Assembly (NCBI RefSeq): GCF_016806835.2
Contig: NZ_CP086114.1
Coordinates: 186,001-250,000, forward strand
Origin: Skermanella rosea
GTDB lineage: Bacteria > Pseudomonadota > Alphaproteobacteria > Azospirillales > Azospirillaceae
Length of the DNA: 64,000 nucleotides
Reading direction: 5' to 3'
Each line of letters opens with the position of its first letter. The stretch's first letter is position 1. Positions 1 to 64,000 of this stretch are shown one piece after another. The translations under genes were made by a program, and so were the position numbers. The notes below the pieces were generated by a model. It worked only from the letters and a program-made list of their open reading frames with translations. It searched no databases and was not told where the DNA came from.

Positions 1-1148
1 TCCATCAAAGGTCTACCGGGCAGGTTGGCGATGCGTCCATTCTCGATGAAGAGTGTCACATGGTGGCGGCCATCCTCGCCAGTCTCCCAGCCGAGGGCAT
101 CGCCGTTCGAGACGAAGTTGTACGAGCGTGCAGCATCCAGCCCAAAGCCCAGCCGCCGCTCGATCTCGCTCTTGATCCAGTCGAGGCCCCTGTCGTCGAT
201 CGTGTATTTGAACCGGGCGCGAGACCGGTCCTTGCGATCGCCGTAATCCCGCTGAACCCCCATGACCGCATCGCAGACTGCCAGAATGTCACCTGGCTTC
301 ACAAAACCGATGAAATCGGCCAGACGCGGATATGTCGCGGGCGCCTGATCCGTGCGCCCCATGCCACCGCCGATCACAACGTTGAAACCCTTCAAGCCCG
401 TTTCGTCAGCGATAGCGATGAACCCCAGATCCTGAGCGTAAACGTCGATATCGTTGATCGGCGGGATGGCGAAGCCGATCTTGAACTTCCGCGGCATATA
501 GGTGCGCCCATAGAACGGTTCCTCTGGTTCGGAGGACGCCACGCGCTCCTGGCCATACCAGATCTCATGATACGCCCTCATCCGCGGGATGGCATGATCG
601 CTGGCCCGCTTGGCCAAGTCATAAACTTCGGCATGCAGCGCGGACAGATGCGGATTGACGGAACACATCACACCGCGGGCATCGTCGCCGCACGCTGCGA
701 TCGTGTCGAGCAATACATCATGGAGCCCCTGGAGCGTTGCTCTCAGATCGTGCTTGAGCAACCAGTGGAACTGGAAGGTTTGCCGCGTCGTCAGCCGCAG
801 CGTCTCCTGGCCATAGGCGCGGGCAAGTTCGTCCATCTTCAGCCATTGTGCCGGTGTGCACACCCCCCCCGGAAGGCGTACGCGGGCCATGAATTGATAG
901 GCGGGTTCGAGCTTCTGGCGCCTGCGCTCGTCACGCAGATCACGGTCATCCTGCTGATAGATGCCGTGAAACTTCATGAGCTTGGTATCGTTAGCCGAGA
1001 CGGCCCCCGTGAGACGGTCGAGCAGCCCCTGGGAGATCGTGCCGCGAAGATGGTCGCTCGACGCCTTCAGGCTTTCATCCGGGCCGAGACGATCCAGAGG
1101 CTGCGACAGGTCGCGGCTGCGGTCGGACGGTGAGAGGGTCACGGTCAT
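1..1148 (-). CDS. cysI: Sulfite reductase (NADPH) hemoprotein beta subunit, 3' end outside window
   Basis: The reverse strand is open from an ATG at 1148 to the window edge, so about 382 N-terminal residues are visible of a family usually near 570. The product carries the CysI N-terminal hallmarks: LMKFHGIYQQDDRDLR near residue 60, an RVRLPGGV stretch, and TLRLTTRQTFQFHW, followed by the ferredoxin-like sulfite reductase repeat with GFNVVIGGGMGRT. CysI carries siroheme and a 4Fe-4S cluster and reduces sulfite to sulfide with electrons from CysJ. The siroheme/cluster cysteines lie beyond the edge. It starts 26 bases after the cysJ stop, so the two are one operon in the order cysJ-cysI. The plus-strand ORF over this region is an antisense shadow. 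Confidence 0.93.
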   Translation of the reverse strand, partial: MTVTLSPSDRSRDLSQPLDRLGPDESLKASSDHLRGTISQGLLDRLTGAVSANDTKLMKFHGIYQQDDRDLRDERRRQKLEPAYQFMARVRLPGGVCTPAQWLKMDELARAYGQETLRLTTRQTFQFHWLLKHDLRATLQGLHDVLLDTIAACGDDARGVMCSVNPHLSALHAEVYDLAKRASDHAIPRMRAYHEIWYGQERVASSEPEEPFYGRTYMPRKFKIGFAIPPINDIDVYAQDLGFIAIADETGLKGFNVVIGGGMGRTDQAPATYPRLADFIGFVKPGDILAVCDAVMGVQRDYGDRKDRSRARFKYTIDDRGLDWIKSEIERRLGFGLDAARSYNFVSNGDALGWETGEDGRHHVTLFIENGRIANLPGRPLM

Positions 1149-1174
1149 GTTGCTATTCTCAATAAACATAGGAC

Positions 1175-3022
1175 TCAATAAACATCGCGCTGATATCGGC
1201 CATCTCGCTGAAGACGCTGGAGATAATCTTCCGCCGCGGCGGCACCGATGCCGCCTTCCTCCGCCACGATTGCCGCCAGCGTCAGGTGAACATCGGGAGC
1301 CAGCCGTGCCGCGTCGCCGCAAACATAGAGATGCGCACCTTCCTCAAGCCAGGCGAACACGTCGCGGGCATGCTCCTTGAGCCGGTGCTGCACGTAGATC
1401 CTGGCCTCGCCATCGGCGTGCCGGTCGCGCGAGAAGGCCACATCCATGCGGGTGAGAATCCCGTCCTTGATGAGTGTCTGCCATTCGGTCTGGTAAAGGA
1501 AATCGGTCCGGAAGTTGCGCTCGCCGAGGAAAAGCCAGGATTGTCCGGATGCGCCGCGCGCCTCACGCTCCTGCATGAATGCGCGGTAAGGCGCAACGCC
1601 GGTCCCGGCACCGATCATAATGATGGGGACATCGTCAGCGGGCAGCCGGAAATGCGGGTTCTTCTGGATGTAGACCGGCAACAGCCCATCCAGTTCGCCG
1701 TGCGTGGCCAGATGACCGGATGCCACGCCTAAGCGCGGTTCGCCGTGAAGATCGTAGCGGACGGTTGAGACGGTAAGGTGCACTTCGTCCGGAGCGACGG
1801 CAAGACTTGATGCAATGGAATAGAGCCGTGGTTGAAGCGGCCGCAGGCCGGCGACAAAGGTTTCGGCATCGACTCTATTCACCGGGAACTGTCGGATCAC
1901 ATCGATGATGTGGTGGTTGCGGATAAAAGATGCGCGCTCGCTGGCATGGTCGGCCTGTGTCAGTCGCACCAGCGCGTCCGCATCCGAGATCCTGGCCCAG
2001 TGATCCAGAAAGCGCGGGGTCAGGGTGGTAATCTCAAGGCCCGATCGCAGGGTGTCACCCAGCGCAGTTGATCCACCCTTGGTCTTGACCGGCGTCGAAG
2101 GTGCCAAGTCGAGAGCGGTCAAAACCGCATCGACTGTGGACGGATCGTTGCTCGGCATGAATCCGAGTGCGTCGCCCGGTTCATAGCTCAGGCCGGAACC
2201 TTCGAGCGACAGTTCGACATGCCGCGTCTCCTTAGACGAGCCGCGTCCCGTCAGGACAATGTTCTCGATGATGGTAGCCGGAAACAGGTTGCGCTTGTCG
2301 AAGACCGCAACTTGCGCTTGAGCCGATGAGACAGGCTGAGCAGGATTGGTGGAGGCGCCGGTGTGGGATCGTCGATTATCGAGACTTGCCGCAATCTCGG
2401 CGATCCAGGCCGCCGCCGGCTCGTCATAGTCCACGTCGCAGTCTAGCCTGGGCTTCAGCCGCTGCGCGCCGAGCTCTTCAAAGCGGCGGTCGAGGCGTTT
2501 CCCGGCTTCGCAGAAGTATTCGTAGGTGGAGTCGCCGAGCGCCAGGACCGCGAAGCGGAGATTGGGCAGCTTCGGAGCCTTGTGTCCCTCGATGAACTCG
2601 AAAAATCCAGCGGCGGACTGCGGCGGATCGCCCTCGCCATAGGTACTTGCGATAATTACAAGATCCTGCTCGTCCTTGAGCTGCCGGCACTTGTACACGG
2701 CCATGTCATGCATCGTGACGCTCAGACCACGTGCCTTTGCCTGATCTGTCAGAGTTGCCGCCAGGGCGGCACTGTTACCGGTTTCGGTTCCATAGAGGAT
2801 CGTCACTGTCCGGGTGCTGGATGCGGTCGGCGGATCGGAGATGGGGGCTGCCAGTACGGGGCAGCCACCGGGAACCAAATCAGCCCTGGCAGCGTAGTCG
2901 AGCCCAGCGAAGAAACCGCTGACCCAGGTGGTCTGCGCTGGATTGAGGGAGGTCGTCAGAGCCATGAGCTGCTGCCACTGGATCTCGTTCAATCCGGAAC
3001 CGCGGTGTTCTGAGTCGCTCAT
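1175..3022 (-). CDS. cysJ: Sulfite reductase (NADPH) flavoprotein alpha subunit
   Basis: This 615-residue protein has the CysJ layout: an N-terminal leader, a flavodoxin-like FMN domain beginning at VTILYGTETGNS (about residue 75), a linker, an FAD-binding domain with RLYSIASS, and a C-terminal NADPH-binding domain with MIGAGTGVAPYRAFMQ, ending in the family-typical DVY. It passes electrons from NADPH through FAD and FMN to the CysI hemoprotein in assimilatory sulfate reduction. The ATG at 3022 is preferred to a TTG nine bases upstream because a GGAG lies about nine bases before it. It is the promoter-proximal gene of cysJI and faces a divergent LysR gene. Confidence 0.93.
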   Translation of the reverse strand: MSDSEHRGSGLNEIQWQQLMALTTSLNPAQTTWVSGFFAGLDYAARADLVPGGCPVLAAPISDPPTASSTRTVTILYGTETGNSAALAATLTDQAKARGLSVTMHDMAVYKCRQLKDEQDLVIIASTYGEGDPPQSAAGFFEFIEGHKAPKLPNLRFAVLALGDSTYEYFCEAGKRLDRRFEELGAQRLKPRLDCDVDYDEPAAAWIAEIAASLDNRRSHTGASTNPAQPVSSAQAQVAVFDKRNLFPATIIENIVLTGRGSSKETRHVELSLEGSGLSYEPGDALGFMPSNDPSTVDAVLTALDLAPSTPVKTKGGSTALGDTLRSGLEITTLTPRFLDHWARISDADALVRLTQADHASERASFIRNHHIIDVIRQFPVNRVDAETFVAGLRPLQPRLYSIASSLAVAPDEVHLTVSTVRYDLHGEPRLGVASGHLATHGELDGLLPVYIQKNPHFRLPADDVPIIMIGAGTGVAPYRAFMQEREARGASGQSWLFLGERNFRTDFLYQTEWQTLIKDGILTRMDVAFSRDRHADGEARIYVQHRLKEHARDVFAWLEEGAHLYVCGDAARLAPDVHLTLAAIVAEEGGIGAAAAEDYLQRLQRDGRYQRDVY

Positions 3023-3183
3023 GTCCTCCAACTCCGTGCGCCGTGTCTTTCAAGCCAAGCCTGTCGGTACACTCTATTTAACATAGCAGTTAGGTTATTT
3101 ATCTGTTTCCTACTACGATCGTGCCGTACATCCTCGCAGCTAACCAATGAATTTTGATTGAAAATATGAGCAATAATATTCAT

Positions 3184-4086
3184 ATGAAAGTGATGGACAT
3201 CAACCTGGCCCGCACCTTTCTCGAAGTCCTGGCGAGTGGCAGCTTCGGCACCGCAGCAGAGCGTTTGCACCTGACCCAGACGGCCGTAAGTGCTCGGATC
3301 CGTGCGCTGGAGGATCAGCTTGGCCGCCGGTTGTTCGTCCGCAATAAGTCGGGGGCGCGTCTGACGCCTGCCGGAGAGCGCTTTGTCCACCACGCCATGA
3401 CCCTCATTCAGGTGTGGGAGCATGCGCGCTATCAGGTGGCCCTTCCGCCGGGGCGGGAGGATGTCGTCAGTCTTGGCGGTGAACTCACCTTATGGCATCC
3501 GCTACTGTCCGACTGGCTTATCTGGATGCATCAGGAATGTCCTGAGTTCGCGCTGCGGGCGGAAGTTGACAGCCCGGCACGCCTGCTCGACAGGGTGCAG
3601 GAGGGCTCCCTCGATATCGCTGTTCTTTACAGCCCGCCACAGCGACAGGACCTTGTCGCCGAATTGATTGCCGATGAAAAGCTTATCATGGTGACCAGCG
3701 CTCCAGATGGCACGATGACCCCGGGGCAGTACATTTATGTCGATTGGGGGCCGACCTTCGCGGCGAACCATCAGGCTGCTTTCCCTGAACTTGCCAGCCC
3801 ACCGGTATCGATCTCGCTCGGGCCTCTCGCCCTGGCTTATCTCCTGACGGCCGGCGGCTCGGGTTACTTCAGGATCGGTACCGTCAATCCCTTTCTTGCC
3901 GACGGCCGCCTGCGGCGGGTGACCAAAACTCCGGAATTTTCGCACTCGGCCTATGCCGTCTACGCGACCCGTCGCGATGGAACGGTCATCAACCGCGCGC
4001 TTGACGGACTGAGAACCGTCGCTTCCGGCCGTGAACTTCCGGGGCCTGCAGGTATCATTGGATCACAGCCGCCAATGATTAGTTAA
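3184..4086 (+). CDS. LysR-family transcriptional regulator divergent from cysJI
   Basis: About 300 residues. The N-terminus is a classic LysR winged helix: ARTFLEVLASGSFGTAAERL, then QTAVSARIRALEDQLGRRLF and LTPAGERF. The C-terminal two thirds resemble the LysR substrate-binding fold with a ligand loop near LLTAGGSGYFR. Several in-frame starts exist (TTG 3154, ATG 3166, 3184, 3193); none has a clear ribosome site, and 3184 or 3193 best fits the usual LysR N-terminus. It is divergent from cysJI, with about 160 bases between, so regulation of sulfite reduction is a reasonable inference. It is not an obvious CysB by sequence. Confidence 0.85.
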   Translation: MKVMDINLARTFLEVLASGSFGTAAERLHLTQTAVSARIRALEDQLGRRLFVRNKSGARLTPAGERFVHHAMTLIQVWEHARYQVALPPGREDVVSLGGELTLWHPLLSDWLIWMHQECPEFALRAEVDSPARLLDRVQEGSLDIAVLYSPPQRQDLVAELIADEKLIMVTSAPDGTMTPGQYIYVDWGPTFAANHQAAFPELASPPVSISLGPLALAYLLTAGGSGYFRIGTVNPFLADGRLRRVTKTPEFSHSAYAVYATRRDGTVINRALDGLRTVASGRELPGPAGIIGSQPPMIS

Positions 4087-4193
4087 CCGGCGTGAAGTTT
4101 TACTTCATGTCCATTGTAGAAGCCCAGTGTCGGTCCGGACGGGACTCGGTTTGATCCGGCTGTTGCCGTCATGAGCTACCGCCCGGATTGGCC

Positions 4194-4475
4194 TCAGCGG
4201 GAGGCGGCCGTAATCATGGGTGTCAATGCATAGATCCCGAATATCGTTGCCCCCAGCAGCGTGAGCATGACCCGGAACAGCATCCGCCAGCCGGATCCGG
4301 CGCGCTGAAGGCCGAGGAAGTGCGTGAGGATCTGGTCGGCCTTGAAGTTGGCGGTCATCAGCACGAGACCGATCCCGAGCAAACCAATGCTGCCCTCTCC
4401 GCCAGGCCTTCCAGCCAGGAGGGAAACGGCTGTGAGGCCCATCAGAATGGCCCAGGTACGTGTCAGGACAGTCAT
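4194..4475 (-). CDS. norF: NorF-like small membrane protein (cytochrome oxidase subunit IV-like)
   Basis: A 93-residue protein with three predicted hydrophobic helices (WAILMGLTAVSLLAG; GLLGIGLVLMTANFKADQIL; MLFRVMLTLLGATIFGIYAL). The middle helix followed by KADQILTHFLGLQ resembles the small subunit IV-like NorF proteins that accompany nitric oxide reductase. It begins 3 bases after the stop of the NorE-like gene, in the same operon. Known NorF proteins support nitric oxide reductase activity and are not catalytic. The norCB catalytic genes are not in the window, so the functional link rests on the neighbour and on size and topology. Confidence 0.7.
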   Translation of the reverse strand: MTVLTRTWAILMGLTAVSLLAGRPGGEGSIGLLGIGLVLMTANFKADQILTHFLGLQRAGSGWRMLFRVMLTLLGATIFGIYALTPMITAASR

Positions 4476-4478
4476 GGC

Positions 4479-5129
4479 TCACCTCAGCAGATATACCAGG
4501 GGGTAGAGCAGCACCCAGATCAGGTCAACCATGTGCCAGAAGGCGGCACCGGTTTCCATGTTCTCCGGACTGTCACGCCAGGTGACGATGCCCAGGATAA
4601 TCAGGCCCATGACCACGTGCAGCGCGTGAAAGCCGGTCATCAGGTAGTAGAGCTGGAAGAACATGTCGGTTTCGGGTGTGAACCCCTGGCCGATCTTGTC
4701 GGCGTATTCCACGACCTTGATCGCGAGGAACACCCCGCCGAATGCCATGGCGCCCAGCATGGCCGTCCGGTGGCTACGGTTTGGTACGATTGGGCTCGAC
4801 GCCCTGCGCTGGACGGCGACAGCGACGAGCCAGCCGCTGGTCACGAGGACCATGGTGTTCAACCCACCGAGAAGACCGTCCAGATGGGCCTGCGAGGCAT
4901 CGAAAGTCACCGGGTCAAGAGCGCGCGCCACCGCGAACCCGACGAACAGGGCGCCGAACACCGCCAACTCACCCAGGATCAGGATCCACATCATGGGATT
5001 GCCGGGCAGACTGGACAGCGGCCCCCAGTCGCCGGCTTCGGCCTGCCCGCCCTGGTCGGGGGAAGCGAATTCGCTGGAGGAAGGGAGGCGCTCTCGCGGC
5101 CAGGTGTTCGGATCCTCCTCAGGCGACAT
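4479..5129 (-). CDS. norE: NorE-like cytochrome c oxidase subunit III family protein
   Basis: 216 residues with a hydrophilic N-terminus (about 35 residues) and five hydrophobic helices. The stretches NPMMWILILGELAVFGALF, YYLMTGFHALHVVMGLIILG and AAFWHMVDLIWVLLYPLVYL match the subunit III/NorE pattern, including the conserved GFHALHV and WHMVDLIW elements. It is a membrane accessory factor for nitric oxide reductase in denitrifiers. Its first 11 bases overlap the end of the upstream small gene, implying translational coupling. It could instead belong to another heme-copper oxidase, but no catalytic oxidase subunit is nearby. Confidence 0.8.
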   Translation of the reverse strand: MSPEEDPNTWPRERLPSSSEFASPDQGGQAEAGDWGPLSSLPGNPMMWILILGELAVFGALFVGFAVARALDPVTFDASQAHLDGLLGGLNTMVLVTSGWLVAVAVQRRASSPIVPNRSHRTAMLGAMAFGGVFLAIKVVEYADKIGQGFTPETDMFFQLYYLMTGFHALHVVMGLIILGIVTWRDSPENMETGAAFWHMVDLIWVLLYPLVYLLR

Positions 5130-5397
5130 CGAGCACGCGCCCGTGGGAGTCCATCGACAGAACGGATTGCTGCGCCCGATAGCGAAACGTCACCCTGCTT
5201 CTGCCTATGTCCTCCTCCGTTCCTCGCTCGTACATTTGATAGAGAACGCCCTTTCTCAGTTCCTCCATGAAGAATCCAGGTGCCAGGCCCAGGAGCGGTG
5301 CGACAGCCTCGGCATCGGAGACGAGATCCCCGGCCGTATCATGCCCGGCTACCTTCCTGCCGATGATCTCTGTCAGACCTGTTTGCAATTTCGCCAT
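5119..5397 (-). CDS. Small conserved protein heading the norEF operon (DUF6522-like)
   Basis: 92 residues, soluble, with no cysteine motif or membrane segment. Its features are a GFFMEELRKGVLYQMYERGTEED core followed by a basic beta-rich tail (SRVTFRYRAQQSVLSMD). I recognise it as resembling short proteins, annotated DUF6522, found next to norE genes; that family name is from memory and unverified. It overlaps the norE start by 11 bases and is the first gene of a three-gene operon. The role is unknown; an accessory function in nitric oxide reduction is inferred from position only. Confidence 0.6.
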   Translation of the reverse strand: MAKLQTGLTEIIGRKVAGHDTAGDLVSDAEAVAPLLGLAPGFFMEELRKGVLYQMYERGTEEDIGRSRVTFRYRAQQSVLSMDSHGRVLDVA

Positions 5398-5527
5398 GCA
5401 TTGGCCCTCAATAGAGATTGGTTAAACATGGGTACGGCCCTGCATCCGCCATCCTACTTGATAAATGTAAAATGCTGAGCGAGGCCCGACCCGAAGACGA
5501 CAGTACGCTCGAATCTATCCGGCCTAT

Positions 5528-5541
5528 TTGATCGTGCTCAA
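5528..5541. promoter_or_regulatory. FNR/NnrR-type site (TTG-N8-CAA)
   Basis: The 14-mer TTGATCGTGCTCAA fits the FNR/FixK/NnrR consensus TTGAT-N4-ATCAA with a single mismatch and keeps the essential TTG-N8-CAA. It lies about 130 bases before the norEF operon start (minus strand) and about 80 bases before the SDR start (plus strand). Activation by a Crp/Fnr-family nitric oxide or oxygen sensor would fit the nor genes. The distance to either start is plausible only with a leader of some tens of bases. Confidence 0.5.
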
Positions 5542-5621
5542 ATCTCTGGCGCAGATATCTGCTATCAATCTGCCCGGAAGCTCGCTTAACCAAGCTTTCA
5601 TCGAAGGACAGGAGCCTGGAA

Positions 5622-6374
5622 ATGTCGAGGGTGCTCGAGGGAAAAGTTGCCGTCATCACCGGTGCCAGCACCGGGATCGGCCGGGCGGTTTCCGAGCGCT
5701 ACCTGGCCGCAGGCGCGCGCATAGTCGTTTTCGCTCGCGACCGGGAAGGGCTGGAGGCGATCCGTGCCACCGATCCGGATGCTGTTCTCGTCGTTGCCGG
5801 CGACGTCACAAAGACAGCCGACTTGCAGAGGTTAGTGGACGATACCGTATTACACTACGGCAACGTCGATATAGTCGTGCCGAACGCCGGCATGGCCAAG
5901 GTGGTGTCCTTCGCGGACAGCACCGAGGAGGCGATCCATGAGCAATTCAGCGTCAACTTCGTGGGCGCCGTGCAGACCGCCCGGCTGTTCCTGCCGCACA
6001 TCAATCAGGGCGGTTCGATCCTGTTCAACACCAGCTTCCTGACCCAGGTCGGCTTTCCCGGGCTTGCCATCTACAGCGCCAGCAAGGCGGCTCTGAAATC
6101 GGTTACCCAGACGCTGGCGGCGGAACTGGGGCCGCAGGGTATCCGCGTCAACGCGATCGCGCCCGGGCCGATCGCCACGCCGCTATGGGGCAAGGTTGGA
6201 CTTCAGCCGGACACGCTGCAGGCCGTTGCGGAACAGATCAACGCCAGGCTGATGCCCGGCCAGTTCGGCAAGCCCGAGGATATCGCCGAGGTGGCCGTTT
6301 TCCTCGCTTCCGACGGCGCCCGCAACATCTACGGCCAGGAGATCGTAATCGACGGCGGCTATACGGTCGGCTGA
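5622..6374 (+). CDS. SDR-family oxidoreductase
   Basis: A 250-residue classical short-chain dehydrogenase. The Rossmann motif TGASTGIGRAV is at residues 13-23, NAG (PNAGMAK) near 90, the catalytic Ser in FNTSFLTQ near 138, and the YSASK catalytic Tyr/Lys near 153-157. It ends in the family-typical QEIVIDGGYTVG. It reduces or oxidises an alcohol/ketone with NAD(P); the substrate cannot be read from sequence. AGGAGCC supports the ATG at 5622. It is a single gene, divergent from norEF and sharing the intergenic region with the TTG-N8-CAA site. Confidence 0.88.
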   Translation: MSRVLEGKVAVITGASTGIGRAVSERYLAAGARIVVFARDREGLEAIRATDPDAVLVVAGDVTKTADLQRLVDDTVLHYGNVDIVVPNAGMAKVVSFADSTEEAIHEQFSVNFVGAVQTARLFLPHINQGGSILFNTSFLTQVGFPGLAIYSASKAALKSVTQTLAAELGPQGIRVNAIAPGPIATPLWGKVGLQPDTLQAVAEQINARLMPGQFGKPEDIAEVAVFLASDGARNIYGQEIVIDGGYTVG

Positions 6375-6671
6375 TCGGCAGTAGCGGCCGGATCTAGCGG
6401 CTTCGCAGCCCTGGAGTCGGTCGTCTCAAACGTCCAGCCTGATCCTCGTCCAGGTTAACATTACGTTAACCAACCTGACGTTAACCAGCCTCTGAAACTT
6501 TCAGCTCTCCCGCCTAGCGCCCTCTCGGAGCCTTGGGAGGCGCTCCGTCCTGCCTGAAGAAAGTAACGCCCATGGGTACTCGTATCCGCCAAAAAATCGC
6601 ACAGCTATCCGGCGCAGAACGGCGAGGGGCAGTCCGCAGAGAGCTATAGCGGAATTTGGGTGACGAGGTGT
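6375..6671. other. Intergenic stretch with GTTAAC repeats
   Basis: There is no convincing gene. Around 6453-6486 the hexamer GTTAAC occurs three times, twice within an ACGTTAACC unit spaced 15 bases apart. The remainder looks like decayed sequence leading into the transposase remnant. I see no terminator with a T-run after the SDR stop. Confidence 0.4.
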
Positions 6672-6878
6672 TCAGGCGGCGCTCTGTGATGTCGGCACGC
6701 TGACCTCGATGCCGTCGCGGAATTTGACGCCATGAATGATTTTGGGCAACTGGTTTTCGCCCTGAAGTCGCCGCCAGGTTCTGGATGCTGCCGCGATCAG
6801 CTTGAAGACCATGAGCTTGGCGGTGTCCTGCGAGAGCGCGCCCTTGGTGCGGATCGTTCGGTGCCGGACCGTCCTGCG
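6672..6878 (-). pseudogene. C-terminal remnant of an IS256-family transposase
   Basis: The last 68 codons on the minus strand read as the typical IS256/mutator transposase tail: VRHRTIRTKGALSQDTAKLM, then MVFKLIAAASRTWRRLQGEN, then QLPKIIHGVKFRDGIEV. Upstream of about 6878 the homology ends abruptly and the sequence becomes unrelated, so roughly 330 residues including the catalytic DDE domain are missing. No inverted repeats could be identified. It is an inert scar of an earlier insertion and sits directly beside repeat copy A. Confidence 0.75.
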
Positions 6879-6950
6879 CGCCCGCTGATGCGTGCGGGCG
6901 GATGCCTGAAGGCAGGATGGGAAAGAGAACGAAATCCTGGCCGGCCAGGT

Positions 6951-7181
6951 TTGCACCCGTTCCGGTGAGATTGCGCATAGTAATCGCTGCCACAACACAG
7001 AAATGAAATGATCCTTCGTCCAACCTTTCGAAGCCGCGGCCGTCGGTCGCAGTGACGAGGGTCATCGCCTGCGGCGGGATCTGCGCGTGATACGGCGTCG
7101 CATCGTGGTCCTTGACCGGATCGTGGTCCTTGACCGGATCGTGGTTTGACAATTGAAAGGCCGCCCTTCGGGGCGGCCTTT
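6951..7181 (+). repeat. Repeated mini transcription unit, copy A (degenerate)
   Basis: This segment is homologous to 15111-15326. Shared parts in order are a promoter-like TTGCAC with 17-base spacing to CGCATA, a moderately conserved middle, the nearly identical AAGCCGCGG...GGCGGGATCT block, a GTGGTCCTTGACCGG motif, GTGGTTTGACAATT, and a GC-rich hairpin terminator. In this copy the Shine-Dalgarno and GTG start of copy B are not preserved, and an 18-base unit ATCGTGGTCCTTGACCGG is present twice in tandem (7107-7142). The stop codon aligned to that of copy B is kept (TGA for TAA). It may be a small RNA gene, or a decayed copy of a peptide-encoding unit. Confidence 0.6.
7156..7181 (+). terminator. 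Intrinsic terminator of repeat copy A
   Basis: An 11-base-pair GC-rich stem (AAAGGCCGCCC paired with GGGCGGCCTTT) with a TTCG tetraloop is followed by CTGTTTCTG. The same hairpin closes copy B. The T-tract is interrupted, so termination may be partial; the symmetric stem could also act on the other strand. Confidence 0.65.
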
Positions 7182-7262
7182 CTGTTTCTGGGCACCGTAG
7201 ATCATCATGCGTACGTAATGCGGTTCGGATCGGATGATTCCGGCGGACCGGCATCCTTCCTG

Positions 7263-7499
7263 TCATCCGCCACGCAGTTCCGGAGGTCGGCTATCCGCAC
7301 GAAACACAGTCAGGTCGGCGTAGGCCAGAGCAAGGTCGCATTGGAAGTCCTTCAACAGCTTCCTGGCTCGTGCCGCTGCCATCTCATTGCCCCTCCGCTC
7401 CAACACCTTGATGGTCTCGGACAGGCGGGCGATCTGCTCCTCGCCTTCGCGGACACTACGCTCGGCCATGGCGAGCCGAACTCTTTCATACTGGTTCAT
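7263..7499 (-). CDS. Small hypothetical helical protein
   Basis: 78 residues starting at an ATG with a good ribosome site (GGAGAAAGG, five bases upstream). The sequence is strongly alpha-helical and charged: RLAMAERSVREGEEQIARLS, then a KVLERRGNEMAAARARKLLKDF segment that could form a short coiled coil. It has no signal peptide, membrane segment or metal motif. The family is not recognised. It belongs to a run of small minus-strand genes (7263-8546), which together look like an accessory cluster. Confidence 0.6.
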   Translation of the reverse strand: MNQYERVRLAMAERSVREGEEQIARLSETIKVLERRGNEMAAARARKLLKDFQCDLALAYADLTVFRADSRPPELRGG

Positions 7500-7566
7500 G
7501 ATCCTTTCTCCCGGCAGCTGGTCCATCCCGAGATCGCTGGACAAGCCGCAACAGTACAGACGGCGG

Positions 7567-7752
7567 TCAAGACGTGATCGTCTTGATATATATCCTCGGA
7601 ACAGTTGCGTGGGCGACCAGATCGCCGCTTGCCTGGAACCCTCCCGCCAGACCGTTCGTCCGGCGAAGCTCCCATGCGGCCGTCGTCTCGTCACGCACCC
7701 TGAATTCAGGCAAGCTGGCTTTCCCGGACGACCCGTTCATGGTTATCGTCAA
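7567..7752 (-). CDS. Possible very small hypothetical protein
   Basis: A 61-codon ORF from a TTG at 7752 (or 57 from the ATG at 7740) overlapping the end of the next upstream gene by 47 bases. The composition (PEFRVRDETTAAWELRRTNG) is plausible for a real protein and the ORF points the same way as its neighbours. There is no recognised domain and the ribosome site is weak (CCGGAG before TTG). It may be a coincidental ORF. Confidence 0.35.
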   Translation of the reverse strand: MTITMNGSSGKASLPEFRVRDETTAAWELRRTNGLAGGFQASGDLVAHATVPRIYIKTITS

Positions 7753-8089
7753 GGCTCCGGACCCGGTAGAGGTTCTCCGAACCGTCCGGCGGCAGGTGGC
7801 GCACGATTTCGTAGCGGCCTGACGAAACTTCGGGGTTCGACCTGCCCGGCGTGAAATGCACCACCTGTTCGACCGGGTATTTATGATCCTTGACTGCGGA
7901 CAGGGGCTCGGCCGGCATCTGAGCGCGCCGGATTGCCCGACGATCCTCTCCTCGGCCGGCGGGAGGCATCGCAGGTCCCGGTGCTCGGGCCGAACCCCGT
8001 CCGACCAGGGACGCGATCACCAAAGTATCTGTTTGCGTCGCCGGTCCCTTCCTCGCCGCGCGGCGACCTCGTCCGTGTTGAGCTGTCAT
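7706..8089 (-). CDS. Conserved hypothetical protein (FTPGR / YEIVRxLP type)
   Basis: 127 residues from an ATG preceded by GGAGAACTGCC. The first half is basic and low-complexity. The last 55 residues hold a compact beta-rich module: VVHFTPGRSN, then GRYEIVRHLPPDG, then NLYRVRSLDDNHERVVRES. I recognise this pattern from short alphaproteobacterial proteins of unknown function in which the module describes almost the whole protein. The N-terminal extension here is longer than usual, so a later start is possible. No enzyme motif is visible. Confidence 0.6.
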   Translation of the reverse strand: MTAQHGRGRRAARKGPATQTDTLVIASLVGRGSARAPGPAMPPAGRGEDRRAIRRAQMPAEPLSAVKDHKYPVEQVVHFTPGRSNPEVSSGRYEIVRHLPPDGSENLYRVRSLDDNHERVVRESQLA

Positions 8090-8195
8090 GGCAGTTCTCC
8101 AGAGTGTTGGGAATCCATCCGGATGGTTCGGCATGCATCGGATCAGGAGGGCTGCGCTACGCCGAAGCTTCCGAACGGCGAAGCAAGCGCCCAAG

Positions 8196-8546
8196 TCACC
8201 GGGAAGATCCGCTGTGGACCAGAACGGCGCTTTGCACCCGCAGCAGCCTCGATTGCGCTTGCACCGTATGGGCCTGTTCGATCACCGCCGCGCTCTCGAC
8301 CCTCAAGGCGGCGCCACGAGCGATCAGAAGACGAAGCGTCCCCTCGGCGTCGTTCGGCGTTGCAAGATCGCCCGTGATGGCACGTGCGCCGTCGGGGAGG
8401 TCCCCTTCCCCTGGCGTGGAATTCCTGATGGTCAGGGGCACGATGATGTCGTCGACCTGAGATCGAGAGACACGCCCGGTCACTTCGTTCAGCAACTGAA
8501 GGCCATGACGCAACCCGCGGGTTTCCAAAAGCAAAACTTCGTTCAT
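8196..8546 (-). CDS. Hypothetical protein
   Basis: 116 residues starting at an ATG preceded by AGGTGGAACAGG. The N-terminus is leucine-rich (MNEVLLLETRGLRHGLQLLN), the middle acidic and the C-terminus helical; there are no cysteines and no membrane helix. The family is not recognised. The start lies only 12 bases from the IS630 insertion point, so the insertion probably separated the gene from its native promoter. It may now rely on outward transcription from the element. Confidence 0.5.
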   Translation of the reverse strand: MNEVLLLETRGLRHGLQLLNEVTGRVSRSQVDDIIVPLTIRNSTPGEGDLPDGARAITGDLATPNDAEGTLRLLIARGAALRVESAAVIEQAHTVQAQSRLLRVQSAVLVHSGSSR

Positions 8547-8587
8547 CCTGTTCCACCTAGTGGCTCGGCACAGTGGTTTTGATGAGT

Positions 8588-9721
8588 TCAGGCGGCTTGC
8601 TTGAGGGAGGGCTCCGGATCGGGATAGGCATGGCCCATCTTCTCACGCGCCCGCTCGGTGGTGAACATCCAGGTAATGCGGGCGCCCTCGGCGTTGCGCC
8701 GGCGCTGCCAGGCTGCCACCTCGGCCTCGAGGCGCTCGCGCTCGGCGATGCGGCGGTCCAGGCACTGGGAGCGCAGCACGCCGATCTCGATCTCGACCAT
8801 GTTCAGCCAACTCGCGTGCTTGGGCACGAAGTGGAAGTCCAGCCGGCGCAGCACCCGGCGCGCCTCGCACGCCGGGAACGCCTCGTAGAGCGCCCCGGCC
8901 GAATGGGTTGACAAATTGTCCAGCACCACGCGGATCCGCTCGGCCTCGGGGTAGTGGACGTCGACCAGGTCGCGCATGCACGCGGCGAAGTCGCGCCCCG
9001 TGCGCCGGTCGGTGACCTTGACCGCGCGCCAGGGGCGGTGCGCGTCGAGGAACACGAACAGGTTGGCGGTGCCGTTGCGCCGGTACTCATAATCGAACCG
9101 CTCCGGCTGCCCCGGCGCGGCCGGGACCGGCTCGCGCGCCTCGCCGATCAGCTGGGTCGGGCTCTCGTCGAAGCACACCACCGGGCGCGCCGGGTCGGGC
9201 GCCTCGGCGTAGAGGTCGAGCACGTCCTCCATGCGCGCGACGTACTCGGCGTCGACGCGCGGGATGCACCACATGTCCCGGCGCCACGGCTTCAGGTCGT
9301 TCTCGGCCAGCCGCCGCCGGACCGTCTCGCCGGACACGGCGTCGTGCCCGGTCAACGCGACCAGCGCTCCCGCCAGCAGGTCGAGCGTCCAGCGCGCCCG
9401 GCCCTCGGGCGGCTCGGAACAGGCGGTCGCCACCAGCAGGGCCTCCTCCTTGCCCGACAGCTTGCGCGGCGCCCCCGGCCGCGGCCGTTCGCCCAGCGCG
9501 GCGTCCAGGTTGCCCGCGACGAAGCGGCGCCGGGTCCGGTGCACCGTGGCCGTGCCGACCGCCAGGGTGGCGGCGATCGCCTCGTCGCCGTGGCCCGCGT
9601 CGGCCGCCAGCAGGATCTGCGCCCGCTTGACCTTGCGCACGGCTTGCCGACCCCCGCTGACCAGGGCCTGCAGCTCGGTCCGCTCGGCTTCGCTCAGATC
9701 CACGCGGTAGCGTACAGTCAT
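8588..9721 (-). CDS. IS630-family transposase
   Basis: 377 residues from an ATG with a strong GAGGAGG ribosome site. The N-terminal region is a helix-turn-helix module (RAQILLAADAGHGDEAIAAT then VGTATVHRTRRRF). The DDE core follows: VVCFDESPTQL (first Asp), RIRVVLDNLSTHS (second Asp), and HASWLNMVEIEIGVL (Glu). It ends with the domain joining the catalytic core to the terminus. It catalyses cut-and-paste transposition at TA sites. The frame is uninterrupted. A more upstream start in the same frame would lie within the promoter-proximal region and is not preferred. Confidence 0.93.
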   Translation of the reverse strand: MTVRYRVDLSEAERTELQALVSGGRQAVRKVKRAQILLAADAGHGDEAIAATLAVGTATVHRTRRRFVAGNLDAALGERPRPGAPRKLSGKEEALLVATACSEPPEGRARWTLDLLAGALVALTGHDAVSGETVRRRLAENDLKPWRRDMWCIPRVDAEYVARMEDVLDLYAEAPDPARPVVCFDESPTQLIGEAREPVPAAPGQPERFDYEYRRNGTANLFVFLDAHRPWRAVKVTDRRTGRDFAACMRDLVDVHYPEAERIRVVLDNLSTHSAGALYEAFPACEARRVLRRLDFHFVPKHASWLNMVEIEIGVLRSQCLDRRIAERERLEAEVAAWQRRRNAEGARITWMFTTERAREKMGHAYPDPEPSLKQAA

Positions 9722-9756
9722 CGGGCCTCCTCGACGCTCAAAGCCCCGACAACCCG

Positions 9757-10044
9757 ATGGCCGCCGCGATGTCACAGCCCCACCCGGAACCGAATTTCAC
9801 GCCCAAGCAAGGGCAGTATTTGGCGTTCATCCACGCCTACACCTGCATCAATGCCCGACCGCCCGCCGAGGCCGACCTGCAGCGCTTCTTCGGCGTCACC
9901 CCGCCCACCATCCACCAGATGGTCCTCGCCCTCGAACGCACCGGCCTCATCCAGCGCACCCCCGGTGCCGCCCGCAGCATCAGGCTGCTCGTGCCACCGG
10001 AGAGCCTGCCGGTCCTTCAAAGGCCCGAAGCCAGCTCATCATAA
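9757..10044 (+). CDS. IS630 passenger protein with LexA-like winged helix
   Basis: 95 residues (91 if the ATG at 9769 is used). The sequence resembles the LexA N-terminal DNA-binding domain: FTPKQGQYLAFIHAYTCIN, then RPPAEADLQRFFGVTPPTIH, QMVLALERTGLIQRTPGAARS. It lacks the LexA protease domain. It sits wholly inside the IS630 element, divergent from the transposase with about 35 bases between the two starts, so it may repress its own and the transposase promoter or bind the element ends. The regulatory role is inference from fold and position. Confidence 0.75.
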   Translation: MAAAMSQPHPEPNFTPKQGQYLAFIHAYTCINARPPAEADLQRFFGVTPPTIHQMVLALERTGLIQRTPGAARSIRLLVPPESLPVLQRPEASSS

Positions 10045-10063
10045 TCACTGTGCCGAGCCACTA

Positions 10064-10556
10064 GTCGCACGTCGGATCAGGCTTGCCGGACTGGCAGCAT
10101 CGACGCTCTTATTGAGGCATGAACAAAAGCAGGGTGCTGTACGAAACCGCACTTTCGATGGATCTCGACGTCAATAAATCTTCTAGGTTTGAACGGATTG
10201 TTCCTGTATTTCAACTTATTGCGAACAACCTGCCTGCTTGGATCGACAGCCTGTCATCTCGGGGGCGGTCTCCTCGTCACTCCCGCCACTCACCGGATTC
10301 CGGGGTGATCATCCCGCCCCATTCGACCGCGTGCCGGACCTTGGGCGGACTGCTTTTTGATCGATTTATCGTAGGTCGGCCCCGGCCGAAGCCCGACCTA
10401 CGGCACTGCCGGTCAGGTCGCGGGAAAGCCTTTGTTTCCTAGCCTCATCTTGCGGGAACCGTCAGCACGTACCAATTGAAGATGATTACCCACCACGATA
10501 CTGGCTGTGGGCGACCGAGAGATGTGTGTGCTCCCGCTGAACCGAAGGGGGCACAC
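10064..10556. other. Intergenic region with a GTAGGTCGG palindrome
   Basis: I see no supported gene between the IS630 element and the Crp/Fnr gene. At 10354-10401 the segment TTTTTGATCGATTTATCGTA followed by GGTCGG and a matching CCGACCTAC arm resembles the left interior of the MITE at 31780-31959, without its terminal repeats. The arms GTAGGTCGG (10371-10379) and CCGACCTAC (10393-10401) form a hairpin. A 107-codon ORF over this region has no ribosome site and includes the repeat, so I do not call it. Confidence 0.5.
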
Positions 10557-11264
10557 GTGTCTCAGATCAAGCAATCCGCTGTTCGCAACCGGCTCCTGGC
10601 CGCCCTCCCGCCCGCCGACTTCGAGCATCTGGCAAATTTCCTGACACCTGTCTCCTTGCCTCTGAAGCAGGTTCTCCTTGAAGCGGACGAGCCGATCGAG
10701 GCCGCCTACTTCGTCGAGACGGGCATGGTGTCGAACCTGGCCTATCTGGTGAACGGCGACGCCATCGAGGTCGGACTCACCGGCTCCGAGGGCGTGGTCG
10801 GGACGCCGCTCATCCTGGGCGTCGATACCGCGCCTGCCGGCGCGGTGGTCCAGATGGAAGGCACGGCCCTGCGCCTCGGCGCGGCGGCCCTGCGGCAGGC
10901 GCTCGACGGGAGCGAGGCGTTGCGCACCCGGCTGCTGCGCTACGTGCAGGCGCTCTACACCCAGATGTCGCAGACGGCCGTGTGCAACGGCAGCCATTCA
11001 CTCGAAGAGCGTCTGGCCCGCTGGCTGCTGATGGCGCATGACCGCGCCGAGGGTGATCAGTTCCCGATGACGCACGAGTTCATGGCGATGATGCTGGGCG
11101 TGCGCCGGGCCGGCGTGACCGTCACCGCCGGCACCCTGAAGCAGGCCGGCCTGATCAGCTATACGAACGGCAGCATGACCATCCTTGACCGTCCGAACCT
11201 GGAGAGCGCCTCTTGCGAGTGCTACGGCATCGTCCAGCGGCATCTCAAGCAATTGCTCGGGTAG
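10557..11264 (+). CDS. Crp/Fnr-family transcriptional regulator
   Basis: 235 residues from a GTG at 10557 with AAGGGGG just upstream; an in-frame ATG at 10476 would add 27 atypical residues. The N-terminal half is a cyclic-nucleotide-binding-like beta-roll (FLTPVSLPLKQVLLEADEPI, IEAAYFVETGMVS, SEGVVGTPLILG). The C-terminal Crp-type HTH is FMAMMLGVRRAGVTVTAGTL then KQAGLISY. The CNECYG-like SCECYGIVQRHL tail is typical of a large subgroup of alphaproteobacterial Crp/Fnr proteins of unknown ligand. There is no N-terminal Fe-S cysteine cluster, so it is not an oxygen-sensing FNR. It is followed by a terminator. Confidence 0.87.
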   Translation: MSQIKQSAVRNRLLAALPPADFEHLANFLTPVSLPLKQVLLEADEPIEAAYFVETGMVSNLAYLVNGDAIEVGLTGSEGVVGTPLILGVDTAPAGAVVQMEGTALRLGAAALRQALDGSEALRTRLLRYVQALYTQMSQTAVCNGSHSLEERLARWLLMAHDRAEGDQFPMTHEFMAMMLGVRRAGVTVTAGTLKQAGLISYTNGSMTILDRPNLESASCECYGIVQRHLKQLLG

Positions 11265-11393
11265 TGGTCTGCGCATTGGTGTAGGAGAGTCGGATTTTTC
11301 CATCTCTGGTACGGCAGCGTACAATCAGAAGCAGTTCCTTGTGCTTTCCTTCGCCGGGACAAACTGATCTCAGGAACTTTCCTCCCTGATCTG

Positions 11394-11429
11394 ATGGCCA
11401 TCCGAGCTCCTGCGGGTGGCCATTTTTTT
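11394..11429 (+). terminator. Intrinsic terminator downstream of the Crp/Fnr gene
   Basis: ATGGCCATCC pairs with GGGTGGCCAT across a ten-base loop and is followed by seven T residues. This is the clearest Rho-independent terminator in the first 15 kb and lies 130 bases after the Crp/Fnr stop. Confidence 0.8.
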
Positions 11430-11442
11430 GGTTGCAAGACTT

Positions 11443-11619
11443 ATGGCACAGGACGGCATCTCTCTGCTTGATCATCTTGACGGCCTGATCTATCTGGCCG
11501 ATCAGGCATGGCGGCTTCCACCGGGCGGAAGCATATTCCTCATACGCACCTTCCGGGGCCTTGGCGAGGCGTATCGGAATGCCGCCCTGGCGCAGCGGGA
11601 GGAGCGGTCCGCACGGTGA
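11443..11619 (+). CDS. Doubtful small ORF
   Basis: 58 codons from an ATG at 11443, beginning just after the terminator. The product (MAQDGISLLDHLDGLIYLAD, then QAWRLPPGGSIFLIRTFRGL) has a protein-like composition, but the ribosome site is weak and no family is recognised. It is included at low confidence because it fills an otherwise empty 480-base stretch. Confidence 0.3.
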   Translation: MAQDGISLLDHLDGLIYLADQAWRLPPGGSIFLIRTFRGLGEAYRNAALAQREERSAR

Positions 11620-11750
11620 CGTGGCCCGTATGACCACGTCCAGACATGATTGCTCTCCTCGGTGACAGTCCTGCCGCTGCAGGCGGGTTTGGCGTATGAT
11701 CGTGCGTGTTCCATGGCGTCACTCCTAATCAACGCTCCGGCGGTCCACGG

Positions 11751-11993
11751 ATGACAGATGCGGTGCACGAGTTCGCGGTATTCCAGGAGGTCGGCGGGAA
11801 GATCCTGCCGGCCTACGGGCCTCCCGTGCGGCTCGACCTGCGGGAGGTCTTCAGCTTCGGCAGTTGCGAAGGCGTGTTCGGCGGGCGGGCAAGCTGCACG
11901 CGGGTCATCATGAACGACGGGAGCGTGTATGCGCTCGACGTTCCGGAGGAGGCGTTCAGGGCCATGATGGACCAGATCCCCTATCTGTCCTGA
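11751..11993 (+). CDS. Small hypothetical protein
   Basis: 80 residues starting at an ATG at 11751; a longer in-frame start at 11706 gives an unconvincing N-terminus. The body is beta-rich with VRLDLREVFSFGS, then CTRVIMNDGSVYALDVPEEAF, resembling a single small beta-sandwich or LytTR-like fold, though I cannot assign a family. There are two cysteines, no signal peptide and no membrane segment. Its 3' end overlaps the end of the convergent lipoprotein gene by 13 bases. Confidence 0.6.
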   Translation: MTDAVHEFAVFQEVGGKILPAYGPPVRLDLREVFSFGSCEGVFGGRASCTRVIMNDGSVYALDVPEEAFRAMMDQIPYLS

Positions 11994-12253
11994 CCCTCGC
12001 CGCCGAAACGGGTGACGCGGTCAGGGGTGCACTCGTTCGTCCCCTTGCCGATTTCTTCGATGTTGGGTTTACGGCCGGGCAGGCACGGGGCCGGCCGAGT
12101 TCCGACGACTCCTCCAAGCAACGGTTTGTTCGCCGGCGTCGGGGGCGAAGGGGCCTTCTTCAGGGACAGGGGATCCCAGCCCGGCGGGGGGACCACCGAG
12201 CACGACGTGGTCATCAGGGTGACGCAGAACAGGATCGAGAAAAGCCTATACAA
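11981..12253 (-). CDS. Putative small lipoprotein
   Basis: A 90-residue ORF with an N-terminal hydrophobic segment (LFSILFCVTLMTTSC) whose cysteine could be lipidated; the box is imperfect (TTSC). The remainder is proline-rich (VVPPPGWDPLSLKKAPSPPT) and ends in a short Cys-containing segment. It starts at a TTG with AGGA nine bases upstream. It is probably a secreted or outer-membrane-attached small protein of unknown role. It is convergent with the neighbouring small gene. Confidence 0.45.
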   Translation of the reverse strand: MYRLFSILFCVTLMTTSCSVVPPPGWDPLSLKKAPSPPTPANKPLLGGVVGTRPAPCLPGRKPNIEEIGKGTNECTPDRVTRFGGEGQDR

Positions 12254-12467
12254 GATGCTTCATCCTAAAGAATCATGTGATCGAAGCCCTGCGGGCGTGG
12301 CGGGAGGCGCACCCTCACGAGGAAGATCGATCTGGGTGGTTCCCCTTCGCCCATGTCCGCCTTCGATCTCTTGTTCCATACTCCTTTTCCTGAATCTCAT
12401 GTTCGCCAGTGTACAGACTTCCCGGCCCGATTGGCTTTGGATGGCAGCCGTCGACAGGGAAGGGCTT

Positions 12468-12677
12468 ATGGTGGATAGCGGTTCGGAAGTTCGGAAGGCA
12501 CGGCTCGCGGCACTGATGAAGCGTGCCGAAATCGAGTTCGATCGTTCCCGCCGCCTGGTCGAGGCATCAAGGATGCTCCGAGCCGAGGCGCAGAGACAAT
12601 CCGTCGGGACCTGTCTGGGAAACAGTGCCGAAAGTCCCGACGCGGCCGTCTCGACTGTCGAGCAGACCGGCGCATAG
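12468..12677 (+). CDS. Small hypothetical protein
   Basis: 69 residues from an ATG at 12468 preceded by AGGGAAGGG. The N-terminal 45 residues form a charged helix (VRKARLAALMKRAEIEFDRS, RRLVEASRMLRAEAQR), possibly a coiled coil; the tail is Ser/Thr-rich. The open frame continues far upstream, but that part is low-complexity and lacks a ribosome site. The family is not recognised. It is convergent with the TonB receptor gene. Confidence 0.5.
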   Translation: MVDSGSEVRKARLAALMKRAEIEFDRSRRLVEASRMLRAEAQRQSVGTCLGNSAESPDAAVSTVEQTGA

Positions 12678-12758
12678 GGGCCGCCCGACGGCCGCCCCGT
12701 CCCATTCCGGCACAAGCCGTGGTGTTGCCACCGGTCGACGGGGCGGCGACGGGACGGG

Positions 12759-14966
12759 TCACCAGCGGTATCGAAGCCCGGCGGTCACCGACCTCTCGTA
12801 GCCATAGGCGCACCATTCGCCGAAGTAGCAGGACGCGACATACTCCTTGTTGAACAGGTTCTTGGCGTTGAGCGAGACCTCCGCCCCTTCCAGCTTGGGG
12901 GAGAGCGAACCCAGGTCGTAGGTGACCGCCGCATCCACCAGCGTGAAGGACGGCACCTTGAAGGTGTTGGCCGCATTCACGGTGCTGCCGGTGTAGCGGA
13001 CGCCGCCGCCGAGGCTTAGGCCTTCGAGGGCCGAGCCTTCCGGCACCCGGTACATGGCCCAGCCCGATGCCTGATGGCGCGGCACGGCGGCAAGCCGGAA
13101 ACCTTCCCGCCCGTCGTTGTCCTCGGTGTACTCGGTATCGAGGAAGGTATAGGCGCCGATCACGTCCAACCGGTCGGTGACCGCCATCTTCGCCTCGAGC
13201 TCGATGCCGCGCGACCGCGCCTCGCCGCTCTGGACGGAGAATCCGGGATGGGCCGGGTCGCTGGTCAGCAGGTTGCTGCGGGTGATCTCGAAGGCCGCCG
13301 CCGTGAACAGGCTGTTCGTTCCCGGCGGCTGGTACTTGACGCCGACCTCGTACTGGGTCCCTTCCTCCGGATCGAAGAGGTTGCCGGCGAAATCGGTCCC
13401 GCTCTGCGGATTGAAGGACTCCGCGTAGCTGACGTAAGGCGCGATGCCGTTCTCGAAGAGGTAGGTCAGGCCGGCGCGGCCTGTCAGCGCCTGGTCGGAC
13501 TGGCTGGCCTTCCCGAATTCGGTGGTCCGTTCGGTCTCCGCCCAGTCGTGGCGGCCGGCGAGCGTCAGCACGAAACCGCCGAACCGGATCTGGTCCTGGA
13601 GATAGACCCCGTACTGGTTCCCCTTCAGGTCGGTGCGGCTGGTTTCCGGCCGGACGATCGGCTGGCCGTAGACCGGCGCGAAGACGTCGATCGACGGCGC
13701 CACGCCGAAGCCGGGAGCGTAGGTGCCGTCCAACCGCTGATAGTCGAAGCCGGCCAGCACCGTGTGCTGCACCCGCCCGGTGGCGAGGCGCCCTTGGACT
13801 TGGTTGTCGAAGGTGTAGGAGTCCATCTCCTCGCGCGAGGTCGCGACGCCCCGGTTGAGGGTGCGGAAGTCCGGCTGGAGGCCGTTGGCGTAGACGCTGT
13901 CGTAATCGGCCTCGGTGCGCAGCCAGCGGCCGTTCAGGCGCACGCTCCAGGTGTCGTTGAACCGCTTGTCGAAATCATAGGCGACCGATTTCTGGGTGCG
14001 GTCGAACTTTTCGAAATCCGGCTCGCCGTCGTAGAAATCGACCGGGATCCTGCCGAACGGGTTCGGCAGAACCGTTCCCTCCGGCGGCACTCCGCCATAG
14101 GAGTTGGATCTGGGATCGCGCTGGTAGAAGCCGAACAGCGTCAGGCTGGTGTCGGCGTCAGGGCGCCAGGTGAAGGAGGGGGCCAGGGCGACGCGCTCGT
14201 TCTCGGTCGTGCGGAACTGGCCGTCCTCGCTGAGCCCGACGGCGCTGAAACGGTAGAGGAACCTGCCCTCCGCGTCGATCGGGCCGGAGAAGTCGGCGGT
14301 GCCGCGCAGGTGGTCGTTGGTGCCGAGTTCGAACCCCAGTTCGTTCAGGGGCGTCGCGGTCGGCCGCTTGCTGACCTGGTTGAGGAGGCCGCCGGCCGGA
14401 GACTGGCCGTAGAGCACCGACGTCGGTCCCTTCAGCACCTCCACCCGCTCCAGCAGGAAGGGATCGATCTGCGGCGCCGCGTAGTACAGCGACGGGAGCT
14501 TGAGCCCGTTCCAGTAGGTGTCGGCGTCGAAGCCGCGGATCGTGAGCTGGTCGTAGCGGGTCGATACCGCGCCGCGGGTTTCGGGCGTGACGCCGGCGGT
14601 ATAGCGGACGATCTGGTTCAGGCTCTGGGCGTTCTGGTCCCGGATCTGGTCGGCGGGAATCACCGAGATGGACTGCGGCACTTCGATCAGCGGCGTATCG
14701 GTCTTCGTGCCCGTCGCCTGCCGGTTGGCGACATAGCCCGTGACCGGCGTCAGCGCGGTCTCCCCCTGGCCGGTCACGGTCAGGGCCGGCAGTTCGACCG
14801 GGGCATCGGCCGCATCCGAACCGCCGTCCTGGGCGCCCGCCACGGCCGGCACCATGAATCCCGTCAGCACCAGGGCGCCCAGCGCCGCTGCCCTCGGCCG
14901 CCGGTCCCCAACTCCTCGTCTGCGCACTCTCTGCTCCCGCTTCATAAGAATGCGACTTATTCTCAT
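12759..14966 (-). CDS. TonB-dependent siderophore receptor
   Basis: An outer-membrane iron-siderophore receptor of up to 735 residues (728 if the ATG at 14945 is used). It has an Arg-rich signal peptide ending near AGAQDGG, a TonB-box-like segment (LPALTVTGQ), a plug domain (TPLIEVPQSISVIPADQI, then VEVLKGPTSVLYGQSPAGGL), and a long beta-barrel with the terminal aromatic residue (GLRYRW). The plug pattern fits the FhuA/FoxA/FpvA-like hydroxamate or catecholate class; the ligand is not predictable. It stands alone, without transporter or reductase genes. A Fur-like box immediately upstream predicts iron repression. Confidence 0.93.
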   Translation of the reverse strand: MRISRILMKREQRVRRRGVGDRRPRAAALGALVLTGFMVPAVAGAQDGGSDAADAPVELPALTVTGQGETALTPVTGYVANRQATGTKTDTPLIEVPQSISVIPADQIRDQNAQSLNQIVRYTAGVTPETRGAVSTRYDQLTIRGFDADTYWNGLKLPSLYYAAPQIDPFLLERVEVLKGPTSVLYGQSPAGGLLNQVSKRPTATPLNELGFELGTNDHLRGTADFSGPIDAEGRFLYRFSAVGLSEDGQFRTTENERVALAPSFTWRPDADTSLTLFGFYQRDPRSNSYGGVPPEGTVLPNPFGRIPVDFYDGEPDFEKFDRTQKSVAYDFDKRFNDTWSVRLNGRWLRTEADYDSVYANGLQPDFRTLNRGVATSREEMDSYTFDNQVQGRLATGRVQHTVLAGFDYQRLDGTYAPGFGVAPSIDVFAPVYGQPIVRPETSRTDLKGNQYGVYLQDQIRFGGFVLTLAGRHDWAETERTTEFGKASQSDQALTGRAGLTYLFENGIAPYVSYAESFNPQSGTDFAGNLFDPEEGTQYEVGVKYQPPGTNSLFTAAAFEITRSNLLTSDPAHPGFSVQSGEARSRGIELEAKMAVTDRLDVIGAYTFLDTEYTEDNDGREGFRLAAVPRHQASGWAMYRVPEGSALEGLSLGGGVRYTGSTVNAANTFKVPSFTLVDAAVTYDLGSLSPKLEGAEVSLNAKNLFNKEYVASCYFGEWCAYGYERSVTAGLRYRW

Positions 14967-14982
14967 AATGTCGGAGTTGATT

Positions 14983-15001
14983 GCAAACGATTATTATTAT
15001 C
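14983..15001 (-). promoter_or_regulatory. Fur-box-like operator of the TonB receptor
   Basis: The 19-mer GCAAACGATTATTATTATC matches the canonical Fur consensus GATAATGATTATCATTATC at 15 of 19 positions by direct count. It lies 17-38 bases before the two possible receptor starts, where a repressor would cover the promoter. Iron-dependent repression is the expected outcome, although many alphaproteobacteria use Irr or RirA instead. Confidence 0.6.
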
Positions 15002-15176
15002 AGGATGGGCAGTCCGGAAGGATGGGGGCACGGCGCAGAAGCCGCGCCGGCGATCGCCGGGTGCCCTGGGAGGAAGGCGCGAAACGATGAAAAAACCCTG
15101 CCAAGCGGACTTGCACCCGTTCCGGCCGGGTTCTACATAGTGGTTACTGTCGCAACAACAGAAAGGAGGTGATCTT

Positions 15177-15251
15177 GTGTCTAATTGTTCAAAGCCGCGG
15201 TCGTCGGTCACAGTGACCAAGGTCTTCGCCTCCGGCGGGATCTACGCGTAA
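15177..15251 (+). CDS. Possible 24-residue peptide in repeat copy B
   Basis: A GTG at 15177 follows AAAGGAGGTGATC, which is complementary to 13 consecutive bases of the usual 16S rRNA 3' end, at ideal spacing. The peptide reads VSNCSKPRSSV then TVTKVFASGGIYA and ends at TAA. The aligned frame in copy A ends at the same place and reads SKPRPSVAVTRVIACGGICA, but lacks the start. The peptide is basic with no membrane segment. Conservation between the copies does not clearly favour the coding frame, so a ribosome-binding small RNA is an alternative. Confidence 0.4.
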   Translation: MSNCSKPRSSVTVTKVFASGGIYA

Positions 15252-15300
15252 TACAGCGTCGCATCGTGGTCCTTGACCGGACCGTGGTTTGACAATTCGG

Positions 15301-15326
15301 AAAGGCCGCCCTTCGGGGCGGCCTTT
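15301..15326 (+). terminator. Intrinsic terminator of repeat copy B
   Basis: An 11-base-pair stem AAAGGCCGCCC / GGGCGGCCTTT with a TTCG loop, followed by CTTCTTTG; the stem and loop are identical to those in copy A. Confidence 0.65.
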
Positions 15327-15345
15327 CTTCTTTGCGGCCAGAGAA

Positions 15346-15376
15346 AAGCCCGCGCCACGGGCAGTGGCGCGGGCTT
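15346..15376 (-). terminator. Terminator of the AapJ-like gene
   Basis: Read on the minus strand, AAGCCCGCGCCAC pairs with GTGGCGCGGGCTT around a five-base loop and is followed by TTCTC after the stem's terminal Ts. It lies about 150 bases beyond the stop of the AapJ-like gene at 15523. Confidence 0.65.
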
Positions 15377-15522
15377 GGAGTTTTCGGTTTCGTGCAAGAC
15401 CGTGTGCCCAGGGACAGGAAAGCCAGGACACGAACTCCGCGACAGGCCGGGGAACGGCAATCACGCGGTCTCGTCGGGTATAGACGGTCCGGGTATCCCG
15501 GGGCGTCCTCGCCCTTCCGCGG

Positions 15523-16590
15523 TCAGCGGATGGGCGGGGCGTACATCAGGCCGCCCTCGGTCCACAGGGCGTTGAGGCCGCGTTCCAGCTTCAGCGGGGA
15601 GCCCTGGCCGAGGTTGCGTTCGAACAGCTCGCCGTAATTGCCGACCTGCTTGACCATGTTGTAGGACCATTTCGCATCGACGCCGAGCATCTGGCCGGTA
15701 TCGCCGGATTTTCCGACGAAGCGCTGGACGTTGGGATCGGGATCGTCCATCCGTTCGTCGATGTTTTCCGAGGTCAGGCCGAGCTGTTCGGCCTGGATCA
15801 GGGCGAACACGGTCCATTTCAGATAGTCGAACCATTGGTCGTCGCCGTGGGCGACCGCCGGGGCCAAGGGCTCCTGCGAGACCAGGTCGGGCAGGATCAC
15901 GTAGTCGTCGGGATTGGAGGCCAGGGTGGCGCGCACCCCCGCCAGTCCCGAGGCGTCGGTCGTGTAGGCGTCGCACCGCCCGGCGAAGAAAGCGGCGTTG
16001 ATCTCGTCGAACGCCTCGATCACCACGGGTTGGAAACTGATCTGGTGGCGGCGGAAGAAGTCCGTCAGGTTCTGCTCGGTGGTGGTTCCCGGCTGCACGC
16101 AGACGGTCGCCCCGTCCAGCTCCGTCGCGGAGGTCACGCCCAGCGTCTTGGGCACCATGAAGGCCTGGCCGTCGTAGAAGGTGATCGGCCCGAAATCGAG
16201 CCCGACCGCGGTGTCGCGGCTGAGGCTCCAGGTCGTATTGCGCGAGAGCAGGTCGACCTCGCCCGACTGGAGGGCCGTGAAGCGCTGCTGCGGCGACAGC
16301 GAGGTGAAGGTCACCTTGCCCTTGTCGCCGAACAGCCCGGCGGCCAGCGCGCGGCAGATGTCGGTGTCGATCCCCGACCAGTTGCCGGTGCTGTCCGGCG
16401 TCGAGAATCCGGAAACGCCCGTACTGACGCCGCACCGGATCGAGCCGCGCTGCTTGATGGCGTCGAACAGCTGGCCGGCCTGCGCGGGCACCGGGGCCGA
16501 GGCCAGCAGGAGCGCCGCCAGCGCCGTTACGGCCGGCAGGTACCGGGCACCGGACGCCGGGGTGGCGCGCTTCGTGGTCTGGGCGAACAT
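15523..16590 (-). CDS. aapJ: General L-amino acid ABC transporter substrate-binding protein (AapJ/BztA-like)
   Basis: 355 residues with a signal peptide ending near PAQAG, then the periplasmic binding protein family 3 fold. Diagnostic segments are LFDAIKQRGSIRCGVSTG, SGIDTDICRALAAGLFGD, VDLLSRNTTWSLSRDTAVGL and the C-terminal NYGELFERNLGQGSPLKLER, all characteristic of AapJ/BztA. It binds amino acids in the periplasm for delivery to an AapQMP-type permease. No permease or ATPase genes are adjacent, so this is an orphan binding protein. The ATG is preceded by AGGAGGAGG. Confidence 0.88.
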   Translation of the reverse strand: MFAQTTKRATPASGARYLPAVTALAALLLASAPVPAQAGQLFDAIKQRGSIRCGVSTGVSGFSTPDSTGNWSGIDTDICRALAAGLFGDKGKVTFTSLSPQQRFTALQSGEVDLLSRNTTWSLSRDTAVGLDFGPITFYDGQAFMVPKTLGVTSATELDGATVCVQPGTTTEQNLTDFFRRHQISFQPVVIEAFDEINAAFFAGRCDAYTTDASGLAGVRATLASNPDDYVILPDLVSQEPLAPAVAHGDDQWFDYLKWTVFALIQAEQLGLTSENIDERMDDPDPNVQRFVGKSGDTGQMLGVDAKWSYNMVKQVGNYGELFERNLGQGSPLKLERGLNALWTEGGLMYAPPIR

Positions 16591-16687
16591 CGGGGCTCTT
16601 CTCCTCCTCCTTGACTGAACGGCTCCCCCTTAACGGGCGGGGCGGCGGTTCGGGGCAGGGCGGCGGCAGAAATAGCCCCGACGGGGG

Positions 16688-17278
16688 TCAGTCGTAGTAA
16701 TAGTCGCGCGTGTAGGCCTCCTCGTCGTCGTAGTCGTAGTCATAACCCCGCGTCCGCTGGGACGACCCCTGCGAGCCGCGGCCCAGCAGGGCGCCGAGCA
16801 CGAGGCCGGCGGCGAGGGCGGCGATCAGGCTGGTCGCCGGGTTCTCCCGCACGAACGACTCCGCCGTGCCGAGGCCGCGCCGTCCCTGTTCCCGGGCATA
16901 GCTGCCGGCCCGCATGGCGCTCATCCGGGCACGCTCCGTGATCTCGTTCGCCTGTTCGCTGCGCCGCTGGTATTGGGAAGCGACGCTGCCGGAGCGGATG
17001 CCCGCGTCGCGGTCGCTGCCGGCCGACCGGGGCGGCAGGCTGGGCTCGACCACGCCGCCCATGCCGCCGGACCCTGAGCCCATACCGGTGCCGGTGCCCG
17101 TGGCGGGGCTTACGGGGGACCTGGCGGCCGGGGTGGGTGCGCCGACTTCCTCCGGGCCTGTCTCCAGGATCTTCTCGGCGGACGGCCTCGCCGTCTCCGT
17201 GGTCGCGGCGGCGGCCTTGTCAGGTTGTGACGTGGCGGGCTTGGCGCTGGTCGGCGGCGTCCCTGCAGAGCCGGTCAT
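16688..17278 (-). CDS. DUF883/YqjD-like membrane-anchored protein
   Basis: 196 residues starting at the second of two ATGs (17278), correctly spaced from GGAGGA. The N-terminal half is Pro/Thr/Ala/Gly-rich and probably disordered. A basic amphipathic helix (SEQANEITERARMSAMRAG) follows, then a glycine-rich hydrophobic segment (TSLIAALAAGLVLGALLGRG) and an unusual tail of alternating Tyr and Asp (YDYDYDDEEAYTRDYYYD). The layout of a helix and a C-terminal glycine-zipper membrane anchor resembles ElaB/YqjD proteins, some of which bind ribosomes at the membrane in stationary phase. The Tyr/Asp tail is not typical of that family. Confidence 0.6.
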   Translation of the reverse strand: MTGSAGTPPTSAKPATSQPDKAAAATTETARPSAEKILETGPEEVGAPTPAARSPVSPATGTGTGMGSGSGGMGGVVEPSLPPRSAGSDRDAGIRSGSVASQYQRRSEQANEITERARMSAMRAGSYAREQGRRGLGTAESFVRENPATSLIAALAAGLVLGALLGRGSQGSSQRTRGYDYDYDDEEAYTRDYYYD

Positions 17279-17511
17279 GGGCATTCCTCCGCTGATTATG
17301 AAGTCCAACGGAAAACAGGCCGCGGCGGGGGTGGTTCCGTGGCGGGCTTCCCGGTACCGGGAGGAAGGCGGCCGTCGAGAGCGTCAGGATCGGAAATCCG
17401 AAAAGCACTCTGACCCCTTTCCTGTCGCGATCATCATCGCCGGCAACCTCACCGCCGCCCCGGAGGTCGCGGTGCTGGTGCAGGGCGGCGGCCGAGGAGG
17501 GGCGGGAGCCT

Positions 17512-17697
17512 TCAGGCGGCGTCCCTGAGGTCCGATCCGCAGGCGCGGAGGAGGGCGTTGATCTCCCGGAAGGCGCCGACCTTCCGGCGGGCTTCCGCGC
17601 TGCCGGCGAGGAAGGCTTCGATCTTCGCGACCGCATCGGGGTGCAGCTCGCCGTCCACATAGGCGCCGAGCATCATGTCGTCGATATGGCCGTTCAT
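17512..17697 (-). CDS. Small anti-sigma-factor-like protein
   Basis: 61 residues: MMLGAYVDGELHPDAVAKIE, then AFLAGSAEARRKVGAFREIN and ALLRACGSDLR. The YVDGEL...E..L....EAR..V...R..N.LLR pattern is that of the N-terminal domain of many ECF anti-sigma factors, but the His-Cys-Cys zinc ligands and any membrane anchor are missing. It may be a stand-alone anti-sigma domain or a relic. No sigma factor gene is adjacent. Confidence 0.6.
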   Translation of the reverse strand: MNGHIDDMMLGAYVDGELHPDAVAKIEAFLAGSAEARRKVGAFREINALLRACGSDLRDAA

Positions 17698-17912
17698 GCC
17701 GTTCCTCCCGCCAAGTGCTTTGTCGGTGGGGAAGATTGGGTGTTTAAGGTTAATTAAACGTTAACCGCCTCGGGCGAGCCGTGCTCCTGGACACGACCGA
17801 AGGACACAACTGAAACAGCAGGGCGGTCCGCCGGACGTCAGGGTGAAACATCGCCCCTGTAGCTTCTTGCCTGAGCCGGCGCTGCCGGAGGGGAGAAAAA
17901 CAGGAGGTCGTC

Positions 17913-18137
17913 ATGGAAACGTCATTGGCCGCGCGGCGGTCGTTCGCGGAGGCGGCGGAAGGGGCCTCCCGGGGTTCGCGCGCCGTCTTGTCCGTCTTCG
18001 ATACCTTGTGCCTGTGGCGGGAGCGGGCCTGGCAGCGGCGGCAGCTGGCCGGCCTGTCAGACCATATGCTGACCGATATCGGCATCAGCCGTGCGGAAGC
18101 CCGGATGGAGTGCGATAAACCGTTCTGGAAAGGTTGA
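17913..18137 (+). CDS. DUF1127-domain small protein
   Basis: 74 residues; the C-terminal half is a clear DUF1127 motif (LWRERAWQRRQLAGLSDHML, TDIGISRAEARMECDKPFWKG). These basic, Arg-rich small proteins are common in alphaproteobacteria, and some bind RNA and affect phosphate or stress-related RNA turnover. The ATG has a strong AACAGGAGG ribosome site. It is a single gene with a 215-base upstream region containing an AT-rich GGTTAATTAAACGTTAACC stretch that may be its promoter. Confidence 0.88.
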   Translation: METSLAARRSFAEAAEGASRGSRAVLSVFDTLCLWRERAWQRRQLAGLSDHMLTDIGISRAEARMECDKPFWKG

Positions 18138-18204
18138 GGTGGAATAAAGCACCGCCCGGACCGTCATCCCGACAGCCCGTCCCGAACGCCGAGAGGTTTC
18201 CGCC

Positions 18205-18681
18205 ATGTTCCCGACCGCAGCCCTGTCCGGCGCCCGCGCCGCCGCGATCCTCGCCGCCGTCCTGCTGGCGGCGGGGCCTGCCGCGTCCCATGAAGGGGCG
18301 ACCGGCGTGGTCGCCCAGCGCATGGACGCCATGAAGGAGATGGGCCGGCACATGAAGGCGCTGGGCAACATGCTGTCGGGCAAGACCGCCTTCGACCAGG
18401 AGACGGCCCGGCGGCTGGCCGAGACGATGCACGAGCACTGCGAGCACGTGATGCACATGTTCCCGCCCGGCAGCGACGGCCACCATTCCGAGGCCACGAA
18501 GGCGGTCTGGGACCGGCGACCCGAGTTCGACGACCGCATGCGCAGGTTCGACGAGGCGGTCGAGGGCCTGGTGGCCGCCGCGGCGTCCGGCGGGAGGTCC
18601 GAACTCCAGTCCGAGTTCAAGCGGGTGGGGCAGGAATGTTCCGGGTGCCACGACGGTTTCCGGCAGAAGAAACACCATTGA
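18205..18681 (+). CDS. Cytochrome c' (class II cytochrome c)
   Basis: 158 residues with a signal peptide ending near PAASHEG, then a four-helix bundle pattern and the C-terminal heme-attachment motif CSGCH (about residue 146) within QECSGCHDGFRQKK, as expected for cytochrome c'. The segment MKALGNMLSGKTAFD matches the first-helix region of the family. It is a periplasmic heme protein that binds nitric oxide or CO and may help NO tolerance. It is unusually His- and Met-rich around residues 70-95 (MHEHCEHVMHMF, HH). The function in this organism is inferred from the family. Confidence 0.88.
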   Translation: MFPTAALSGARAAAILAAVLLAAGPAASHEGATGVVAQRMDAMKEMGRHMKALGNMLSGKTAFDQETARRLAETMHEHCEHVMHMFPPGSDGHHSEATKAVWDRRPEFDDRMRRFDEAVEGLVAAAASGGRSELQSEFKRVGQECSGCHDGFRQKKHH

Positions 18682-18781
18682 GCCGTCCGCGCGGCCGGCG
18701 ATCCTTTCCTGGAACCGGTGGCGCGGAGTACCCATGGAGTCTCCGCAGGGAATCGGTCATGAAAACTCGGGAGGGGATGGA

Positions 18782-19531
18782 ATGAGCTTCGCGCAACGAT
18801 TCGACGGCCGCCGCGCCGTGATCACCGGCGGCGCCTCGGGCATCGGGCTGGGCGTCGCGACGCGGCTGATCGCCGAGGGCGCCTCGGTCTGCCTGTGGGA
18901 CCTGGACCAGGACGCGCTGGCCGGCGCCGTCGAGGCGCTCGGACCGAAGAGCGCCGGGGTCAAGGCCAACATCGCGGACTGGGACGAGGTCGAGCGCGCC
19001 GCCGCGGAGACGGCGGAGAAGCTGGGCGGCATCGACGTGCTGGTCGCCAGCGCCGGGATCACCGGGCCGAACACGACCCTGTGGGAATACCCGGTGGACA
19101 AGTGGCGGCAGGTCATCGACGTGAACCTGAACGGCCTGTTCTACTGCAACCGCGCCGTGGTGCCCTACATGCTGTCGGGCGGATACGGCAGGATCGTCAA
19201 CGTCGCGTCGGTCGCCGGCAAGGAGGGAAACCCCAACGCCTCGGCCTACAGCACGTCGAAGGCGGGGGTGATCGGCCTGACCAAGTCGCTGGGCAAGGAA
19301 CTGGCCAAAAAGAATATCACGGTCAACTGCGTCACCCCGGCCGCGGTCCACACCGCGATCTTCAACCAGATGAGCCAGGAGCATATCGACTTCATGCTGT
19401 CGAAGATCCCGCTGGGGCGGTTCGGCAAGGTGGACGAGATCACGTCGCTGATCTGCTGGATCGCGAGCGAGGAATGCTCCTTCACGACCGGCGCGGTGTT
19501 CGACGCCTCGGGCGGGCGGGCGACCTACTGA
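18782..19531 (+). CDS. SDR-family oxidoreductase
   Basis: 249 residues from an ATG preceded by GGAGGGGATGG. Classical SDR motifs are TGGASGIGLGV (residues 14-24), ASAGITG near 90, NVASVAGKEG with the catalytic Ser, YSTSKAG with Tyr/Lys near 153-157, and the end segment TGAVFDASGGRATY. The close fit to SDRs acting on sugar acids or 3-oxoacids (the DASGGRATY ending) suggests a sugar-acid dehydrogenase, but the substrate is not determined. It has its own ribosome site and is separated from cytochrome c' by about 100 bases. Confidence 0.88.
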   Translation: MSFAQRFDGRRAVITGGASGIGLGVATRLIAEGASVCLWDLDQDALAGAVEALGPKSAGVKANIADWDEVERAAAETAEKLGGIDVLVASAGITGPNTTLWEYPVDKWRQVIDVNLNGLFYCNRAVVPYMLSGGYGRIVNVASVAGKEGNPNASAYSTSKAGVIGLTKSLGKELAKKNITVNCVTPAAVHTAIFNQMSQEHIDFMLSKIPLGRFGKVDEITSLICWIASEECSFTTGAVFDASGGRATY

Positions 19532-19566
19532 CGGTGCGGGCTGACGGTGCGGGCTGACGGTGCGGG
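19528..19566. repeat. Three exact 13-base tandem repeats over the SDR stop codon
   Basis: The unit CTGACGGTGCGGG is repeated three times with no mismatches, starting within the last codons of the SDR gene. Each unit carries a TGA. It probably arose by replication slippage. Confidence 0.9.
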
Positions 19567-19577
19567 CGGCCGGAGCG

Positions 19578-20030
19578 CTACGTCAGCAGGAAGGTGCTGA
19601 GCAGGATCAGCAGGAGGACGGCCGCGAAGCCGATCACGATCCGGTGGGTCGAGGCCGGGGCGGCGGCGGGGCGATGGGATGCGGCGGCTTCGGCCATCGG
19701 CCGTTCCGGCTGGGGCGGGAGCGGCCCGGCGCCTTGCGCCTGCTGGCGCGGACGGAGCGGGATGACGCGGCCCCGGTTGTCCTCCGTGGGCTCGGGCAGG
19801 CGGAATTCCGGGATCTCCGCCCGGCCGCCGTAGACGCGGGGACGGCCGGTCAGCTCCTCCTCGATCTCGACGGAGACGCCGGCCTCCTCCAGCTGGACGA
19901 GCGCATGGGCCAGCTCGCTGTCGGTCATGCCGTCGACCGGAAGCACCCGGTTGACCTCCTCGATCGTGACGTATCCCCGGTCGCGGCCCATCTCGGCCAG
20001 ACGGTGGATCAGGGAGCTGTCGACAGCCAT
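19578..20030 (-). CDS. Tail-anchored protein with sigma-70 region 1.1-like domain
   Basis: 150 residues in three parts. Residues 1-60 (SLIHRLAEMGRDRGYVTIEE, VNRVLPVDGMTDSELAHAL, VQLEEAGVSVEIEEE) closely follow the region 1.1 pattern of primary sigma factors (GKxxGYxTxxExNxxLPxD...GIxVxEEx). A Pro/Arg/Gln-rich linker follows, then a single C-terminal hydrophobic helix (IVIGFAAVLLLILLSTFLLT) with only a Thr after it. No other sigma domains are present. Region 1.1 normally blocks DNA binding by free sigma; here it would be displayed on the inner membrane. GGAGG supports the ATG. It is convergent with the SDR gene. Confidence 0.72.
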   Translation of the reverse strand: MAVDSSLIHRLAEMGRDRGYVTIEEVNRVLPVDGMTDSELAHALVQLEEAGVSVEIEEELTGRPRVYGGRAEIPEFRLPEPTEDNRGRVIPLRPRQQAQGAGPLPPQPERPMAEAAASHRPAAAPASTHRIVIGFAAVLLLILLSTFLLT

Positions 20031-20066
20031 GCGGCGGCCTCCGGGCGATGTGGGGCAGGGCTTGGG

Positions 20067-20906
20067 CTATAACAGTCCCGGCGTTCCGGTGTCACCGCCC
20101 ATTCCGGCGAGCCGGTCGGAAACCGCGGCGATGCGGGGGAGGTCCAGGCCGAAGCGGGCCGCCGCCGCGCCGTCGAGCGGGAACCCCGCCGCCGCGATGC
20201 CCCGGTTGAAGCTGCGGCGCCAGTCGGCGAAGGGGCCGTGGGTCTCGGAATGGTTGGCCGAGGTGTTCACCAGGTAGGTGCCCGCCACCGGCAGGCGGAC
20301 GGGCTCGGCGCCGTGTTCCCGGGCGGTCTCCAGCCAGAGGTGATGGTCGTGCAGGACCGGGTAGGGGTCGCGCCGGAACGGGTCCGGGTGGCCGGGCCGC
20401 AGGTTGACGACGTTGCTCGACCCGCAGACCCGGTGGAACTCCCCGTCGAAGACTCCGGGATGGGGCAGGGCGACGCTGCGCAGGGTGCGGAGGTCGGTGG
20501 CGAAGCCGGCGGCGACCAGCCCGCCCACATGGTCGGGCGTGATCAGGGCCCGCGCGGTCTCGACCAGCCGGGTATCGACCCAGTCGTCGGCATCCACGAA
20601 CATCAGCAGGCCGCCGCCGTCGGCCATCACCCTGTCGTTGATCGCGTGCTTCTTGCGCCCGCTGTCCAGGTTGTCCGGCCGGTTCTCCCCCGCGGGCCAG
20701 CCGGCGGCGACGAAACCGACGCGGGGGTCTTCGGGCAGGCGGGAGGGGCGGTCGTGCCCGGCGACGACGACCCGGAAGTCGGGGTCGGTCTGGGCCAGGA
20801 CGGAGGCCAGCGTCAGGCCGAGCAGGTCCTGGACCAAGTCCCAGTCCGCGGCCAATGCCGCGGGGATCAAGGGGATGCCGAAGGTGAAAGGGGTGGACGA
20901 AGGCAA
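20067..20906 (-). CDS. Glycosyltransferase (GT2-like/putative rhamnosyltransferase type)
   Basis: 279 residues from a TTG (no better start in frame). The N-terminus contains LTLASVLAQTDPDFRVVVAG, the usual beginning of a GT-A fold, and a DxD-like LLMFVDADDWVD near residue 103 for metal and nucleotide-sugar binding. The later segment (HDHHLWLETAREHG, SANHSETHGPF) matches transferases in which the acceptor site follows. There is no membrane helix, so it is cytoplasmic. It lies 11 bases downstream of a second glycosyltransferase gene and is probably co-transcribed. Donor and acceptor are unknown. Confidence 0.75.
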   Translation of the reverse strand: MPSSTPFTFGIPLIPAALAADWDLVQDLLGLTLASVLAQTDPDFRVVVAGHDRPSRLPEDPRVGFVAAGWPAGENRPDNLDSGRKKHAINDRVMADGGGLLMFVDADDWVDTRLVETARALITPDHVGGLVAAGFATDLRTLRSVALPHPGVFDGEFHRVCGSSNVVNLRPGHPDPFRRDPYPVLHDHHLWLETAREHGAEPVRLPVAGTYLVNTSANHSETHGPFADWRRSFNRGIAAAGFPLDGAAAARFGLDLPRIAAVSDRLAGMGGDTGTPGLL

Positions 20907-20917
20907 GGAAGGTTCTT

Positions 20918-21898
20918 TCAGGCGTTTTGGGATCGAAGGCTCTCAACGTGCAGGCCGTAGAGTCGGCAGCAGCGCTCGTGCCGCCGCCGGATCTCCGGGT
21001 CATCGAGGAGCGCTTCGCGGACGGCTCGGGCGCGGGGCAGCTTGGGGAGGATGGTGGCGTCCTCCTCGTCGTTCCGGTCGAAGGCGGCCCAGCTCCGGTC
21101 GAGGTCCCAGTCGATGCCGAGCCCGCCGCCGCGCCGGTGCTTGACCAGGTAATCGTCCCGCGAGCGGGTGTTGTAGTGGTTGACCTGGGCCAGGGCCCAG
21201 GAGACCCGGCCGGGCTCGGACTGGAGGAAGTCGTCCCGGGACTCGTCGTGGAAATAGTCCGGCAGGACGGCGCCGGCGCCGTCCACGTAGCGCAGCTCGC
21301 CGTGGCGGCCGTCGTGGGGATAGCGGGGCTGGTGCGGCATCAGCCTGCACCAGTAGGCGTCGATCCGCGTGAACAGGGTCTTGAAGGAGAGATTGACCCC
21401 GTCGGCCAGGGCGGCGGCCCGGGTGAAGCGCTCGCACACGGGCTCCGGGCTCCAGTCCCGGTGGCCGGAACTGCCGAAGACCCGCCAGTTGATCAGGAAG
21501 GCGGTCGCTTCAGGGACGGCGTCCAGCAGGTCGGTCACCCTGCCGTCCCCGACATGGATGTTCAGGAACTCGTCCGCGTCCAGCACCATCGCCCAGTCGG
21601 CCTCGCGCACCTCGGGAAGGTCCTGGGCCTGCCGGTAGGCCGCGAGCTGGGGCTTGTCGCCGGAATCGACGACGGTACGGACATGGGTCAGCACGCCGGC
21701 GTCCTGGAGGGCGTCGAGCAGGTCGGGCGATCCGTCGATGCAGTCGTTGGTGCAGACCACCAAGTCGGTGAAGCCGATCGAGCGGTGATACGCGACCCAT
21801 TCCAGGATATAGGGGCCTTCGTTGCGCATGGTGCAGGCCAGGACGATCCGGCGCGGATCGCCGGCCCCGGCCCGGGATTCGTGTATGGGGTCTGCCAC
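20918..21898 (-). CDS. Glycosyltransferase family 2 (GT92-like)
   Basis: 326 residues from a GTG. RIVLACTMRNEGPYILEWVAYHRSIGF at residues 17-43 is the hallmark N-terminus of the GT2/GT92 group, with LVVCTNDCIDGSPDLLDAL and the metal-binding WAMVLDADEFLNI near 102-114. The remaining part (FLINWRVFGSSGHRDW, FKTLFTRIDAYWCRLMPHQP, QVNHYNTRSRDDYLVKHRRG) matches bacterial proteins of this class, which often occur near polysaccharide or lipooligosaccharide genes. It is the upstream gene of the two-gene glycosyltransferase operon. Confidence 0.82.
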   Translation of the reverse strand: MADPIHESRAGAGDPRRIVLACTMRNEGPYILEWVAYHRSIGFTDLVVCTNDCIDGSPDLLDALQDAGVLTHVRTVVDSGDKPQLAAYRQAQDLPEVREADWAMVLDADEFLNIHVGDGRVTDLLDAVPEATAFLINWRVFGSSGHRDWSPEPVCERFTRAAALADGVNLSFKTLFTRIDAYWCRLMPHQPRYPHDGRHGELRYVDGAGAVLPDYFHDESRDDFLQSEPGRVSWALAQVNHYNTRSRDDYLVKHRRGGGLGIDWDLDRSWAAFDRNDEEDATILPKLPRARAVREALLDDPEIRRRHERCCRLYGLHVESLRSQNA

Positions 21899-21949
21899 TT
21901 CCTATTCCGTGTTCTTGGCGGTCGCCGGCCCGAGGGGACGGGCGTATCC

Positions 21950-22102
21950 TCAACCCCGGACCGCGGGGAAGATCGCGGTCGAGACGGCGATCGGCTGGTG
22001 CGCGATCGATGCCAACAGCGATGCGCAATCAAAGGAATCGGTGCCTTCCTGATCGGGCGCGATATCGCCCATGAACTTGCCAACCATTTGCGTGTGCATC
22101 AT
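21950..22102 (-). CDS. Candidate 50-residue protein
   Basis: An ORF of 50 codons from ATG (22102 or 22099) with a strong, well-spaced AAGGAG ribosome site. The product begins MMHTQMVGKFMGDIAPDQEG and continues TDSFDCASLLASIAHQPIAV before ending STAIFPAVRG. It has one cysteine and no clear membrane helix. It lies upstream of the two glycosyltransferase genes on the same strand and could be co-transcribed. I recognise no family. The ribosome site and position support translation. Confidence 0.45.
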   Translation of the reverse strand: MMHTQMVGKFMGDIAPDQEGTDSFDCASLLASIAHQPIAVSTAIFPAVRG

Positions 22103-22337
22103 GGTAGGTACTCCTTACTGCTTGCCGTGAGTACAAGGATGCCTGACGAACTCATCAGTACCGCCGCGAACGCATCGATCGGGACGGGTCGCATTCGCGT
22201 TGATCCACGGTCGCCGTCCCTGATTGAGGCCCACTGACAAACCGATCGACATCGTTGCCCGGGAGAATCCGCTTTGATCGGGCCGGGCGGCGGGCTAAGT
22301 CCATGGGGATCGGATCTTTACCGCCTGACGGGATGCC

Positions 22338-23165
22338 ATGCCGAATCTGGAAATCATCTCCCATTTCCCCACGGGACCATCCAAGCCGGTGCCCCTGCTG
22401 TTCGTCCACGGGGCCTTCTGCGGCGCCTGGATCTGGGCCGAGAAGTTCCTGCCGTGGTTCGCCGCCCGGGGATACGAGGCGCATGCCGTCTCGCTGCGCG
22501 GCCACGGGAAGAGCGAGGGACAGGAGCGCCTGCACTCGTTCGGCATCGCCGACTATGTGGACGACGTGCTCCAGGCCGCCGATGCCTGCTCCAGCCCGCC
22601 GGTGCTGATCGGCCACTCCATGGGCGGCAACGTGGTGCAGCGGGCGCTGGCGGCGGGGCCGCACCTGGCCGGCGGCGTCCTGATGGCGTCGGCGCCGCCC
22701 CACGGCCTGATGGCCTCGACCGTGGGGCTGGCCTGGCGCGATCCCTATGTGTTCAACAAGATGTCCCAGATGCTGATGTTCGGGACCGAGGCGATGGGTT
22801 TCGAGGCGCTGTACCGGGCGATGTTCTCGGACTCGATGCCGCGCGCCGAGGCGGCCCGGTACGAGAACCGGGTCCAGGAGGAGTCGCGCCGCGTCTTCCT
22901 CGACATCGGCGGCTGGGTGCCGTTCCCGCCGCTGCCGAAACGCAAGCTGCCGGTGCTGGTGCTGGGGGCCGAGAAGGACCTGCTGTTCCCGCCGGACCAG
23001 GTCCATGCGACGGCCTGGGCGTTCGGCACCGACGCGACCTTCTTCCCCGACATGGGGCATTCCATGATGCTCCAGCCCGGCTGGGAAGGCGTCGCCAGCC
23101 ACATCGACGGGTGGCTGGCGACGGTCTTCGCGGCCCGGCCGGCGGTCCAGGAGGCGGCGGACTGA
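22338..23165 (+). CDS. Alpha/beta hydrolase
   Basis: 275 residues of an alpha/beta hydrolase fold: LLFVHGAFCGAWIWAEKF (oxyanion region), the nucleophile elbow VLIGHSMGGNV with Ser near residue 94, an acid candidate in VLGAEKDLLFPP near 219-222, and the catalytic His in MGHSMM near 244. There is no signal peptide, so it is cytoplasmic. Esterase, lactonase or C-C hydrolase activity cannot be separated by sequence. It is convergent with the arabinofuranosidase gene, the stops being only 10 bases apart. Confidence 0.85.
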   Translation: MPNLEIISHFPTGPSKPVPLLFVHGAFCGAWIWAEKFLPWFAARGYEAHAVSLRGHGKSEGQERLHSFGIADYVDDVLQAADACSSPPVLIGHSMGGNVVQRALAAGPHLAGGVLMASAPPHGLMASTVGLAWRDPYVFNKMSQMLMFGTEAMGFEALYRAMFSDSMPRAEAARYENRVQEESRRVFLDIGGWVPFPPLPKRKLPVLVLGAEKDLLFPPDQVHATAWAFGTDATFFPDMGHSMMLQPGWEGVASHIDGWLATVFAARPAVQEAAD

Positions 23166-23172
23166 CGGGCCC

Positions 23173-24720
23173 TTACGGCGTCCGGAGGCGGATCACGTTC
23201 CAGGACGCCGGCTTCAGGGTGGCCTGGAGGCGTTCGCCGCGCACCTGCACCCCGTCGAGGGGCACCGGGCTGACGGCGTCGGGGGCCGCCTTGGTGTTGG
23301 CCGCCTGGAGATCGTCGTGGCGCAGCTCCAGCGCGCGGTCCAGGGTCATGTCGCTGAACCCGCGGGCGTCCAGGTCGAGGGTGACCGGTTCCTCCAGGTG
23401 GCGGTTCAGGACGAACAGGGTCAGGGACTTGTCCTCCTCGTTATGGACGGTCGCCAGCTTGACGTAGGGCACGCTCGGCAGCGGATAGTACAGCTCCTGG
23501 CTGCCGCGCGGGTCGTAGTAGCGGGCCGAGTATGTCGGCGAGGACACCTGCGACCGGAGCACCCGGCCGCGCCCCAGGTTGCTCATGTGGGCGAAGGGAT
23601 GGAAGATCGTCTGGCGCCAGGCCGGACCGCCGGTCTCCGTCATGATCGGCGCGATGGCGTTGACCAGCTGGGCGAGGCAGGCCGACTTGACCCGGTCGGC
23701 ATGGTTGAGCAGGGAGATGCAGGCGCCGCCGAAGGTCAGGGCGTCCTCCATCGTGTAGACCTCCTCCAGGATCTGCGGCGCCTCCGGCCAGCCCGGCTTG
23801 GCCCGGCCCTCGCCCCGGCCGCGGGTGCGGTACCAGACGTTCCACTCGTCGAAGTTCAGCATGATGCGCTTGTTCGACCGGCGCCGCGCCGCGACCGCGT
23901 CGGCGATCGCCACGACCTCGTCGATGAAGCTGTCCATCAGGTCGGGGCTGGCCAGGAAGGCGGCGGTGTCGCCGGCGTAGTTGTTGAAGTAGGTGTGCAG
24001 CGAGATGAACTCGACATGGTCGAACGTGTGGTCGAGGACCGTGTATTCCCACTCGCCGAAGGTCGGCATGTTGCGGGCGGAGGAGCCGCAGACCGCCAGC
24101 TCGATCGAGGGATCGACCCATTTCATCATCTTGGCCGTCTCGGTCGCGATGCGGCCGTACTCGGTCGCGGTCTTGGTCTCCATCTGCCAGGGGCCGTCCA
24201 TCTCGTTGCCCAGGCACCAGAACTTGACGCCGTGGGGCTGCTCCCAGCCGTGGCTGCGGCGCAGGTCGGACAGGGCGGTGCCGCCGGGATGGTTGCAATA
24301 TTCCAGATAGTGGCGGGCGGCGTCGGCGCCGCGGGTGCCGAGATTGACCGCCAGCATCGGCTCGATCCCGGTCTCCCGGCACCAGTCCATGAACTCGTTG
24401 GTGCCGAAGGTGTTCGGCTCGGTCGTGAACCAGGCGAGGTCGAGGCGCTTGGGCCTGTTCTCCACCGGGCCGACGCCGTCCTCCCAATCGTAGCCGGAGA
24501 CGAAGTTGCCGCCGGGATAGCGCATGATGGTGGGCGCCAGTTCCTTGACCAGCGCCATGACGTCGCGGCGGAACCCGCGCTCGTCGGCCTGCGGGTGGCC
24601 GGGTTCGAAGAGGCCGCCGTAGACGCAGCGGCCCAGGTGCTCGACGAAGGCGCCGAACAGACGCCGATCGGTGTCGCCGATGGCGAAATCGCGATCGACC
24701 AGAACCTCAGCCTTCAACAT
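23173..24720 (-). CDS. Alpha-L-arabinofuranosidase, glycoside hydrolase family 51
   Basis: 515 residues starting MLKAEVLVDRDFAIGD at an ATG with GGAG upstream. GH51 landmarks are the N-terminal GAFVEHLGRCVYGGLFEP, the acid/base Glu in FWCLGNEMDGPWQ (about residue 180) and the nucleophile Glu in MLNFDEWNVWYRTRG (about residue 300). The C-terminal beta domain ends LKPASWNVIRL. It removes terminal arabinofuranosyl residues from arabino-oligosaccharides; without a signal peptide it works in the cytoplasm on imported sugars. It is the last gene of an ABC-transporter operon, which presumably supplies the substrate. Confidence 0.92.
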   Translation of the reverse strand: MLKAEVLVDRDFAIGDTDRRLFGAFVEHLGRCVYGGLFEPGHPQADERGFRRDVMALVKELAPTIMRYPGGNFVSGYDWEDGVGPVENRPKRLDLAWFTTEPNTFGTNEFMDWCRETGIEPMLAVNLGTRGADAARHYLEYCNHPGGTALSDLRRSHGWEQPHGVKFWCLGNEMDGPWQMETKTATEYGRIATETAKMMKWVDPSIELAVCGSSARNMPTFGEWEYTVLDHTFDHVEFISLHTYFNNYAGDTAAFLASPDLMDSFIDEVVAIADAVAARRRSNKRIMLNFDEWNVWYRTRGRGEGRAKPGWPEAPQILEEVYTMEDALTFGGACISLLNHADRVKSACLAQLVNAIAPIMTETGGPAWRQTIFHPFAHMSNLGRGRVLRSQVSSPTYSARYYDPRGSQELYYPLPSVPYVKLATVHNEEDKSLTLFVLNRHLEEPVTLDLDARGFSDMTLDRALELRHDDLQAANTKAAPDAVSPVPLDGVQVRGERLQATLKPASWNVIRLRTP

Positions 24721-24750
24721 GGGGAAGTCTCCTGACAATGGATCTTGCTA

Positions 24751-25628
<878 letters not shown>

Positions 25629-25632
<4 letters not shown>

Positions 25633-26672
25633 TGGACGGTCCCCTCGGTTACGGCGTGGCAGGCGACGCGGTGGCCGCTGGCGAGGGGGCGCAGGGCCGG
25701 GACCTCGTGCCGGCAAACATCCATGGCGATCGGGCAGCGCGGGTGGAACCGGCAGCCGGGCGGCGGGTCGGCCAGGTTCGGCGGCGTGCCCTCGAGGCCC
25801 TTGCGCGGCTCGGCGTCGCCGATCCGGGGCAGGCTGCGGATCAGGTGGGTGGTGTAGGGGTGTCGCGGGTTGCGGAAGATCTCGCGGGTGGTGCCCTCCT
25901 CGACCAGCCGGCCGGCATACATGATGCCGAGCCGATCGGTCAGGTTGGCGTGGACCGCCATGTCGTGGGTGACGAACAGGATCGAGGCCTTCATCTCCCG
26001 CTGGACCTCGCGGATCATGGCCAGGACGCTCTTCTGGACCACCACGTCGAGGGCGGTGGTCGGCTCGTCGGCGATGATGAAGCCCGGCCGGCAGACGGTC
26101 GCCAGGGCGATCACCACCCGCTGGCGCATGCCGCCGGACAGCTCGTGCGGGTAGGCGTCGAGCACGGCGGGCTGTAGATGCAGGCGGAGCAGATGGTCCT
26201 CGACCGCCTGGAGGAAGGCCGGCATGGGCAGCCCCATGTGCCGGAAGGCGAAGTCCACGAAGCTCTGCCGGACCCGCCGCAGCGGGTTCAGCACGCTCAT
26301 GGAGCCCTGCATGATGTAGGCGAGGTGCTTCCAGCGGATCGCGGTGCGCTCGGCCGGGCTGAGGGCGTAGAGATCGACCTGGCGCGTCCTGAAATCGAAC
26401 TTGACCGAGCCGCCGACCACGTTGAGCGGCGGGCGGATGGCGCCCGCGATGGTCTTGATCAGCGAGCTTTTGCCGGACGAGGATTCCCCGGCGATGCCGT
26501 AGATCTCGTCGTGTCCGATATGCAAGCTGATGTCGTCGACGGCGCGGACCTCGCGGGTGACGCCGAACCAGCGGGTCTGGTAGTAGGCCCGCAGGCCCTC
26601 GACCCGGAGCGCCGGGGTGGCCGGCGCCGCGGCGGTGACCGGGGCCGGCTGGGCGAGCTGGTGGAGTGTCAT
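25629..26672 (-). CDS. ABC transporter ATP-binding protein (OppD-like)
   Basis: 347 residues from the ATG at 26672, overlapping the stop of the permease upstream by four bases. Walker A is [19 protein letters not shown], the signature [14 protein letters not shown], Walker [14 protein letters not shown], and the C-terminal Opp-type extension contains [20 protein letters not shown] with the conserved cysteines. It pairs with the OppF-like ATPase that follows. The N-terminal residues are Ala/Pro-rich before [12 protein letters not shown]. Confidence 0.92.
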
Positions 26673-27532
26673 GCCGTCCCTCCCATCCGGCTGAGCCGGC
26701 TGCGGGGGTCGATATACTCGTTGAGGGCGGTCGCCAGCAGGTAGAGCCCGATGAACAGCAGCATCACCGCGATCACCGGCCAAGCGATCCACCACCAGAC
26801 GCCGGCGACCAGGGCCGTGTGCTGGTTGGCCCAGTAGAGCATGCTGCCGATGGTCGGCGTGTTGATGTCGGTGAAGCCCAGGACCGACAGGGTCACCTCC
26901 ATGCCGATCGACCAGTTCATGTTGTTCAGCGTGGTCGAGAAGACGATCGGCAGCACGTAGGGCAGGTGTTCCTGCGTCATGATCTGGCGCGGGCTCATGC
27001 CGGAGAAGATGCTCTGCTGGGTGAATTCCCGGGTCCGCAGGCTCATGGCGACGGAGCGGATCAGGCGGGCGTCGTAGGCCCAGCCGAGCGCCGCCATGAT
27101 CACCGCCAGCAGCACCCAGGACATGCTGTCGCGCATGACGAAGTAGAACAGCACCAGGATCGGGAACAGCGGGATGATGATGAAGGTGTCGTTGATCGAC
27201 ATCAGCACCCGGTCGGTCATCCCGCCCATGTAGCCCGACACCAGCCCGACCGTCAGCGAGATGACCCGGCTGAGCGCCGCCACGGCCAGGCCGAACAGCA
27301 GCGTGTTGCGCAGCGCCGCGGCCATCTGCCAGAACACGTCCTGCCCGCGGGACGTGGTGCCCAGCCAATATTCCCAGGACGGTGGCACGTCGGGCGCCAC
27401 GACGTAGATGTCCTCCGCCGGGTAGGGGGAGAAGAAGGACAGCACCGACAGTCCGACGATCACCAGGGTGATCAGGGTGCCGACGGCGAACTCGATGTTG
27501 AAGCGGAGCAGGTCGCGGATGATCTTGAACAT
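26669..27532 (-). CDS. ABC transporter permease (OppC/DppC-like)
   Basis: 287 residues with an N-terminal cytoplasmic segment, a first helix ([20 protein letters not shown]) and the binding-protein-dependent transport domain, including the EAA-like loop ([21 protein letters not shown]). Five to six helices are predicted; [13 protein letters not shown] is the OppC-type periplasmic motif. It begins at the ATG at 27532, five bases beyond the stop of the other permease. It forms the second half of the membrane channel. The large overlapping ORF on the same strand is a frame shadow. Confidence 0.9.
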
Positions 27533-27537
27533 GCCGG

Positions 27538-28542
27538 TCACTCCACCTGGACGCGGGGATCGAGGAGCGGATAGAGCAGGTCGATGACCAGCACCGCCGT
27601 GGAGACGGCGACGATCGACACCGAGGTGACGCCCAGCACCAGGCTGTAGTCGCCGGCATGGACCGCATCGACCAGCAGCGAGCCGATGCCGGGATAACCG
27701 AACACCTCCTCCGTGATGATCGCGCCGGTGAAGATGGCGCCCAGGGACATGGCGAGGCCGGTGACCTGCGGGACCAGGGCGTTCCGCATCACGTAGGAGG
27801 TCAGTATGCGGTGCCGGTCGACGCCGCCCAGTTCGGCATAGACGACGTAGTCCTCGGTCACGATGTTGGAGACCAGCGCCCGCATGCCGAGGAACCAGCC
27901 GCCCATCCCGACCAGCACCAGCGACAGCGCCGGCAGCAGGGAATGGATGAAGACGCTGTAGACGAAGGCGAGGCTGAAGCCCTGCTCGACCGCCATGCCG
28001 GACCCGCCGCTGATCGGCAGAACCGGCCACAGGAAGCCGAACAGCACCAGCAGGACGAAGGCCACGACGTAGTAGGGCATCGGGTGCAGGCCCATGGCGA
28101 CGAGGCCCAGCGCCTTCAGCACCCTGTTCTTCCTGTAGTAGCCGGCGAGGCCGCCCAGCAGGTTGCCGAGCAACCAGGCCAGCACCGTCGCCACCACCAG
28201 CAGGCCGATGGTCCAGGGCAGCGCCCGCAGGATCAGCTCGGACACCGGGGTCGGGAAGGCCGACAGGGACGGCCCGAAGTCGCCCACCGCGATCCGGCTC
28301 CAGAAGGAGAGATACTGTTCCAGCGGGGTGCCGCTCATGCCGTACAGCTCGCGCAGCGACTGCCGCATGGTCTCGATCGCCTCGGGACTGGTGTTGCCGA
28401 ACGAGGTCAGGGCGGAGATCGTCTGCTCGACCGGGTCGATCGGCGTCGAGTGGGAGATCAGGTAGGTCAGGTTGATGCCGATGAAGACGACCAGGGCGAA
28501 CTGCATCAGACGCTTCGCCAAGTAGGCGGCGTAGGTTCTCAT
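27538..28542 (-). CDS. ABC transporter permease (OppB/DppB-like)
   Basis: 334 residues starting [20 protein letters not shown], the typical OppB first helix. Six hydrophobic segments follow, with the EAA-like loop [20 protein letters not shown] then [20 protein letters not shown]. The long periplasmic loop after the first helix ([10 protein letters not shown]...[19 protein letters not shown]) is also typical. It pairs with the permease encoded downstream. Members of this subgroup often accompany glycoside hydrolases, as here. Confidence 0.92.
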
Positions 28543-28635
28543 GGGATTGGTCCTCGGAAACGCGGGGTCCGGGAGGGGCGGCGTCCCGCCGCCCCGGTGC
28601 GCGGGACGCGCACCCTCCGTTATTCGCTCGGCCCG

Positions 28636-30537
28636 TTATTCGCTCGGCTTGAGGCGGACCATCATGTAGCGGGAGTTGCCCCAGTTCGGGACCGGGTTGG
28701 CGTAGGGATCCTCGGCGGTCGGGTAGCCGGTCCAGTAGGTGTCGTCCATGGCGACGAACACGTTGTAGGCCATCAGCGGGATGATCGGCATCTCCCGCAC
28801 CGCCAGCTTGACGTACTCGCGGCCGAGCTCGATCGAGCGCGGGTCGTCGAACGACACGCCGCGGATCGTCTCGATGATCCCGTCCAGCTCGGGTGACGCC
28901 CAGCGCATGTAGTTGCGCGGGGCCTGCATCTTGCCGGGGGCGGCCACGTAGTCCGAGTGCCAGCTGTCGAGGAAATAGGCCAGGTCGGGGTGGCCGCCGT
29001 AGCTCTCGACGCTCCAGCTGATCAGCGTGTCGAAGTCGCCGGCGTTGCGCCGGTCCAGCATGGTGCCCTGGGCGAGCTCGGTCTTGGCGTCGATGCCGAA
29101 CTGGCGCCACTGCTGGGCGATCATGGTGCCGGCGCGGGTGATCACCGGGCGGCTTTCACCCTCGACCATGACCCGGATCGAGAAGGGCTTGCCGTCCGGC
29201 GTGTACCAGCTGCTGCCGCGCTTGGTGTATCCCGCCTTCTGCAGCAGTTCCTGCGCCGCCTGGGGATTGGGCTTCCACCAGCCCATGCCGAACGAGCGGT
29301 CGATGCTCGCCTGGTCGGTCGGGATCTGCTCCTTCATGGAGGGGCGCAGCATGTCGGCGATCTGCTTGCCGACGTTGGGGTCGTACGGCTTGATCTTCTG
29401 CTTGCCGGTGTCCAGCTCGAACGACTTGAGCCAGTCCTGCATCGGGATGTGGTAGTCGTCGGGGTGGGTGCCGGTCGGCGGGATGCCGATCGCCGAGATG
29501 GTCGCGGCCCCCCGGTAGGAGGCCATGGAGACGGCCTTGATGTCGATCAGCAGGGCCAGAGCCCAGCGCACGTCGCGGCTTTGGAACTCGGGCCGCTGGT
29601 GGTTGAACAGCAGGGCGGGAAGCGTCGGGTCGGGATGGGCGTAGGGGAAGTCCTTGAACCAGCCGCGCGAGGTCTTTGACTGCTTGGCCAGGGTGAACAT
29701 GCCCTCCGGCGCCACGTCGTGGACGACGTCGAGATTATGGTTCATCTGCGCGATCACGCGCTTGTCCGGCGGGCCGGCGTCCATGTAGACGGCGTATTTC
29801 GGCCCCGGCTCGCCGAAGCGGCCCAGCGTGGTGCGCTGCCAGTCGTCGCGGCGCTGCCAGATGAACCATTTGCCCTGGGGATCGAAGCTGTGCAGCGCGT
29901 AGGCCCCGAGCGACACCGGCTTGTTGAAGTCGAACCGCATCGGGTCGGGCGCTTTCTCGAACACATGCTTCGGCATGATCCAGATCGCGTTGAAGCGCAC
30001 CGTGAAGAGGGCGTGGAAACGGGAGTTCGGCCGCTTCAGCTTGAAGACGACGGTCTGCGGGTCGGTCGCCTGCGCGCTCTCCACGTTGAGGGAGAGCAGG
30101 GGACCCCAGCGCATGCCGGTGTTCTTCATCTGGGTCTCGACGGTGTAGACCACGTCGTCGGCGGTGAATTCGACCCCGTCGCTCCAGAAGATCCCGGGCC
30201 GCAGTTTCACCGTCATTTCGGTGAAATCGGCGTTGTACTTGGGCGGCTCGGCTGCCAGCGAGTTGTCGATCGGTCCGTCGAGGCCCTTTTCAGGGTCGAT
30301 GTACCACAGCGTGTCCATGGCAAGCTGCTGAAGGCCGGTGTACTGGCCCCCGGCATTGATCGCCCAGATGTTGAACCAGCCCGGATTCTTGATGGTCCCT
30401 TCCGGGTTCTCCAGGATCAGCGTTTCTTTCCTGGGAAGGCTGGAAACGACGTCCTGCGCCTGGGCAGACGGAGCGTACGCGGACGTGCCGATGAGAAGGG
30501 CGACGGCGGCGCACGCGATCGTTCTGAGAATGGGCAT
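28636..30537 (-). CDS. ABC transporter substrate-binding protein, family 5 (oligosaccharide/peptide type)
   Basis: 633 residues from the ATG at 30537 with GGGAGGA upstream; a signal peptide ends near APSAQAQD. The SBP_bac_5 body includes KLRPGIFWSDGVEFTADDVV, YPYAHPDPTLPALLFNHQRP-like segments and LAVREMPIIPLMAYNVFVAM. It is the first gene of the operon SBP-permease-permease-ATPase-ATPase-GH51, so the cargo is likely an arabinose-containing oligosaccharide rather than a peptide. The last 16 bases including the stop are duplicated directly after the gene (about 28617-28648). Confidence 0.9.
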   Translation of the reverse strand: MPILRTIACAAVALLIGTSAYAPSAQAQDVVSSLPRKETLILENPEGTIKNPGWFNIWAINAGGQYTGLQQLAMDTLWYIDPEKGLDGPIDNSLAAEPPKYNADFTEMTVKLRPGIFWSDGVEFTADDVVYTVETQMKNTGMRWGPLLSLNVESAQATDPQTVVFKLKRPNSRFHALFTVRFNAIWIMPKHVFEKAPDPMRFDFNKPVSLGAYALHSFDPQGKWFIWQRRDDWQRTTLGRFGEPGPKYAVYMDAGPPDKRVIAQMNHNLDVVHDVAPEGMFTLAKQSKTSRGWFKDFPYAHPDPTLPALLFNHQRPEFQSRDVRWALALLIDIKAVSMASYRGAATISAIGIPPTGTHPDDYHIPMQDWLKSFELDTGKQKIKPYDPNVGKQIADMLRPSMKEQIPTDQASIDRSFGMGWWKPNPQAAQELLQKAGYTKRGSSWYTPDGKPFSIRVMVEGESRPVITRAGTMIAQQWRQFGIDAKTELAQGTMLDRRNAGDFDTLISWSVESYGGHPDLAYFLDSWHSDYVAAPGKMQAPRNYMRWASPELDGIIETIRGVSFDDPRSIELGREYVKLAVREMPIIPLMAYNVFVAMDDTYWTGYPTAEDPYANPVPNWGNSRYMMVRLKPSE

Positions 30538-30635
30538 CTTCCTCCCTTTCCAGCGATGGGATCGCTTTGTTCTTTTGTTCTGCTTGACCCGAACGCTAAT
30601 CCTGTTCGGCCCAGTGGTCAACAGAAAATTCCATA

Positions 30636-30656
30636 TATATCGGATTTTACGATATA
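30636..30656. promoter_or_regulatory. Palindromic operator candidate of the arabinoside locus
   Basis: TATATCG (30636-30642) and CGATATA (30650-30656) form a perfect 7-base inverted repeat with a 7-base AT-rich spacer; a third GATATA lies at about 30715. It sits between the divergent SBP and regulator starts. ArsR-type winged helices typically bind such palindromes. Whether the regulator at 30747 binds here is inference. Confidence 0.5.
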
Positions 30657-30746
30657 AAAGCCCTTGTGCAGCGCACCAACAGATCGGAAATCTTCCAAGG
30701 CTATCAAAAATCCTGATATATTGTCCCGCCCAATCCGGAGCATGAC

Positions 30747-31691
30747 GTGAACGACCAGACCCTGATAAGCAGCGACATCCTGAGCATCAGCCCCGATCGG
30801 GACGCCGACATCGTGAAGGCGCTGGCTTCGCTGCCGCGGATGCAGATCCTGCGGCTGCTTCGCCACAAGGGACCGATGAACGTCAACGAGATCAGCGAGG
30901 CGCTCTCCCTGCCGCAATCGACCGTCGCCACCAACGTGCAGATGCTGGAGGCCTGCGGCCTGATCGAGACGCGTGCCATGAAGGCCAACAAGGGGCGCCA
31001 GAAGATCTGCCATGCCCGCTACGGCGAGATCATGATCCGGTTCGACGATCCGGCGCTCCAGCAGAAGAGCAACCTGATCGAGGTCGCCATGCCGATCGGG
31101 CTCTATACCAGCTGCAGCGTCTCGGCACCGTGCGGGCTATGCTCGGCGGAAGGGGTGATCGGGCTGCTGGATGTGCCGGACTTCTTCCTGGATCCGAGCC
31201 GCATGAAGGCGTCGCTGCTGTGGTTCTGGCGCGGCCATGTGGAATACAAGTTTCCCAACAATGCGCGCGTGCTCAACGCCGAGGTCGAGGCGATCGAGTT
31301 CACCCTGGAGCTGTCGTCGGAGGTGCCGGGAACCAACAGCGACTGGCCGTCGGACATCAGCATGTGGGTCAACGACGTGAAGGTGGGGACCTGGACCTCT
31401 CCGGGCGACTACGGCGACAAGCGGGGCCGCTTCACGCCCCGCTGGTGGAAGCTGGAAGGCTCCCAGTACGGGCACCTGACCACCTGGGTGGTCTCCGGGG
31501 CCGGGACCAGCGTCAACGGGGCGAAGGCGTCGGACGTGACCCTCGCCCAGCTGGGCCTGCTCGACCACCACTCCATCCGCCTGCGGGTCGGGATCGACGA
31601 AGGGGCCCAGCGGCCGGGCGGCGTCAACATCTTCGGCAAGGAGTTCGGCAACCACGACCAAGATATCGTGATGCGCATCCATGTGAAGTGA
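30747..31691 (+). CDS. ArsR-like HTH regulator with C-terminal sensor domain
   Basis: 314 residues from a GTG. Residues 22-90 form an ArsR/SmtB-type winged helix (KALASLPRMQILRLLRHKGP, MNVNEISEALSLPQSTVATN, VQMLEACGLIETRAMKANKG). The rest is a large beta-rich domain with a CSVSAPCGLC cysteine cluster near residue 119 and segments LWFWRGHVEYKFPN and FTLELSSEVPGTNSDWPSD that look like a jelly-roll sugar-binding module. It is divergent from the ABC/GH51 operon, making it the probable regulator of arabinoside uptake. The three closely spaced cysteines could bind a metal. Confidence 0.8.
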   Translation: MNDQTLISSDILSISPDRDADIVKALASLPRMQILRLLRHKGPMNVNEISEALSLPQSTVATNVQMLEACGLIETRAMKANKGRQKICHARYGEIMIRFDDPALQQKSNLIEVAMPIGLYTSCSVSAPCGLCSAEGVIGLLDVPDFFLDPSRMKASLLWFWRGHVEYKFPNNARVLNAEVEAIEFTLELSSEVPGTNSDWPSDISMWVNDVKVGTWTSPGDYGDKRGRFTPRWWKLEGSQYGHLTTWVVSGAGTSVNGAKASDVTLAQLGLLDHHSIRLRVGIDEGAQRPGGVNIFGKEFGNHDQDIVMRIHVK

Positions 31692-31779
31692 CGCCGGCCC
31701 CTTGTTTTAATCCGGTCACCTGCATTGCCCGGTTTTCGAGCCTTCCGTTAGGATGATCCCTGGCCGGCGCCGTCGGTCC

Positions 31780-31959
31780 TAGTGGCTCGGCACAGTGTTT
31801 TTGATTGATTTATCGTAGGTCGGCCTCGGCCGAAGGCCGACGCCGACAGCGTGGCCGGAGCGTTGACGAAGGATGTCGGCGTTCGTCCTGACGGGCGAAG
31901 GCCGACCTACCGCCCTCCGCTCCGCCGAACGTCATCAGAAACACTGTGCAGGACCACTG
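31780..31959. mobile_element. MITE-like element related to the IS630 copy
   Basis: The left end TAGTGGCTCGGCACAGTG is identical to the terminal repeat of the IS630 element and is preceded by C, so it begins CTAG. The right end (complement CCAGTGGTCCTGCACAGTG) is a diverged copy, and TTnTGAT follows the repeat at both ends. The element is about 180 bases, has no transposase, and consists of two hairpin-forming interiors (GTAGGTCGGCC... and ...GGCCGACCTAC). It is probably mobilised in trans by the IS630 transposase. Related interior pieces are at 10354-10401 and 40274-40310. Confidence 0.75.
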
Positions 31960-31989
31960 GTTGAGTTTGCGAAGCCGCTGAGTGAGGCC

Positions 31990-32121
31990 ATGGAAGATTT
32001 CTGGTTCGGGGCAATCCTGGGGTTGGTCGTCGGCTACGCGATCCGCGCGCTGATCTCCCATATGAGGCGCCGGCGCTTCGCGGCGGAGTACGGCTTCAAT
32101 CCCCGTTATCCCTCCGGGTAA
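31990..32121 (+). CDS. Small single-span membrane protein
   Basis: 43 residues: MEDFWFGAILGLVVGYAIRA then LISHMRRRRFAAEYGFNPRY. One hydrophobic helix is followed by a positively charged RRRR stretch, predicting N-out/C-in topology. GAGTGAGG precedes the ATG. The longer ORF that includes it upstream runs through the MITE and is not the real gene. The function is unknown. The MITE lies only about 30 bases upstream and may have replaced or modified its promoter. Confidence 0.5.
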   Translation: MEDFWFGAILGLVVGYAIRALISHMRRRRFAAEYGFNPRYPSG

Positions 32122-32168
32122 GGGATGGCGGGGTGCCCGTCGCGGCGGGCACCCCCTGCTCCGGAAGA

Positions 32169-33191
32169 TCAGTTCTTCGCGGCGCGGATCTTCTCCAGTT
32201 CGGCCTGCATCTCGCGGGCGCCTTCGGCGCCGAACTCCTGGACGAACTTCTCGGAGACCGGCTTGGTCAGCTCCCGCAGCTTGGCCGTTTCCTCGTCGGA
32301 AAGGGTCGTCACCTCGACGCCCTTGGACTTGATCTCCTCCAGCGCGGTGGCGTCGAAGGCGCGGATGGTCTGGCGCTCGAAGGCGGTCGCTTCGTTGGCA
32401 GCCTCGGTCAGGAGCTGCTGTTCGTCCGGGGTCAGCTTGTCCCAGAACTTCTTGCTCATCAGGAAGGCCCAGACGCTGTAGATGTGGTTGGACACCACGG
32501 TGTGCTTCTGGACCTCGTAGAACTTCGACGCGACCAGGGTCGCCATCGGGTTCTCCTGGCCGTCCACCGTCCCGGTCTCCAGCGCGGTGTAGACCTCGGG
32601 GAAAGGCATGGGCAGCGCGTTGGCGCCCAGCGTCTTGAAGGTGTCGATGAACAGCGGGTTCTGGATGACGCGCAGCTTCAGGCCCTGGATGTCCTCCGCC
32701 TTGGTGATCGGGCGCCGGTTGTTGCTGATCTGGCGGAAGCCGTTCTCCCAGAAGCCCAGCCCGATCAGGCCCTTCTCCGGCAGTTTCGCCATCAGCTTCT
32801 GGCCGAACGGGCCGTCCAGCAGCGCGTCGGCCTCGGACGAGGAATTGAACAGGAAGGGCAGGTTGATCAGGCCGAACTCCTTCAGCCCGGCGATGCCGAC
32901 CAGGGTCGAGGTGTCGGGAATGGTCATTTCCTGCGTGCCGCCCTGGAGCGACGAGACCATGCTGACGTCGTTGCCCAGCAGGCCGCCGGCGAACAGCTTG
33001 ACCTTGATCTTGCCGTCGCTGCGCTGGCTGACCAGCTCGGCGAACCTGGCGACCGCCTGGCCCTGCGGATGGTCTGCGCTGAGGCCGATGCCGACCTTGA
33101 TGTTGCGTTCCTTGATGTCGGCGGCGCCGGCCGGCGATGCCGCCGCGAGGCCGGCCAGCAGCATCAACCCGTAAAACTTGGCCCGATTCAT
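32169..33191 (-). CDS. TRAP transporter substrate-binding protein (DctP family), orphan
   Basis: 340 residues with a signal peptide ending near PAGAADI. DctP landmarks are VGIGLSADHPQGQAVARFAE, VKLFAGGLLGNDVSMVSSLQ, the ligand-carboxylate Arg region GLKLRVIQNPLFIDTFKTLG, and EVYTALETGTVDGQENPMAT. It binds a carboxylic acid in the periplasm. No DctQ/DctM genes are adjacent, so it is an orphan and may share the membrane subunits of another system, such as that at 53040-54932. A hairpinless 160-base gap separates it from hipA. Confidence 0.9.
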   Translation of the reverse strand: MNRAKFYGLMLLAGLAAASPAGAADIKERNIKVGIGLSADHPQGQAVARFAELVSQRSDGKIKVKLFAGGLLGNDVSMVSSLQGGTQEMTIPDTSTLVGIAGLKEFGLINLPFLFNSSSEADALLDGPFGQKLMAKLPEKGLIGLGFWENGFRQISNNRRPITKAEDIQGLKLRVIQNPLFIDTFKTLGANALPMPFPEVYTALETGTVDGQENPMATLVASKFYEVQKHTVVSNHIYSVWAFLMSKKFWDKLTPDEQQLLTEAANEATAFERQTIRAFDATALEEIKSKGVEVTTLSDEETAKLRELTKPVSEKFVQEFGAEGAREMQAELEKIRAAKN

Positions 33192-33354
33192 TGGGTGTCC
33201 CCTCCGTTGAATTATTCGGCCGCCTCTCTACGGGGCGGCGAGCGCCCGTTCAATTACCCCTGATGGCGCATCCGTCCGGCGTCCGCCGGAAGCGTCGGGC
33301 CTCCGGCCCGCAAGCATCAGCATTCCGGCCGGGGCCGGCTTCTTCGACGAGTCC

Positions 33355-34632
33355 TCAAGGGGTAACCCGGCGCCAGCCGCCCGCGAGCGCCGCCGTCTCC
33401 CAGCGCTTGCGCAGCATGTCCGCGTGGCGTCGCACGAGCGGAAGGCCCGGCAGCAGTCCGGGCCACCGGTCGGCAGCCTTCTCGACGGTGCGCCTGACCT
33501 CGTCGGTCAGCAGGCGGGGATCCAGGTCAAGCCGCATCGCGGGCCTGCGGAACGTCTCGACCGTCACGTCGGACATGGCCTTGGCCCGCCCGAACGGAAT
33601 GGCCAGCGTGTCGTCGCCGTCGAGGCACACGGTCGGAACGATGTCGTAAGCCTTGCTCAGGCGCGCCGTGCGTCCGTCGGGATAGATCAGGCTGGTGTTC
33701 TTGAGGTGCGCGTCGCCGTTGCCGAGCAGCACGTTGACGGTGAAGCGGCGCACCGCTTCGAGCAGATCGCCGTTGGGGTCGGCCGCAAAGCGCTTGATGC
33801 CGTTCCACAGCGTCTCCTCGTTCGCTATCGTGTATTTCTGGTTGTCAACCGCGCCGAAGACCTGGGCGAAGTCCTCGATATGGACGCGGGCATCGGAAGC
33901 GCGGTCGAACCGCGTGACGGCCAGCAGGTAATCACCGTGCCGGCGGTGCTCGGAGCCGATGCCCTGGAGCCTGTCCAGGGGAACCAGTTCGCAGGCTGCG
34001 GTGTCGACGCCCGCCGCCGCGGCGAGCCGCATGGCCGAGAACTCCAGTTCCGGCAGGAACTCCAGCCCGCGCTGCCGGCTCGGCAGTTTGGCGATGATCG
34101 AACCGTACCGGCCCTCCGCCGGAACGGTGAGTCCCTCGCCCTCCTTGAGCACGGAGAGCTTCAATTGCATGCCGGCCAGACCGAAGCGGATCGGCGGCAG
34201 GTCGCCGGCGGGCGAGGCGATCTCCCTGGGAGGCTGGGCATAACCTTCGTCCCTGACGACGACGGCGCCGGGCAGATCGTTTCCGACGCGCCTCACGATG
34301 TCGAAGTCGGTGTGGATGCCCGGCCCCATCTGCCTTTCGATGGCGACCCGCAGGGCGCCTTCAGGCAGCACATTCTTGAACCATGGGGGCAGGAAGCCCA
34401 GGTTGCCCATCTTGTCGCGGCCGTCGGAGAGGCGGGCGACGGTCCGCTCCTCGTCGCCGGGGAACCACCATCCCGCGCTGAGGATCGGCCGTTCCGGTCC
34501 GAGATCGACATACCCCTGGTCGACGACGAAGCGGATGCTCCGCTTGCCGTCGAGCAGCAGGCTGCCGACGCGCACGGACGCGTCTCGCCTCGGCTCCAGG
34601 TAGACACCCAGCATTTCGGCCTTGCGGTTCAC
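33355..34632 (-). CDS. hipA: HipA-type serine/threonine kinase toxin
   Basis: 425 residues from a GTG that overlaps the hipB stop (GTGA). The HipA N-terminal domain (LLLDGKRSIRFVVDQGYVDL, GWWFPGDEERTVARLSDGRD, GFLPPWFKNVLPEGALR) precedes the kinase-like core, with the Gly-rich IRFGLAGMQLKLSV, the catalytic loop VLLGNGDAHLKNTSLIYPDG and the metal-binding YDIVPT motif. HipA kinases phosphorylate aminoacyl-tRNA synthetases and slow growth when not held by HipB. The catalytic residues are present, so the toxin looks intact. Confidence 0.88.
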   Translation of the reverse strand: MNRKAEMLGVYLEPRRDASVRVGSLLLDGKRSIRFVVDQGYVDLGPERPILSAGWWFPGDEERTVARLSDGRDKMGNLGFLPPWFKNVLPEGALRVAIERQMGPGIHTDFDIVRRVGNDLPGAVVVRDEGYAQPPREIASPAGDLPPIRFGLAGMQLKLSVLKEGEGLTVPAEGRYGSIIAKLPSRQRGLEFLPELEFSAMRLAAAAGVDTAACELVPLDRLQGIGSEHRRHGDYLLAVTRFDRASDARVHIEDFAQVFGAVDNQKYTIANEETLWNGIKRFAADPNGDLLEAVRRFTVNVLLGNGDAHLKNTSLIYPDGRTARLSKAYDIVPTVCLDGDDTLAIPFGRAKAMSDVTVETFRRPAMRLDLDPRLLTDEVRRTVEKAADRWPGLLPGLPLVRRHADMLRKRWETAALAGGWRRVTP

Positions 34633-34949
34633 GGGTCGTCCTCATCGTCGGGTGCGATGAACAGCTCCTCCAGCGCGCTCGGGACGTGCTCGCCGGGCGC
34701 GGCCTGGCGGCCCTGCGGGTCGAGCAGCCGCTCGACCTCGGCGAGACGCTCGACCGGCACCGGCACGAGGACCGCCCGCAGGGCTTCGGTCAGCGCCAGG
34801 ATCGTGCTGAGCTGCGGATCGCCGCGCCCTTCCACGGCGGCGACACGTGCCTGGGTGCGGCGCGTCCGCTCCGCGAGGGCCGACTGGGAGAAACCCCGCG
34901 AGCGTCGCAACGACCGCATCCGCGTCCCGAACCGTTCCCGTGCTTCCAT
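34629..34949 (-). CDS. hipB: HipB-like antitoxin, Xre-family HTH
   Basis: 106 residues from the ATG at 34949. The Xre/Cro HTH is FGTRMRSLRRSRGFSQSALA, ERTRRTQARVAAVEGRGDPQ, LSTILALTEALRAVLVPVPV. The C-terminus is acidic (EELFIAPDDEDDP) and could contact HipA. It precedes hipA with a 4-base overlap, the standard order. The longer ORF upstream crosses the operators and is not used. The protein is expected to neutralise HipA and repress the operon at the sites just upstream. Confidence 0.82.
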   Translation of the reverse strand: MEARERFGTRMRSLRRSRGFSQSALAERTRRTQARVAAVEGRGDPQLSTILALTEALRAVLVPVPVERLAEVERLLDPQGRQAAPGEHVPSALEELFIAPDDEDDP

Positions 34950-34955
34950 TTCCAG

Positions 34956-35006
34956 ATACCGTTTAGCGTATAATTCGGGTTCATCATACCGTATAGAGGA
35001 TGATGA
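34956..35006 (-). promoter_or_regulatory. Paired HipB operator candidates
   Basis: Two related 16-base sites, ATACCGTTTAGCGTAT (34956-34971) and ATACCGTATAGAGGAT (34986-35001), share ATACCGTnTAGnGnAT and are spaced exactly 30 bases apart, about three helical turns. The second is embedded in a perfect 7-base inverted repeat, TCATCAT...ATGATGA (34981-35006). They cover the hipB ribosome site and promoter region, as expected for cooperative autorepression. Confidence 0.65.
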
Positions 35007-35115
35007 AGCCCTAAATGTGTCCGAGTGACAAGAGGTCCTTTCCGGTTTCGGGTCAGGAACTCGGCGGGCACGAGGCGGTTGCCGTTGCGGAAACGCCAAC
35101 CGCGGGAGAGGCTGC

Positions 35116-36174
35116 ATGCAACGCAAGATCATCGTCACCGGATCGCACGGGGTCATCGGCCGCGCCGCCGCGATCCGGCTGGCCGGCCAGCCCGACGTCA
35201 AGGTCTACGGGCTGGCCAGGCGCACGGAGCCGGCGATCCCGGGAGTGGAGTCGATCTCGGTGGACCTGACCCGCCCCGACCAGGTGCGGGACGCGCTGTC
35301 GGGCATCCGCGACGTCACCCACGTGGTGTTCGGCGCCTATATCGAGAAACCGACCGCGGCCGAGAAGAGCGAGCTCAACGTCGCGATCCTGCGCAACCTG
35401 ATGGATGCGGTCGAGGAGACCTCCCCGAACCTGCGGCACGTCACCTTCTACCAGGGCGGCAAGGCCTACGGCGCCGATCTGGGCCCGTTCAAGACGCCGG
35501 CGCGGGAGGACGATCCGCGCCTGATGCCGCCCAACTTCTACTATGACCAGGAGGACCACCTGCGCGAACGCCAGCGCGGCAAGGACTGGGCCTTCACGGC
35601 GCTTCGGCCGGAAGCGGTGTGCGGTTTCGCCGTGGGCAACCCGATGAACCTGTCCATGGTGATCGCCGTCTATGCGGCGATCTCGAAGGAACTGGGCATC
35701 CCGCTGCGCTTTCCCGGGACCGAGGCGGCCTACCGGGCGCTCTATCAGGTCACGTCGGCGGACATCCTGGCGGAGGCCGCGGACTGGGCGGGGCAGACTC
35801 CGGCGGCGCGGAACGAGATCTTCAACATCACCAACGGCGACTATTTCCGCTGGCAGCACATGTGGCCGAAGATCGCGCGCATGTTCGGCATGGACTGGGC
35901 CGATCCGGTGCCGACGCCGCTGACCACCTACATGACCGACAAGGGCCCGTTGTGGGAGTCCATGGTCGCCAAGTACGGGCTGCAGCCGATCGCCTACGAG
36001 AAGATCGCCTCGTGGGCGTTCGGCGATTTCATCTTCAACAGCGGCTTCGACAATATCAGCAGCACCATCAAGGCGCGTCAGGCCGGCTTCCATGCCTGCA
36101 TCGACACGGAATACATGTTCGAGGGGCTGTTCCGCCGGCTGCGGGAAGACAAGATCATTCCGCCGGTGTCCTGA
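35116..36174 (+). CDS. PRISE-type SDR (NAD-dependent epimerase-like)
   Basis: 352 residues of an extended SDR. The N-terminus has VTGSHGVIGRAAAIRLAG, VYGLARRTE and VDLTRPDQV. The segments HVTFYQGGKAYGADLGPFKT, PNFYYDQEDHLRERQRGKDW and TALRPEAVCGFAVGNPMNLS match the progesterone-5-beta-reductase/iridoid synthase-like (PRISE) group, in which FYYDQED carries the catalytic Tyr. Such enzymes reduce activated C=C bonds of enones with NADPH; the bacterial substrates are mostly unknown. It is followed by an MDR dehydrogenase after 47 bases, suggesting a two-step reductive or oxidative module. Confidence 0.83.
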   Translation: MQRKIIVTGSHGVIGRAAAIRLAGQPDVKVYGLARRTEPAIPGVESISVDLTRPDQVRDALSGIRDVTHVVFGAYIEKPTAAEKSELNVAILRNLMDAVEETSPNLRHVTFYQGGKAYGADLGPFKTPAREDDPRLMPPNFYYDQEDHLRERQRGKDWAFTALRPEAVCGFAVGNPMNLSMVIAVYAAISKELGIPLRFPGTEAAYRALYQVTSADILAEAADWAGQTPAARNEIFNITNGDYFRWQHMWPKIARMFGMDWADPVPTPLTTYMTDKGPLWESMVAKYGLQPIAYEKIASWAFGDFIFNSGFDNISSTIKARQAGFHACIDTEYMFEGLFRRLREDKIIPPVS

Positions 36175-36221
36175 CGGCCCATCCGGACGGATCAAGCCTA
36201 CACGCAGAGAAGGAGAACGAC

Positions 36222-37229
36222 ATGAAGGGGATCGTGCTGCGCTCGCCCGGCGGACTGGACCGGCTGGAACTGGTGGACATGCCCGACCCCGGCGCTCCGG
36301 GTCCCGGCAAGATCCGGGTCCGGATCCGCGCCAGTTCGCTGAATTACCACGACTACGGCGTCGTGAGCGGCCGGATGCCGACCGCGGACGGGCGGATTCC
36401 CATGTCCGACGGCGCCGGCACCGTCGAGGCGGTGGGCGAGGGCGTGACCGGCTTCGCGGTGGGCGACGATGTGGTTTCCGTCTTCTTCCCGCAGTGGCAG
36501 GACGGGCCGGCCGAGGTGGGTGACTTCTCCACCGTGCCCGGCGACGGCGTCGACGGCTATGCCCGCGAGACCGTGGTGCGCCCCGCCACCTGGTTCACCC
36601 CCGTGCCCAAGGGCTACGGCCACGCCGAGGCGGCGACCCTGACGACGGCCGGGCTGACCGCGTGGCGGGCCCTGGTCGTGGACGGCGGGCTGAAGGCGGG
36701 CGACGTGGTGCTGGTGCTGGGCACCGGCGGCGTCTCGGCCTTCGCCCTGCAGTATGCGAAGATGATGGGCGCCACGGTCGTCGCGACCTCCTCGTCGGAC
36801 GAGAAGCTGGAACGGATCCGGGGGCTGGGCGCCGACCACACGATCAATTACCGGCAGCACGAGGACTGGGGCAAGCTCGTACGGGACTGGACCGGCGGGC
36901 GCGGCGTGGACCATGTCGTCGAGGTCGGCGGGCCGGGGACCCTGGCGCAGTCCATCGCCGCGGTGCGGATCGGCGGGCACATCTCGCTGATCGGCGTGCT
37001 GACCGGGCGCTCCGGGGAGGTCCCGACCGCCGTCCTGATGGCGAAGCAGGCCCGCCTGCAGGGCCTGATCGTCGGCAACCGGCGCCACCAGAACGATCTG
37101 GTGCGCGCGATCGAGACGACCGGCGTGCGGCCGGTGATCGACCGCAGCTTCGGCCTGGGCGAGATCGCGGACGCCTTCCGGCACCAGGAATCGGGAAGCC
37201 ACTTCGGCAAGATCTGCCTGGAGTTCTGA
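36222..37229 (+). CDS. MDR-family (zinc-type/quinone oxidoreductase-like) dehydrogenase
   Basis: 335 residues from an ATG with AGGAGAACGAC upstream. The GroES-like domain (IRVRIRASSLNYHDYGVVSG, DGAGTVEAVGEGVTGFAVGD) and the Rossmann motif VLVLGTGGVSAFALQYAKMM are clear, with a C-terminal segment ending SHFGKICLEF. The catalytic-zinc cysteine and the four structural-zinc cysteines of true alcohol dehydrogenases are absent, so a quinone-oxidoreductase or enoyl-reductase type reaction is likely. Probably co-transcribed with the PRISE SDR upstream. Confidence 0.87.
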   Translation: MKGIVLRSPGGLDRLELVDMPDPGAPGPGKIRVRIRASSLNYHDYGVVSGRMPTADGRIPMSDGAGTVEAVGEGVTGFAVGDDVVSVFFPQWQDGPAEVGDFSTVPGDGVDGYARETVVRPATWFTPVPKGYGHAEAATLTTAGLTAWRALVVDGGLKAGDVVLVLGTGGVSAFALQYAKMMGATVVATSSSDEKLERIRGLGADHTINYRQHEDWGKLVRDWTGGRGVDHVVEVGGPGTLAQSIAAVRIGGHISLIGVLTGRSGEVPTAVLMAKQARLQGLIVGNRRHQNDLVRAIETTGVRPVIDRSFGLGEIADAFRHQESGSHFGKICLEF

Positions 37230-37292
37230 CCGGGCTTGCGGGAGGGCTCCGGATATGGCCGGATGACTCCGGCCAGTTTCGGAGAGGAGCCC

Positions 37293-37550
37293 ATGAAGCC
37301 GAGCGTCGTGACCGTCAGCGTGGCGGAGTTCGAAAACGAATGCCTGGCGCTGTTCGATGACCTGGAGGGCGGCCGGGTCGCTAGGATCATCATCACGCGC
37401 CACGGCAGGCCGGTGGCGGAACTGACGCCTCCAGCCGGCATGGCTCCGCTCTTCGGGGCGCATCGGGGATCCGTCGGATTCAGGCACGACATCGACCTGA
37501 CGCAGCCCACCTTCGCCGAGGATCGGTTCGATGCCGAAGGCGGGCCTTGA
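37293..37550 (+). CDS. Phd/YefM-family antitoxin, apparently orphaned
   Basis: 85 residues from an ATG with GGAGAGGAG upstream. VTVSVAEFENECLALFDDLE, GGRVARIIITRHGRPVAELT and PPAGMAPLFGAHRGSV are typical of Phd/YefM antitoxins paired with VapC-type PIN toxins. The C-terminal region (IDLTQPTFAEDRFDAEGG) would wrap the toxin. The toxin gene that should follow is only a 28-codon relic, so this antitoxin has no intact partner here. Confidence 0.82.
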   Translation: MKPSVVTVSVAEFENECLALFDDLEGGRVARIIITRHGRPVAELTPPAGMAPLFGAHRGSVGFRHDIDLTQPTFAEDRFDAEGGP

Positions 37551-37553
37551 GCG

Positions 37554-37640
37554 ATGCGGCTGTTCCACACGCAAGCCATCCCGCGGCGTGTTGCCGGCAT
37601 GCCGATGACCCCGGTGGCGATCGAGGCGATCCGCTGTTGA
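37554..37640 (+). pseudogene. VapC-like PIN toxin relic with internal deletion
   Basis: Four bases after the antitoxin stop, a 28-codon frame reads MRLFHTQAIPRRV then [15 protein letters not shown]. The beginning resembles the PIN start MRLLLDTHAL, and the end resembles the mid-protein (L)xLTPxxAIEAxRLPG segment of the same family. About 60-90 residues between them and the entire C-terminal half are missing, and the first catalytic Asp is lost. The assignment is by eye over short segments. Confidence 0.5.
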
Positions 37641-37701
37641 CGAGCCCCGGGGCTTGGTCACCCTATGGGGCTCAAGCAGATCGATTTCCTGGAGAGCCAT
37701 G

Positions 37702-38166
37702 ATGAGCCGCATCGTCTATGTCCTGAACGGCCCGAACCTGAACCTGCTCGGCAAGCGCCAGCCGGCGATCTACGGGTACGAGACCCTGGCCGACGTGGAG
37801 GCGGACTGCCGGCGGACCGGGGCGGAGCTGGGACTGGAGATCGAGTTCCACCAGAGCAACGCGGAGTTCATGATCATCGACTGGATCCACGAGGCGCGCG
37901 AGCGGGCCGCCGGCATCGTGATCAATCCCGCCGCCTTCACCCATACCTCGGTCGCGATCCTGGACGCCCTGAACGCCTGCGAGTTCCCGATCATCGAGGT
38001 GCATATCTCCAATGTCCACCGCCGGGAGCCGTTCCGGCACCATTCCTACGTCTCGTCGGTGGCGTCCGGCGTCATCGCCGGGTTCGGGACCCAGGGCTAC
38101 ACGCTCGCGCTCCAGCGCCTGGCCCGGCTGATCGGCGAGGCCGGGAAGACCGCCCAGGCGTCGTGA
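37702..38166 (+). CDS. aroQ: Type II 3-dehydroquinate dehydratase
   Basis: 154 residues starting [20 protein letters not shown]; the ATG at 37702 is better spaced from GGAGAG than that at 37699. Type II motifs are GPNLNLLG, the catalytic Tyr in AIYGYETL, the Asn/His region [13 protein letters not shown], and [18 protein letters not shown]. It interconverts 3-dehydroquinate and 3-dehydroshikimate. With quiC and the catabolic-type aroE further on, a role in quinate breakdown is plausible, but a biosynthetic role cannot be excluded. It is followed 19 bases later by a LysR gene. Confidence 0.93.
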
Positions 38167-38185
38167 CCTCCTCCCTGGACCGGGG

Positions 38186-39088
38186 ATGCTGACCCTCAGG
38201 CAGATCGAGGTGATCCGGGCAGTGATGGTCGCCGGCACGATCAACGGGGCGGCCAAGCTGCTCAACGTGTCGGCGCCCGGCGTCAGCCGGCTGATGAAGT
38301 ACACGGAGAAGTCGCTGGGCGTCCGGCTGTTCGACCGGCGCCACGGCCGCTACGTCCCGGCGCTGGAAGCCAACGACGTGTTCGCCCAGATCAACGCCGT
38401 CTACAAGAAGGTCGAGGATCTCCAGTTCACCGTGAAGCGGCTGGAGAGCGGCCACGGGTCGGAGCTCAAGGTCGCCTCGGTGCCCAGCATCGCCAACATG
38501 ATGGTGCCCCGGGCCATCGAGCGGATCGTCCGGAAGCATCCCGGGCTGGTGATCGAGGTCGACATCCTGAAGATCGAGGAGGCGATGGATTATCTCCTGC
38601 TGGAGAAGGGGGAGATCGTCGCCATGAGCTACAAGGTGGACCACCCGTCGCTGGACTTCATCGAGCTGGCGCGCGGCAAGCTGCTGTGCATCACGCCCGA
38701 GGACCACCCGCTGGCCGGCCGGGGTTCCGTGTCCGCGGCCGACATCGCCCGCTACCCGCTGATCGGAATCGATCCCAACGATCCCTATGGCCGGATCATG
38801 GCCGACATCTTCGAGCGTCGGAACCTGACCTATTCCATGCCGATCCGCGCCCGCTTCGGGACCACGGTCTGCCGGCTGGTCCAGGCGGGCCTGGGCATCG
38901 CGGTGATCGACCAGTTCACCGTGGCCCACGGTGCCGTCTCCGGCATCCGGCTTCTGGACATCGAGGAGCCCACCGCGTTCCAGACCTATGTGGCGGTCAA
39001 GGCGGAGCGCGGCCTGTCCGGTTTCGCCGAAAGCTTCATCGGGCTGCTGCGGGCGGAAATGGCCGCCGTCGTGGCGGCTGGAAATTAA
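38186..39088 (+). CDS. LysR-family transcriptional regulator
   Basis: 300 residues. The N-terminal HTH (MLTLRQIEVIRAVMVAGTIN, GAAKLLNVSAPGVSRLMKYT, EKSLGVRLFDRRHGRYVP) and C-terminal effector domain (SELKVASVPSIANMMVPRAI, ARFGTTVCRLVQAGLGIAVI) are clear. The APGVSRLMK recognition helix resembles a group of alphaproteobacterial regulators located beside TRAP or amino-acid uptake genes. It lies 19 bases behind aroQ and 130 bases before the DctP gene, so control of one or both is likely. Confidence 0.88.
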   Translation: MLTLRQIEVIRAVMVAGTINGAAKLLNVSAPGVSRLMKYTEKSLGVRLFDRRHGRYVPALEANDVFAQINAVYKKVEDLQFTVKRLESGHGSELKVASVPSIANMMVPRAIERIVRKHPGLVIEVDILKIEEAMDYLLLEKGEIVAMSYKVDHPSLDFIELARGKLLCITPEDHPLAGRGSVSAADIARYPLIGIDPNDPYGRIMADIFERRNLTYSMPIRARFGTTVCRLVQAGLGIAVIDQFTVAHGAVSGIRLLDIEEPTAFQTYVAVKAERGLSGFAESFIGLLRAEMAAVVAAGN

Positions 39089-39220
39089 CGTCATGTTCAT
39101 GCCGCCGCATGTCTTGGTATTTGACGTTAACGGTGGCGCCGCTCATGGTCCGCCCAGGAAACGATACTTCTCACCAACGGCACCGCTCCTCAAGAAGCGG
39201 GCAACAAGGGAGTCAACGCT

Positions 39221-40240
39221 TTGAAAAAGCTGCTGTCCCGGCTTCTCGCCGGTGTCCTCGTCCCGGGCGTGATGCTGCTGGCCGGCGCCGCCGGTGCCGC
39301 CGACATCCAGAAGCGCACGCTCAAGTTCCCCTCGGCGAGCAACAAGGGGCACCCGCAGGTGCTGGGCGTCCAGAGATTCGCGGAACTGGTCGCGGAGAAG
39401 AGCGGCGGCCTGATCACCGTCAAGCCGTTCCCCGGCGGCGTGCTCGGCCCCGACCTCCAGACCGTCTCCGCCATGCAGGGCGGCACCGTCGACCTGACGG
39501 TGATGAATGCCAGCCTGCTGGCCGGCAACGTCAAGGAGATGGCGATCCTCGACTTCCCCTACCTGTTCAACACCCCGGAGGAGGCGGACGCCGTCCTGGA
39601 CGGGCCGGTCGGGCGCAAGCTGCTGGACAAGCTGCCGGAGAAGGGGCTGGTCGGGCTGGCCTACTGGGATCTCGGCTTCCGCGAGATGCACACCAGCCGG
39701 CGCCCCATCGCCAAGGCCGAGGACCTGCGGGGCCTGAAGATGCGGGTGATCCCCACGCCCATCTATATCGACTTCATGAACGCCGTGGGCGCCAATGCGG
39801 TGCCGATGCCGTTCACCGAGACCTATACGGCGCTGGAGACCGGTGCCGTGGACGGCATGACCAACCCCCTGCTCAACATCATCGACGGCAAGTACGACGA
39901 GGTCTCCAAGTATCTCAGCCTGACCAACCACATGTATACGCCGCAGGCGGTGATCGCGAGCAAGAAGCTGTGGGACAAGCTGTCCGAGGACGAGCGCAGG
40001 ATCCTTCAGGAAGCCGCGGCCGAGACCACGGTCTACCAGCGGCAGGTGGCCCGCGAGCAGGCCGCGAAGTCGCTGGAGGAGATCGCGAAGGCCGGCATGA
40101 CGGTCAACGAGCTGCCGCCCGAGGAGATCGCCAAGCTGCGCGAGCTTGCCGGCCCGGTGATCGACAAGTACCGCAAGGAGATCGGCGAGGAACTGGTCGG
40201 CGAGGTCTATGCCGAGGTCGGGAAGGTCCGGAAGGACTGA
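39221..40240 (+). CDS. TRAP transporter substrate-binding protein (DctP family), orphan
   Basis: 339 residues from a TTG with AAGGGAG eight bases upstream; a signal peptide ends near GAAGAADI. DctP landmarks are LKFPSASNKGHPQVLGVQRF, VKPFPGGVLGPDLQTVSAMQ, GLKMRVIPTPIYIDFMNAVG and ETYTALETGAVDGMTNPLLN. It is similar to the DctP at 51993 in segments such as NKGHPQV..G..FAELV. No membrane subunits are adjacent. The substrate is likely a hydroaromatic or aromatic acid given the neighbours, but this is inference. Confidence 0.9.
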   Translation: MKKLLSRLLAGVLVPGVMLLAGAAGAADIQKRTLKFPSASNKGHPQVLGVQRFAELVAEKSGGLITVKPFPGGVLGPDLQTVSAMQGGTVDLTVMNASLLAGNVKEMAILDFPYLFNTPEEADAVLDGPVGRKLLDKLPEKGLVGLAYWDLGFREMHTSRRPIAKAEDLRGLKMRVIPTPIYIDFMNAVGANAVPMPFTETYTALETGAVDGMTNPLLNIIDGKYDEVSKYLSLTNHMYTPQAVIASKKLWDKLSEDERRILQEAAAETTVYQRQVAREQAAKSLEEIAKAGMTVNELPPEEIAKLRELAGPVIDKYRKEIGEELVGEVYAEVGKVRKD

Positions 40241-40273
40241 CGAAGACGCCATTCCGGGACGCCGGAGTCCGTT

Positions 40274-40309
40274 GTCGGCGTTCGCCCTGCGGGCGAAGGC
40301 CGACCTACT

Positions 40310-40310
<1 letters not shown>
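40274..40310. repeat. Long hairpin related to the MITE interior
   Basis: GTCGGC-G-TTCGCCC-TGC-GGGCGAA-G-GCCGAC folds into a near-perfect 14-base-pair hairpin (40274-40304) and continues into CTAC. The MITE interior at about 31877-31909 has the same sequence with a few changes. It lies between the convergent DctP and pobR genes, where it could act as a bidirectional transcription barrier. Confidence 0.7.
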
Positions 40311-42541
<2,231 letters not shown>

Positions 42542-42615
42542 TGCCGACGGAGATCCGATCGGCTGACGCCGATGTGGGTCCGCTGTTGATGGAACAAGAA
42601 ACAAGGAGGAAACCC

Positions 42616-44001
42616 GTGGCCCAGAACCGAGCGGCCGGAGATCGCAGCGTCGATGTCCAGACTTTCCTGAACGACAATCCCTTTTCGAAATACCAGTGGC
42701 TGATCTTCGCGCTGTGCTTCCTGATCGTCCTGCTCGACGGGTTCGACACGGCGGCGATCGGCTACATCGCCCCGTCGCTGATCACGGAATGGGGCGTCGA
42801 GCGGCCGGCGCTGGCGCCGGTGCTCAGCGCCGCCCTGTTCGGCCTGGCGTTCGGCGCCCTGTCCTCGGGTCCGCTGGCCGACCTGATGGGCCGCAAGCGG
42901 GTGCTGGTCGGTTCGGTGCTGCTGATCGGCGCCGCCTGCCTCGCCTCCGCCTTCTCGGCCGAGTTGAACCACCTCGTCGTCTGGCGCTTCGTCACGGGGT
43001 TGGGCCTTGGCGCCGCCATGCCGAACGCCGTCACCCTGATGAGCGAGTACTGCCCCGACGGGCGGCGCGCGACCCTGACCAACGCCATGTTCTGCGGTTT
43101 CCCCCTGGGCGCCGCGTTCGGCGGCTTCCTCGCGGCCTGGATGATCCCGATCTGGGGCTGGCGCAGCGTCCTGGTGCTGGGCGGCGTGGCCCCCCTGCTC
43201 CTGACGGTCCTGCTGATCCTGCTGCTGCCGGAATCGGTCCGCTACATGGTCGCCAAGAGGCAGCCGGTCGAGCGCATCCGCGCCGTGCTGAGCCGGATCT
43301 CGGCGTCGGCGGCGACTGCCGGGTCCTTCGTGATGTCCGAGAAGGCCGGCACGGTGCAGGTCCAGGGCAAGAGCGGGATCGGCGTGGTGCTCTCCCGCGG
43401 GTATCTGGTCGGCTCGGTGATGCTGTGGATCACCTATTTCATGGGGCTGGTGATCTTCTACGCGCTGATCAACTGGATGCCGATCCTGTTCCGCGACGCG
43501 GGCATGGAACCGCGGCACGCGGCCCTGATCGCGGCGCTGTTCCCGCTCGGCGGCGTCGGGGCCATCCTGTTCGGCTGGCTGATGGACCGCTTCAACGGCA
43601 ACAAGATCATCGCGGTCGGCTTCGCCCTGACCGCGGTCGCCGTCTACGCGATCGGTCAGGCGGCCGGCAACCTGGGCCTGCTGGTGGTCGTGGTGTTCAC
43701 GGCGGGGACCCTGATGAACACCGCCCAGTCGTCGTTGCCGGCGCTGGCCGCGGGATACTACCCGACCAACGGGCGCGCCACGGGCGTGGCCTGGATGCTG
43801 GGCCTGGGCCGGTTCGGCGGCATTGCGGGGTCGTTCCTGGTTGCCGAGCTGTCGCGCCGGCAGATGACCTTCAGCGAGATCTTCGCGATCCTGGCCGTTC
43901 CGGGGCTGATCGCGGCGGTGGCGCTGATGATCAAGCAGGTCGCCCATCCGGAGGAGAGGACGGTCCGGACCGTCGCCGGCCGGGAGTCGCTGGGCCACTG
44001 A
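42616..44001 (+). CDS. pcaK: Aromatic acid:H+ symporter, AAHS family (PcaK-like)
   Basis: 461 residues from a GTG with AAGGAGGAAA upstream. Twelve hydrophobic segments are predicted. AAHS motifs are LIVLLDGFDTAAIGYIAPSL in the first helix (the acidic residue is essential in PcaK), GPLADLMGRKRVLVGSVLLI in the 2-3 loop, and VTGLGLGAAMPNAVTLMSEY. It imports 4-hydroxybenzoate or protocatechuate across the inner membrane. It is 74 bases downstream of pobA and probably in the same operon. The precise substrate is inferred from that position. Confidence 0.87.
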   Translation: MAQNRAAGDRSVDVQTFLNDNPFSKYQWLIFALCFLIVLLDGFDTAAIGYIAPSLITEWGVERPALAPVLSAALFGLAFGALSSGPLADLMGRKRVLVGSVLLIGAACLASAFSAELNHLVVWRFVTGLGLGAAMPNAVTLMSEYCPDGRRATLTNAMFCGFPLGAAFGGFLAAWMIPIWGWRSVLVLGGVAPLLLTVLLILLLPESVRYMVAKRQPVERIRAVLSRISASAATAGSFVMSEKAGTVQVQGKSGIGVVLSRGYLVGSVMLWITYFMGLVIFYALINWMPILFRDAGMEPRHAALIAALFPLGGVGAILFGWLMDRFNGNKIIAVGFALTAVAVYAIGQAAGNLGLLVVVVFTAGTLMNTAQSSLPALAAGYYPTNGRATGVAWMLGLGRFGGIAGSFLVAELSRRQMTFSEIFAILAVPGLIAAVALMIKQVAHPEERTVRTVAGRESLGH

Positions 44002-44102
44002 TCCTGCCGGCGGAGGGGCGGTGTCCCGCGCACCTCGGGCGGTTCCCGATCAGGTCGATCCGCTCCGGTCCTCGTAGCCGGCCGTTCCACTCTCCGCACT
44101 GT

Positions 44103-44186
44103 GTTGCGCCATGGGCGCAACCTACGGCTCGATGCAGGGCGGAGGTGATGCGGGCCGACGGTCGTAGGTTGCGCCCATGGCGCAAC
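44103..44186. repeat. Perfect 24-base inverted repeat with 36-base loop
   Basis: The left arm GTTGCGCCATGGGCGCAACC+TACG (44103-44126) and right arm (44163-44186) are exactly complementary, and each arm is itself almost palindromic around CCATGG/CCCATGG. The transcript would form a long hairpin or cruciform between the transporter gene and quiC. There is no T-run, so it is not a standard terminator; it could be a REP/MITE-type element or a transcript stabiliser. Confidence 0.85.
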
Positions 44187-44253
44187 GCACCGGGGCGACC
44201 TGATCGGGACGCCGCCCCTCCATGCAGTCCGGCTCATTAACTATTGTTCAAAA

Positions 44254-44273
44254 ATGAACGAACTGGTACGTTC
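44254..44273. promoter_or_regulatory. Shared catabolic operator, site 1 (quiC promoter)
   Basis: ATGAACGAACTGGTACGTTC lies about 50 bases before the quiC start. Its inner 18 bases are palindromic at 14 of 18 positions. The same 20-base motif, with few changes, occurs at 56001, 56034, 57057 and 57087, always before genes of the same pathway. Confidence 0.7.
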
Positions 44274-44321
44274 TTTTCTCAAAGGGGAACGGCCCTCACC
44301 GACAGGATGGGATCACCGAAG

Positions 44322-46223
44322 ATGTCCGACCAGCTGCAGTCCCGGCCCTTGCGCAAGTCCATCGCGACCGTCTCGCTCAGCGGCACGTTGCCGGAGAAGC
44401 TGGAGGCGGCGGCGGCCGTCGGCTTCGACGGGGTCGAGATCTTCGAGAACGACCTGCTGACCTTCGACGGCTCGCCCCGGGATGTCCGCCGCATCGCCGA
44501 GGAGCTGGGCCTCGCCATCACGATCTTCCAGCCGTTCCGCGATTTCGAGGCGATGCCGGACACCGTCCGCGCGCGCAACCTCGACCGCGCCGAGCGGAAG
44601 TTCGACATCATGCAGGCGCTCGGCACCGACCTGGTGCTGGTGTGCAGCAACGTGCAGCAGGCCGCGATCGACGATGACGCCCGCGCCGCGGCCGACCTGG
44701 CCGAGATGGCGGAGCGCGCTTCCCGGCGCGGCCTGCGCGTCGGCTACGAGGCGCTGGCTTGGGGGCGGCACGTCAGCCGCTGGCGGCACGCCTGGGACAT
44801 CGTCCAGCGGGCCGGCCACCCCGCGCTCGGCCTGATCGTGGACAGCTTCCATACCCTGGCTCTGGGCGACGACCCCGCGGGCATCGCGCAGGTCCCGGCG
44901 GACAAGCTGTTCTTCGTGCAGCTTGCCGACGCGCCCCTGCTGAAGATGGACGTGCTGTCCTGGAGCCGGCATTTCCGGTGTTTCCCGGGGCAGGGCGAAC
45001 TGCCGGTCACGGATTTCCTGAAGGCGGTGCTCGCATCCGGCTATGACGGGCCGCTGTCGCTGGAGATCTTCAACGACGATTTCCGGGCGGCACCCGCCCG
45101 GCAGACCGCGCGCGACGGCCTTCGCTCGCTGATCCTGGCGGAAGCCGAGGCCGGCCACGGTCAAGGATTGCCGGCGCCGGTGCCCTTCGACGGCTTCGAG
45201 TTCCTGGAGTTCGCGGTGGACGACGAGGCCGGCCGGGACCTGAGCGGGTTCCTGAAGACACTGGGCTTCCGCCATGCCGGGACCCACCGGTCGAAGGCGG
45301 TCGAGCTGTACCGGCAGGGTCGTGTCAACCTGGTGCTGAACGCCGAGCCGGACAGCGCCGCCGCCGAGCATTTCCAGATGCACGGTCCCTCGGTCTGCGC
45401 CATGGCGCTCCGGGTCGACGATGCGGACAGCGTCGTGGCGCGTGCCGAGGCGCTGCTCTACGGCACCTGGCGGGAGCGGACCGGCGAAGGCGAGCGCAAG
45501 ATCCCCTCCGTCCGCGCTCCCGATGGAACGCTGGTCTATCTGGTCCAGTCCGACGGCTCCGGCCACAGCATCTGGCAGGACGACTTCACCCTGTTCCCCG
45601 CCGGGGAGCCGGCCGATGGGGAAGGGGGCGGTCTGACCTCGATCGACCATGTGGCGCAGGCGCTGCCCAGCGGACGCATGGACAGCTTCGTGCTGTTCTA
45701 CCGCGCGGTGTTCGGCTTCGTGCTGGAGCAGCTCTGGGAATTGCCGGACCCTTATGGCCTGATCCGCAGCCGCGCCATCGTCAGCCCCGACCGGACCGTC
45801 CGGCTGCCGCTGAACATGTCGGAAAGCCGCAAGACGGCGACCGGCCGCTTCGTTTCGGCGACCGCGGGCGCCGGCGTCCACCACGTGGCCTTCGCGTCGG
45901 ACGGGATCGAGCGCACCGCGACCGGCCTTGCGGCGGCGGGCGCCCCGATGCTGCCGGTGCCGGCCAACTATTACGACGACCTGGCGGCGCGCCTCGCGCT
46001 GGATGACGATCTGCTGGAGCGATTGCAGCGCTTCGGCCTGCTGTTCGACCGCGACGACCAGGGCGACTTCGCCCACGCCTACACGGACAATTTCGCCGAC
46101 CGCTTCTTCTTCGAGGTGGTCCAGCGCCGGGGATACCAGCAGTTCGGTGCCGCCAACGCGGGCGTGCGCATGGCGATGCAGGCGATGATGCGCAACCAGT
46201 CGCCGATCGACGACCTGCTGTGA
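44322..46223 (+). CDS. quiC: 3-dehydroshikimate dehydratase (TIM-barrel plus HPPD-like domain)
   Basis: 633 residues from the ATG at 44322. The N-terminal 270 residues are a xylose-isomerase-like TIM barrel (KSIATVSLSGTLPEKLEAAA, VGFDGVEIFENDLL, FQPFRDFEAMP, LIVDSFHTLALGDDP, GPLSLEIFNDDFR) as in bacterial 3-dehydroshikimate dehydratases. The C-terminal part has two glyoxalase-type repeats like 4-hydroxyphenylpyruvate dioxygenase (FEFLEFAVDDEAG; GVHHVAFASDGI; RFFFEVVQRRGYQQFGAANA). This fused form is QuiC1-like; it makes protocatechuate from 3-dehydroshikimate with a divalent metal. It joins quinate/shikimate uptake to the pca genes. Site 1 lies in its promoter. Confidence 0.9.
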   Translation: MSDQLQSRPLRKSIATVSLSGTLPEKLEAAAAVGFDGVEIFENDLLTFDGSPRDVRRIAEELGLAITIFQPFRDFEAMPDTVRARNLDRAERKFDIMQALGTDLVLVCSNVQQAAIDDDARAAADLAEMAERASRRGLRVGYEALAWGRHVSRWRHAWDIVQRAGHPALGLIVDSFHTLALGDDPAGIAQVPADKLFFVQLADAPLLKMDVLSWSRHFRCFPGQGELPVTDFLKAVLASGYDGPLSLEIFNDDFRAAPARQTARDGLRSLILAEAEAGHGQGLPAPVPFDGFEFLEFAVDDEAGRDLSGFLKTLGFRHAGTHRSKAVELYRQGRVNLVLNAEPDSAAAEHFQMHGPSVCAMALRVDDADSVVARAEALLYGTWRERTGEGERKIPSVRAPDGTLVYLVQSDGSGHSIWQDDFTLFPAGEPADGEGGGLTSIDHVAQALPSGRMDSFVLFYRAVFGFVLEQLWELPDPYGLIRSRAIVSPDRTVRLPLNMSESRKTATGRFVSATAGAGVHHVAFASDGIERTATGLAAAGAPMLPVPANYYDDLAARLALDDDLLERLQRFGLLFDRDDQGDFAHAYTDNFADRFFFEVVQRRGYQQFGAANAGVRMAMQAMMRNQSPIDDLL

Positions 46224-46228
46224 GGCAC

Positions 46229-46260
46229 GGCGCCCCGCCTAATTTGCAAAACGGGGCGCC
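46229..46260 (+). terminator. Hairpin after quiC, weak terminator
   Basis: GGCGCCCCG pairs with CGGGGCGCC across a 14-base AT-rich loop, 6 bases beyond the quiC stop. No T-run follows, so termination would be inefficient or Rho-assisted. Confidence 0.45.
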
Positions 46261-46565
46261 GCACTTCATCCAGTGCAATATGCAATGATTTATAAGGCTA
46301 ACAAAAAGTAAATAGGTAAGGTCGTTGATCCGGGCCAGGAACATAGTTTCGCTTCGTCCAAATATCCGGAACATGGGCAGCGGACCACAAAAACAATATC
46401 CTCTTCCGTATATTGCCTTCGTTTGACTTCAGGTTGGCATGTTTCATGCATCGCAGGCCGGCCAGATGAAGGCTTCGGCGGCACGGCGTCACCCCGTGCC
46501 GGGAGTTGCCTCACTTCGGTCAATGGATGGCTCATCGGACGAGCCGCCAATCATGCGAGGCGAAA
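46261..46565. other. Intergenic region, AT-rich first half
   Basis: From about 46265 to 46440 the sequence is clearly more AT-rich than its surroundings, with no supported ORF. It probably contains the promoter of the chemoreceptor gene. No operator-like motif was recognised. Confidence 0.4.
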
Positions 46566-48614
46566 GTGAACACGATTTCTACGACTCAGCGGCAGGGTCC
46601 GGCGCATTTCTTCGGCAACCTGAAGACCCAGACCAAGATCAATGCCGGCTTCGGTGCCCTTCTCGCCGTTCTGATCGGCCTCGGCGGGCAGTCCTGGCTT
46701 TCCGCCCAGGACGGCGAAACCAACCTCCGCGACTACACGGTCCAGACCAACGTGGCGGCCCACATCTCCGAAGCGGAGTCGGAGATCCTTCAGGCCCGCC
46801 TGGCCACCCGGCAGTTCGTCGAGAGCGGCGACAAGGCGCATGCCACCCAATTCGAAGCGAAGTGGCGCCTGGCCGAAGATGCCCTGGCCGCCGCGAGGTC
46901 GCTGATGACGAAGCCGGAGAACATCAGGATCGTCGAGGAAATCCTGGATATGAAGTCCGCATACAAGACTTCCTTCCAGGGCATCATCGAGAAGAACGCA
47001 CGCAAGACCAGCCTGGAAGCAGAGATCCTGACCGATCTGGGCGCTGATCTGCGCAAGATCCTGACCGACCTGCGTCTCGCCGAGATCAAGGACGGGAGCC
47101 CCGAAACGATCGCCAAGTCGGCGCAGGCCGGGGAGAGCTTCCTGCTGGCGCGGGTGGTCGCGGCCCGCTTCATGGACTCCAAGAAGAAGGAGGAGGTCGA
47201 CCGCGTCGCCAAGGAACTCGACGGCGTCGTCGGGCAGCTCGCCGAACTGGCCGCCCTGCCGCTCGTCCCGGGACAGGCGGAACGGCTGGGCGAGGCGAAG
47301 AAGCTGCTCTCAGCCTACGCCCAGGGTTTCGCGGAAATCGCCAAGCTGACGCTGGACATCGATGCCACCGTCCAGCGGATGGCCGAGACCATGGCCCCGC
47401 TCCAGGACAAGACGGAGGCCATCCTGGCGGTTTCCACGAACCTGCGGGCAGCGGTGCAGGCCGAGGCGACCGGGGACGCGGCGACCGCCAAGACCGCGGC
47501 GCTGGCGTTCTGCGGTGCCGCCCTGGCGGTCGGGCTGGTGCTGGCCTGGCTGATCGGGCGCAGCATCGCCGTTCCGGTCGCCTCGATGACGGAAGCCATG
47601 CGCAGGCTCGCGGGCGGCGACACCGACGCCGTGATCCCGGCGGTCGGACGTAAGGACGAGATCGGCCAGATGGCCGGCACGGTGCAGGTCTTCAGGGACA
47701 ACATGATCCGCACCCGCGAGATGGAGCGGGAGGCCCGCGAGGCGGAGGTCCGCGCGGCGGCCGAGCGCAAGGCCGCGATGCTGAAGCTGGCCGACGGCTT
47801 CGAGGCCAGCGTCAAGGGCATCGTCGAGACGGTGGCCTCGGCCGCGACCGAGATGCAGAGCACCGCGTCGGTCATGACCCACACCGCGGACACCACCAGC
47901 CAGCAGGCGACCGCCGTGGCCGCAGCCTCCGAGCAGGCTTCTGCCAACGTCCAGACCGTGGCGGCAGCGACCGAGGAGCTGTCCTCCTCCATCGCCGAGA
48001 TCGGCCGGCAGATCAGCAACTCCAGCCAGGTCGCCGGCCAGGCGGTGGCGGAGGCCGGCCGGACCAGCGAAACGATCAAGGTGCTGGTGCAGGCTGCCGA
48101 GCAGATCGGCCAAGTGGTGGAGCTGATCAACACGATCGCCGGGCAGACCAACCTGCTGGCGCTGAACGCCACGATCGAGGCGGCGCGCGCCGGCGAGGCG
48201 GGCAAGGGCTTCGCGGTGGTGGCGTCGGAGGTCAAGTCGCTGGCCACCCAGACCGCGCGGGCGACCGAGGAGATCAAGTCGAAGGTGGGCGAGATCCAGG
48301 GGGCGACGGGCGGCGCGCAGGCGGCGATCGACGGGATCGGCCGGATCATCGGCCAGATGAACGAGATCACCACCACCATCGCCGCCGCGATCGAGGAGCA
48401 GAGCGCCGCCACGCGCGACATCTCCTCCAACGTCAACCAGGCGGCGCGGGGGACCGACGAGGTTTCGGTGAACATCACCGGCGTGACCCAGGCTGCCGGG
48501 GAGACCGGGGCCGCCGCGGCCCAGGTGCTGGGTGCTTCCGAAGGCTTGGCGCGGGATGCGGAGAAGCTGCGCATTGAGGTGTCGAACTTCATCGCGACCG
48601 TGCGGGCCGCATAG
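46566..48614 (+). CDS. Methyl-accepting chemotaxis protein
   Basis: 682 residues from a GTG preceded by GAGGCGAAA. A first membrane helix ([17 protein letters not shown]) is followed by a ~280-residue mostly helical periplasmic domain of the long four-helix (HBM-like) type, a second helix ([20 protein letters not shown]), HAMP ([20 protein letters not shown]) and the cytoplasmic signalling coiled coil with the hairpin tip [40 protein letters not shown]. It controls flagellar motion through CheA/CheW. Its position inside the aromatic/hydroaromatic island suggests attraction to those acids; helical sensor domains of this type bind small carboxylates in other bacteria. Confidence 0.92.
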
Positions 48615-48634
48615 CTTCCCGTGATCTGAACCCG

Positions 48635-48664
48635 GCCCCGCGGTACTCGCCGCGGGGCTTTTTT
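48635..48664 (+). terminator. Intrinsic terminator of the chemoreceptor gene
   Basis: GCCCCGCGG pairs perfectly with CCGCGGGGC across a 6-base loop and is followed by six T residues, 20 bases past the stop. Confidence 0.93.
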
Positions 48665-49463
48665 CCGGGACATGCCTCCAAACCAATTACCTGAAGTCCC
48701 GGATACGCCCGTTCGGGCACCCGACGCTCGATAAATCGGCACCTCGCCTTTGCCGATATCCGCCGGTCCATGGGTCACGGCCTGGATCTCGACATCGGGG
48801 TCATCATCAGTGTTGACGGTGACCAAGGTATCGCCCCGTCACGACGGCCGGCGAGTTTACCGCGTTCGGTATCGCCACTCGCGCCGACAAAGCTTGGTTT
48901 TTGCCGACCCGCCTTACCGCTGTGCCATTTGGTAGACTAGGGGAATACATCCTTAAGTACGAATAAAATTCAGGCTATCCAAAGGTCTCTATACCAATAA
49001 TCTTTTACACAAAAAATGTCACAGATGTAATATGGTTTCTCTACAATCAAATACGGGCCGTCCACGGTGATGGATTTGGCAATAAACAACTCTTGAGATA
49101 TATCAATCAGGCGTAGCGGAATAAATGAACAAAAGTACCTACGCCAGAAGATCGTATTCAAAGTTGTAACTATATTGGTTAAGTCTCTTTGAATGTGGAT
49201 TGAAACCAATGAAATCCACTTCGCTCGGGAGGAGTGTGTAAATGTCATCTCAATTCGTTGAAATTGAAACCGTCCCTTAAGTTTCTTAGCGGGACGAAGC
49301 AGGAACTCGATGAGGGCTCATGTAGTTCCTGGGGGCTGTCTTGACCTTTTGAATTTATGACCACGCAGAGATCGGGCCGCGATCTCCGGCAGAATGCACT
49401 CTTGAGCGCATTTTGAGCGGCTTCGCGCGCTGTAAATCTCAGTGGCTACCTGGAGTGAAAAAG
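48665..49463. other. AT-rich intergenic region with no supported gene
   Basis: From about 48940 to 49320 the sequence is strikingly AT-rich compared with the rest of the window. A 92-codon minus-strand ORF (48970-49248) rich in Ile/Tyr/Trp shows no recognisable motif and has no convincing ribosome site. The stretch may be foreign DNA or an upstream region acquired with the beta-helix gene. Confidence 0.5.
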
Positions 49464-49684
49464 ATGAAACGTAGAACGTTTCTTCAAGCCGCTCTTGCGT
49501 TCTCCTTTTGCGGTGGTGTCCAATCCGAAACGGCCGTTGCCAATGCTGCCGCGGGCAGGTTGACCACGATCGCTCGCAAGGTGTTCCATACCCGGGCAGG
49601 CAACAGATACAGGATCGTTTGGACCGCCAGCAGCACCGCCGGTACTTTCCGGGTTACCAAATCGGCGATTCGGTGGTTGCCGCC

Positions 49685-50959
49685 CAGGGCTGTTCAGTTC
49701 TCGCTATGAGAGGCGATATGCGAGCGCATTGTCGAAGTTGAGCGCGTTGACGTAGAGTTCGCGGGCGATGTTCTGGACGCCGTTGGCCCGCAGGATGTTG
49801 ATCGCGAAGCTGCGGAACCGGGCGACGTGGGTGGGCTTGACGCGGGTTCGGCTGGCGTCCTCGCCGAACGTGACGTCGCGGACCCAATGGCTCCGGTTTT
49901 CAATCGCCCAGTGCCCCCGGACCGCCCGTCCGAACGCCTCGGCGCCGAGCGCGACCTGGCAGGCGTAGAACGAGACGTCCTCGGTGGCGTGCCACAGGCC
50001 TGACCTGGTGTCCTTGTGCCAGGTCAGGCGGGCGACGCGGGCGGCGCAGACGATTAGGCCGTCCCATTCGGCGTCGAGTTTGCCCCGGACATCGAAGGTC
50101 TCGACCGTGCGGGTCTCGTGGCGGCCGTGGCCCTTGGGATCAACGCTCCTGTGGCTTTCGGCCGGGGGCTGGGTGGCGGCGATGGCCTCGAGCGTGGCCA
50201 GCAGGGTCGGCTGGTTGGCCTTGACCTGGGCGAGCAACGCGTTGCCGGTGTCGCGGGCCGCCTCAAAGGTTTTTTTGACAGTGCAGCGCGTCGGCGGTGA
50301 ACAGCACGCCGCTCAGGCCGAGCTCCGCGATCAGGCGCTGGGCCGCCGGGATCTCGTTGCTCTTGTCGTCGATCTCGCTGTGCGCCAGCAGGATCGCCGC
50401 CTCCGAGGCGAACGCGCTGAGCGCCTGGGCCGCCTTGCGGTCGTTGAGGTGGTCGAAGCTGCCCTTGAGCGTCTTGCCGTCGAGCGCGATCGCCGGCATC
50501 CCGCCCTCGGGGCGCGCCAGCAGGCTGGCGGCGTGCCGGCGGAACGCCCGCTCCAGGGCGTCGGCGTCGAGGTCCTGGAGCACGGTGCGCAGGGTGTTGA
50601 CCGATGGCGCCCGCCTCAGGGCGACGCCGAACAGCTCGTTGAGCAACTCCCGGCGCTGCTCCAGGAAGACGATGATGCGGCGGTACGAGGTCGCGCCGGA
50701 CAGCAGCGCCAGCACGGTGAACAGCAGCAGCGGCGCCAGCGGGTAGCGCTTGCCCGCCGCGCGCCGCGGATCGGGAACCTCGCCCAGGGCCGCGAGAAGC
50801 CGGCCGAACGGTACCATGGCAACCCCCAAGTCCAGGAATTGCCGAGCAAGGATTCACACATTCGCGCGAGATGGTAGACTCTTTCTACGCTGCTTCACAC
50901 CCCGCCAGGACTCGCTGCGCGCGAGTCAGGCGCGCAACGGGGAGAACTGAACAGCCCTG
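49685..50959. mobile_element. ISAs1-family insertion sequence with 10-base target duplication
   Basis: The ends are perfect 18-base inverted repeats, CAGGGCTGTTCAGTTCTC (49685) and its complement ending at 50959. They are flanked on both sides by GGTTGCCGCC (49675-49684 and 50960-50969), a 10-base direct duplication. The 1275-base element encodes one transposase on the minus strand, currently frameshifted. The perfect duplication and ends indicate a recent insertion. Confidence 0.92.
49704..50829 (-). pseudogene. ISAs1-family transposase with one frameshift
   Basis: The N-terminal frame (50829 to about 50276) has VPDPRRAAGKRYPLAPLLLF, AIALDGKTLKGSFDH (first catalytic Asp) and GVLFTADALHCQK (second Asp). 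The C-terminal frame continues TFEAARDTGNALLAQVKANQ, ENRSHWVRDVTFGEDASRTR and ends at 49704. Between them an A7 run (T7 at 50270-50276 on the plus strand) shifts the frame; one A fewer restores CQKKTFEAA. The required shift is +1, which does not fit a -1 programmed frameshift; transcript slippage on A7, a true mutation or an assembly error are possible. Confidence 0.85.
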
Positions 50960-51992
50960 GGTTGCCGCCCGTCCTGAGCAATCCGACCGTCATAGACTTG
51001 AATAAAGTTGCCGCTGACAAGAAGGTTTGGACATTCGGCGCGACGGAAGACGTGGTCTTTTTGCCAAAGTCTACGCCTTGGACTCATGACCGTCTCCAAA
51101 CCATCGGCGGCCGGAACATCGTCTTGATCGGCGGAAAATTCGTTCCAAAATACTTTAGCAGCGCGGTCGGAACACTGAATTTTACCCGAAATTACGGCAC
51201 GGTTTACATCGAAGGTGTTCATGTCGACCATGCCGGTGTCGGCTCGAAGGATGGAGTCGGCTATTTTCACGAGCCGGGTGCATCCAGTGGCAACTTCATC
51301 ATGCAAAACTGCCGGATAGAAAACATCAGTGGTTCACAGAGCGGAACCCATGGCGACTGCTTCCAGCCGCAGGGGTCGGTCAAGAACCTGGGCTTCTATA
51401 ACGTCACCGCGACGACGCATTACCAGGCCTTCATGCTGGAACCGAGGAACCAGCTTGGGTACTCGATCGGCACGATCACGATGGAGCGTGTCGAGGCAGC
51501 CAAACTTCCCGGCCCGGACAGACAGTCTTGGCTCTACTATTTCACCGAACCCGGCACTCCGATCTTCCCCATCACTTTCAAAGATGTCTACGTCACCGAG
51601 GCGCCCGGCCTGCCGGCCGAGTCCAACTTCGTGTATCCCCGCAAAGGCATGCCTGCGGGCGCGGTCCGGAATGGAGACAGGATCGCGTGGCCGCAACAGC
51701 CTTACAACGGCTACATCACTGTCGGCAGGAGAGGCTTCGTCAAGCCCGAGCAATGCGGCATCGGCTACGCCAGGGACGAGCCCGTCATCTGCCGGGAAGG
51801 CATCAGCTTCGTCAAAGGCGCGAACGCTTACGAATTCACGGCGATCTCGGACAAGACCTGTTTCGAATTGTTCCGGACGGGCAGCACCAACGTCACGGTC
51901 AAGGATATCGTCCTTCAGAATGGCGGATAGGCACCGCGGTTCATGGGGGAGCGAGACCCGGGAGCCTTGCGGCTCCCGGACCCGCGGTTCGG

Positions 51993-53006
51993 TCAGTTCT
52001 TCGCCTTGGCGAGCTCGTCGTTCAGCAGCTTGACCATCTCGGGGCTGGCGGCGGCGGAATGCTTCTCGATCACCGGCTGGGCCTTCTCGCGCAGCTTGGC
52101 GATTTCCTCCGGCGGCAGCTCGGTCACCTGCATGCCGTGGCCCTTCAGCTCGGCCAGGGCCTCGTCGCTCTGGCTCCGCGACGCCTGGCGCTGGAAGTCG
52201 CGCGCCTCGGCGGCGGCGTCCCGGATCACCTTGCGCTCGTCCTCGTTCAGCTTGTCCCAGGCCTTCTTGGAGATGATCACGATCTGCGGGTTGTAGATGT
52301 GCCGGGTCACCGCGAGATGGTCCTGGACCTCGTACATCTTGGCCGAGACGACGTTGCTGAACGGGTTCTCCTGGCCGTCCACCGTGCCGGTCTCCAGCGC
52401 GGTGTAGAGCTCGGGGTAGGGCATCGGCACGGGGTTGGCGCCCAGCGCGGTGAACAGGTCGATGAAGACCGGCGACTGGAGCACCCGGATCTTCAGGCCG
52501 GCGATATCGTCGGCCTTGGCGATCGGGCGGCGGTTGTTGGTCAGGTTGCGGAAGCCCAGCTCCCAGTAGCCGAGGCCGACGACGCCCTTGTCCGGCAGCG
52601 ATTCCGCCAGCCTGGTCCCGAACGGGCCGTCCATGACGGCGTCGGCCTGTTCCGGCGTCTCGAACAGGAAGGGCAGGTCGACCAGCGAGAAGTCCTTGGA
52701 CAGCCCGCCGAGCAGGCCGGCGTTCATCACCGACATCTCGACCGTGCCGCCCTGGAGCGCCGACAGCGTCTGCACGTCGCCGCCCAGCGTGCCGCCTGGG
52801 AACAGCCTGATCTTCATCTTGCCGCCGCTCTTCTCCTCGACCAGCTCGGCGAACTTCTCCATCCCCTGGACCTGGGGATGGCCCTTCTGGTTCTGCGCCG
52901 CGAACTTCAGGGTATGGCTGTTGATCTCGGCCGCGGCGGGCTGGGCCAGGACCAGGAGGCCGGGGAGCGCCAGGCAGGCGGCGAGCTTGGTGAATCGGGT
53001 GAGCAT
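51993..53006 (-). CDS. dctP: TRAP transporter substrate-binding protein (DctP family)
   Basis: 337 residues with a signal peptide ending near QPAAAEI. DctP landmarks are LKFAAQNQKGHPQVQGMEKF, IRLFPGGTLGGDVQTLSALQ, GLKIRVLQSPVFIDLFTALG (Arg that pairs with the substrate carboxylate) and ELYTALETGTVDGQENPFSN. It captures the substrate in the periplasm for the DctQM channel encoded just upstream. With aroE in the same transcription direction, quinate, shikimate or a related acid is the likely substrate. Last gene of the aroE-dctQMP unit. Confidence 0.93.
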   Translation of the reverse strand: MLTRFTKLAACLALPGLLVLAQPAAAEINSHTLKFAAQNQKGHPQVQGMEKFAELVEEKSGGKMKIRLFPGGTLGGDVQTLSALQGGTVEMSVMNAGLLGGLSKDFSLVDLPFLFETPEQADAVMDGPFGTRLAESLPDKGVVGLGYWELGFRNLTNNRRPIAKADDIAGLKIRVLQSPVFIDLFTALGANPVPMPYPELYTALETGTVDGQENPFSNVVSAKMYEVQDHLAVTRHIYNPQIVIISKKAWDKLNEDERKVIRDAAAEARDFQRQASRSQSDEALAELKGHGMQVTELPPEEIAKLREKAQPVIEKHSAAASPEMVKLLNDELAKAKN

Positions 53007-53039
53007 TTCTTTCGTTTCCTCCGGTTTATGATGGCGGTG

Positions 53040-54323
53040 TCAGCGCGCCGAGAAGAAGGCGGCCGGGACGGTGACGATCGACGGGAACAGGACCAGGAGC
53101 AGCAGGACCAGGAGCTGGGCCACCATGAAGGGCCAGACACCCTTGATGACGTCCTCCATGCTGATCTTCGAGACGCCGGCCACGACGTTCAGGACGGTGC
53201 CGACCGGCGGGGTGATCAGGCCGATGGCGTTGTTCATGATGAACAGCACGCCGAAATAGACCGGGTCGATGCCCGCCTGCTTGATCACCGGCATCAGCAC
53301 CGGCGTCAGGATCAGGATGGTCGGCGTCATGTCCATGGCGGTGCCGACCACGACGACCAGCAGCATGATCGCCAGAAGCAGCAGCGTCGGGCTGTCCATC
53401 AGCGGTTCCAGCAGGTCGGTGACCATGCCGGGCAGGTCCGCGACGGTGATCATCCAGGCCGAGACCATGGCCGCTGCGACCAGGAACATCACGACCGAGG
53501 TGGTCTTGGCGGCGGTCAGGAACACGTCGTACAGGTCGCTGGGCTTCAGCTCGCGGTAGACGACGGTGGCGACGAAGAGCGAGTAGACGGCGGCGACGAC
53601 GGCCGCTTCGGTCGGGGTGAAGATGCCGAACTTCAGGCCGAAGATGATGATCAGCGGCAGCATCAGGGCCCACAGGCTGTCGATCAGCGCCCGCATCATT
53701 TCCTTCCCGGAGGCGCGGGGCGGCGTGGTGAGCGTTTCCTTGCGGACCACCAGCGCCCATGTCACGACCAGCGCCAGGCCCAGCAGGATGCCCGGGACGA
53801 TGCCGGCCAGGAACAGCTTGGTGATCGACACGTTGCCGGCGACGCCGAACATGATCATCCCGATGCTGGGCGGGATGATCGGGGCGATGATGCCGGCCGA
53901 CGCCACGAGGCCGCCCGACCGCGCCTTGTCGTGGCCGGCCCGGACCATCATCGGCACCAGCAGGGCCGACAGCGCCGCGGCGTCGGCGACCGCCGAGCCC
54001 GACAGGCTGGCCAGGATGCAGGCGGCCAGGATCGCGACATAGCCCAGGCCGCCCCGGATATGGCCGACCAGCGTCATCGCCAGCGTGACGATCCGCTTGG
54101 ACAGGCCGCCGACATTCATGATCTCGCCGGCCAGCATGAAGAAGGGCACCGCCATCAGCGGGAAGCTGTCGGCGCCGTTGATCACGTTCTGCGCCACGAT
54201 CTGGGCATCGAACAGGTCGAGATTGTACATCAGCGCCACGCCGCACAGCAGCAGCGCGAAGGCGATCGGCATGCCGAGCGCCATGGACCCCAGCAGGGAC
54301 CCCAGGAAGATCGTGATGGTCAT
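53040..54323 (-). CDS. dctM: TRAP transporter large permease (DctM family)
   Basis: 427 residues with 12 or more hydrophobic segments. TRAP large-subunit motifs are VINGADSFPLMAVPFFMLAG, SGSAVADAAALSALLVPMMV, IIAPIIPPSIGMIMFGVAGN and IGLITPPVGTVLNVVAGVSK. It forms the Na+-dependent elevator channel together with DctQ. It is 12 bases from the dctQ stop and 33 bases before the dctP start. Confidence 0.94.
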   Translation of the reverse strand: MTITIFLGSLLGSMALGMPIAFALLLCGVALMYNLDLFDAQIVAQNVINGADSFPLMAVPFFMLAGEIMNVGGLSKRIVTLAMTLVGHIRGGLGYVAILAACILASLSGSAVADAAALSALLVPMMVRAGHDKARSGGLVASAGIIAPIIPPSIGMIMFGVAGNVSITKLFLAGIVPGILLGLALVVTWALVVRKETLTTPPRASGKEMMRALIDSLWALMLPLIIIFGLKFGIFTPTEAAVVAAVYSLFVATVVYRELKPSDLYDVFLTAAKTTSVVMFLVAAAMVSAWMITVADLPGMVTDLLEPLMDSPTLLLLAIMLLVVVVGTAMDMTPTILILTPVLMPVIKQAGIDPVYFGVLFIMNNAIGLITPPVGTVLNVVAGVSKISMEDVIKGVWPFMVAQLLVLLLLVLFPSIVTVPAAFFSAR

Positions 54324-54335
54324 CGCGGGTGCCCC

Positions 54336-54932
54336 TTATTTCCTGGTCGTCGAGGTTGCCGGCGCGGTGCCCGCGGCCAGCGGGACGGGCTGGCCGTGGT
54401 GCCCGGCCATCCCCTCCAGCTCTTCCAGTTCCTCGGACTCTCGGACCATGACCAGGTCGGCCTCGGTCGCCTTGCCGGTGGCGACGATGTAGAGGTTGTA
54501 GAGCAGGATCAGCAGGGCGGAGACGCCGAAGACCACGCCGACGCCGTAGAACAGGCCCATGGAGAAGCCGGTGGCGGGGGCCGCGACGTCGATGTTGATC
54601 AGGGTCTGCTGCCAGCTGCCGTCGAGCATCAGCCAGGTCGCGTAGAGCATCAGCAGATGGCTGACCACCAGGCAGACCTTCTTGCCGAGGCTGGGAAGCC
54701 GGCGGACCAGGATGTCGACGCCGAGATGGCCGTGCTCCTTCAGGGCGACGATCGCGCCCAGGAAGGTCAGCCAGACGAACAGCAGGCGCGAGATCTCCTC
54801 CGACGCCGTGATGCCCATGTTGAAGCCGTAGCGAAGCACCACGTTGCCGAACACCAGCACCACCATCGCCGCGAGGCACAGCGTGATGACGATCTTGAGC
54901 AGCGTGAAATAGCCTTGGACTATCTTGTTCAT
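54336..54932 (-). CDS. dctQ: TRAP transporter small permease (DctQ family)
   Basis: 198 residues with four hydrophobic helices and the small-subunit motif ITASEEISRLLFVWLTFLGA then IVALKEHGHLGVDIL. The ribosome site GGAGGGAGGAGACA is very strong. The C-terminal 45 residues form an unusual hydrophilic tail (MVRESEELEELEGMAGHHGQ) not seen in typical DctQ. First transporter gene after aroE, 90 bases away. Confidence 0.92.
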   Translation of the reverse strand: MNKIVQGYFTLLKIVITLCLAAMVVLVFGNVVLRYGFNMGITASEEISRLLFVWLTFLGAIVALKEHGHLGVDILVRRLPSLGKKVCLVVSHLLMLYATWLMLDGSWQQTLINIDVAAPATGFSMGLFYGVGVVFGVSALLILLYNLYIVATGKATEADLVMVRESEELEELEGMAGHHGQPVPLAAGTAPATSTTRK

Positions 54933-55022
54933 TGTCTCCTCCCTCCGAAGTCGGATCGTGCCGGAGTCGGCATTTGGGCCGGCCTGCCGTCGGTCTCCCG
55001 ATTCAGTGTACAGCGCGGCGGC

Positions 55023-55877
55023 CTACATCGAGGCGAAATGCCCGCGCATGCGTTCGGCATCCGGCCGGACGCCGGTGATCAGCTCGAACGCGCCGACCGC
55101 CTGGAAAACCGCCATCCCGCCGCCGTCCAGCGTGCGGCAGCCCAGGCCGCGGGCGACCCGCAGCAGTTCCGTTTCCAGGGGAAAATAGACGATCTCCGCG
55201 ACCCAGAGGGCCGGGTGGAGGAACTCCGCCGGCAGGGGCAGCCCGGGCAGCTTGGCCATGCCGGTCGGCGTGCAGTGGATCAGCCCGCAGGATTCGGCGA
55301 CGTCCTTCGCCAGATCGGTGCCGGCCACGGCCCGGCCCTCGCCGAAGCGGGCGGACAGTTCGGCGGCGAGACCGGCGGCGCGGGACCGGTCCCTGTCGAA
55401 GATCGACAGCCGGCCGACTCCCAGCGCCAGCGCCGCATGGGCGACCGCGGCGCCGGCGCCGCCCGCGCCCAGCTGCACGGCGGTGTCGCGCTTCACGTCG
55501 GGCAGGCCGCGCCGGAAGCTCTCCGCGAAGCCCCACCAGTCGGTGTTGTGGCCGTGGCTCCTGCCGTCCCGGAACACGACCGTGTTGACCGCGCCCAGCT
55601 GGCGGGCGTCGTCGGACAGCTCGTCCAGCAGAGGGATGATCGCCTGCTTGCAGGGATACGTGACGTTCAGGCCGTCGAAGCCCATGCGCCGCGCCGCCTG
55701 GACGAGGTCGGGCAGCGCTTCCGGGCCGAGGCCGAGCTTGTCGATGTCGATCAGCCGGTAGACGTAGCGCATGCCCTGCTCGGCGCCCTCGCGCTCGTGC
55801 ATGGACGGCGTGCGGGACGCCTGGATGCCGGCGCCGATCAGGCCCGCGAGGAACGAGGGGTGGTTCGATGCTGTCAT
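55023..55877 (-). CDS. aroE: Shikimate/quinate dehydrogenase, catabolic type
   Basis: 284 residues from the ATG at 55877 with GGAG upstream. AroE landmarks are SRTPSMHEREG (substrate Ser), LNVTYPCKQAIIPLL (catalytic Lys), GHNTDWWGF (catalytic Asp) and the nucleotide motif QLGAGGAGAAVAHA. After the glycine motif the sequence reads LSIFDRDRSRA; the Asp where NADP-specific AroE proteins have the NRT motif suggests NAD preference, as expected for catabolic quinate/shikimate dehydrogenases. It would oxidise shikimate to 3-dehydroshikimate for QuiC. The upstream extended frame reaches the operators and is not coding. Confidence 0.88.
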   Translation of the reverse strand: MTASNHPSFLAGLIGAGIQASRTPSMHEREGAEQGMRYVYRLIDIDKLGLGPEALPDLVQAARRMGFDGLNVTYPCKQAIIPLLDELSDDARQLGAVNTVVFRDGRSHGHNTDWWGFAESFRRGLPDVKRDTAVQLGAGGAGAAVAHAALALGVGRLSIFDRDRSRAAGLAAELSARFGEGRAVAGTDLAKDVAESCGLIHCTPTGMAKLPGLPLPAEFLHPALWVAEIVYFPLETELLRVARGLGCRTLDGGGMAVFQAVGAFELITGVRPDAERMRGHFASM

Positions 55878-56000
55878 CGGGTGCTCCAGGCAAGGCGGCA
55901 TGGGCCGGGCGCGGCGGCATCGGGACGGCTTTCCCGGGATGCGCTGGTGGCCGCGGCTGAAGTTCCTCCCGAACCGCCTGTTATTCTTCTCGCCCGAAAA

Positions 56001-56053
56001 ATGAACCGACCGGTACATTCCTGTCAAGCAAAAATGTACGAACCGGAACGTTC
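56001..56053. promoter_or_regulatory. Shared catabolic operator, sites 2 and 3 (aroE-dctQMP promoter)
   Basis: ATGAACCGACCGGTACATTC (56001-56020) and ATGTACGAACCGGAACGTTC (56034-56053) match the quiC site and lie about 125-175 bases before aroE. Site starts are 33 bases apart, about three turns, so dimers could bind the same DNA face. Site 3 ends 6 bases from the end of the EamA gene. Confidence 0.72.
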
Positions 56054-56059
56054 AATAAA

Positions 56060-56935
56060 CTACCTCCGTGTCAGGGCGGAGTAGCTGCCCGCGGCGATGA
56101 CGATGCCGGCCCCGACCAGGGTCCATGCGTCCGGGAGGTCTCCGAACACCAGGTATCCGATGATCACGGCCCAGAGCAGCAGCGTGTAGCTGAACGGCTG
56201 GGTCACCGCGACCGGCGCCATCTGGAGGGCCCGGATCAGCAGGAAATGGCCGGCGCCGCCCAGAACCGCCGCCGCCATGAACAATGGCCAGTGCGCCGGC
56301 TCCGGCATCCGCCACTGCAGCAGCGCCGGAACGGAAATCACCACGGCGCCGATGACGATCTGCCACAGCAGGCTGGTCTCGGCGGCATCGACCCGCCCGA
56401 CCAGACGGGTGAGCACTTGGTAGAGGGCGTAGAGCAGGACGGCGGCCAGCACCATCAGCGTCGCCGGCTGGACGACCCCCAGGCCGGGGCGAAGCACGAT
56501 CACGGCGCCCACGAAGCCGGCGGCGATCGCGGCCCATTGCCGGAGCCCGGCCCGCTCCCCCAGCAGCGGCACCGAGAGGGCGGCGACCACCAACGGCGTC
56601 AGCGCCACCACCGCATGCACGTCCGCCAGGGGCAGCCGCCCGAACGCCCAGATGACCATGCCGATCTCGACGGCGAGCAGAAGCGCCCGGGCGCACTGGA
56701 TCCAAGGGCGCTGGGAATGGGCGACGCGGCCGATCCGGCGCGGCGGGATCACCACCAGCAGCAGCGGCACCGTGAACAGGTATCGCAGCCACAGCACCTG
56801 GGGCGCCGAGTAACGGACGCTGAGATACTTGCTGACGGCATCCATCAGCCCGAACAGCAGCATCGCCGCGAGCGTGATGGCGATGCCCCGGAGTTCCCGG
56901 GAACCCGGGGCATCGCCTGGGGAAGGTGTCTGCAC
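56060..56935 (-). CDS. EamA/DMT-family transporter
   Basis: 291 residues from a GTG at 56935 with AGGAAA upstream; a longer in-frame start at 57244 would cross the operators and is unlikely. Ten hydrophobic helices form two EamA repeats (LRGIAITLAAMLLFGLMDAV, LPLADVHAVVALTPLVVAAL; LYALYQVLTRLVGRVDAAET, GAGHFLLIRALQMAPVAVTQ). It probably moves a small metabolite across the inner membrane; export of a pathway intermediate or import of an aromatic acid are both possible. Flanked on both sides by shared operators. Confidence 0.85.
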   Translation of the reverse strand: MQTPSPGDAPGSRELRGIAITLAAMLLFGLMDAVSKYLSVRYSAPQVLWLRYLFTVPLLLVVIPPRRIGRVAHSQRPWIQCARALLLAVEIGMVIWAFGRLPLADVHAVVALTPLVVAALSVPLLGERAGLRQWAAIAAGFVGAVIVLRPGLGVVQPATLMVLAAVLLYALYQVLTRLVGRVDAAETSLLWQIVIGAVVISVPALLQWRMPEPAHWPLFMAAAVLGGAGHFLLIRALQMAPVAVTQPFSYTLLLWAVIIGYLVFGDLPDAWTLVGAGIVIAAGSYSALTRR

Positions 56936-57056
56936 GATGTTTTCCTGATGTTGACGGACGTGTCCCGCGGGCCGGCTGGGATCGACGGGTCGGAGGGAAA
57001 CCGCCCCGCAGACGGGAACATGCTTCCGCATGCCCCCTTTTTTCGCTTGTAGCATA

Positions 57057-57106
57057 ATGGACCGACTGGTAATCCTATTACCAGGAATGTACGAACTAGA
57101 ACGTTC
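57057..57106. promoter_or_regulatory. Shared catabolic operator, sites 4 and 5 (EamA / BKACE-pca intergenic)
   Basis: ATGGACCGACTGGTAATCCT (57057-57076) and ATGTACGAACTAGAACGTTC (57087-57106) are 30 bases apart. Site 4 is the most diverged copy, but it overlaps a perfect palindrome CTGGTAATCCTATTACCAG (57066-57084). The pair is 121 bases before the EamA GTG and about 170 before the BKACE ATG, so it can serve both divergent units. Confidence 0.68.
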
Positions 57107-57273
57107 AAAACCGGACCGCCGGCCAGCTCCAGTATTCGGGTATGCAAAGTCGGTCAAGTCCGGCGGCCGGGATGCCGACTGAACCAGCGCCCCGCGCCGC
57201 TGTTGACAAGATCGAGGCCCGGACATCGCGCGGCGCCCAAGCAAGAACAGACATCCAGGAGGGGGAAGAATCC

Positions 57274-58107
57274 ATGTCCAGACCCGTCGTCATCGCCGTC
57301 GCCATCACCGGATCGGTGCCGCGCAAGAAGGACAATCCGGCGGTGCCGGTGACCCCGTCGGAACAGGTGGAATCGACCCACGAGGCGTTCGAGGCGGGAG
57401 CAAGCCTGGTCCATGTCCATGTGCGCAACCCGGACGAGACGCCGTCCTCCAGCCCGGAGCTGTTCGCGCAGGTCCAGGAAGGCATCCGCAAGCACTGTCC
57501 CGGCATGATCGTCCAGTTCTCGACCGGGGGGCGCGGGCGCGACCAGGCGGCGCGCGGCAGCGCCCTGTACCTGAAGCCGGACATGGCGTCGCTGTCCACC
57601 GGCTCGGTCAATTTCCCGACCATCGTCTACGAGAACGCGCCCGCGCTGGTGACCGACCTCGCCACCCGGATGAAGGAGAACGACATCCGGCCGGAGATCG
57701 AGATCTTCGACCTGTCGCATATCCACGGCGCCCGGCGGCTGATCGACGAGGGGCTGATGAGCAGCCGGCCGCATGTGCAGTTCGTCATGGGCGTCAAGAA
57801 CGCGATGCCGGCCGACGAGCGCCTGCTGGACATCCTGCTGGGCGAGTTGAAGCGGGTGATCCCCGAGGCCACCTGGACGGCTGCCGGGATCGGGCGCTTC
57901 CAGAACGAGGTGATGCGCTGGGTGCTGGAGCGCGGCGCCGACGGCGTGCGCACGGGCCTGGAGGACAATATCCGCATCGCCAAGGACCGGCTGGCCCGGA
58001 GCAATGCCGAGCTGGTCCAGGTCGCCGCCGAACTTTGCGCGAACAACGGCGCCCGGCCCGCGACCGTGGAAGAGGCCAGGCGGATGCTCGACATCCGCGC
58101 CGCCTGA
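57274..58107 (+). CDS. Beta-keto acid cleavage enzyme (BKACE, DUF849 family)
   Basis: 277 residues from an ATG with GGAGGGGGAAG upstream. BKACE landmarks are VIAVAITGSVPRKKDNPAVP, the zinc-binding SLVHVHVRNPDETPSSSPEL, IVQFSTGGRGRDQAARGSAL, IEIFDLSHIHGARRLIDEGL, FVMGVKNAMPADERLLDILL and GVRTGLEDNIRIAKDRLARS. The family condenses a beta-keto acid with acetyl-CoA to give acetoacetate and a new CoA ester. It heads the operon BKACE-pcaBDCHG, so beta-ketoadipate, the product of the following genes, is a natural candidate substrate. That would give succinyl-CoA in one step; this is inference. Confidence 0.9.
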   Translation: MSRPVVIAVAITGSVPRKKDNPAVPVTPSEQVESTHEAFEAGASLVHVHVRNPDETPSSSPELFAQVQEGIRKHCPGMIVQFSTGGRGRDQAARGSALYLKPDMASLSTGSVNFPTIVYENAPALVTDLATRMKENDIRPEIEIFDLSHIHGARRLIDEGLMSSRPHVQFVMGVKNAMPADERLLDILLGELKRVIPEATWTAAGIGRFQNEVMRWVLERGADGVRTGLEDNIRIAKDRLARSNAELVQVAAELCANNGARPATVEEARRMLDIRAA

Positions 58108-58126
58108 CGGCCGGAGGAGTTTCGCG

Positions 58127-59470
<1,344 letters not shown>

Positions 59471-59492
59471 AAGCCAAGGAAGGGAGGAACCC

Positions 59493-60293
59493 ATGCCCCA
59501 CGTCACCACCGGGGACGGGACCCGGATCCACTATCGGTTCGACGGAGCCGAGGGGAGCCCGGTCCTGCTGCTGTCCAATTCGCTCGGCACCGTCCTGGAG
59601 ATGTGGGATCCCCAGATGCCCGCCCTGGCCGAGCGGTTCCGCGTGCTGCGCTACGACAGCCGGGGCCATGGCCGCTCCGACGCGCCGGCGGGTCCCTACA
59701 CCATCGAGCGGCTGGGCCGCGACGCGGTCGAGCTGCTGGACGCGCTGGACATCGACAGGGTCCTGTTCTGCGGCCTGTCCAAGGGCGGCATGGTCGGCCA
59801 GTGGCTGGGCGTCAACGCGCCGGAGAGGATCGGGCGCCTGGTGCTCGCCAACACGTCCGCCTTCATCGGCTCGCCCGAAGTCTGGAACGCCCGCATCGAG
59901 ACGGTCAGGCGGGACGGCATGGCCGCGATCGTGCCCGGAGTGATCGACCGCTGGTTCACGCAGCACTTCCGGAAGGCCGATCCCGCCGCCGTGGAGCGGA
60001 TCGCCGCCATGCTGCGCGATACCCCGCCGGAAGGCTACGCCGCCTGCTGCGCGGCGGTGCGCGACATGGACCAGCGCGCCGACATCGCCGGCATCGCCGT
60101 GCCGACGCTGGTGATATCCGGGACCCACGACCTGGCGACGCCGCCGGCCCAGTCGCAGCTGATCGCGGCGGCCATTCCCGGGGCGGCGCTGGTCGACCTG
60201 GACGCGGCGCACCTGTCCAACGTCGAGCAGGCCGACCTGTTCACCCGCAACCTGATCGGGTTCCTCCAGATGACGGAGACCAAGCATGGATGA
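59493..60293 (+). CDS. pcaD: 3-oxoadipate enol-lactonase
   Basis: 266 residues, alpha/beta hydrolase fold: VLLLSNSLGTVLEMWDPQMP (PcaD-type N-terminus), RYDSRGHGRSDAPAGPYTIE, the nucleophile elbow FCGLSKGGMVGQWLG with Ser near 93, ISGTHDLATPP (Asp) and AHLSNVEQADLF (His). It hydrolyses 3-oxoadipate enol-lactone to beta-ketoadipate. It overlaps pcaC by 8 bases, so the two are translationally coupled. Confidence 0.94.
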   Translation: MPHVTTGDGTRIHYRFDGAEGSPVLLLSNSLGTVLEMWDPQMPALAERFRVLRYDSRGHGRSDAPAGPYTIERLGRDAVELLDALDIDRVLFCGLSKGGMVGQWLGVNAPERIGRLVLANTSAFIGSPEVWNARIETVRRDGMAAIVPGVIDRWFTQHFRKADPAAVERIAAMLRDTPPEGYAACCAAVRDMDQRADIAGIAVPTLVISGTHDLATPPAQSQLIAAAIPGAALVDLDAAHLSNVEQADLFTRNLIGFLQMTETKHG

Positions 60294-60675
60294 CCGTGAA
60301 CGCTACGACCGGGGCATGGAGGTGCGCCGCGCGGTCCTGGGCGATGCCCATGTCGACCGCTCCCTGGGCCGCCGCACCCCGTTCAACGAGGAGTTCCAGG
60401 ATCTCATCACCCGCTATGCCTGGGGGGAGATCTGGACCCGGCCGGGCCTGCCGCGCCACACCCGGAGCTGCATGACCCTGTCCATGATGGCGGCGCTGGG
60501 CCACTGGGAAGAGTTCGCCATGCATGTCCGCGCGGCCTTCAACAACGGCCTGACCCGCGACGACATCAAGGAAGTGCTGCTCCAGATCGGGATCTATTGC
60601 GGCGTCCCGGTCGCGAACCACGCCTTCCAGATCGCGCAGGAGGTCTTCGACACCATGGAGGGAGGGAGACCATGA
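60286..60675 (+). CDS. pcaC: 4-carboxymuconolactone decarboxylase
   Basis: 129 residues: YDRGMEVRRAVLGDAHVDRS, PFNEEFQDLITRYAWGEIWT, RPGLPRHTRSCMTLSMMAAL and the active-site segment DIKEVLLQIGIYCGVPVANH are characteristic of PcaC (AhpD-like fold). It decarboxylates 4-carboxymuconolactone to the enol-lactone used by PcaD. It is a separate gene here, not fused to pcaD (pcaL) as in some bacteria. It overlaps pcaH by four bases. Confidence 0.95.
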   Translation: MDDRERYDRGMEVRRAVLGDAHVDRSLGRRTPFNEEFQDLITRYAWGEIWTRPGLPRHTRSCMTLSMMAALGHWEEFAMHVRAAFNNGLTRDDIKEVLLQIGIYCGVPVANHAFQIAQEVFDTMEGGRP

Positions 60676-61382
60676 AACCGAATACGGAATATACCCGGCG
60701 GGACTGGAGCAGCCACCCGCCCTACATCGTTCCGGACTACAAGTCGACGCTGCTGCGCGGTCCGACCAAACCGCTGGTTCCGCTGCCGCACGGCCTGTCG
60801 GAGCTGACCGGCCCGGTGTTCGGCCACGACAGCGTCGGCCCGCTCGACCACGACCTGACGCGGAACGGCGTCCGGAACGGCGAGCCGCTGGGCGAGCGCA
60901 TCATCGTCACCGGCCGGGTGATGGACGAGGCCGGCCGCCCAGTGCCGCACAGCCTGATCGAGGTCTGGCAGGCCAACGCCGCCGGCCGCTACATCCACCG
61001 CTGGGACCAGCACGACGCCCCGCTCGACCCCAACTTCTTCGGCGGCGGCCGCACCGTCACCGACGCCGAGGGCCGCTACCGCTTCGTCACGATCAAGCCC
61101 GGAGCCTATCCCTGGGGCAACCACCACAATGCCTGGCGGCCCAACCACATCCATTTCTCGCTGTTCGGCCCCAGCTTCGTCACCCGCCTGGTCACGCAGA
61201 TGTACTTTCCCGGCGACCCGCTGCTGGCGTTCGACCCGATCTACCAGGGCATCCCGGAGAAGTCGCGCGAGCGGCTGGTGTCGCGCTTCTCGCTCGACGT
61301 GACCGAGCCGATGCAGGCCCTGGGCTACGAGTTCGACATCGTGCTGCGCGGCCCGCGCGCCACCCCGACCCACGAGGACTGA
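60672..61382 (+). CDS. pcaH: Protocatechuate 3,4-dioxygenase beta subunit
   Basis: 236 residues. The N-terminal arm (YTRRDWSSHPPYIVPDYKST) and intradiol core (IIVTGRVMDEAGRPVPHSLI, EVWQANAAGRYIHRWDQHDA, NHHNAWRPNHIHFSLFGPSF) are clear. Fe(III) ligands visible are a Tyr in GRYIHR, a Tyr in AYPWGNHH and the two His of NHIHFS. With PcaG it cleaves protocatechuate between C3 and C4 to 3-carboxymuconate. The start overlaps the pcaC stop. Confidence 0.96.
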   Translation: MKPNTEYTRRDWSSHPPYIVPDYKSTLLRGPTKPLVPLPHGLSELTGPVFGHDSVGPLDHDLTRNGVRNGEPLGERIIVTGRVMDEAGRPVPHSLIEVWQANAAGRYIHRWDQHDAPLDPNFFGGGRTVTDAEGRYRFVTIKPGAYPWGNHHNAWRPNHIHFSLFGPSFVTRLVTQMYFPGDPLLAFDPIYQGIPEKSRERLVSRFSLDVTEPMQALGYEFDIVLRGPRATPTHED

Positions 61383-61385
61383 GCC

Positions 61386-61967
61386 ATGCCCGAGCAGACC
61401 CCCTCGCAGACGGTTGGACCCTATTTCGCCTACGGGCTGGTCCCGGAATCCTACGGCCGGCCCGGCATCGCCGGGGGCCGGATCGGCGACGAGCGATCGC
61501 CGGGCGAGCGCATCGTGGTGACCGGGCGCGTGATCGACGGCGCCGGCAACCCGGTGATAGACAGCCTGGTCGAGGTCTGGCAGGCCGACGCCGAAGGCCG
61601 CTACGACCATCCGGCCGACGGCCGGGGCGCCGACTTCCACGGCTTCGCCCGCGTGGGTACAGACGGGAGCGGCGCCTTCCGGATCGAGACGATCAAGCCG
61701 GGGCAGGTAGCCGGGGCGGATGCCCGGCCGCAGGCGCCGCACCTGAACGTGACGGTGTTCGCCCGCGGGCTGCCCGACCACGCCTACACGCGAATATATT
61801 TCGGCGACGAGGCCGAGGCCAACGCGGCCGACATGGTGTTAAACCTGGTAGAGCCGGCCCGGCGCGGCACCCTGGTCGCCCGGCGCGAGGACACCGCCGG
61901 CGGGCCGGTCTACCGCTTCGACATCCACCTCCAGGGCGACGCCGAGACCGTCTTCTTCGACGCCTGA
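61386..61967 (+). CDS. pcaG: Protocatechuate 3,4-dioxygenase alpha subunit
   Basis: 193 residues beginning EQTPSQTVGPYFAYGLVPES, the standard PcaG start, then IVVTGRVIDGAGNPVIDSLV, EVWQADAEGRYDHPADGRG and PHLNVTVFARGLPDHAYTRI. It lacks the iron ligands, as expected for the structural alpha subunit. It follows pcaH after three bases and ends the pca operon, although the terC gene follows after 33 bases on the same strand. Confidence 0.95.
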   Translation: MPEQTPSQTVGPYFAYGLVPESYGRPGIAGGRIGDERSPGERIVVTGRVIDGAGNPVIDSLVEVWQADAEGRYDHPADGRGADFHGFARVGTDGSGAFRIETIKPGQVAGADARPQAPHLNVTVFARGLPDHAYTRIYFGDEAEANAADMVLNLVEPARRGTLVARREDTAGGPVYRFDIHLQGDAETVFFDA

Positions 61968-62000
61968 TCCGGCGCGCCCATCCTCCAGGGGAATCACGAC

Positions 62001-62639
62001 TTGGAAAATATCGATCTTTGGTCACAACTCGCGGCGCTGGGGCAGGTCATCGCCATCGACCTGGTGCTGGCCGGCGACAACGCCATCGTGGTCGGCATGG
62101 CCGCCGCCGCGGTTCCGATGGAGCAGCGCCGCAAGGTCATCTTCTGGGGCATCGGCGCCGCCATCGGGCTGCGCATCTTCTTCGCGCTGATCACCACCCA
62201 ACTCCTCGCGATCATCGGGCTGACGCTGGCCGGCGGCGTGCTGCTGCTGTGGGTCTGCTGGAAGATGTACCGCGAGCTCCGCTCCCACGGGAGGGACGAG
62301 GTGGCGCCCGACGAGGCGATGGATGCCAAGGCCGCGGTCGCCGCCGGGGGCGTCACCTTCGGCGCCGCGATCTGGCAGATCGTCGTCGCCGACGTGTCCA
62401 TGTCGCTGGACAACGTGCTGGCGGTCGCCGGCGCCGCCAAGGACCATCCGACCATCCTGGTGATCGGGCTCCTGCTGTCCGTGGTGCTGATGGGCGCCGC
62501 CGCCAACATGATCGCCCACGTGCTGCACAAGCACCGCTGGATCGGCTGGGTCGGCCTGCTGATCATCACCTACGTCGCGCTCGACATGATCTGGCGGGGC
62601 AGCCGGGAGGTGCTCGCGCACACCGCCTGGCTGACCTGA
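62001..62639 (+). CDS. TerC-family integral membrane protein (YjbE-like)
   Basis: 212 residues from a TTG. Seven hydrophobic segments; the two TerC motifs IDLVLAGDNAIVVGMAAAAV (second acidic residue conserved) and IVVADVSMSLDNVLAVAGAA are present, the likely metal-binding pair. The family includes Mn2+ exporters and helpers of metal loading to secreted proteins. A link to pcaGH (an iron enzyme) is not implied; the 33-base gap suggests read-through at most. No manganese riboswitch was seen in the short leader. Confidence 0.86.
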   Translation: MENIDLWSQLAALGQVIAIDLVLAGDNAIVVGMAAAAVPMEQRRKVIFWGIGAAIGLRIFFALITTQLLAIIGLTLAGGVLLLWVCWKMYRELRSHGRDEVAPDEAMDAKAAVAAGGVTFGAAIWQIVVADVSMSLDNVLAVAGAAKDHPTILVIGLLLSVVLMGAAANMIAHVLHKHRWIGWVGLLIITYVALDMIWRGSREVLAHTAWLT

Positions 62640-62736
62640 AGTACACCCCGGAATACCAAATAGCGGCGTCTCCCTGCGGGACGCCGGGCAGGCGAACGCG
62701 GTTCACGACAGGAGCGGGGCGAAACGACCCGCTCCA

Positions 62737-62786
62737 AGGGAGCCCCGAACCAGGGAGCCCCGAACCAGGGAGCCCCAACTAGGGAG
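62737..62786. repeat. 15-base tandem repeats ending in the maeB ribosome site
   Basis: AGGGAGCCCCGAACC is repeated at 62737 and 62752 exactly, at 62767 with small changes (14 bases), and a fourth AGGGAG follows at 62781. The last AGGGAG is the probable ribosome site of the malic enzyme (ATG at 62797), so every unit carries a Shine-Dalgarno-like core. Confidence 0.85.
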
Positions 62787-62796
62787 AACGTGACCA

Positions 62797-64000
62797 ATGG
62801 ACGAACACCTGATCCAGAGCGCCCTCGACTATCACCGCTTTCCCAATCCGGGCAAGATCTCGATCACGCCGACCAAGGACATGACCAACCAGCGCGACCT
62901 GGCGCTGGCCTATTCGCCGGGCGTGGCGTTCGCCTGCACCGCCATCGAGAAGGACCCGATGGAAGCCCGGAACCTGACCTCCCGGGGGAACCTTGTCGCG
63001 GTGATCAGCAACGGGACCGCGGTGCTGGGCCTGGGCAACATCGGCGCGCTCGCCAGCAAGCCGGTCATGGAAGGCAAGGGCTGCCTGTTCAAGAAGTTCG
63101 CCGGGATCGACGTGTTCGACATCGAGGTCGGCGAGACCGACCCCGACAAGCTGGTCGAGATCATCGCCAGCCTGGAGCCGACCTTCGGCGGCATCAACCT
63201 GGAAGACATCAAGTCGCCGGAATGCTTCACCATCGAGCGCAAGCTGCGCGAGCGCATGAAGATCCCGGTCTTCCACGACGACCAGCACGGTACCGCGATC
63301 GTGACCGCCGCCGCCATCCTCAACGGGCTGAAGGTGGTCGGGAAGAAGATCGGGGACGTCAAGCTGGTCTGCTCGGGCGCCGGCGCCGCGGCGCTCGCCT
63401 GCCTTGACCTGCTGGTCGGGCTGGGCCTGCGGCGGGAGAACGCCTTCGTCACCGACAGCAAGGGCGTGATCTACAAGGGCCGCACCCAGTCGATGGACGA
63501 CAACAAGGCGCGCTACGCCCAGGCGACCGAGGCGCGCACGCTGGCCGACGTGATGCCGGGCAGCGACATCTTCCTGGGCCTGTCCATGGCCGGCGTGCTG
63601 AAGCCCGAGATGGTCCGGGGCATGGCCGACCGCCCGCTGATCCTGGCGCTCGCCAACCCCGAGCCTGAGATCCGGCCGGAACTGGCGAAGGAGGTCCGGC
63701 CCGACGCCGTGATCGCGACCGGCCGGTCCGACTATCCGAACCAGGTCAACAACGTCCTGTGCTTCCCCTTCATCTTCCGCGGCGCGCTGGACGTCGGCGC
63801 CACGACCATCAACGAGGAGATGAAGCTGGCCGCGACACAGGCGATCGCCGCCATCGCCGAGGCCGAGCCGTCCGACGTGGTGGCGTCGGCCTACGGCACG
63901 CAGGAGCCGTTCGGGCCGGACTACCTGATCCCGCGGCCGTTCGATCCCCGCCTGATCACGTCGGTGGCGCCGGCCGTCGCCGAGGCCGCGATGCGGACCG
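62797..64000 (+). CDS. maeB: NADP-type malic enzyme, 3' end outside window
   Basis: 401 codons are visible from an ATG. The malic domain has [44 protein letters not shown] (Tyr/Lys active region: [16 protein letters not shown]) and [40 protein letters not shown] (metal Asp). The nucleotide domain has [31 protein letters not shown] and [20 protein letters not shown]. It converts malate to pyruvate and CO2. Proteins of this type usually continue with a phosphotransacetylase-like domain to about 760 residues; the window ends before it. Confidence 0.93.

Follow-up and report, generated by a model that had tools for sequence, protein, structure and literature searches.

A Conserved Palindromic Motif Upstream of Hydroaromatic Catabolism Genes in Skermanella rosea Is the Predicted Operator of a TetR-Family Regulator

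Introduction

A near-palindromic motif recurs in front of genes for the breakdown of hydroaromatic compounds within a 64-kb stretch of the Skermanella rosea genome (hereafter, the window), which raises the question of which protein recognizes it and which genes that protein would control. A first-pass annotation, made from the letters of the window, had proposed five copies of a TetR- or IclR-type operator defining a hydroaromatic regulon, and a regulator located elsewhere. Here, we report a computational analysis of the motif, its conservation, and its probable regulator.

Results

Genes and Motif Copies in the Window

The candidate target genes form several transcription units. The quiC gene (44322–46223, + strand) encodes a protein of the 3-dehydroshikimate dehydratase type with AP_endonuc_2 and HPPD-like domains. 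An aroE-type shikimate/quinate dehydrogenase gene (55023–55877) lies on the − strand with the TRAP transporter genes (51993–54932; dctP 51993–53006, dctM 53040–54323, dctQ 54336–54932), as does an EamA-family transporter gene (56060–56938). On the + strand, a gene encoding a beta-keto acid cleavage enzyme (BKACE, 57274–58107) is followed by pcaB, pcaD, pcaC, pcaH, and pcaG (58130–61967), whose products contain Lyase_1, Abhydrolase_1, CMD, PCDO_beta_N plus Dioxygenase_C, and Dioxygenase_C domains, respectively. The aroQ gene, encoding a type II dehydroquinase (37696–38166, + strand), is set apart here and is without a strong site; it adjoins aroE or quiC in seven related clusters.

Re-reading the window returned the same letters at all five reported positions. 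Scores were calculated with a symmetric 22-bp matrix derived from 13 training sites, nine from seven related genomes and four that are the strong window sites themselves. These four, all on the + strand, are located at 44254–44275 (35.6 bits; 46 bp before the assumed quiC start at 44322, and palindromic at 14 of 18 positions, as previously described), 56001–56022 (operator a, 22.8 bits), 56034–56055 (operator b, 30.1 bits, 33 bp from operator a), and 57087–57108 (32.4 bits, between the divergent EamA and BKACE-pcaBDCHG genes). The next-best non-overlapping place in the 64 kb reached 6.7 bits, and a faint resemblance to the motif ahead of pobA (41278, 6.2 bits) fell within the window background. 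The pattern ATGWACGAACTGGTACGTTC, with up to three mismatches, matched three times (44254, 56034, and 57087) versus never in 100 dinucleotide shuffles. On the + strand, the half-site TGNACSRACYRG, a pattern written after the sites had been seen, was found only at the five reported positions; the − strand has a single occurrence, at 14347. The repeated motif before the hydroaromatic catabolism genes is thus real, with four strong copies far above background.

The fifth reported copy (57057–57076, + strand) retains one half-site and, scored as a full site, is not above background (−0.1 bits). Since the 57057–57087 region aligns with the 56001–56034 region (local score 60; mean 16.8 and maximum 32 in 200 shuffles), this copy looks like a decayed duplicate, probably of operator a, and the count of five copies has to be reduced to four strong ones. 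Two of the window's hubs look like duplicates of each other, as could be expected if the repeats were a mobile or structural DNA element devoid of any regulatory role. As the operator recurs in different genera and families, upstream of the same gene set and together with the same regulator gene, we consider this explanation hardly credible.

A TetR-Family Gene Just Past the Window Edge

The first-pass annotation saw no suitable regulator nearby and placed it elsewhere; this did not hold once the adjacent sequence was considered. The malic-enzyme gene that runs out of the window (62797–64000, extending to 65091 in window numbering, + strand) is directly followed by another operator (65214–65235 in window numbering, G000:C4:251214-251235) and by a TetR-family gene (65264–65935, G000:C4:251264-251935) encoding 223 amino acids. 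This gene starts 1.26 kb beyond the edge and 3.3 kb after pcaG, and the operator, located 30 bp before its ATG, differs from the family palindrome at one position and receives a low matrix score (7.8 bits). The expectation that the motif would also precede one regulator gene was therefore borne out. The encoded protein (P0008) contains a TetR_N helix-turn-helix domain (PF00440, E 5.7e-14) and a TetR_C_29 domain (PF17938, E 1.9e-48), and its structure model (pLDDT 89.6) has a TetR fold, with TetR proteins as Foldseek matches. No IclR domain was found by Pfam, which shows TetR domains only, so that of the two operator types first proposed, TetR was retained and an IclR-type regulator was rejected for P0008. 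At the sequence level, a palindromic operator is present at the target promoters, as expected of the TetR family, and also at the regulator's own promoter, as is frequent in that family. In the two annotated records examined, of 194 from a plasmid search, the regulator is named just 'TetR/AcrR family transcriptional regulator'.

One of the two regulators encoded near the cluster within the window (the other being of the AraC type) is a LysR protein (38186–39088), and its gene adjoins a pathway gene, aroQ, making it a conceivable binder of the motif. However, this LysR gene was found in none of the 80 best named TetR loci described below and in none of the seven related clusters (L030–L036), the matrix detected no strong copy before aroQ-LysR, and the motif is an even palindrome, unlike LysR boxes, which follow the T-N11-A pattern. 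We thus rejected LysR as the binder, a role that appears very improbable, and retained the TetR protein.

Conservation of the Motif and Co-Occurrence with the TetR Gene

Four places in the 7.76-Mb genome match the palindrome GWACKWACYRGTWMGTWC with no more than one mismatch. They all fall within 21 kb; three belong to the window and the fourth precedes the TetR gene. Noise prevailed in a looser scan allowing three mismatches (41 matches per strand versus 96 for the reversed control), and only matches with at most one mismatch were used as genome-scan evidence. Across 59 related genomes, all 11 such matches precede strings of hydroaromatic genes with this TetR gene nearby, while only one of the ten matches with exactly two mismatches had a cluster gene within 1.5 kb. 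The TetR protein was detected (E ≤ 1e-30) in 12 of the 59 genomes; the eight genomes with a match of at most one mismatch are all among these 12, versus none of the 47 TetR-less genomes (hypergeometric 2.2e-7, kinship of the genomes being ignored). A ninth genome (G007) carries the cluster with a pair of sites 30 bp apart, as detected by the matrix. TetR relatives with 40–43% identity in G011, G028, and G049 were treated as paralogues, having no cluster-gene match within 20 kb; no site of 10 bits was found in these surroundings either.

The analysis was extended to the best 80 of at least 561 relatives, loci that were found with the TetR protein alone. In these 80 loci, quiC was present in 66, aroE in 63, aroQ in 31, any of the three in 73, and pcaH in 10. 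The seven loci without a quiC, aroE, or aroQ match were L065, L100, L103, L105, L108, L114, and L118; in L065, pca genes come before the TetR gene, and the locus yielded no site. The matrix was applied to 69 of the 80 loci, omitting these seven and four Azospirillum/Arenibaculum loci (L050, L054, L062, and L084) because training sites came from that family; Inquilinus (L048), placed in Rhodospirillaceae in the NCBI taxonomy, was kept. With gene starts taken from tblastn, the regions upstream of cluster genes, which make up 5% of the bases, contained the best site in 61 of the 69 loci (permuted matrices: mean 7.2, maximum 29), and this upstream score reached at least 15 in 43 (mean 0.1, maximum 3), these loci being related to one another and the counts thus not independent. 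No upstream site of at least 10 bits was found in 15 of the 69 loci, and places outside the upstream regions reached 10 bits in 11 loci and 15 bits in four.

A scan of 289 genomes with an exact pattern gave three places (control pattern: one), all between divergent aroE and this TetR gene and restricted to two genera of one family; the 289 genomes include G000, G014, and G015, whose sites the exact pattern misses. Among the 16 matches listed for five Pseudomonas genomes with at most two mismatches, nine were associated with quiC or aroQ and seven were elsewhere, including one without mismatches upstream of a chemoreceptor gene. Taken together, the scans agree with the original proposal: the motif has few occurrences in the genome and is conserved upstream of the orthologous gene groups of quiC, aroE, aroQ, and pca, and it also precedes one regulator gene, which points to a shared TetR-type operator that probably defines a hydroaromatic regulon.

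Position of the Operators Relative to Promoters

Promoter boxes were identified as matches to the −35 and −10 consensus sequences. On the − strand, operator a (56001) abuts a −35-like TTGACA, with a weak −10-like TTCATT, directed towards aroE-dctQMP. With a threshold of 12 bits (7.5 in the window), the sites formed 82 site-gene pairs, reduced to 66 by flank similarity, TetR as a target being omitted. In 27 of the 66 pairs, a TTGACA-like hexamer (at least five of six letters) bordered the operator, versus about 0.25 per offset elsewhere, and 39 pairs were without it; in the window, no good −35 was seen at the edge of the quiC and BKACE sites. A small further peak at offset 28 (four pairs) was ascribed to paired sites. 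Overlaps with promoter boxes amounted to 51 of 107 (25.7 expected), a count biased by the resemblance of operator letters to the −10 box. The −35-like hexamer abutting the operator makes repression by the operator-bound protein likely.

Alternatively, the TetR protein might act on its operator mainly as an activator, or together with a second regulator. Pip (PA0243), which is probably the orthologue of this protein in Pseudomonas, is cited for its positive control of phenazine genes in passages of PMC9736018 and PMC3684763, and several Pseudomonas quiC promoters contain, by eye, a GTTCGATAATCG-type box right upstream of the operator that resembles the IclR/PcaR motif given in a section of PMC8222616. 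We nevertheless regard this alternative as unlikely, as the hexamer at the operator start marks the classical place of a repressor, and we favor simple repression.

A site pair with the 33-bp spacing of 56001/56034 is also found in G003 and G004. The 30–33-bp pairs had been taken to suggest binding on one DNA face, which is not needed: in two same-genus genomes, both sites lie between the divergent groups aroQ-aroE-dct and quiC-BKACE-pca, so that each site of a pair may serve its own promoter, with no requirement for cooperativity.

Discussion

The computed sites, their conservation, their upstream placement, and their co-occurrence with the TetR gene lead us to propose that the motif is very probably the operator of the TetR protein encoded at C4:251264-251935. 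From these data we infer binding, repression, autoregulation, and a ligand, as follows. A TetR dimer would bind the 22-bp inverted repeat, whose consensus is about ATGWACGWACYRGTWCGTWCAT in the family of the window and, by eye, about TGTACTAACYRGTTMGTACA over the wider set. Where the operator starts at a −35-like hexamer, the seat of RNA polymerase, the bound protein would block the polymerase, keeping quiC, aroE-dctQMP, BKACE-pcaBDCHG, and the TetR gene itself silent. A breakdown intermediate of quinate/shikimate (3-dehydroshikimate, shikimate, quinate, or protocatechuate) would then bind the C-terminal domain and release TetR from DNA. The ligand may be expected to be 3-dehydroshikimate or shikimate, because the TetR gene accompanies quiC (66 of 80 loci) and aroE (63) more frequently than pcaH (10).

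Several known regulators invite comparison. QsuR and QuiR, which activate quinate-shikimate genes in Corynebacterium and Listeria, have the same kind of targets but are of the LysR and not the TetR family. PcaR, PcaU, and PobR also control protocatechuate genes but belong to the IclR family, and the PcaU motif, TTTGTTCGATWATCGMACAMA in a section of PMC8222616, is unlike the TetR operator. RutR, the TetR-family regulator of pyrimidine utilization in E. coli, shares the TetR fold (its structures rank third and fourth by Foldseek, with 24% identity) and was the best NCBIfam match of five orthologues scanned, P0008 not being among them; however, these five scored 55 to 63.5 bits against the cut-off of 368 of the RutR equivalog TIGR03613, and the gene context of RutR differs from that of the hydroaromatic TetR. 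Among solved structures, DIP1788 of Corynebacterium diphtheriae (PDB 3npi), whose records name no function, is the closest in sequence (E 3.9e-27 with P0002) as well as in fold, the latter for the P0008 model.

Pip (PA0243) is likely the orthologue of the TetR described here, judging from synteny between P. aeruginosa PA7 and PAO1. In PA7 (L083), the TetR gene lies beside quiC, aroE, aroQ, and pobA, the gene order of PA0242-PA0248 of PAO1. One site with at most two mismatches was found in PA7, at quiC, and the PA7 locus shows no match to the core sequences of the printed PA0243 primers. Pip is described, in a passage of PMC3684763, as an activator working through phzI/phzR. It is tempting, though rather doubtful, to view Pip as this orthologue with the primary job of repressing quiC/aroQ/aroE and an indirect effect on phenazines: without Pip, 3-dehydroshikimate would drain to protocatechuate, leaving less chorismate for phenazines. 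As phzR expression is reported to restore phenazines in a pip mutant (a passage of PMC3684763, citing Wang et al. 2012), such a drain would also have to explain the effect on phzI/phzR.

In the open-access literature searched, we found no TetR regulator tied to hydroaromatic genes by such an operator. The best named TetR loci span Alpha-, Beta-, and Gammaproteobacteria, with rhizobia, Azospirillum, and Pseudomonas among them. A widespread TetR regulator would thereby gain a predicted binding site and a set of targets, constituting a candidate regulon for the abundant plant compounds quinate and shikimate in these three classes, and our results predict that it may serve as a natural sensor for shikimate-pathway compounds.

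Motif Copies and the Proposed Regulator Gene

The motif was present at all five places at which the first-pass annotation had described it (44254, 56001, 56034, 57057, and 57087), and the half-site TGNACSRACYRG occurred on the + strand of the window at these five places only. The observation of the motif is confirmed. A pattern search of the window matched the 20-mer at three places with at most two mismatches, versus none in 100 shuffles. With a symmetric 22-bp matrix built on 13 sites, the four strong ones of the window included, operators were predicted at 44254 (35.6 bits), 56001 (22.8 bits), 56034 (30.1 bits), and 57087 (32.4 bits), and the place at 57057 scored −0.1 bits. After the four strong sites, the score dropped to 6.7 bits. 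A weak motif-like place at 41278–41299 (6.2 bits), about 60 bp upstream of a pobA-like gene, was within the background.

Motif matches in related genomes pointed to clusters containing quiC, aroQ, and aroE, some of them also with dctQMP and pca genes. A TetR gene of one family was located in or near the cluster in all seven cases (L030–L036, ≤20 kb each). A regulator gene of such a type had been considered absent from the vicinity, a claim that does not hold, as the corresponding gene is located on the same contig (C4:251264–251935; window, C4:186001–250000), 1.26 kb beyond the window end and 3′ of a malic-enzyme gene. Over the matched part, its product shares 76% identity with the counterpart in genome G004. 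In the whole genome (7.76 Mb, seven contigs), a pattern search with the family-wide palindrome, allowing one mismatch, found four places, three in the window (44256, 56036, and 57089) and a fourth 30 bp upstream of the TetR start, in line with the expectation that the motif would precede one regulator gene. This comparison identifies the TetR protein, with high confidence, as the putative regulator acting on the motif, and the sequence data support, with corrections, the reading of the motif as a shared operator.

Conservation in Other Genomes

In a sample of 59 genomes including the window's own, 12 carried the TetR gene (E ≤ 1e-30) and eight a motif copy with no more than one mismatch; these eight were all among the 12 (hypergeometric, 2.2e-7, with genomes treated as unrelated). 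All 11 of these motif matches stand upstream of hydroaromatic gene strings, the one in G014 starting with ABC-transporter-like genes (named by eye); for matches with exactly two mismatches, one of 10 was at a hydroaromatic cluster. The four TetR-bearing genomes lacking a match with at most one mismatch were G007, which has the cluster and a site pair 30 bp apart (22.4 and 15.8 bits by the matrix), and three with distant TetR relatives, for which no cluster gene and no 10-bit site was found within 20 kb.

Named genomes were also scanned with the TetR alignment. From 561 relatives, the 80 best loci were retained, including rhizobia, Azospirillum, Inquilinus, Acetobacteraceae, Acidovorax, Burkholderia, Pseudomonas, and others. 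Among these best 80, quiC was found in 66, aroE in 63, aroQ in 31, dctM in 28, EamA in 23, and pcaH in 10; 73 had one or more of quiC, aroE, and aroQ, and none had the window's LysR. The matrix was applied to 69 of them, leaving aside four Azospirillum/Arenibaculum loci and seven without quiC, aroE, or aroQ. The anticipated conservation before orthologous cluster genes was borne out, the top match in 61 of the 69 loci falling upstream of a cluster gene (mask of such upstream regions, 5% of bases; permuted-matrix control, mean 7.2 and maximum 29 loci). Of these loci, 43 had a site of at least 15 bits inside the mask and four had one outside it; in 15, the mask contained no site of at least 10 bits. 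In Methylobacterium nonmethylotrophicum (L065), the TetR gene is 3′ of pcaHG-BKACE-pcaBDC, with no quiC match and no site by the matrix; here, the target or the site may have changed.

A search for the exact palindrome TGNACKWACYRGTWMGTNCA covered 289 genomes of the class, including a few dozen from the earlier genome sets. Three places were found, versus one for the reversed control. All three were in genomes new to the analysis (one family, two genera), in the gap between aroE and a divergently oriented TetR gene that shares about 50% identity with that of the window's genome. This exact search is strict, as it misses the sites of G000 (the window's genome), G014, and G015, all within the 289. 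One cluster (L199, G117:C42) showed three strong sites (9981, 10797, and 15216; 31–34 bits), upstream of aroE/TetR and of two DctP-like genes.

Promoter Layout and Cluster Arrangement

A TTGACA-like −35 element (at least 5/6) starts at most eight bases before the operator in 27 of 66 site-gene pairs, against a background of about 0.25 pairs per offset elsewhere. At 56001 and in genomes G003 and G004, the operator occupies the spacer of a predicted promoter directed into aroE or aroQ. This location fits a repressor, and the TetR protein would repress by binding over the promoter spacer. In G003 and G004, the sites are paired at 33 bp between divergent aroQ-aroE-dct and quiC-BKACE-pca groups, and each may serve its own promoter.

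The two paired-site regions of the window (56001–56034 and 57057–57087) aligned with a score of 60, and that of G003 aligned to them with scores of 126 and 68, respectively, versus at most 32 for shuffles. This resemblance suggests that the region was duplicated during cluster rearrangement, that EamA ended up between the copies, and that one site decayed. In the related clusters L030–L036, quiC and aroE are kept together. In the window, a transposase-like gene in two pieces (49704–50829, − strand; DDE_Tnp_1_assoc in the first piece) separates quiC from the dctPMQ-aroE group. Upstream of quiC, two 24-base arms (44103–44126 and 44163–44186) form a perfect inverted repeat. The stretch 37696–40240, perhaps a separately regulated uptake unit, combines aroQ with a LysR gene and the gene for a second DctP-type binding protein, and has no strong operator.

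Possible Relation to Pip, and the Pseudomonas Sites

The TetR protein contains TetR_N and TetR_C_29 domains, its model has a TetR fold (pLDDT 89.6), and the nearest solved structure is 3npi. Five of its orthologues score far below the NCBIfam RutR cut-off, and two annotated records name it just as a TetR regulator. In PAO1, the P. aeruginosa gene PA0243, a possible counterpart of the TetR gene, presumably adjoins quiC. In PA7 (6.6 Mb), the sole listed site with at most two mismatches was at quiC, and the PA0243 primer cores printed in PMC5175280 had no match at the PA7 locus. Extracts of PMC9736018 describe PA0243 as Pip, with a role in pyocyanin genes, and those of PMC3684763, PMC6060551, PMC4965901, and PMC8361184 describe an action of Pip through or upstream of phzI/phzR. 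It is possible that this role in phenazine production is indirect. The expression of phzR is reported, in an extract of PMC3684763, to restore phenazines in a pip mutant, which speaks against a pure precursor effect.

A GTTCGATAATCG-type box was observed directly 5′ of the predicted TetR operator upstream of quiC in Pseudomonas loci (e.g., L076, L088, and L124). It resembles the published IclR/PcaR motif, which suggests that quiC is under two controls in Pseudomonas.

The Pseudomonas-site pattern (≤2 mismatches), applied to five named genomes of this genus, gave 16 listed matches versus two for a control pattern, and nine of the 16 were at quiC or aroQ. With at most one mismatch, seven of eight were at these genes, the exception being a perfect match in Pseudomonas sp. 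FEN (L165, G063:C10:510322), about 160 bp 5′ of a chemoreceptor gene (4HB_MCP_1 sensor, HAMP, and MCPsignal domains). Two of the listed two-mismatch matches (L169 and L170, near position 1501, from two Pseudomonas genomes) stand upstream of OprD-family porin genes. PcaY is a chemoreceptor of quinate and shikimate in P. putida. The window also has a chemoreceptor gene, 3′ of quiC (46527–48614), which gives a weak 4HB-type match. The extra sites at chemoreceptor and porin genes could be chance matches; alternatively, the Pseudomonas regulon may extend to chemotaxis and uptake.
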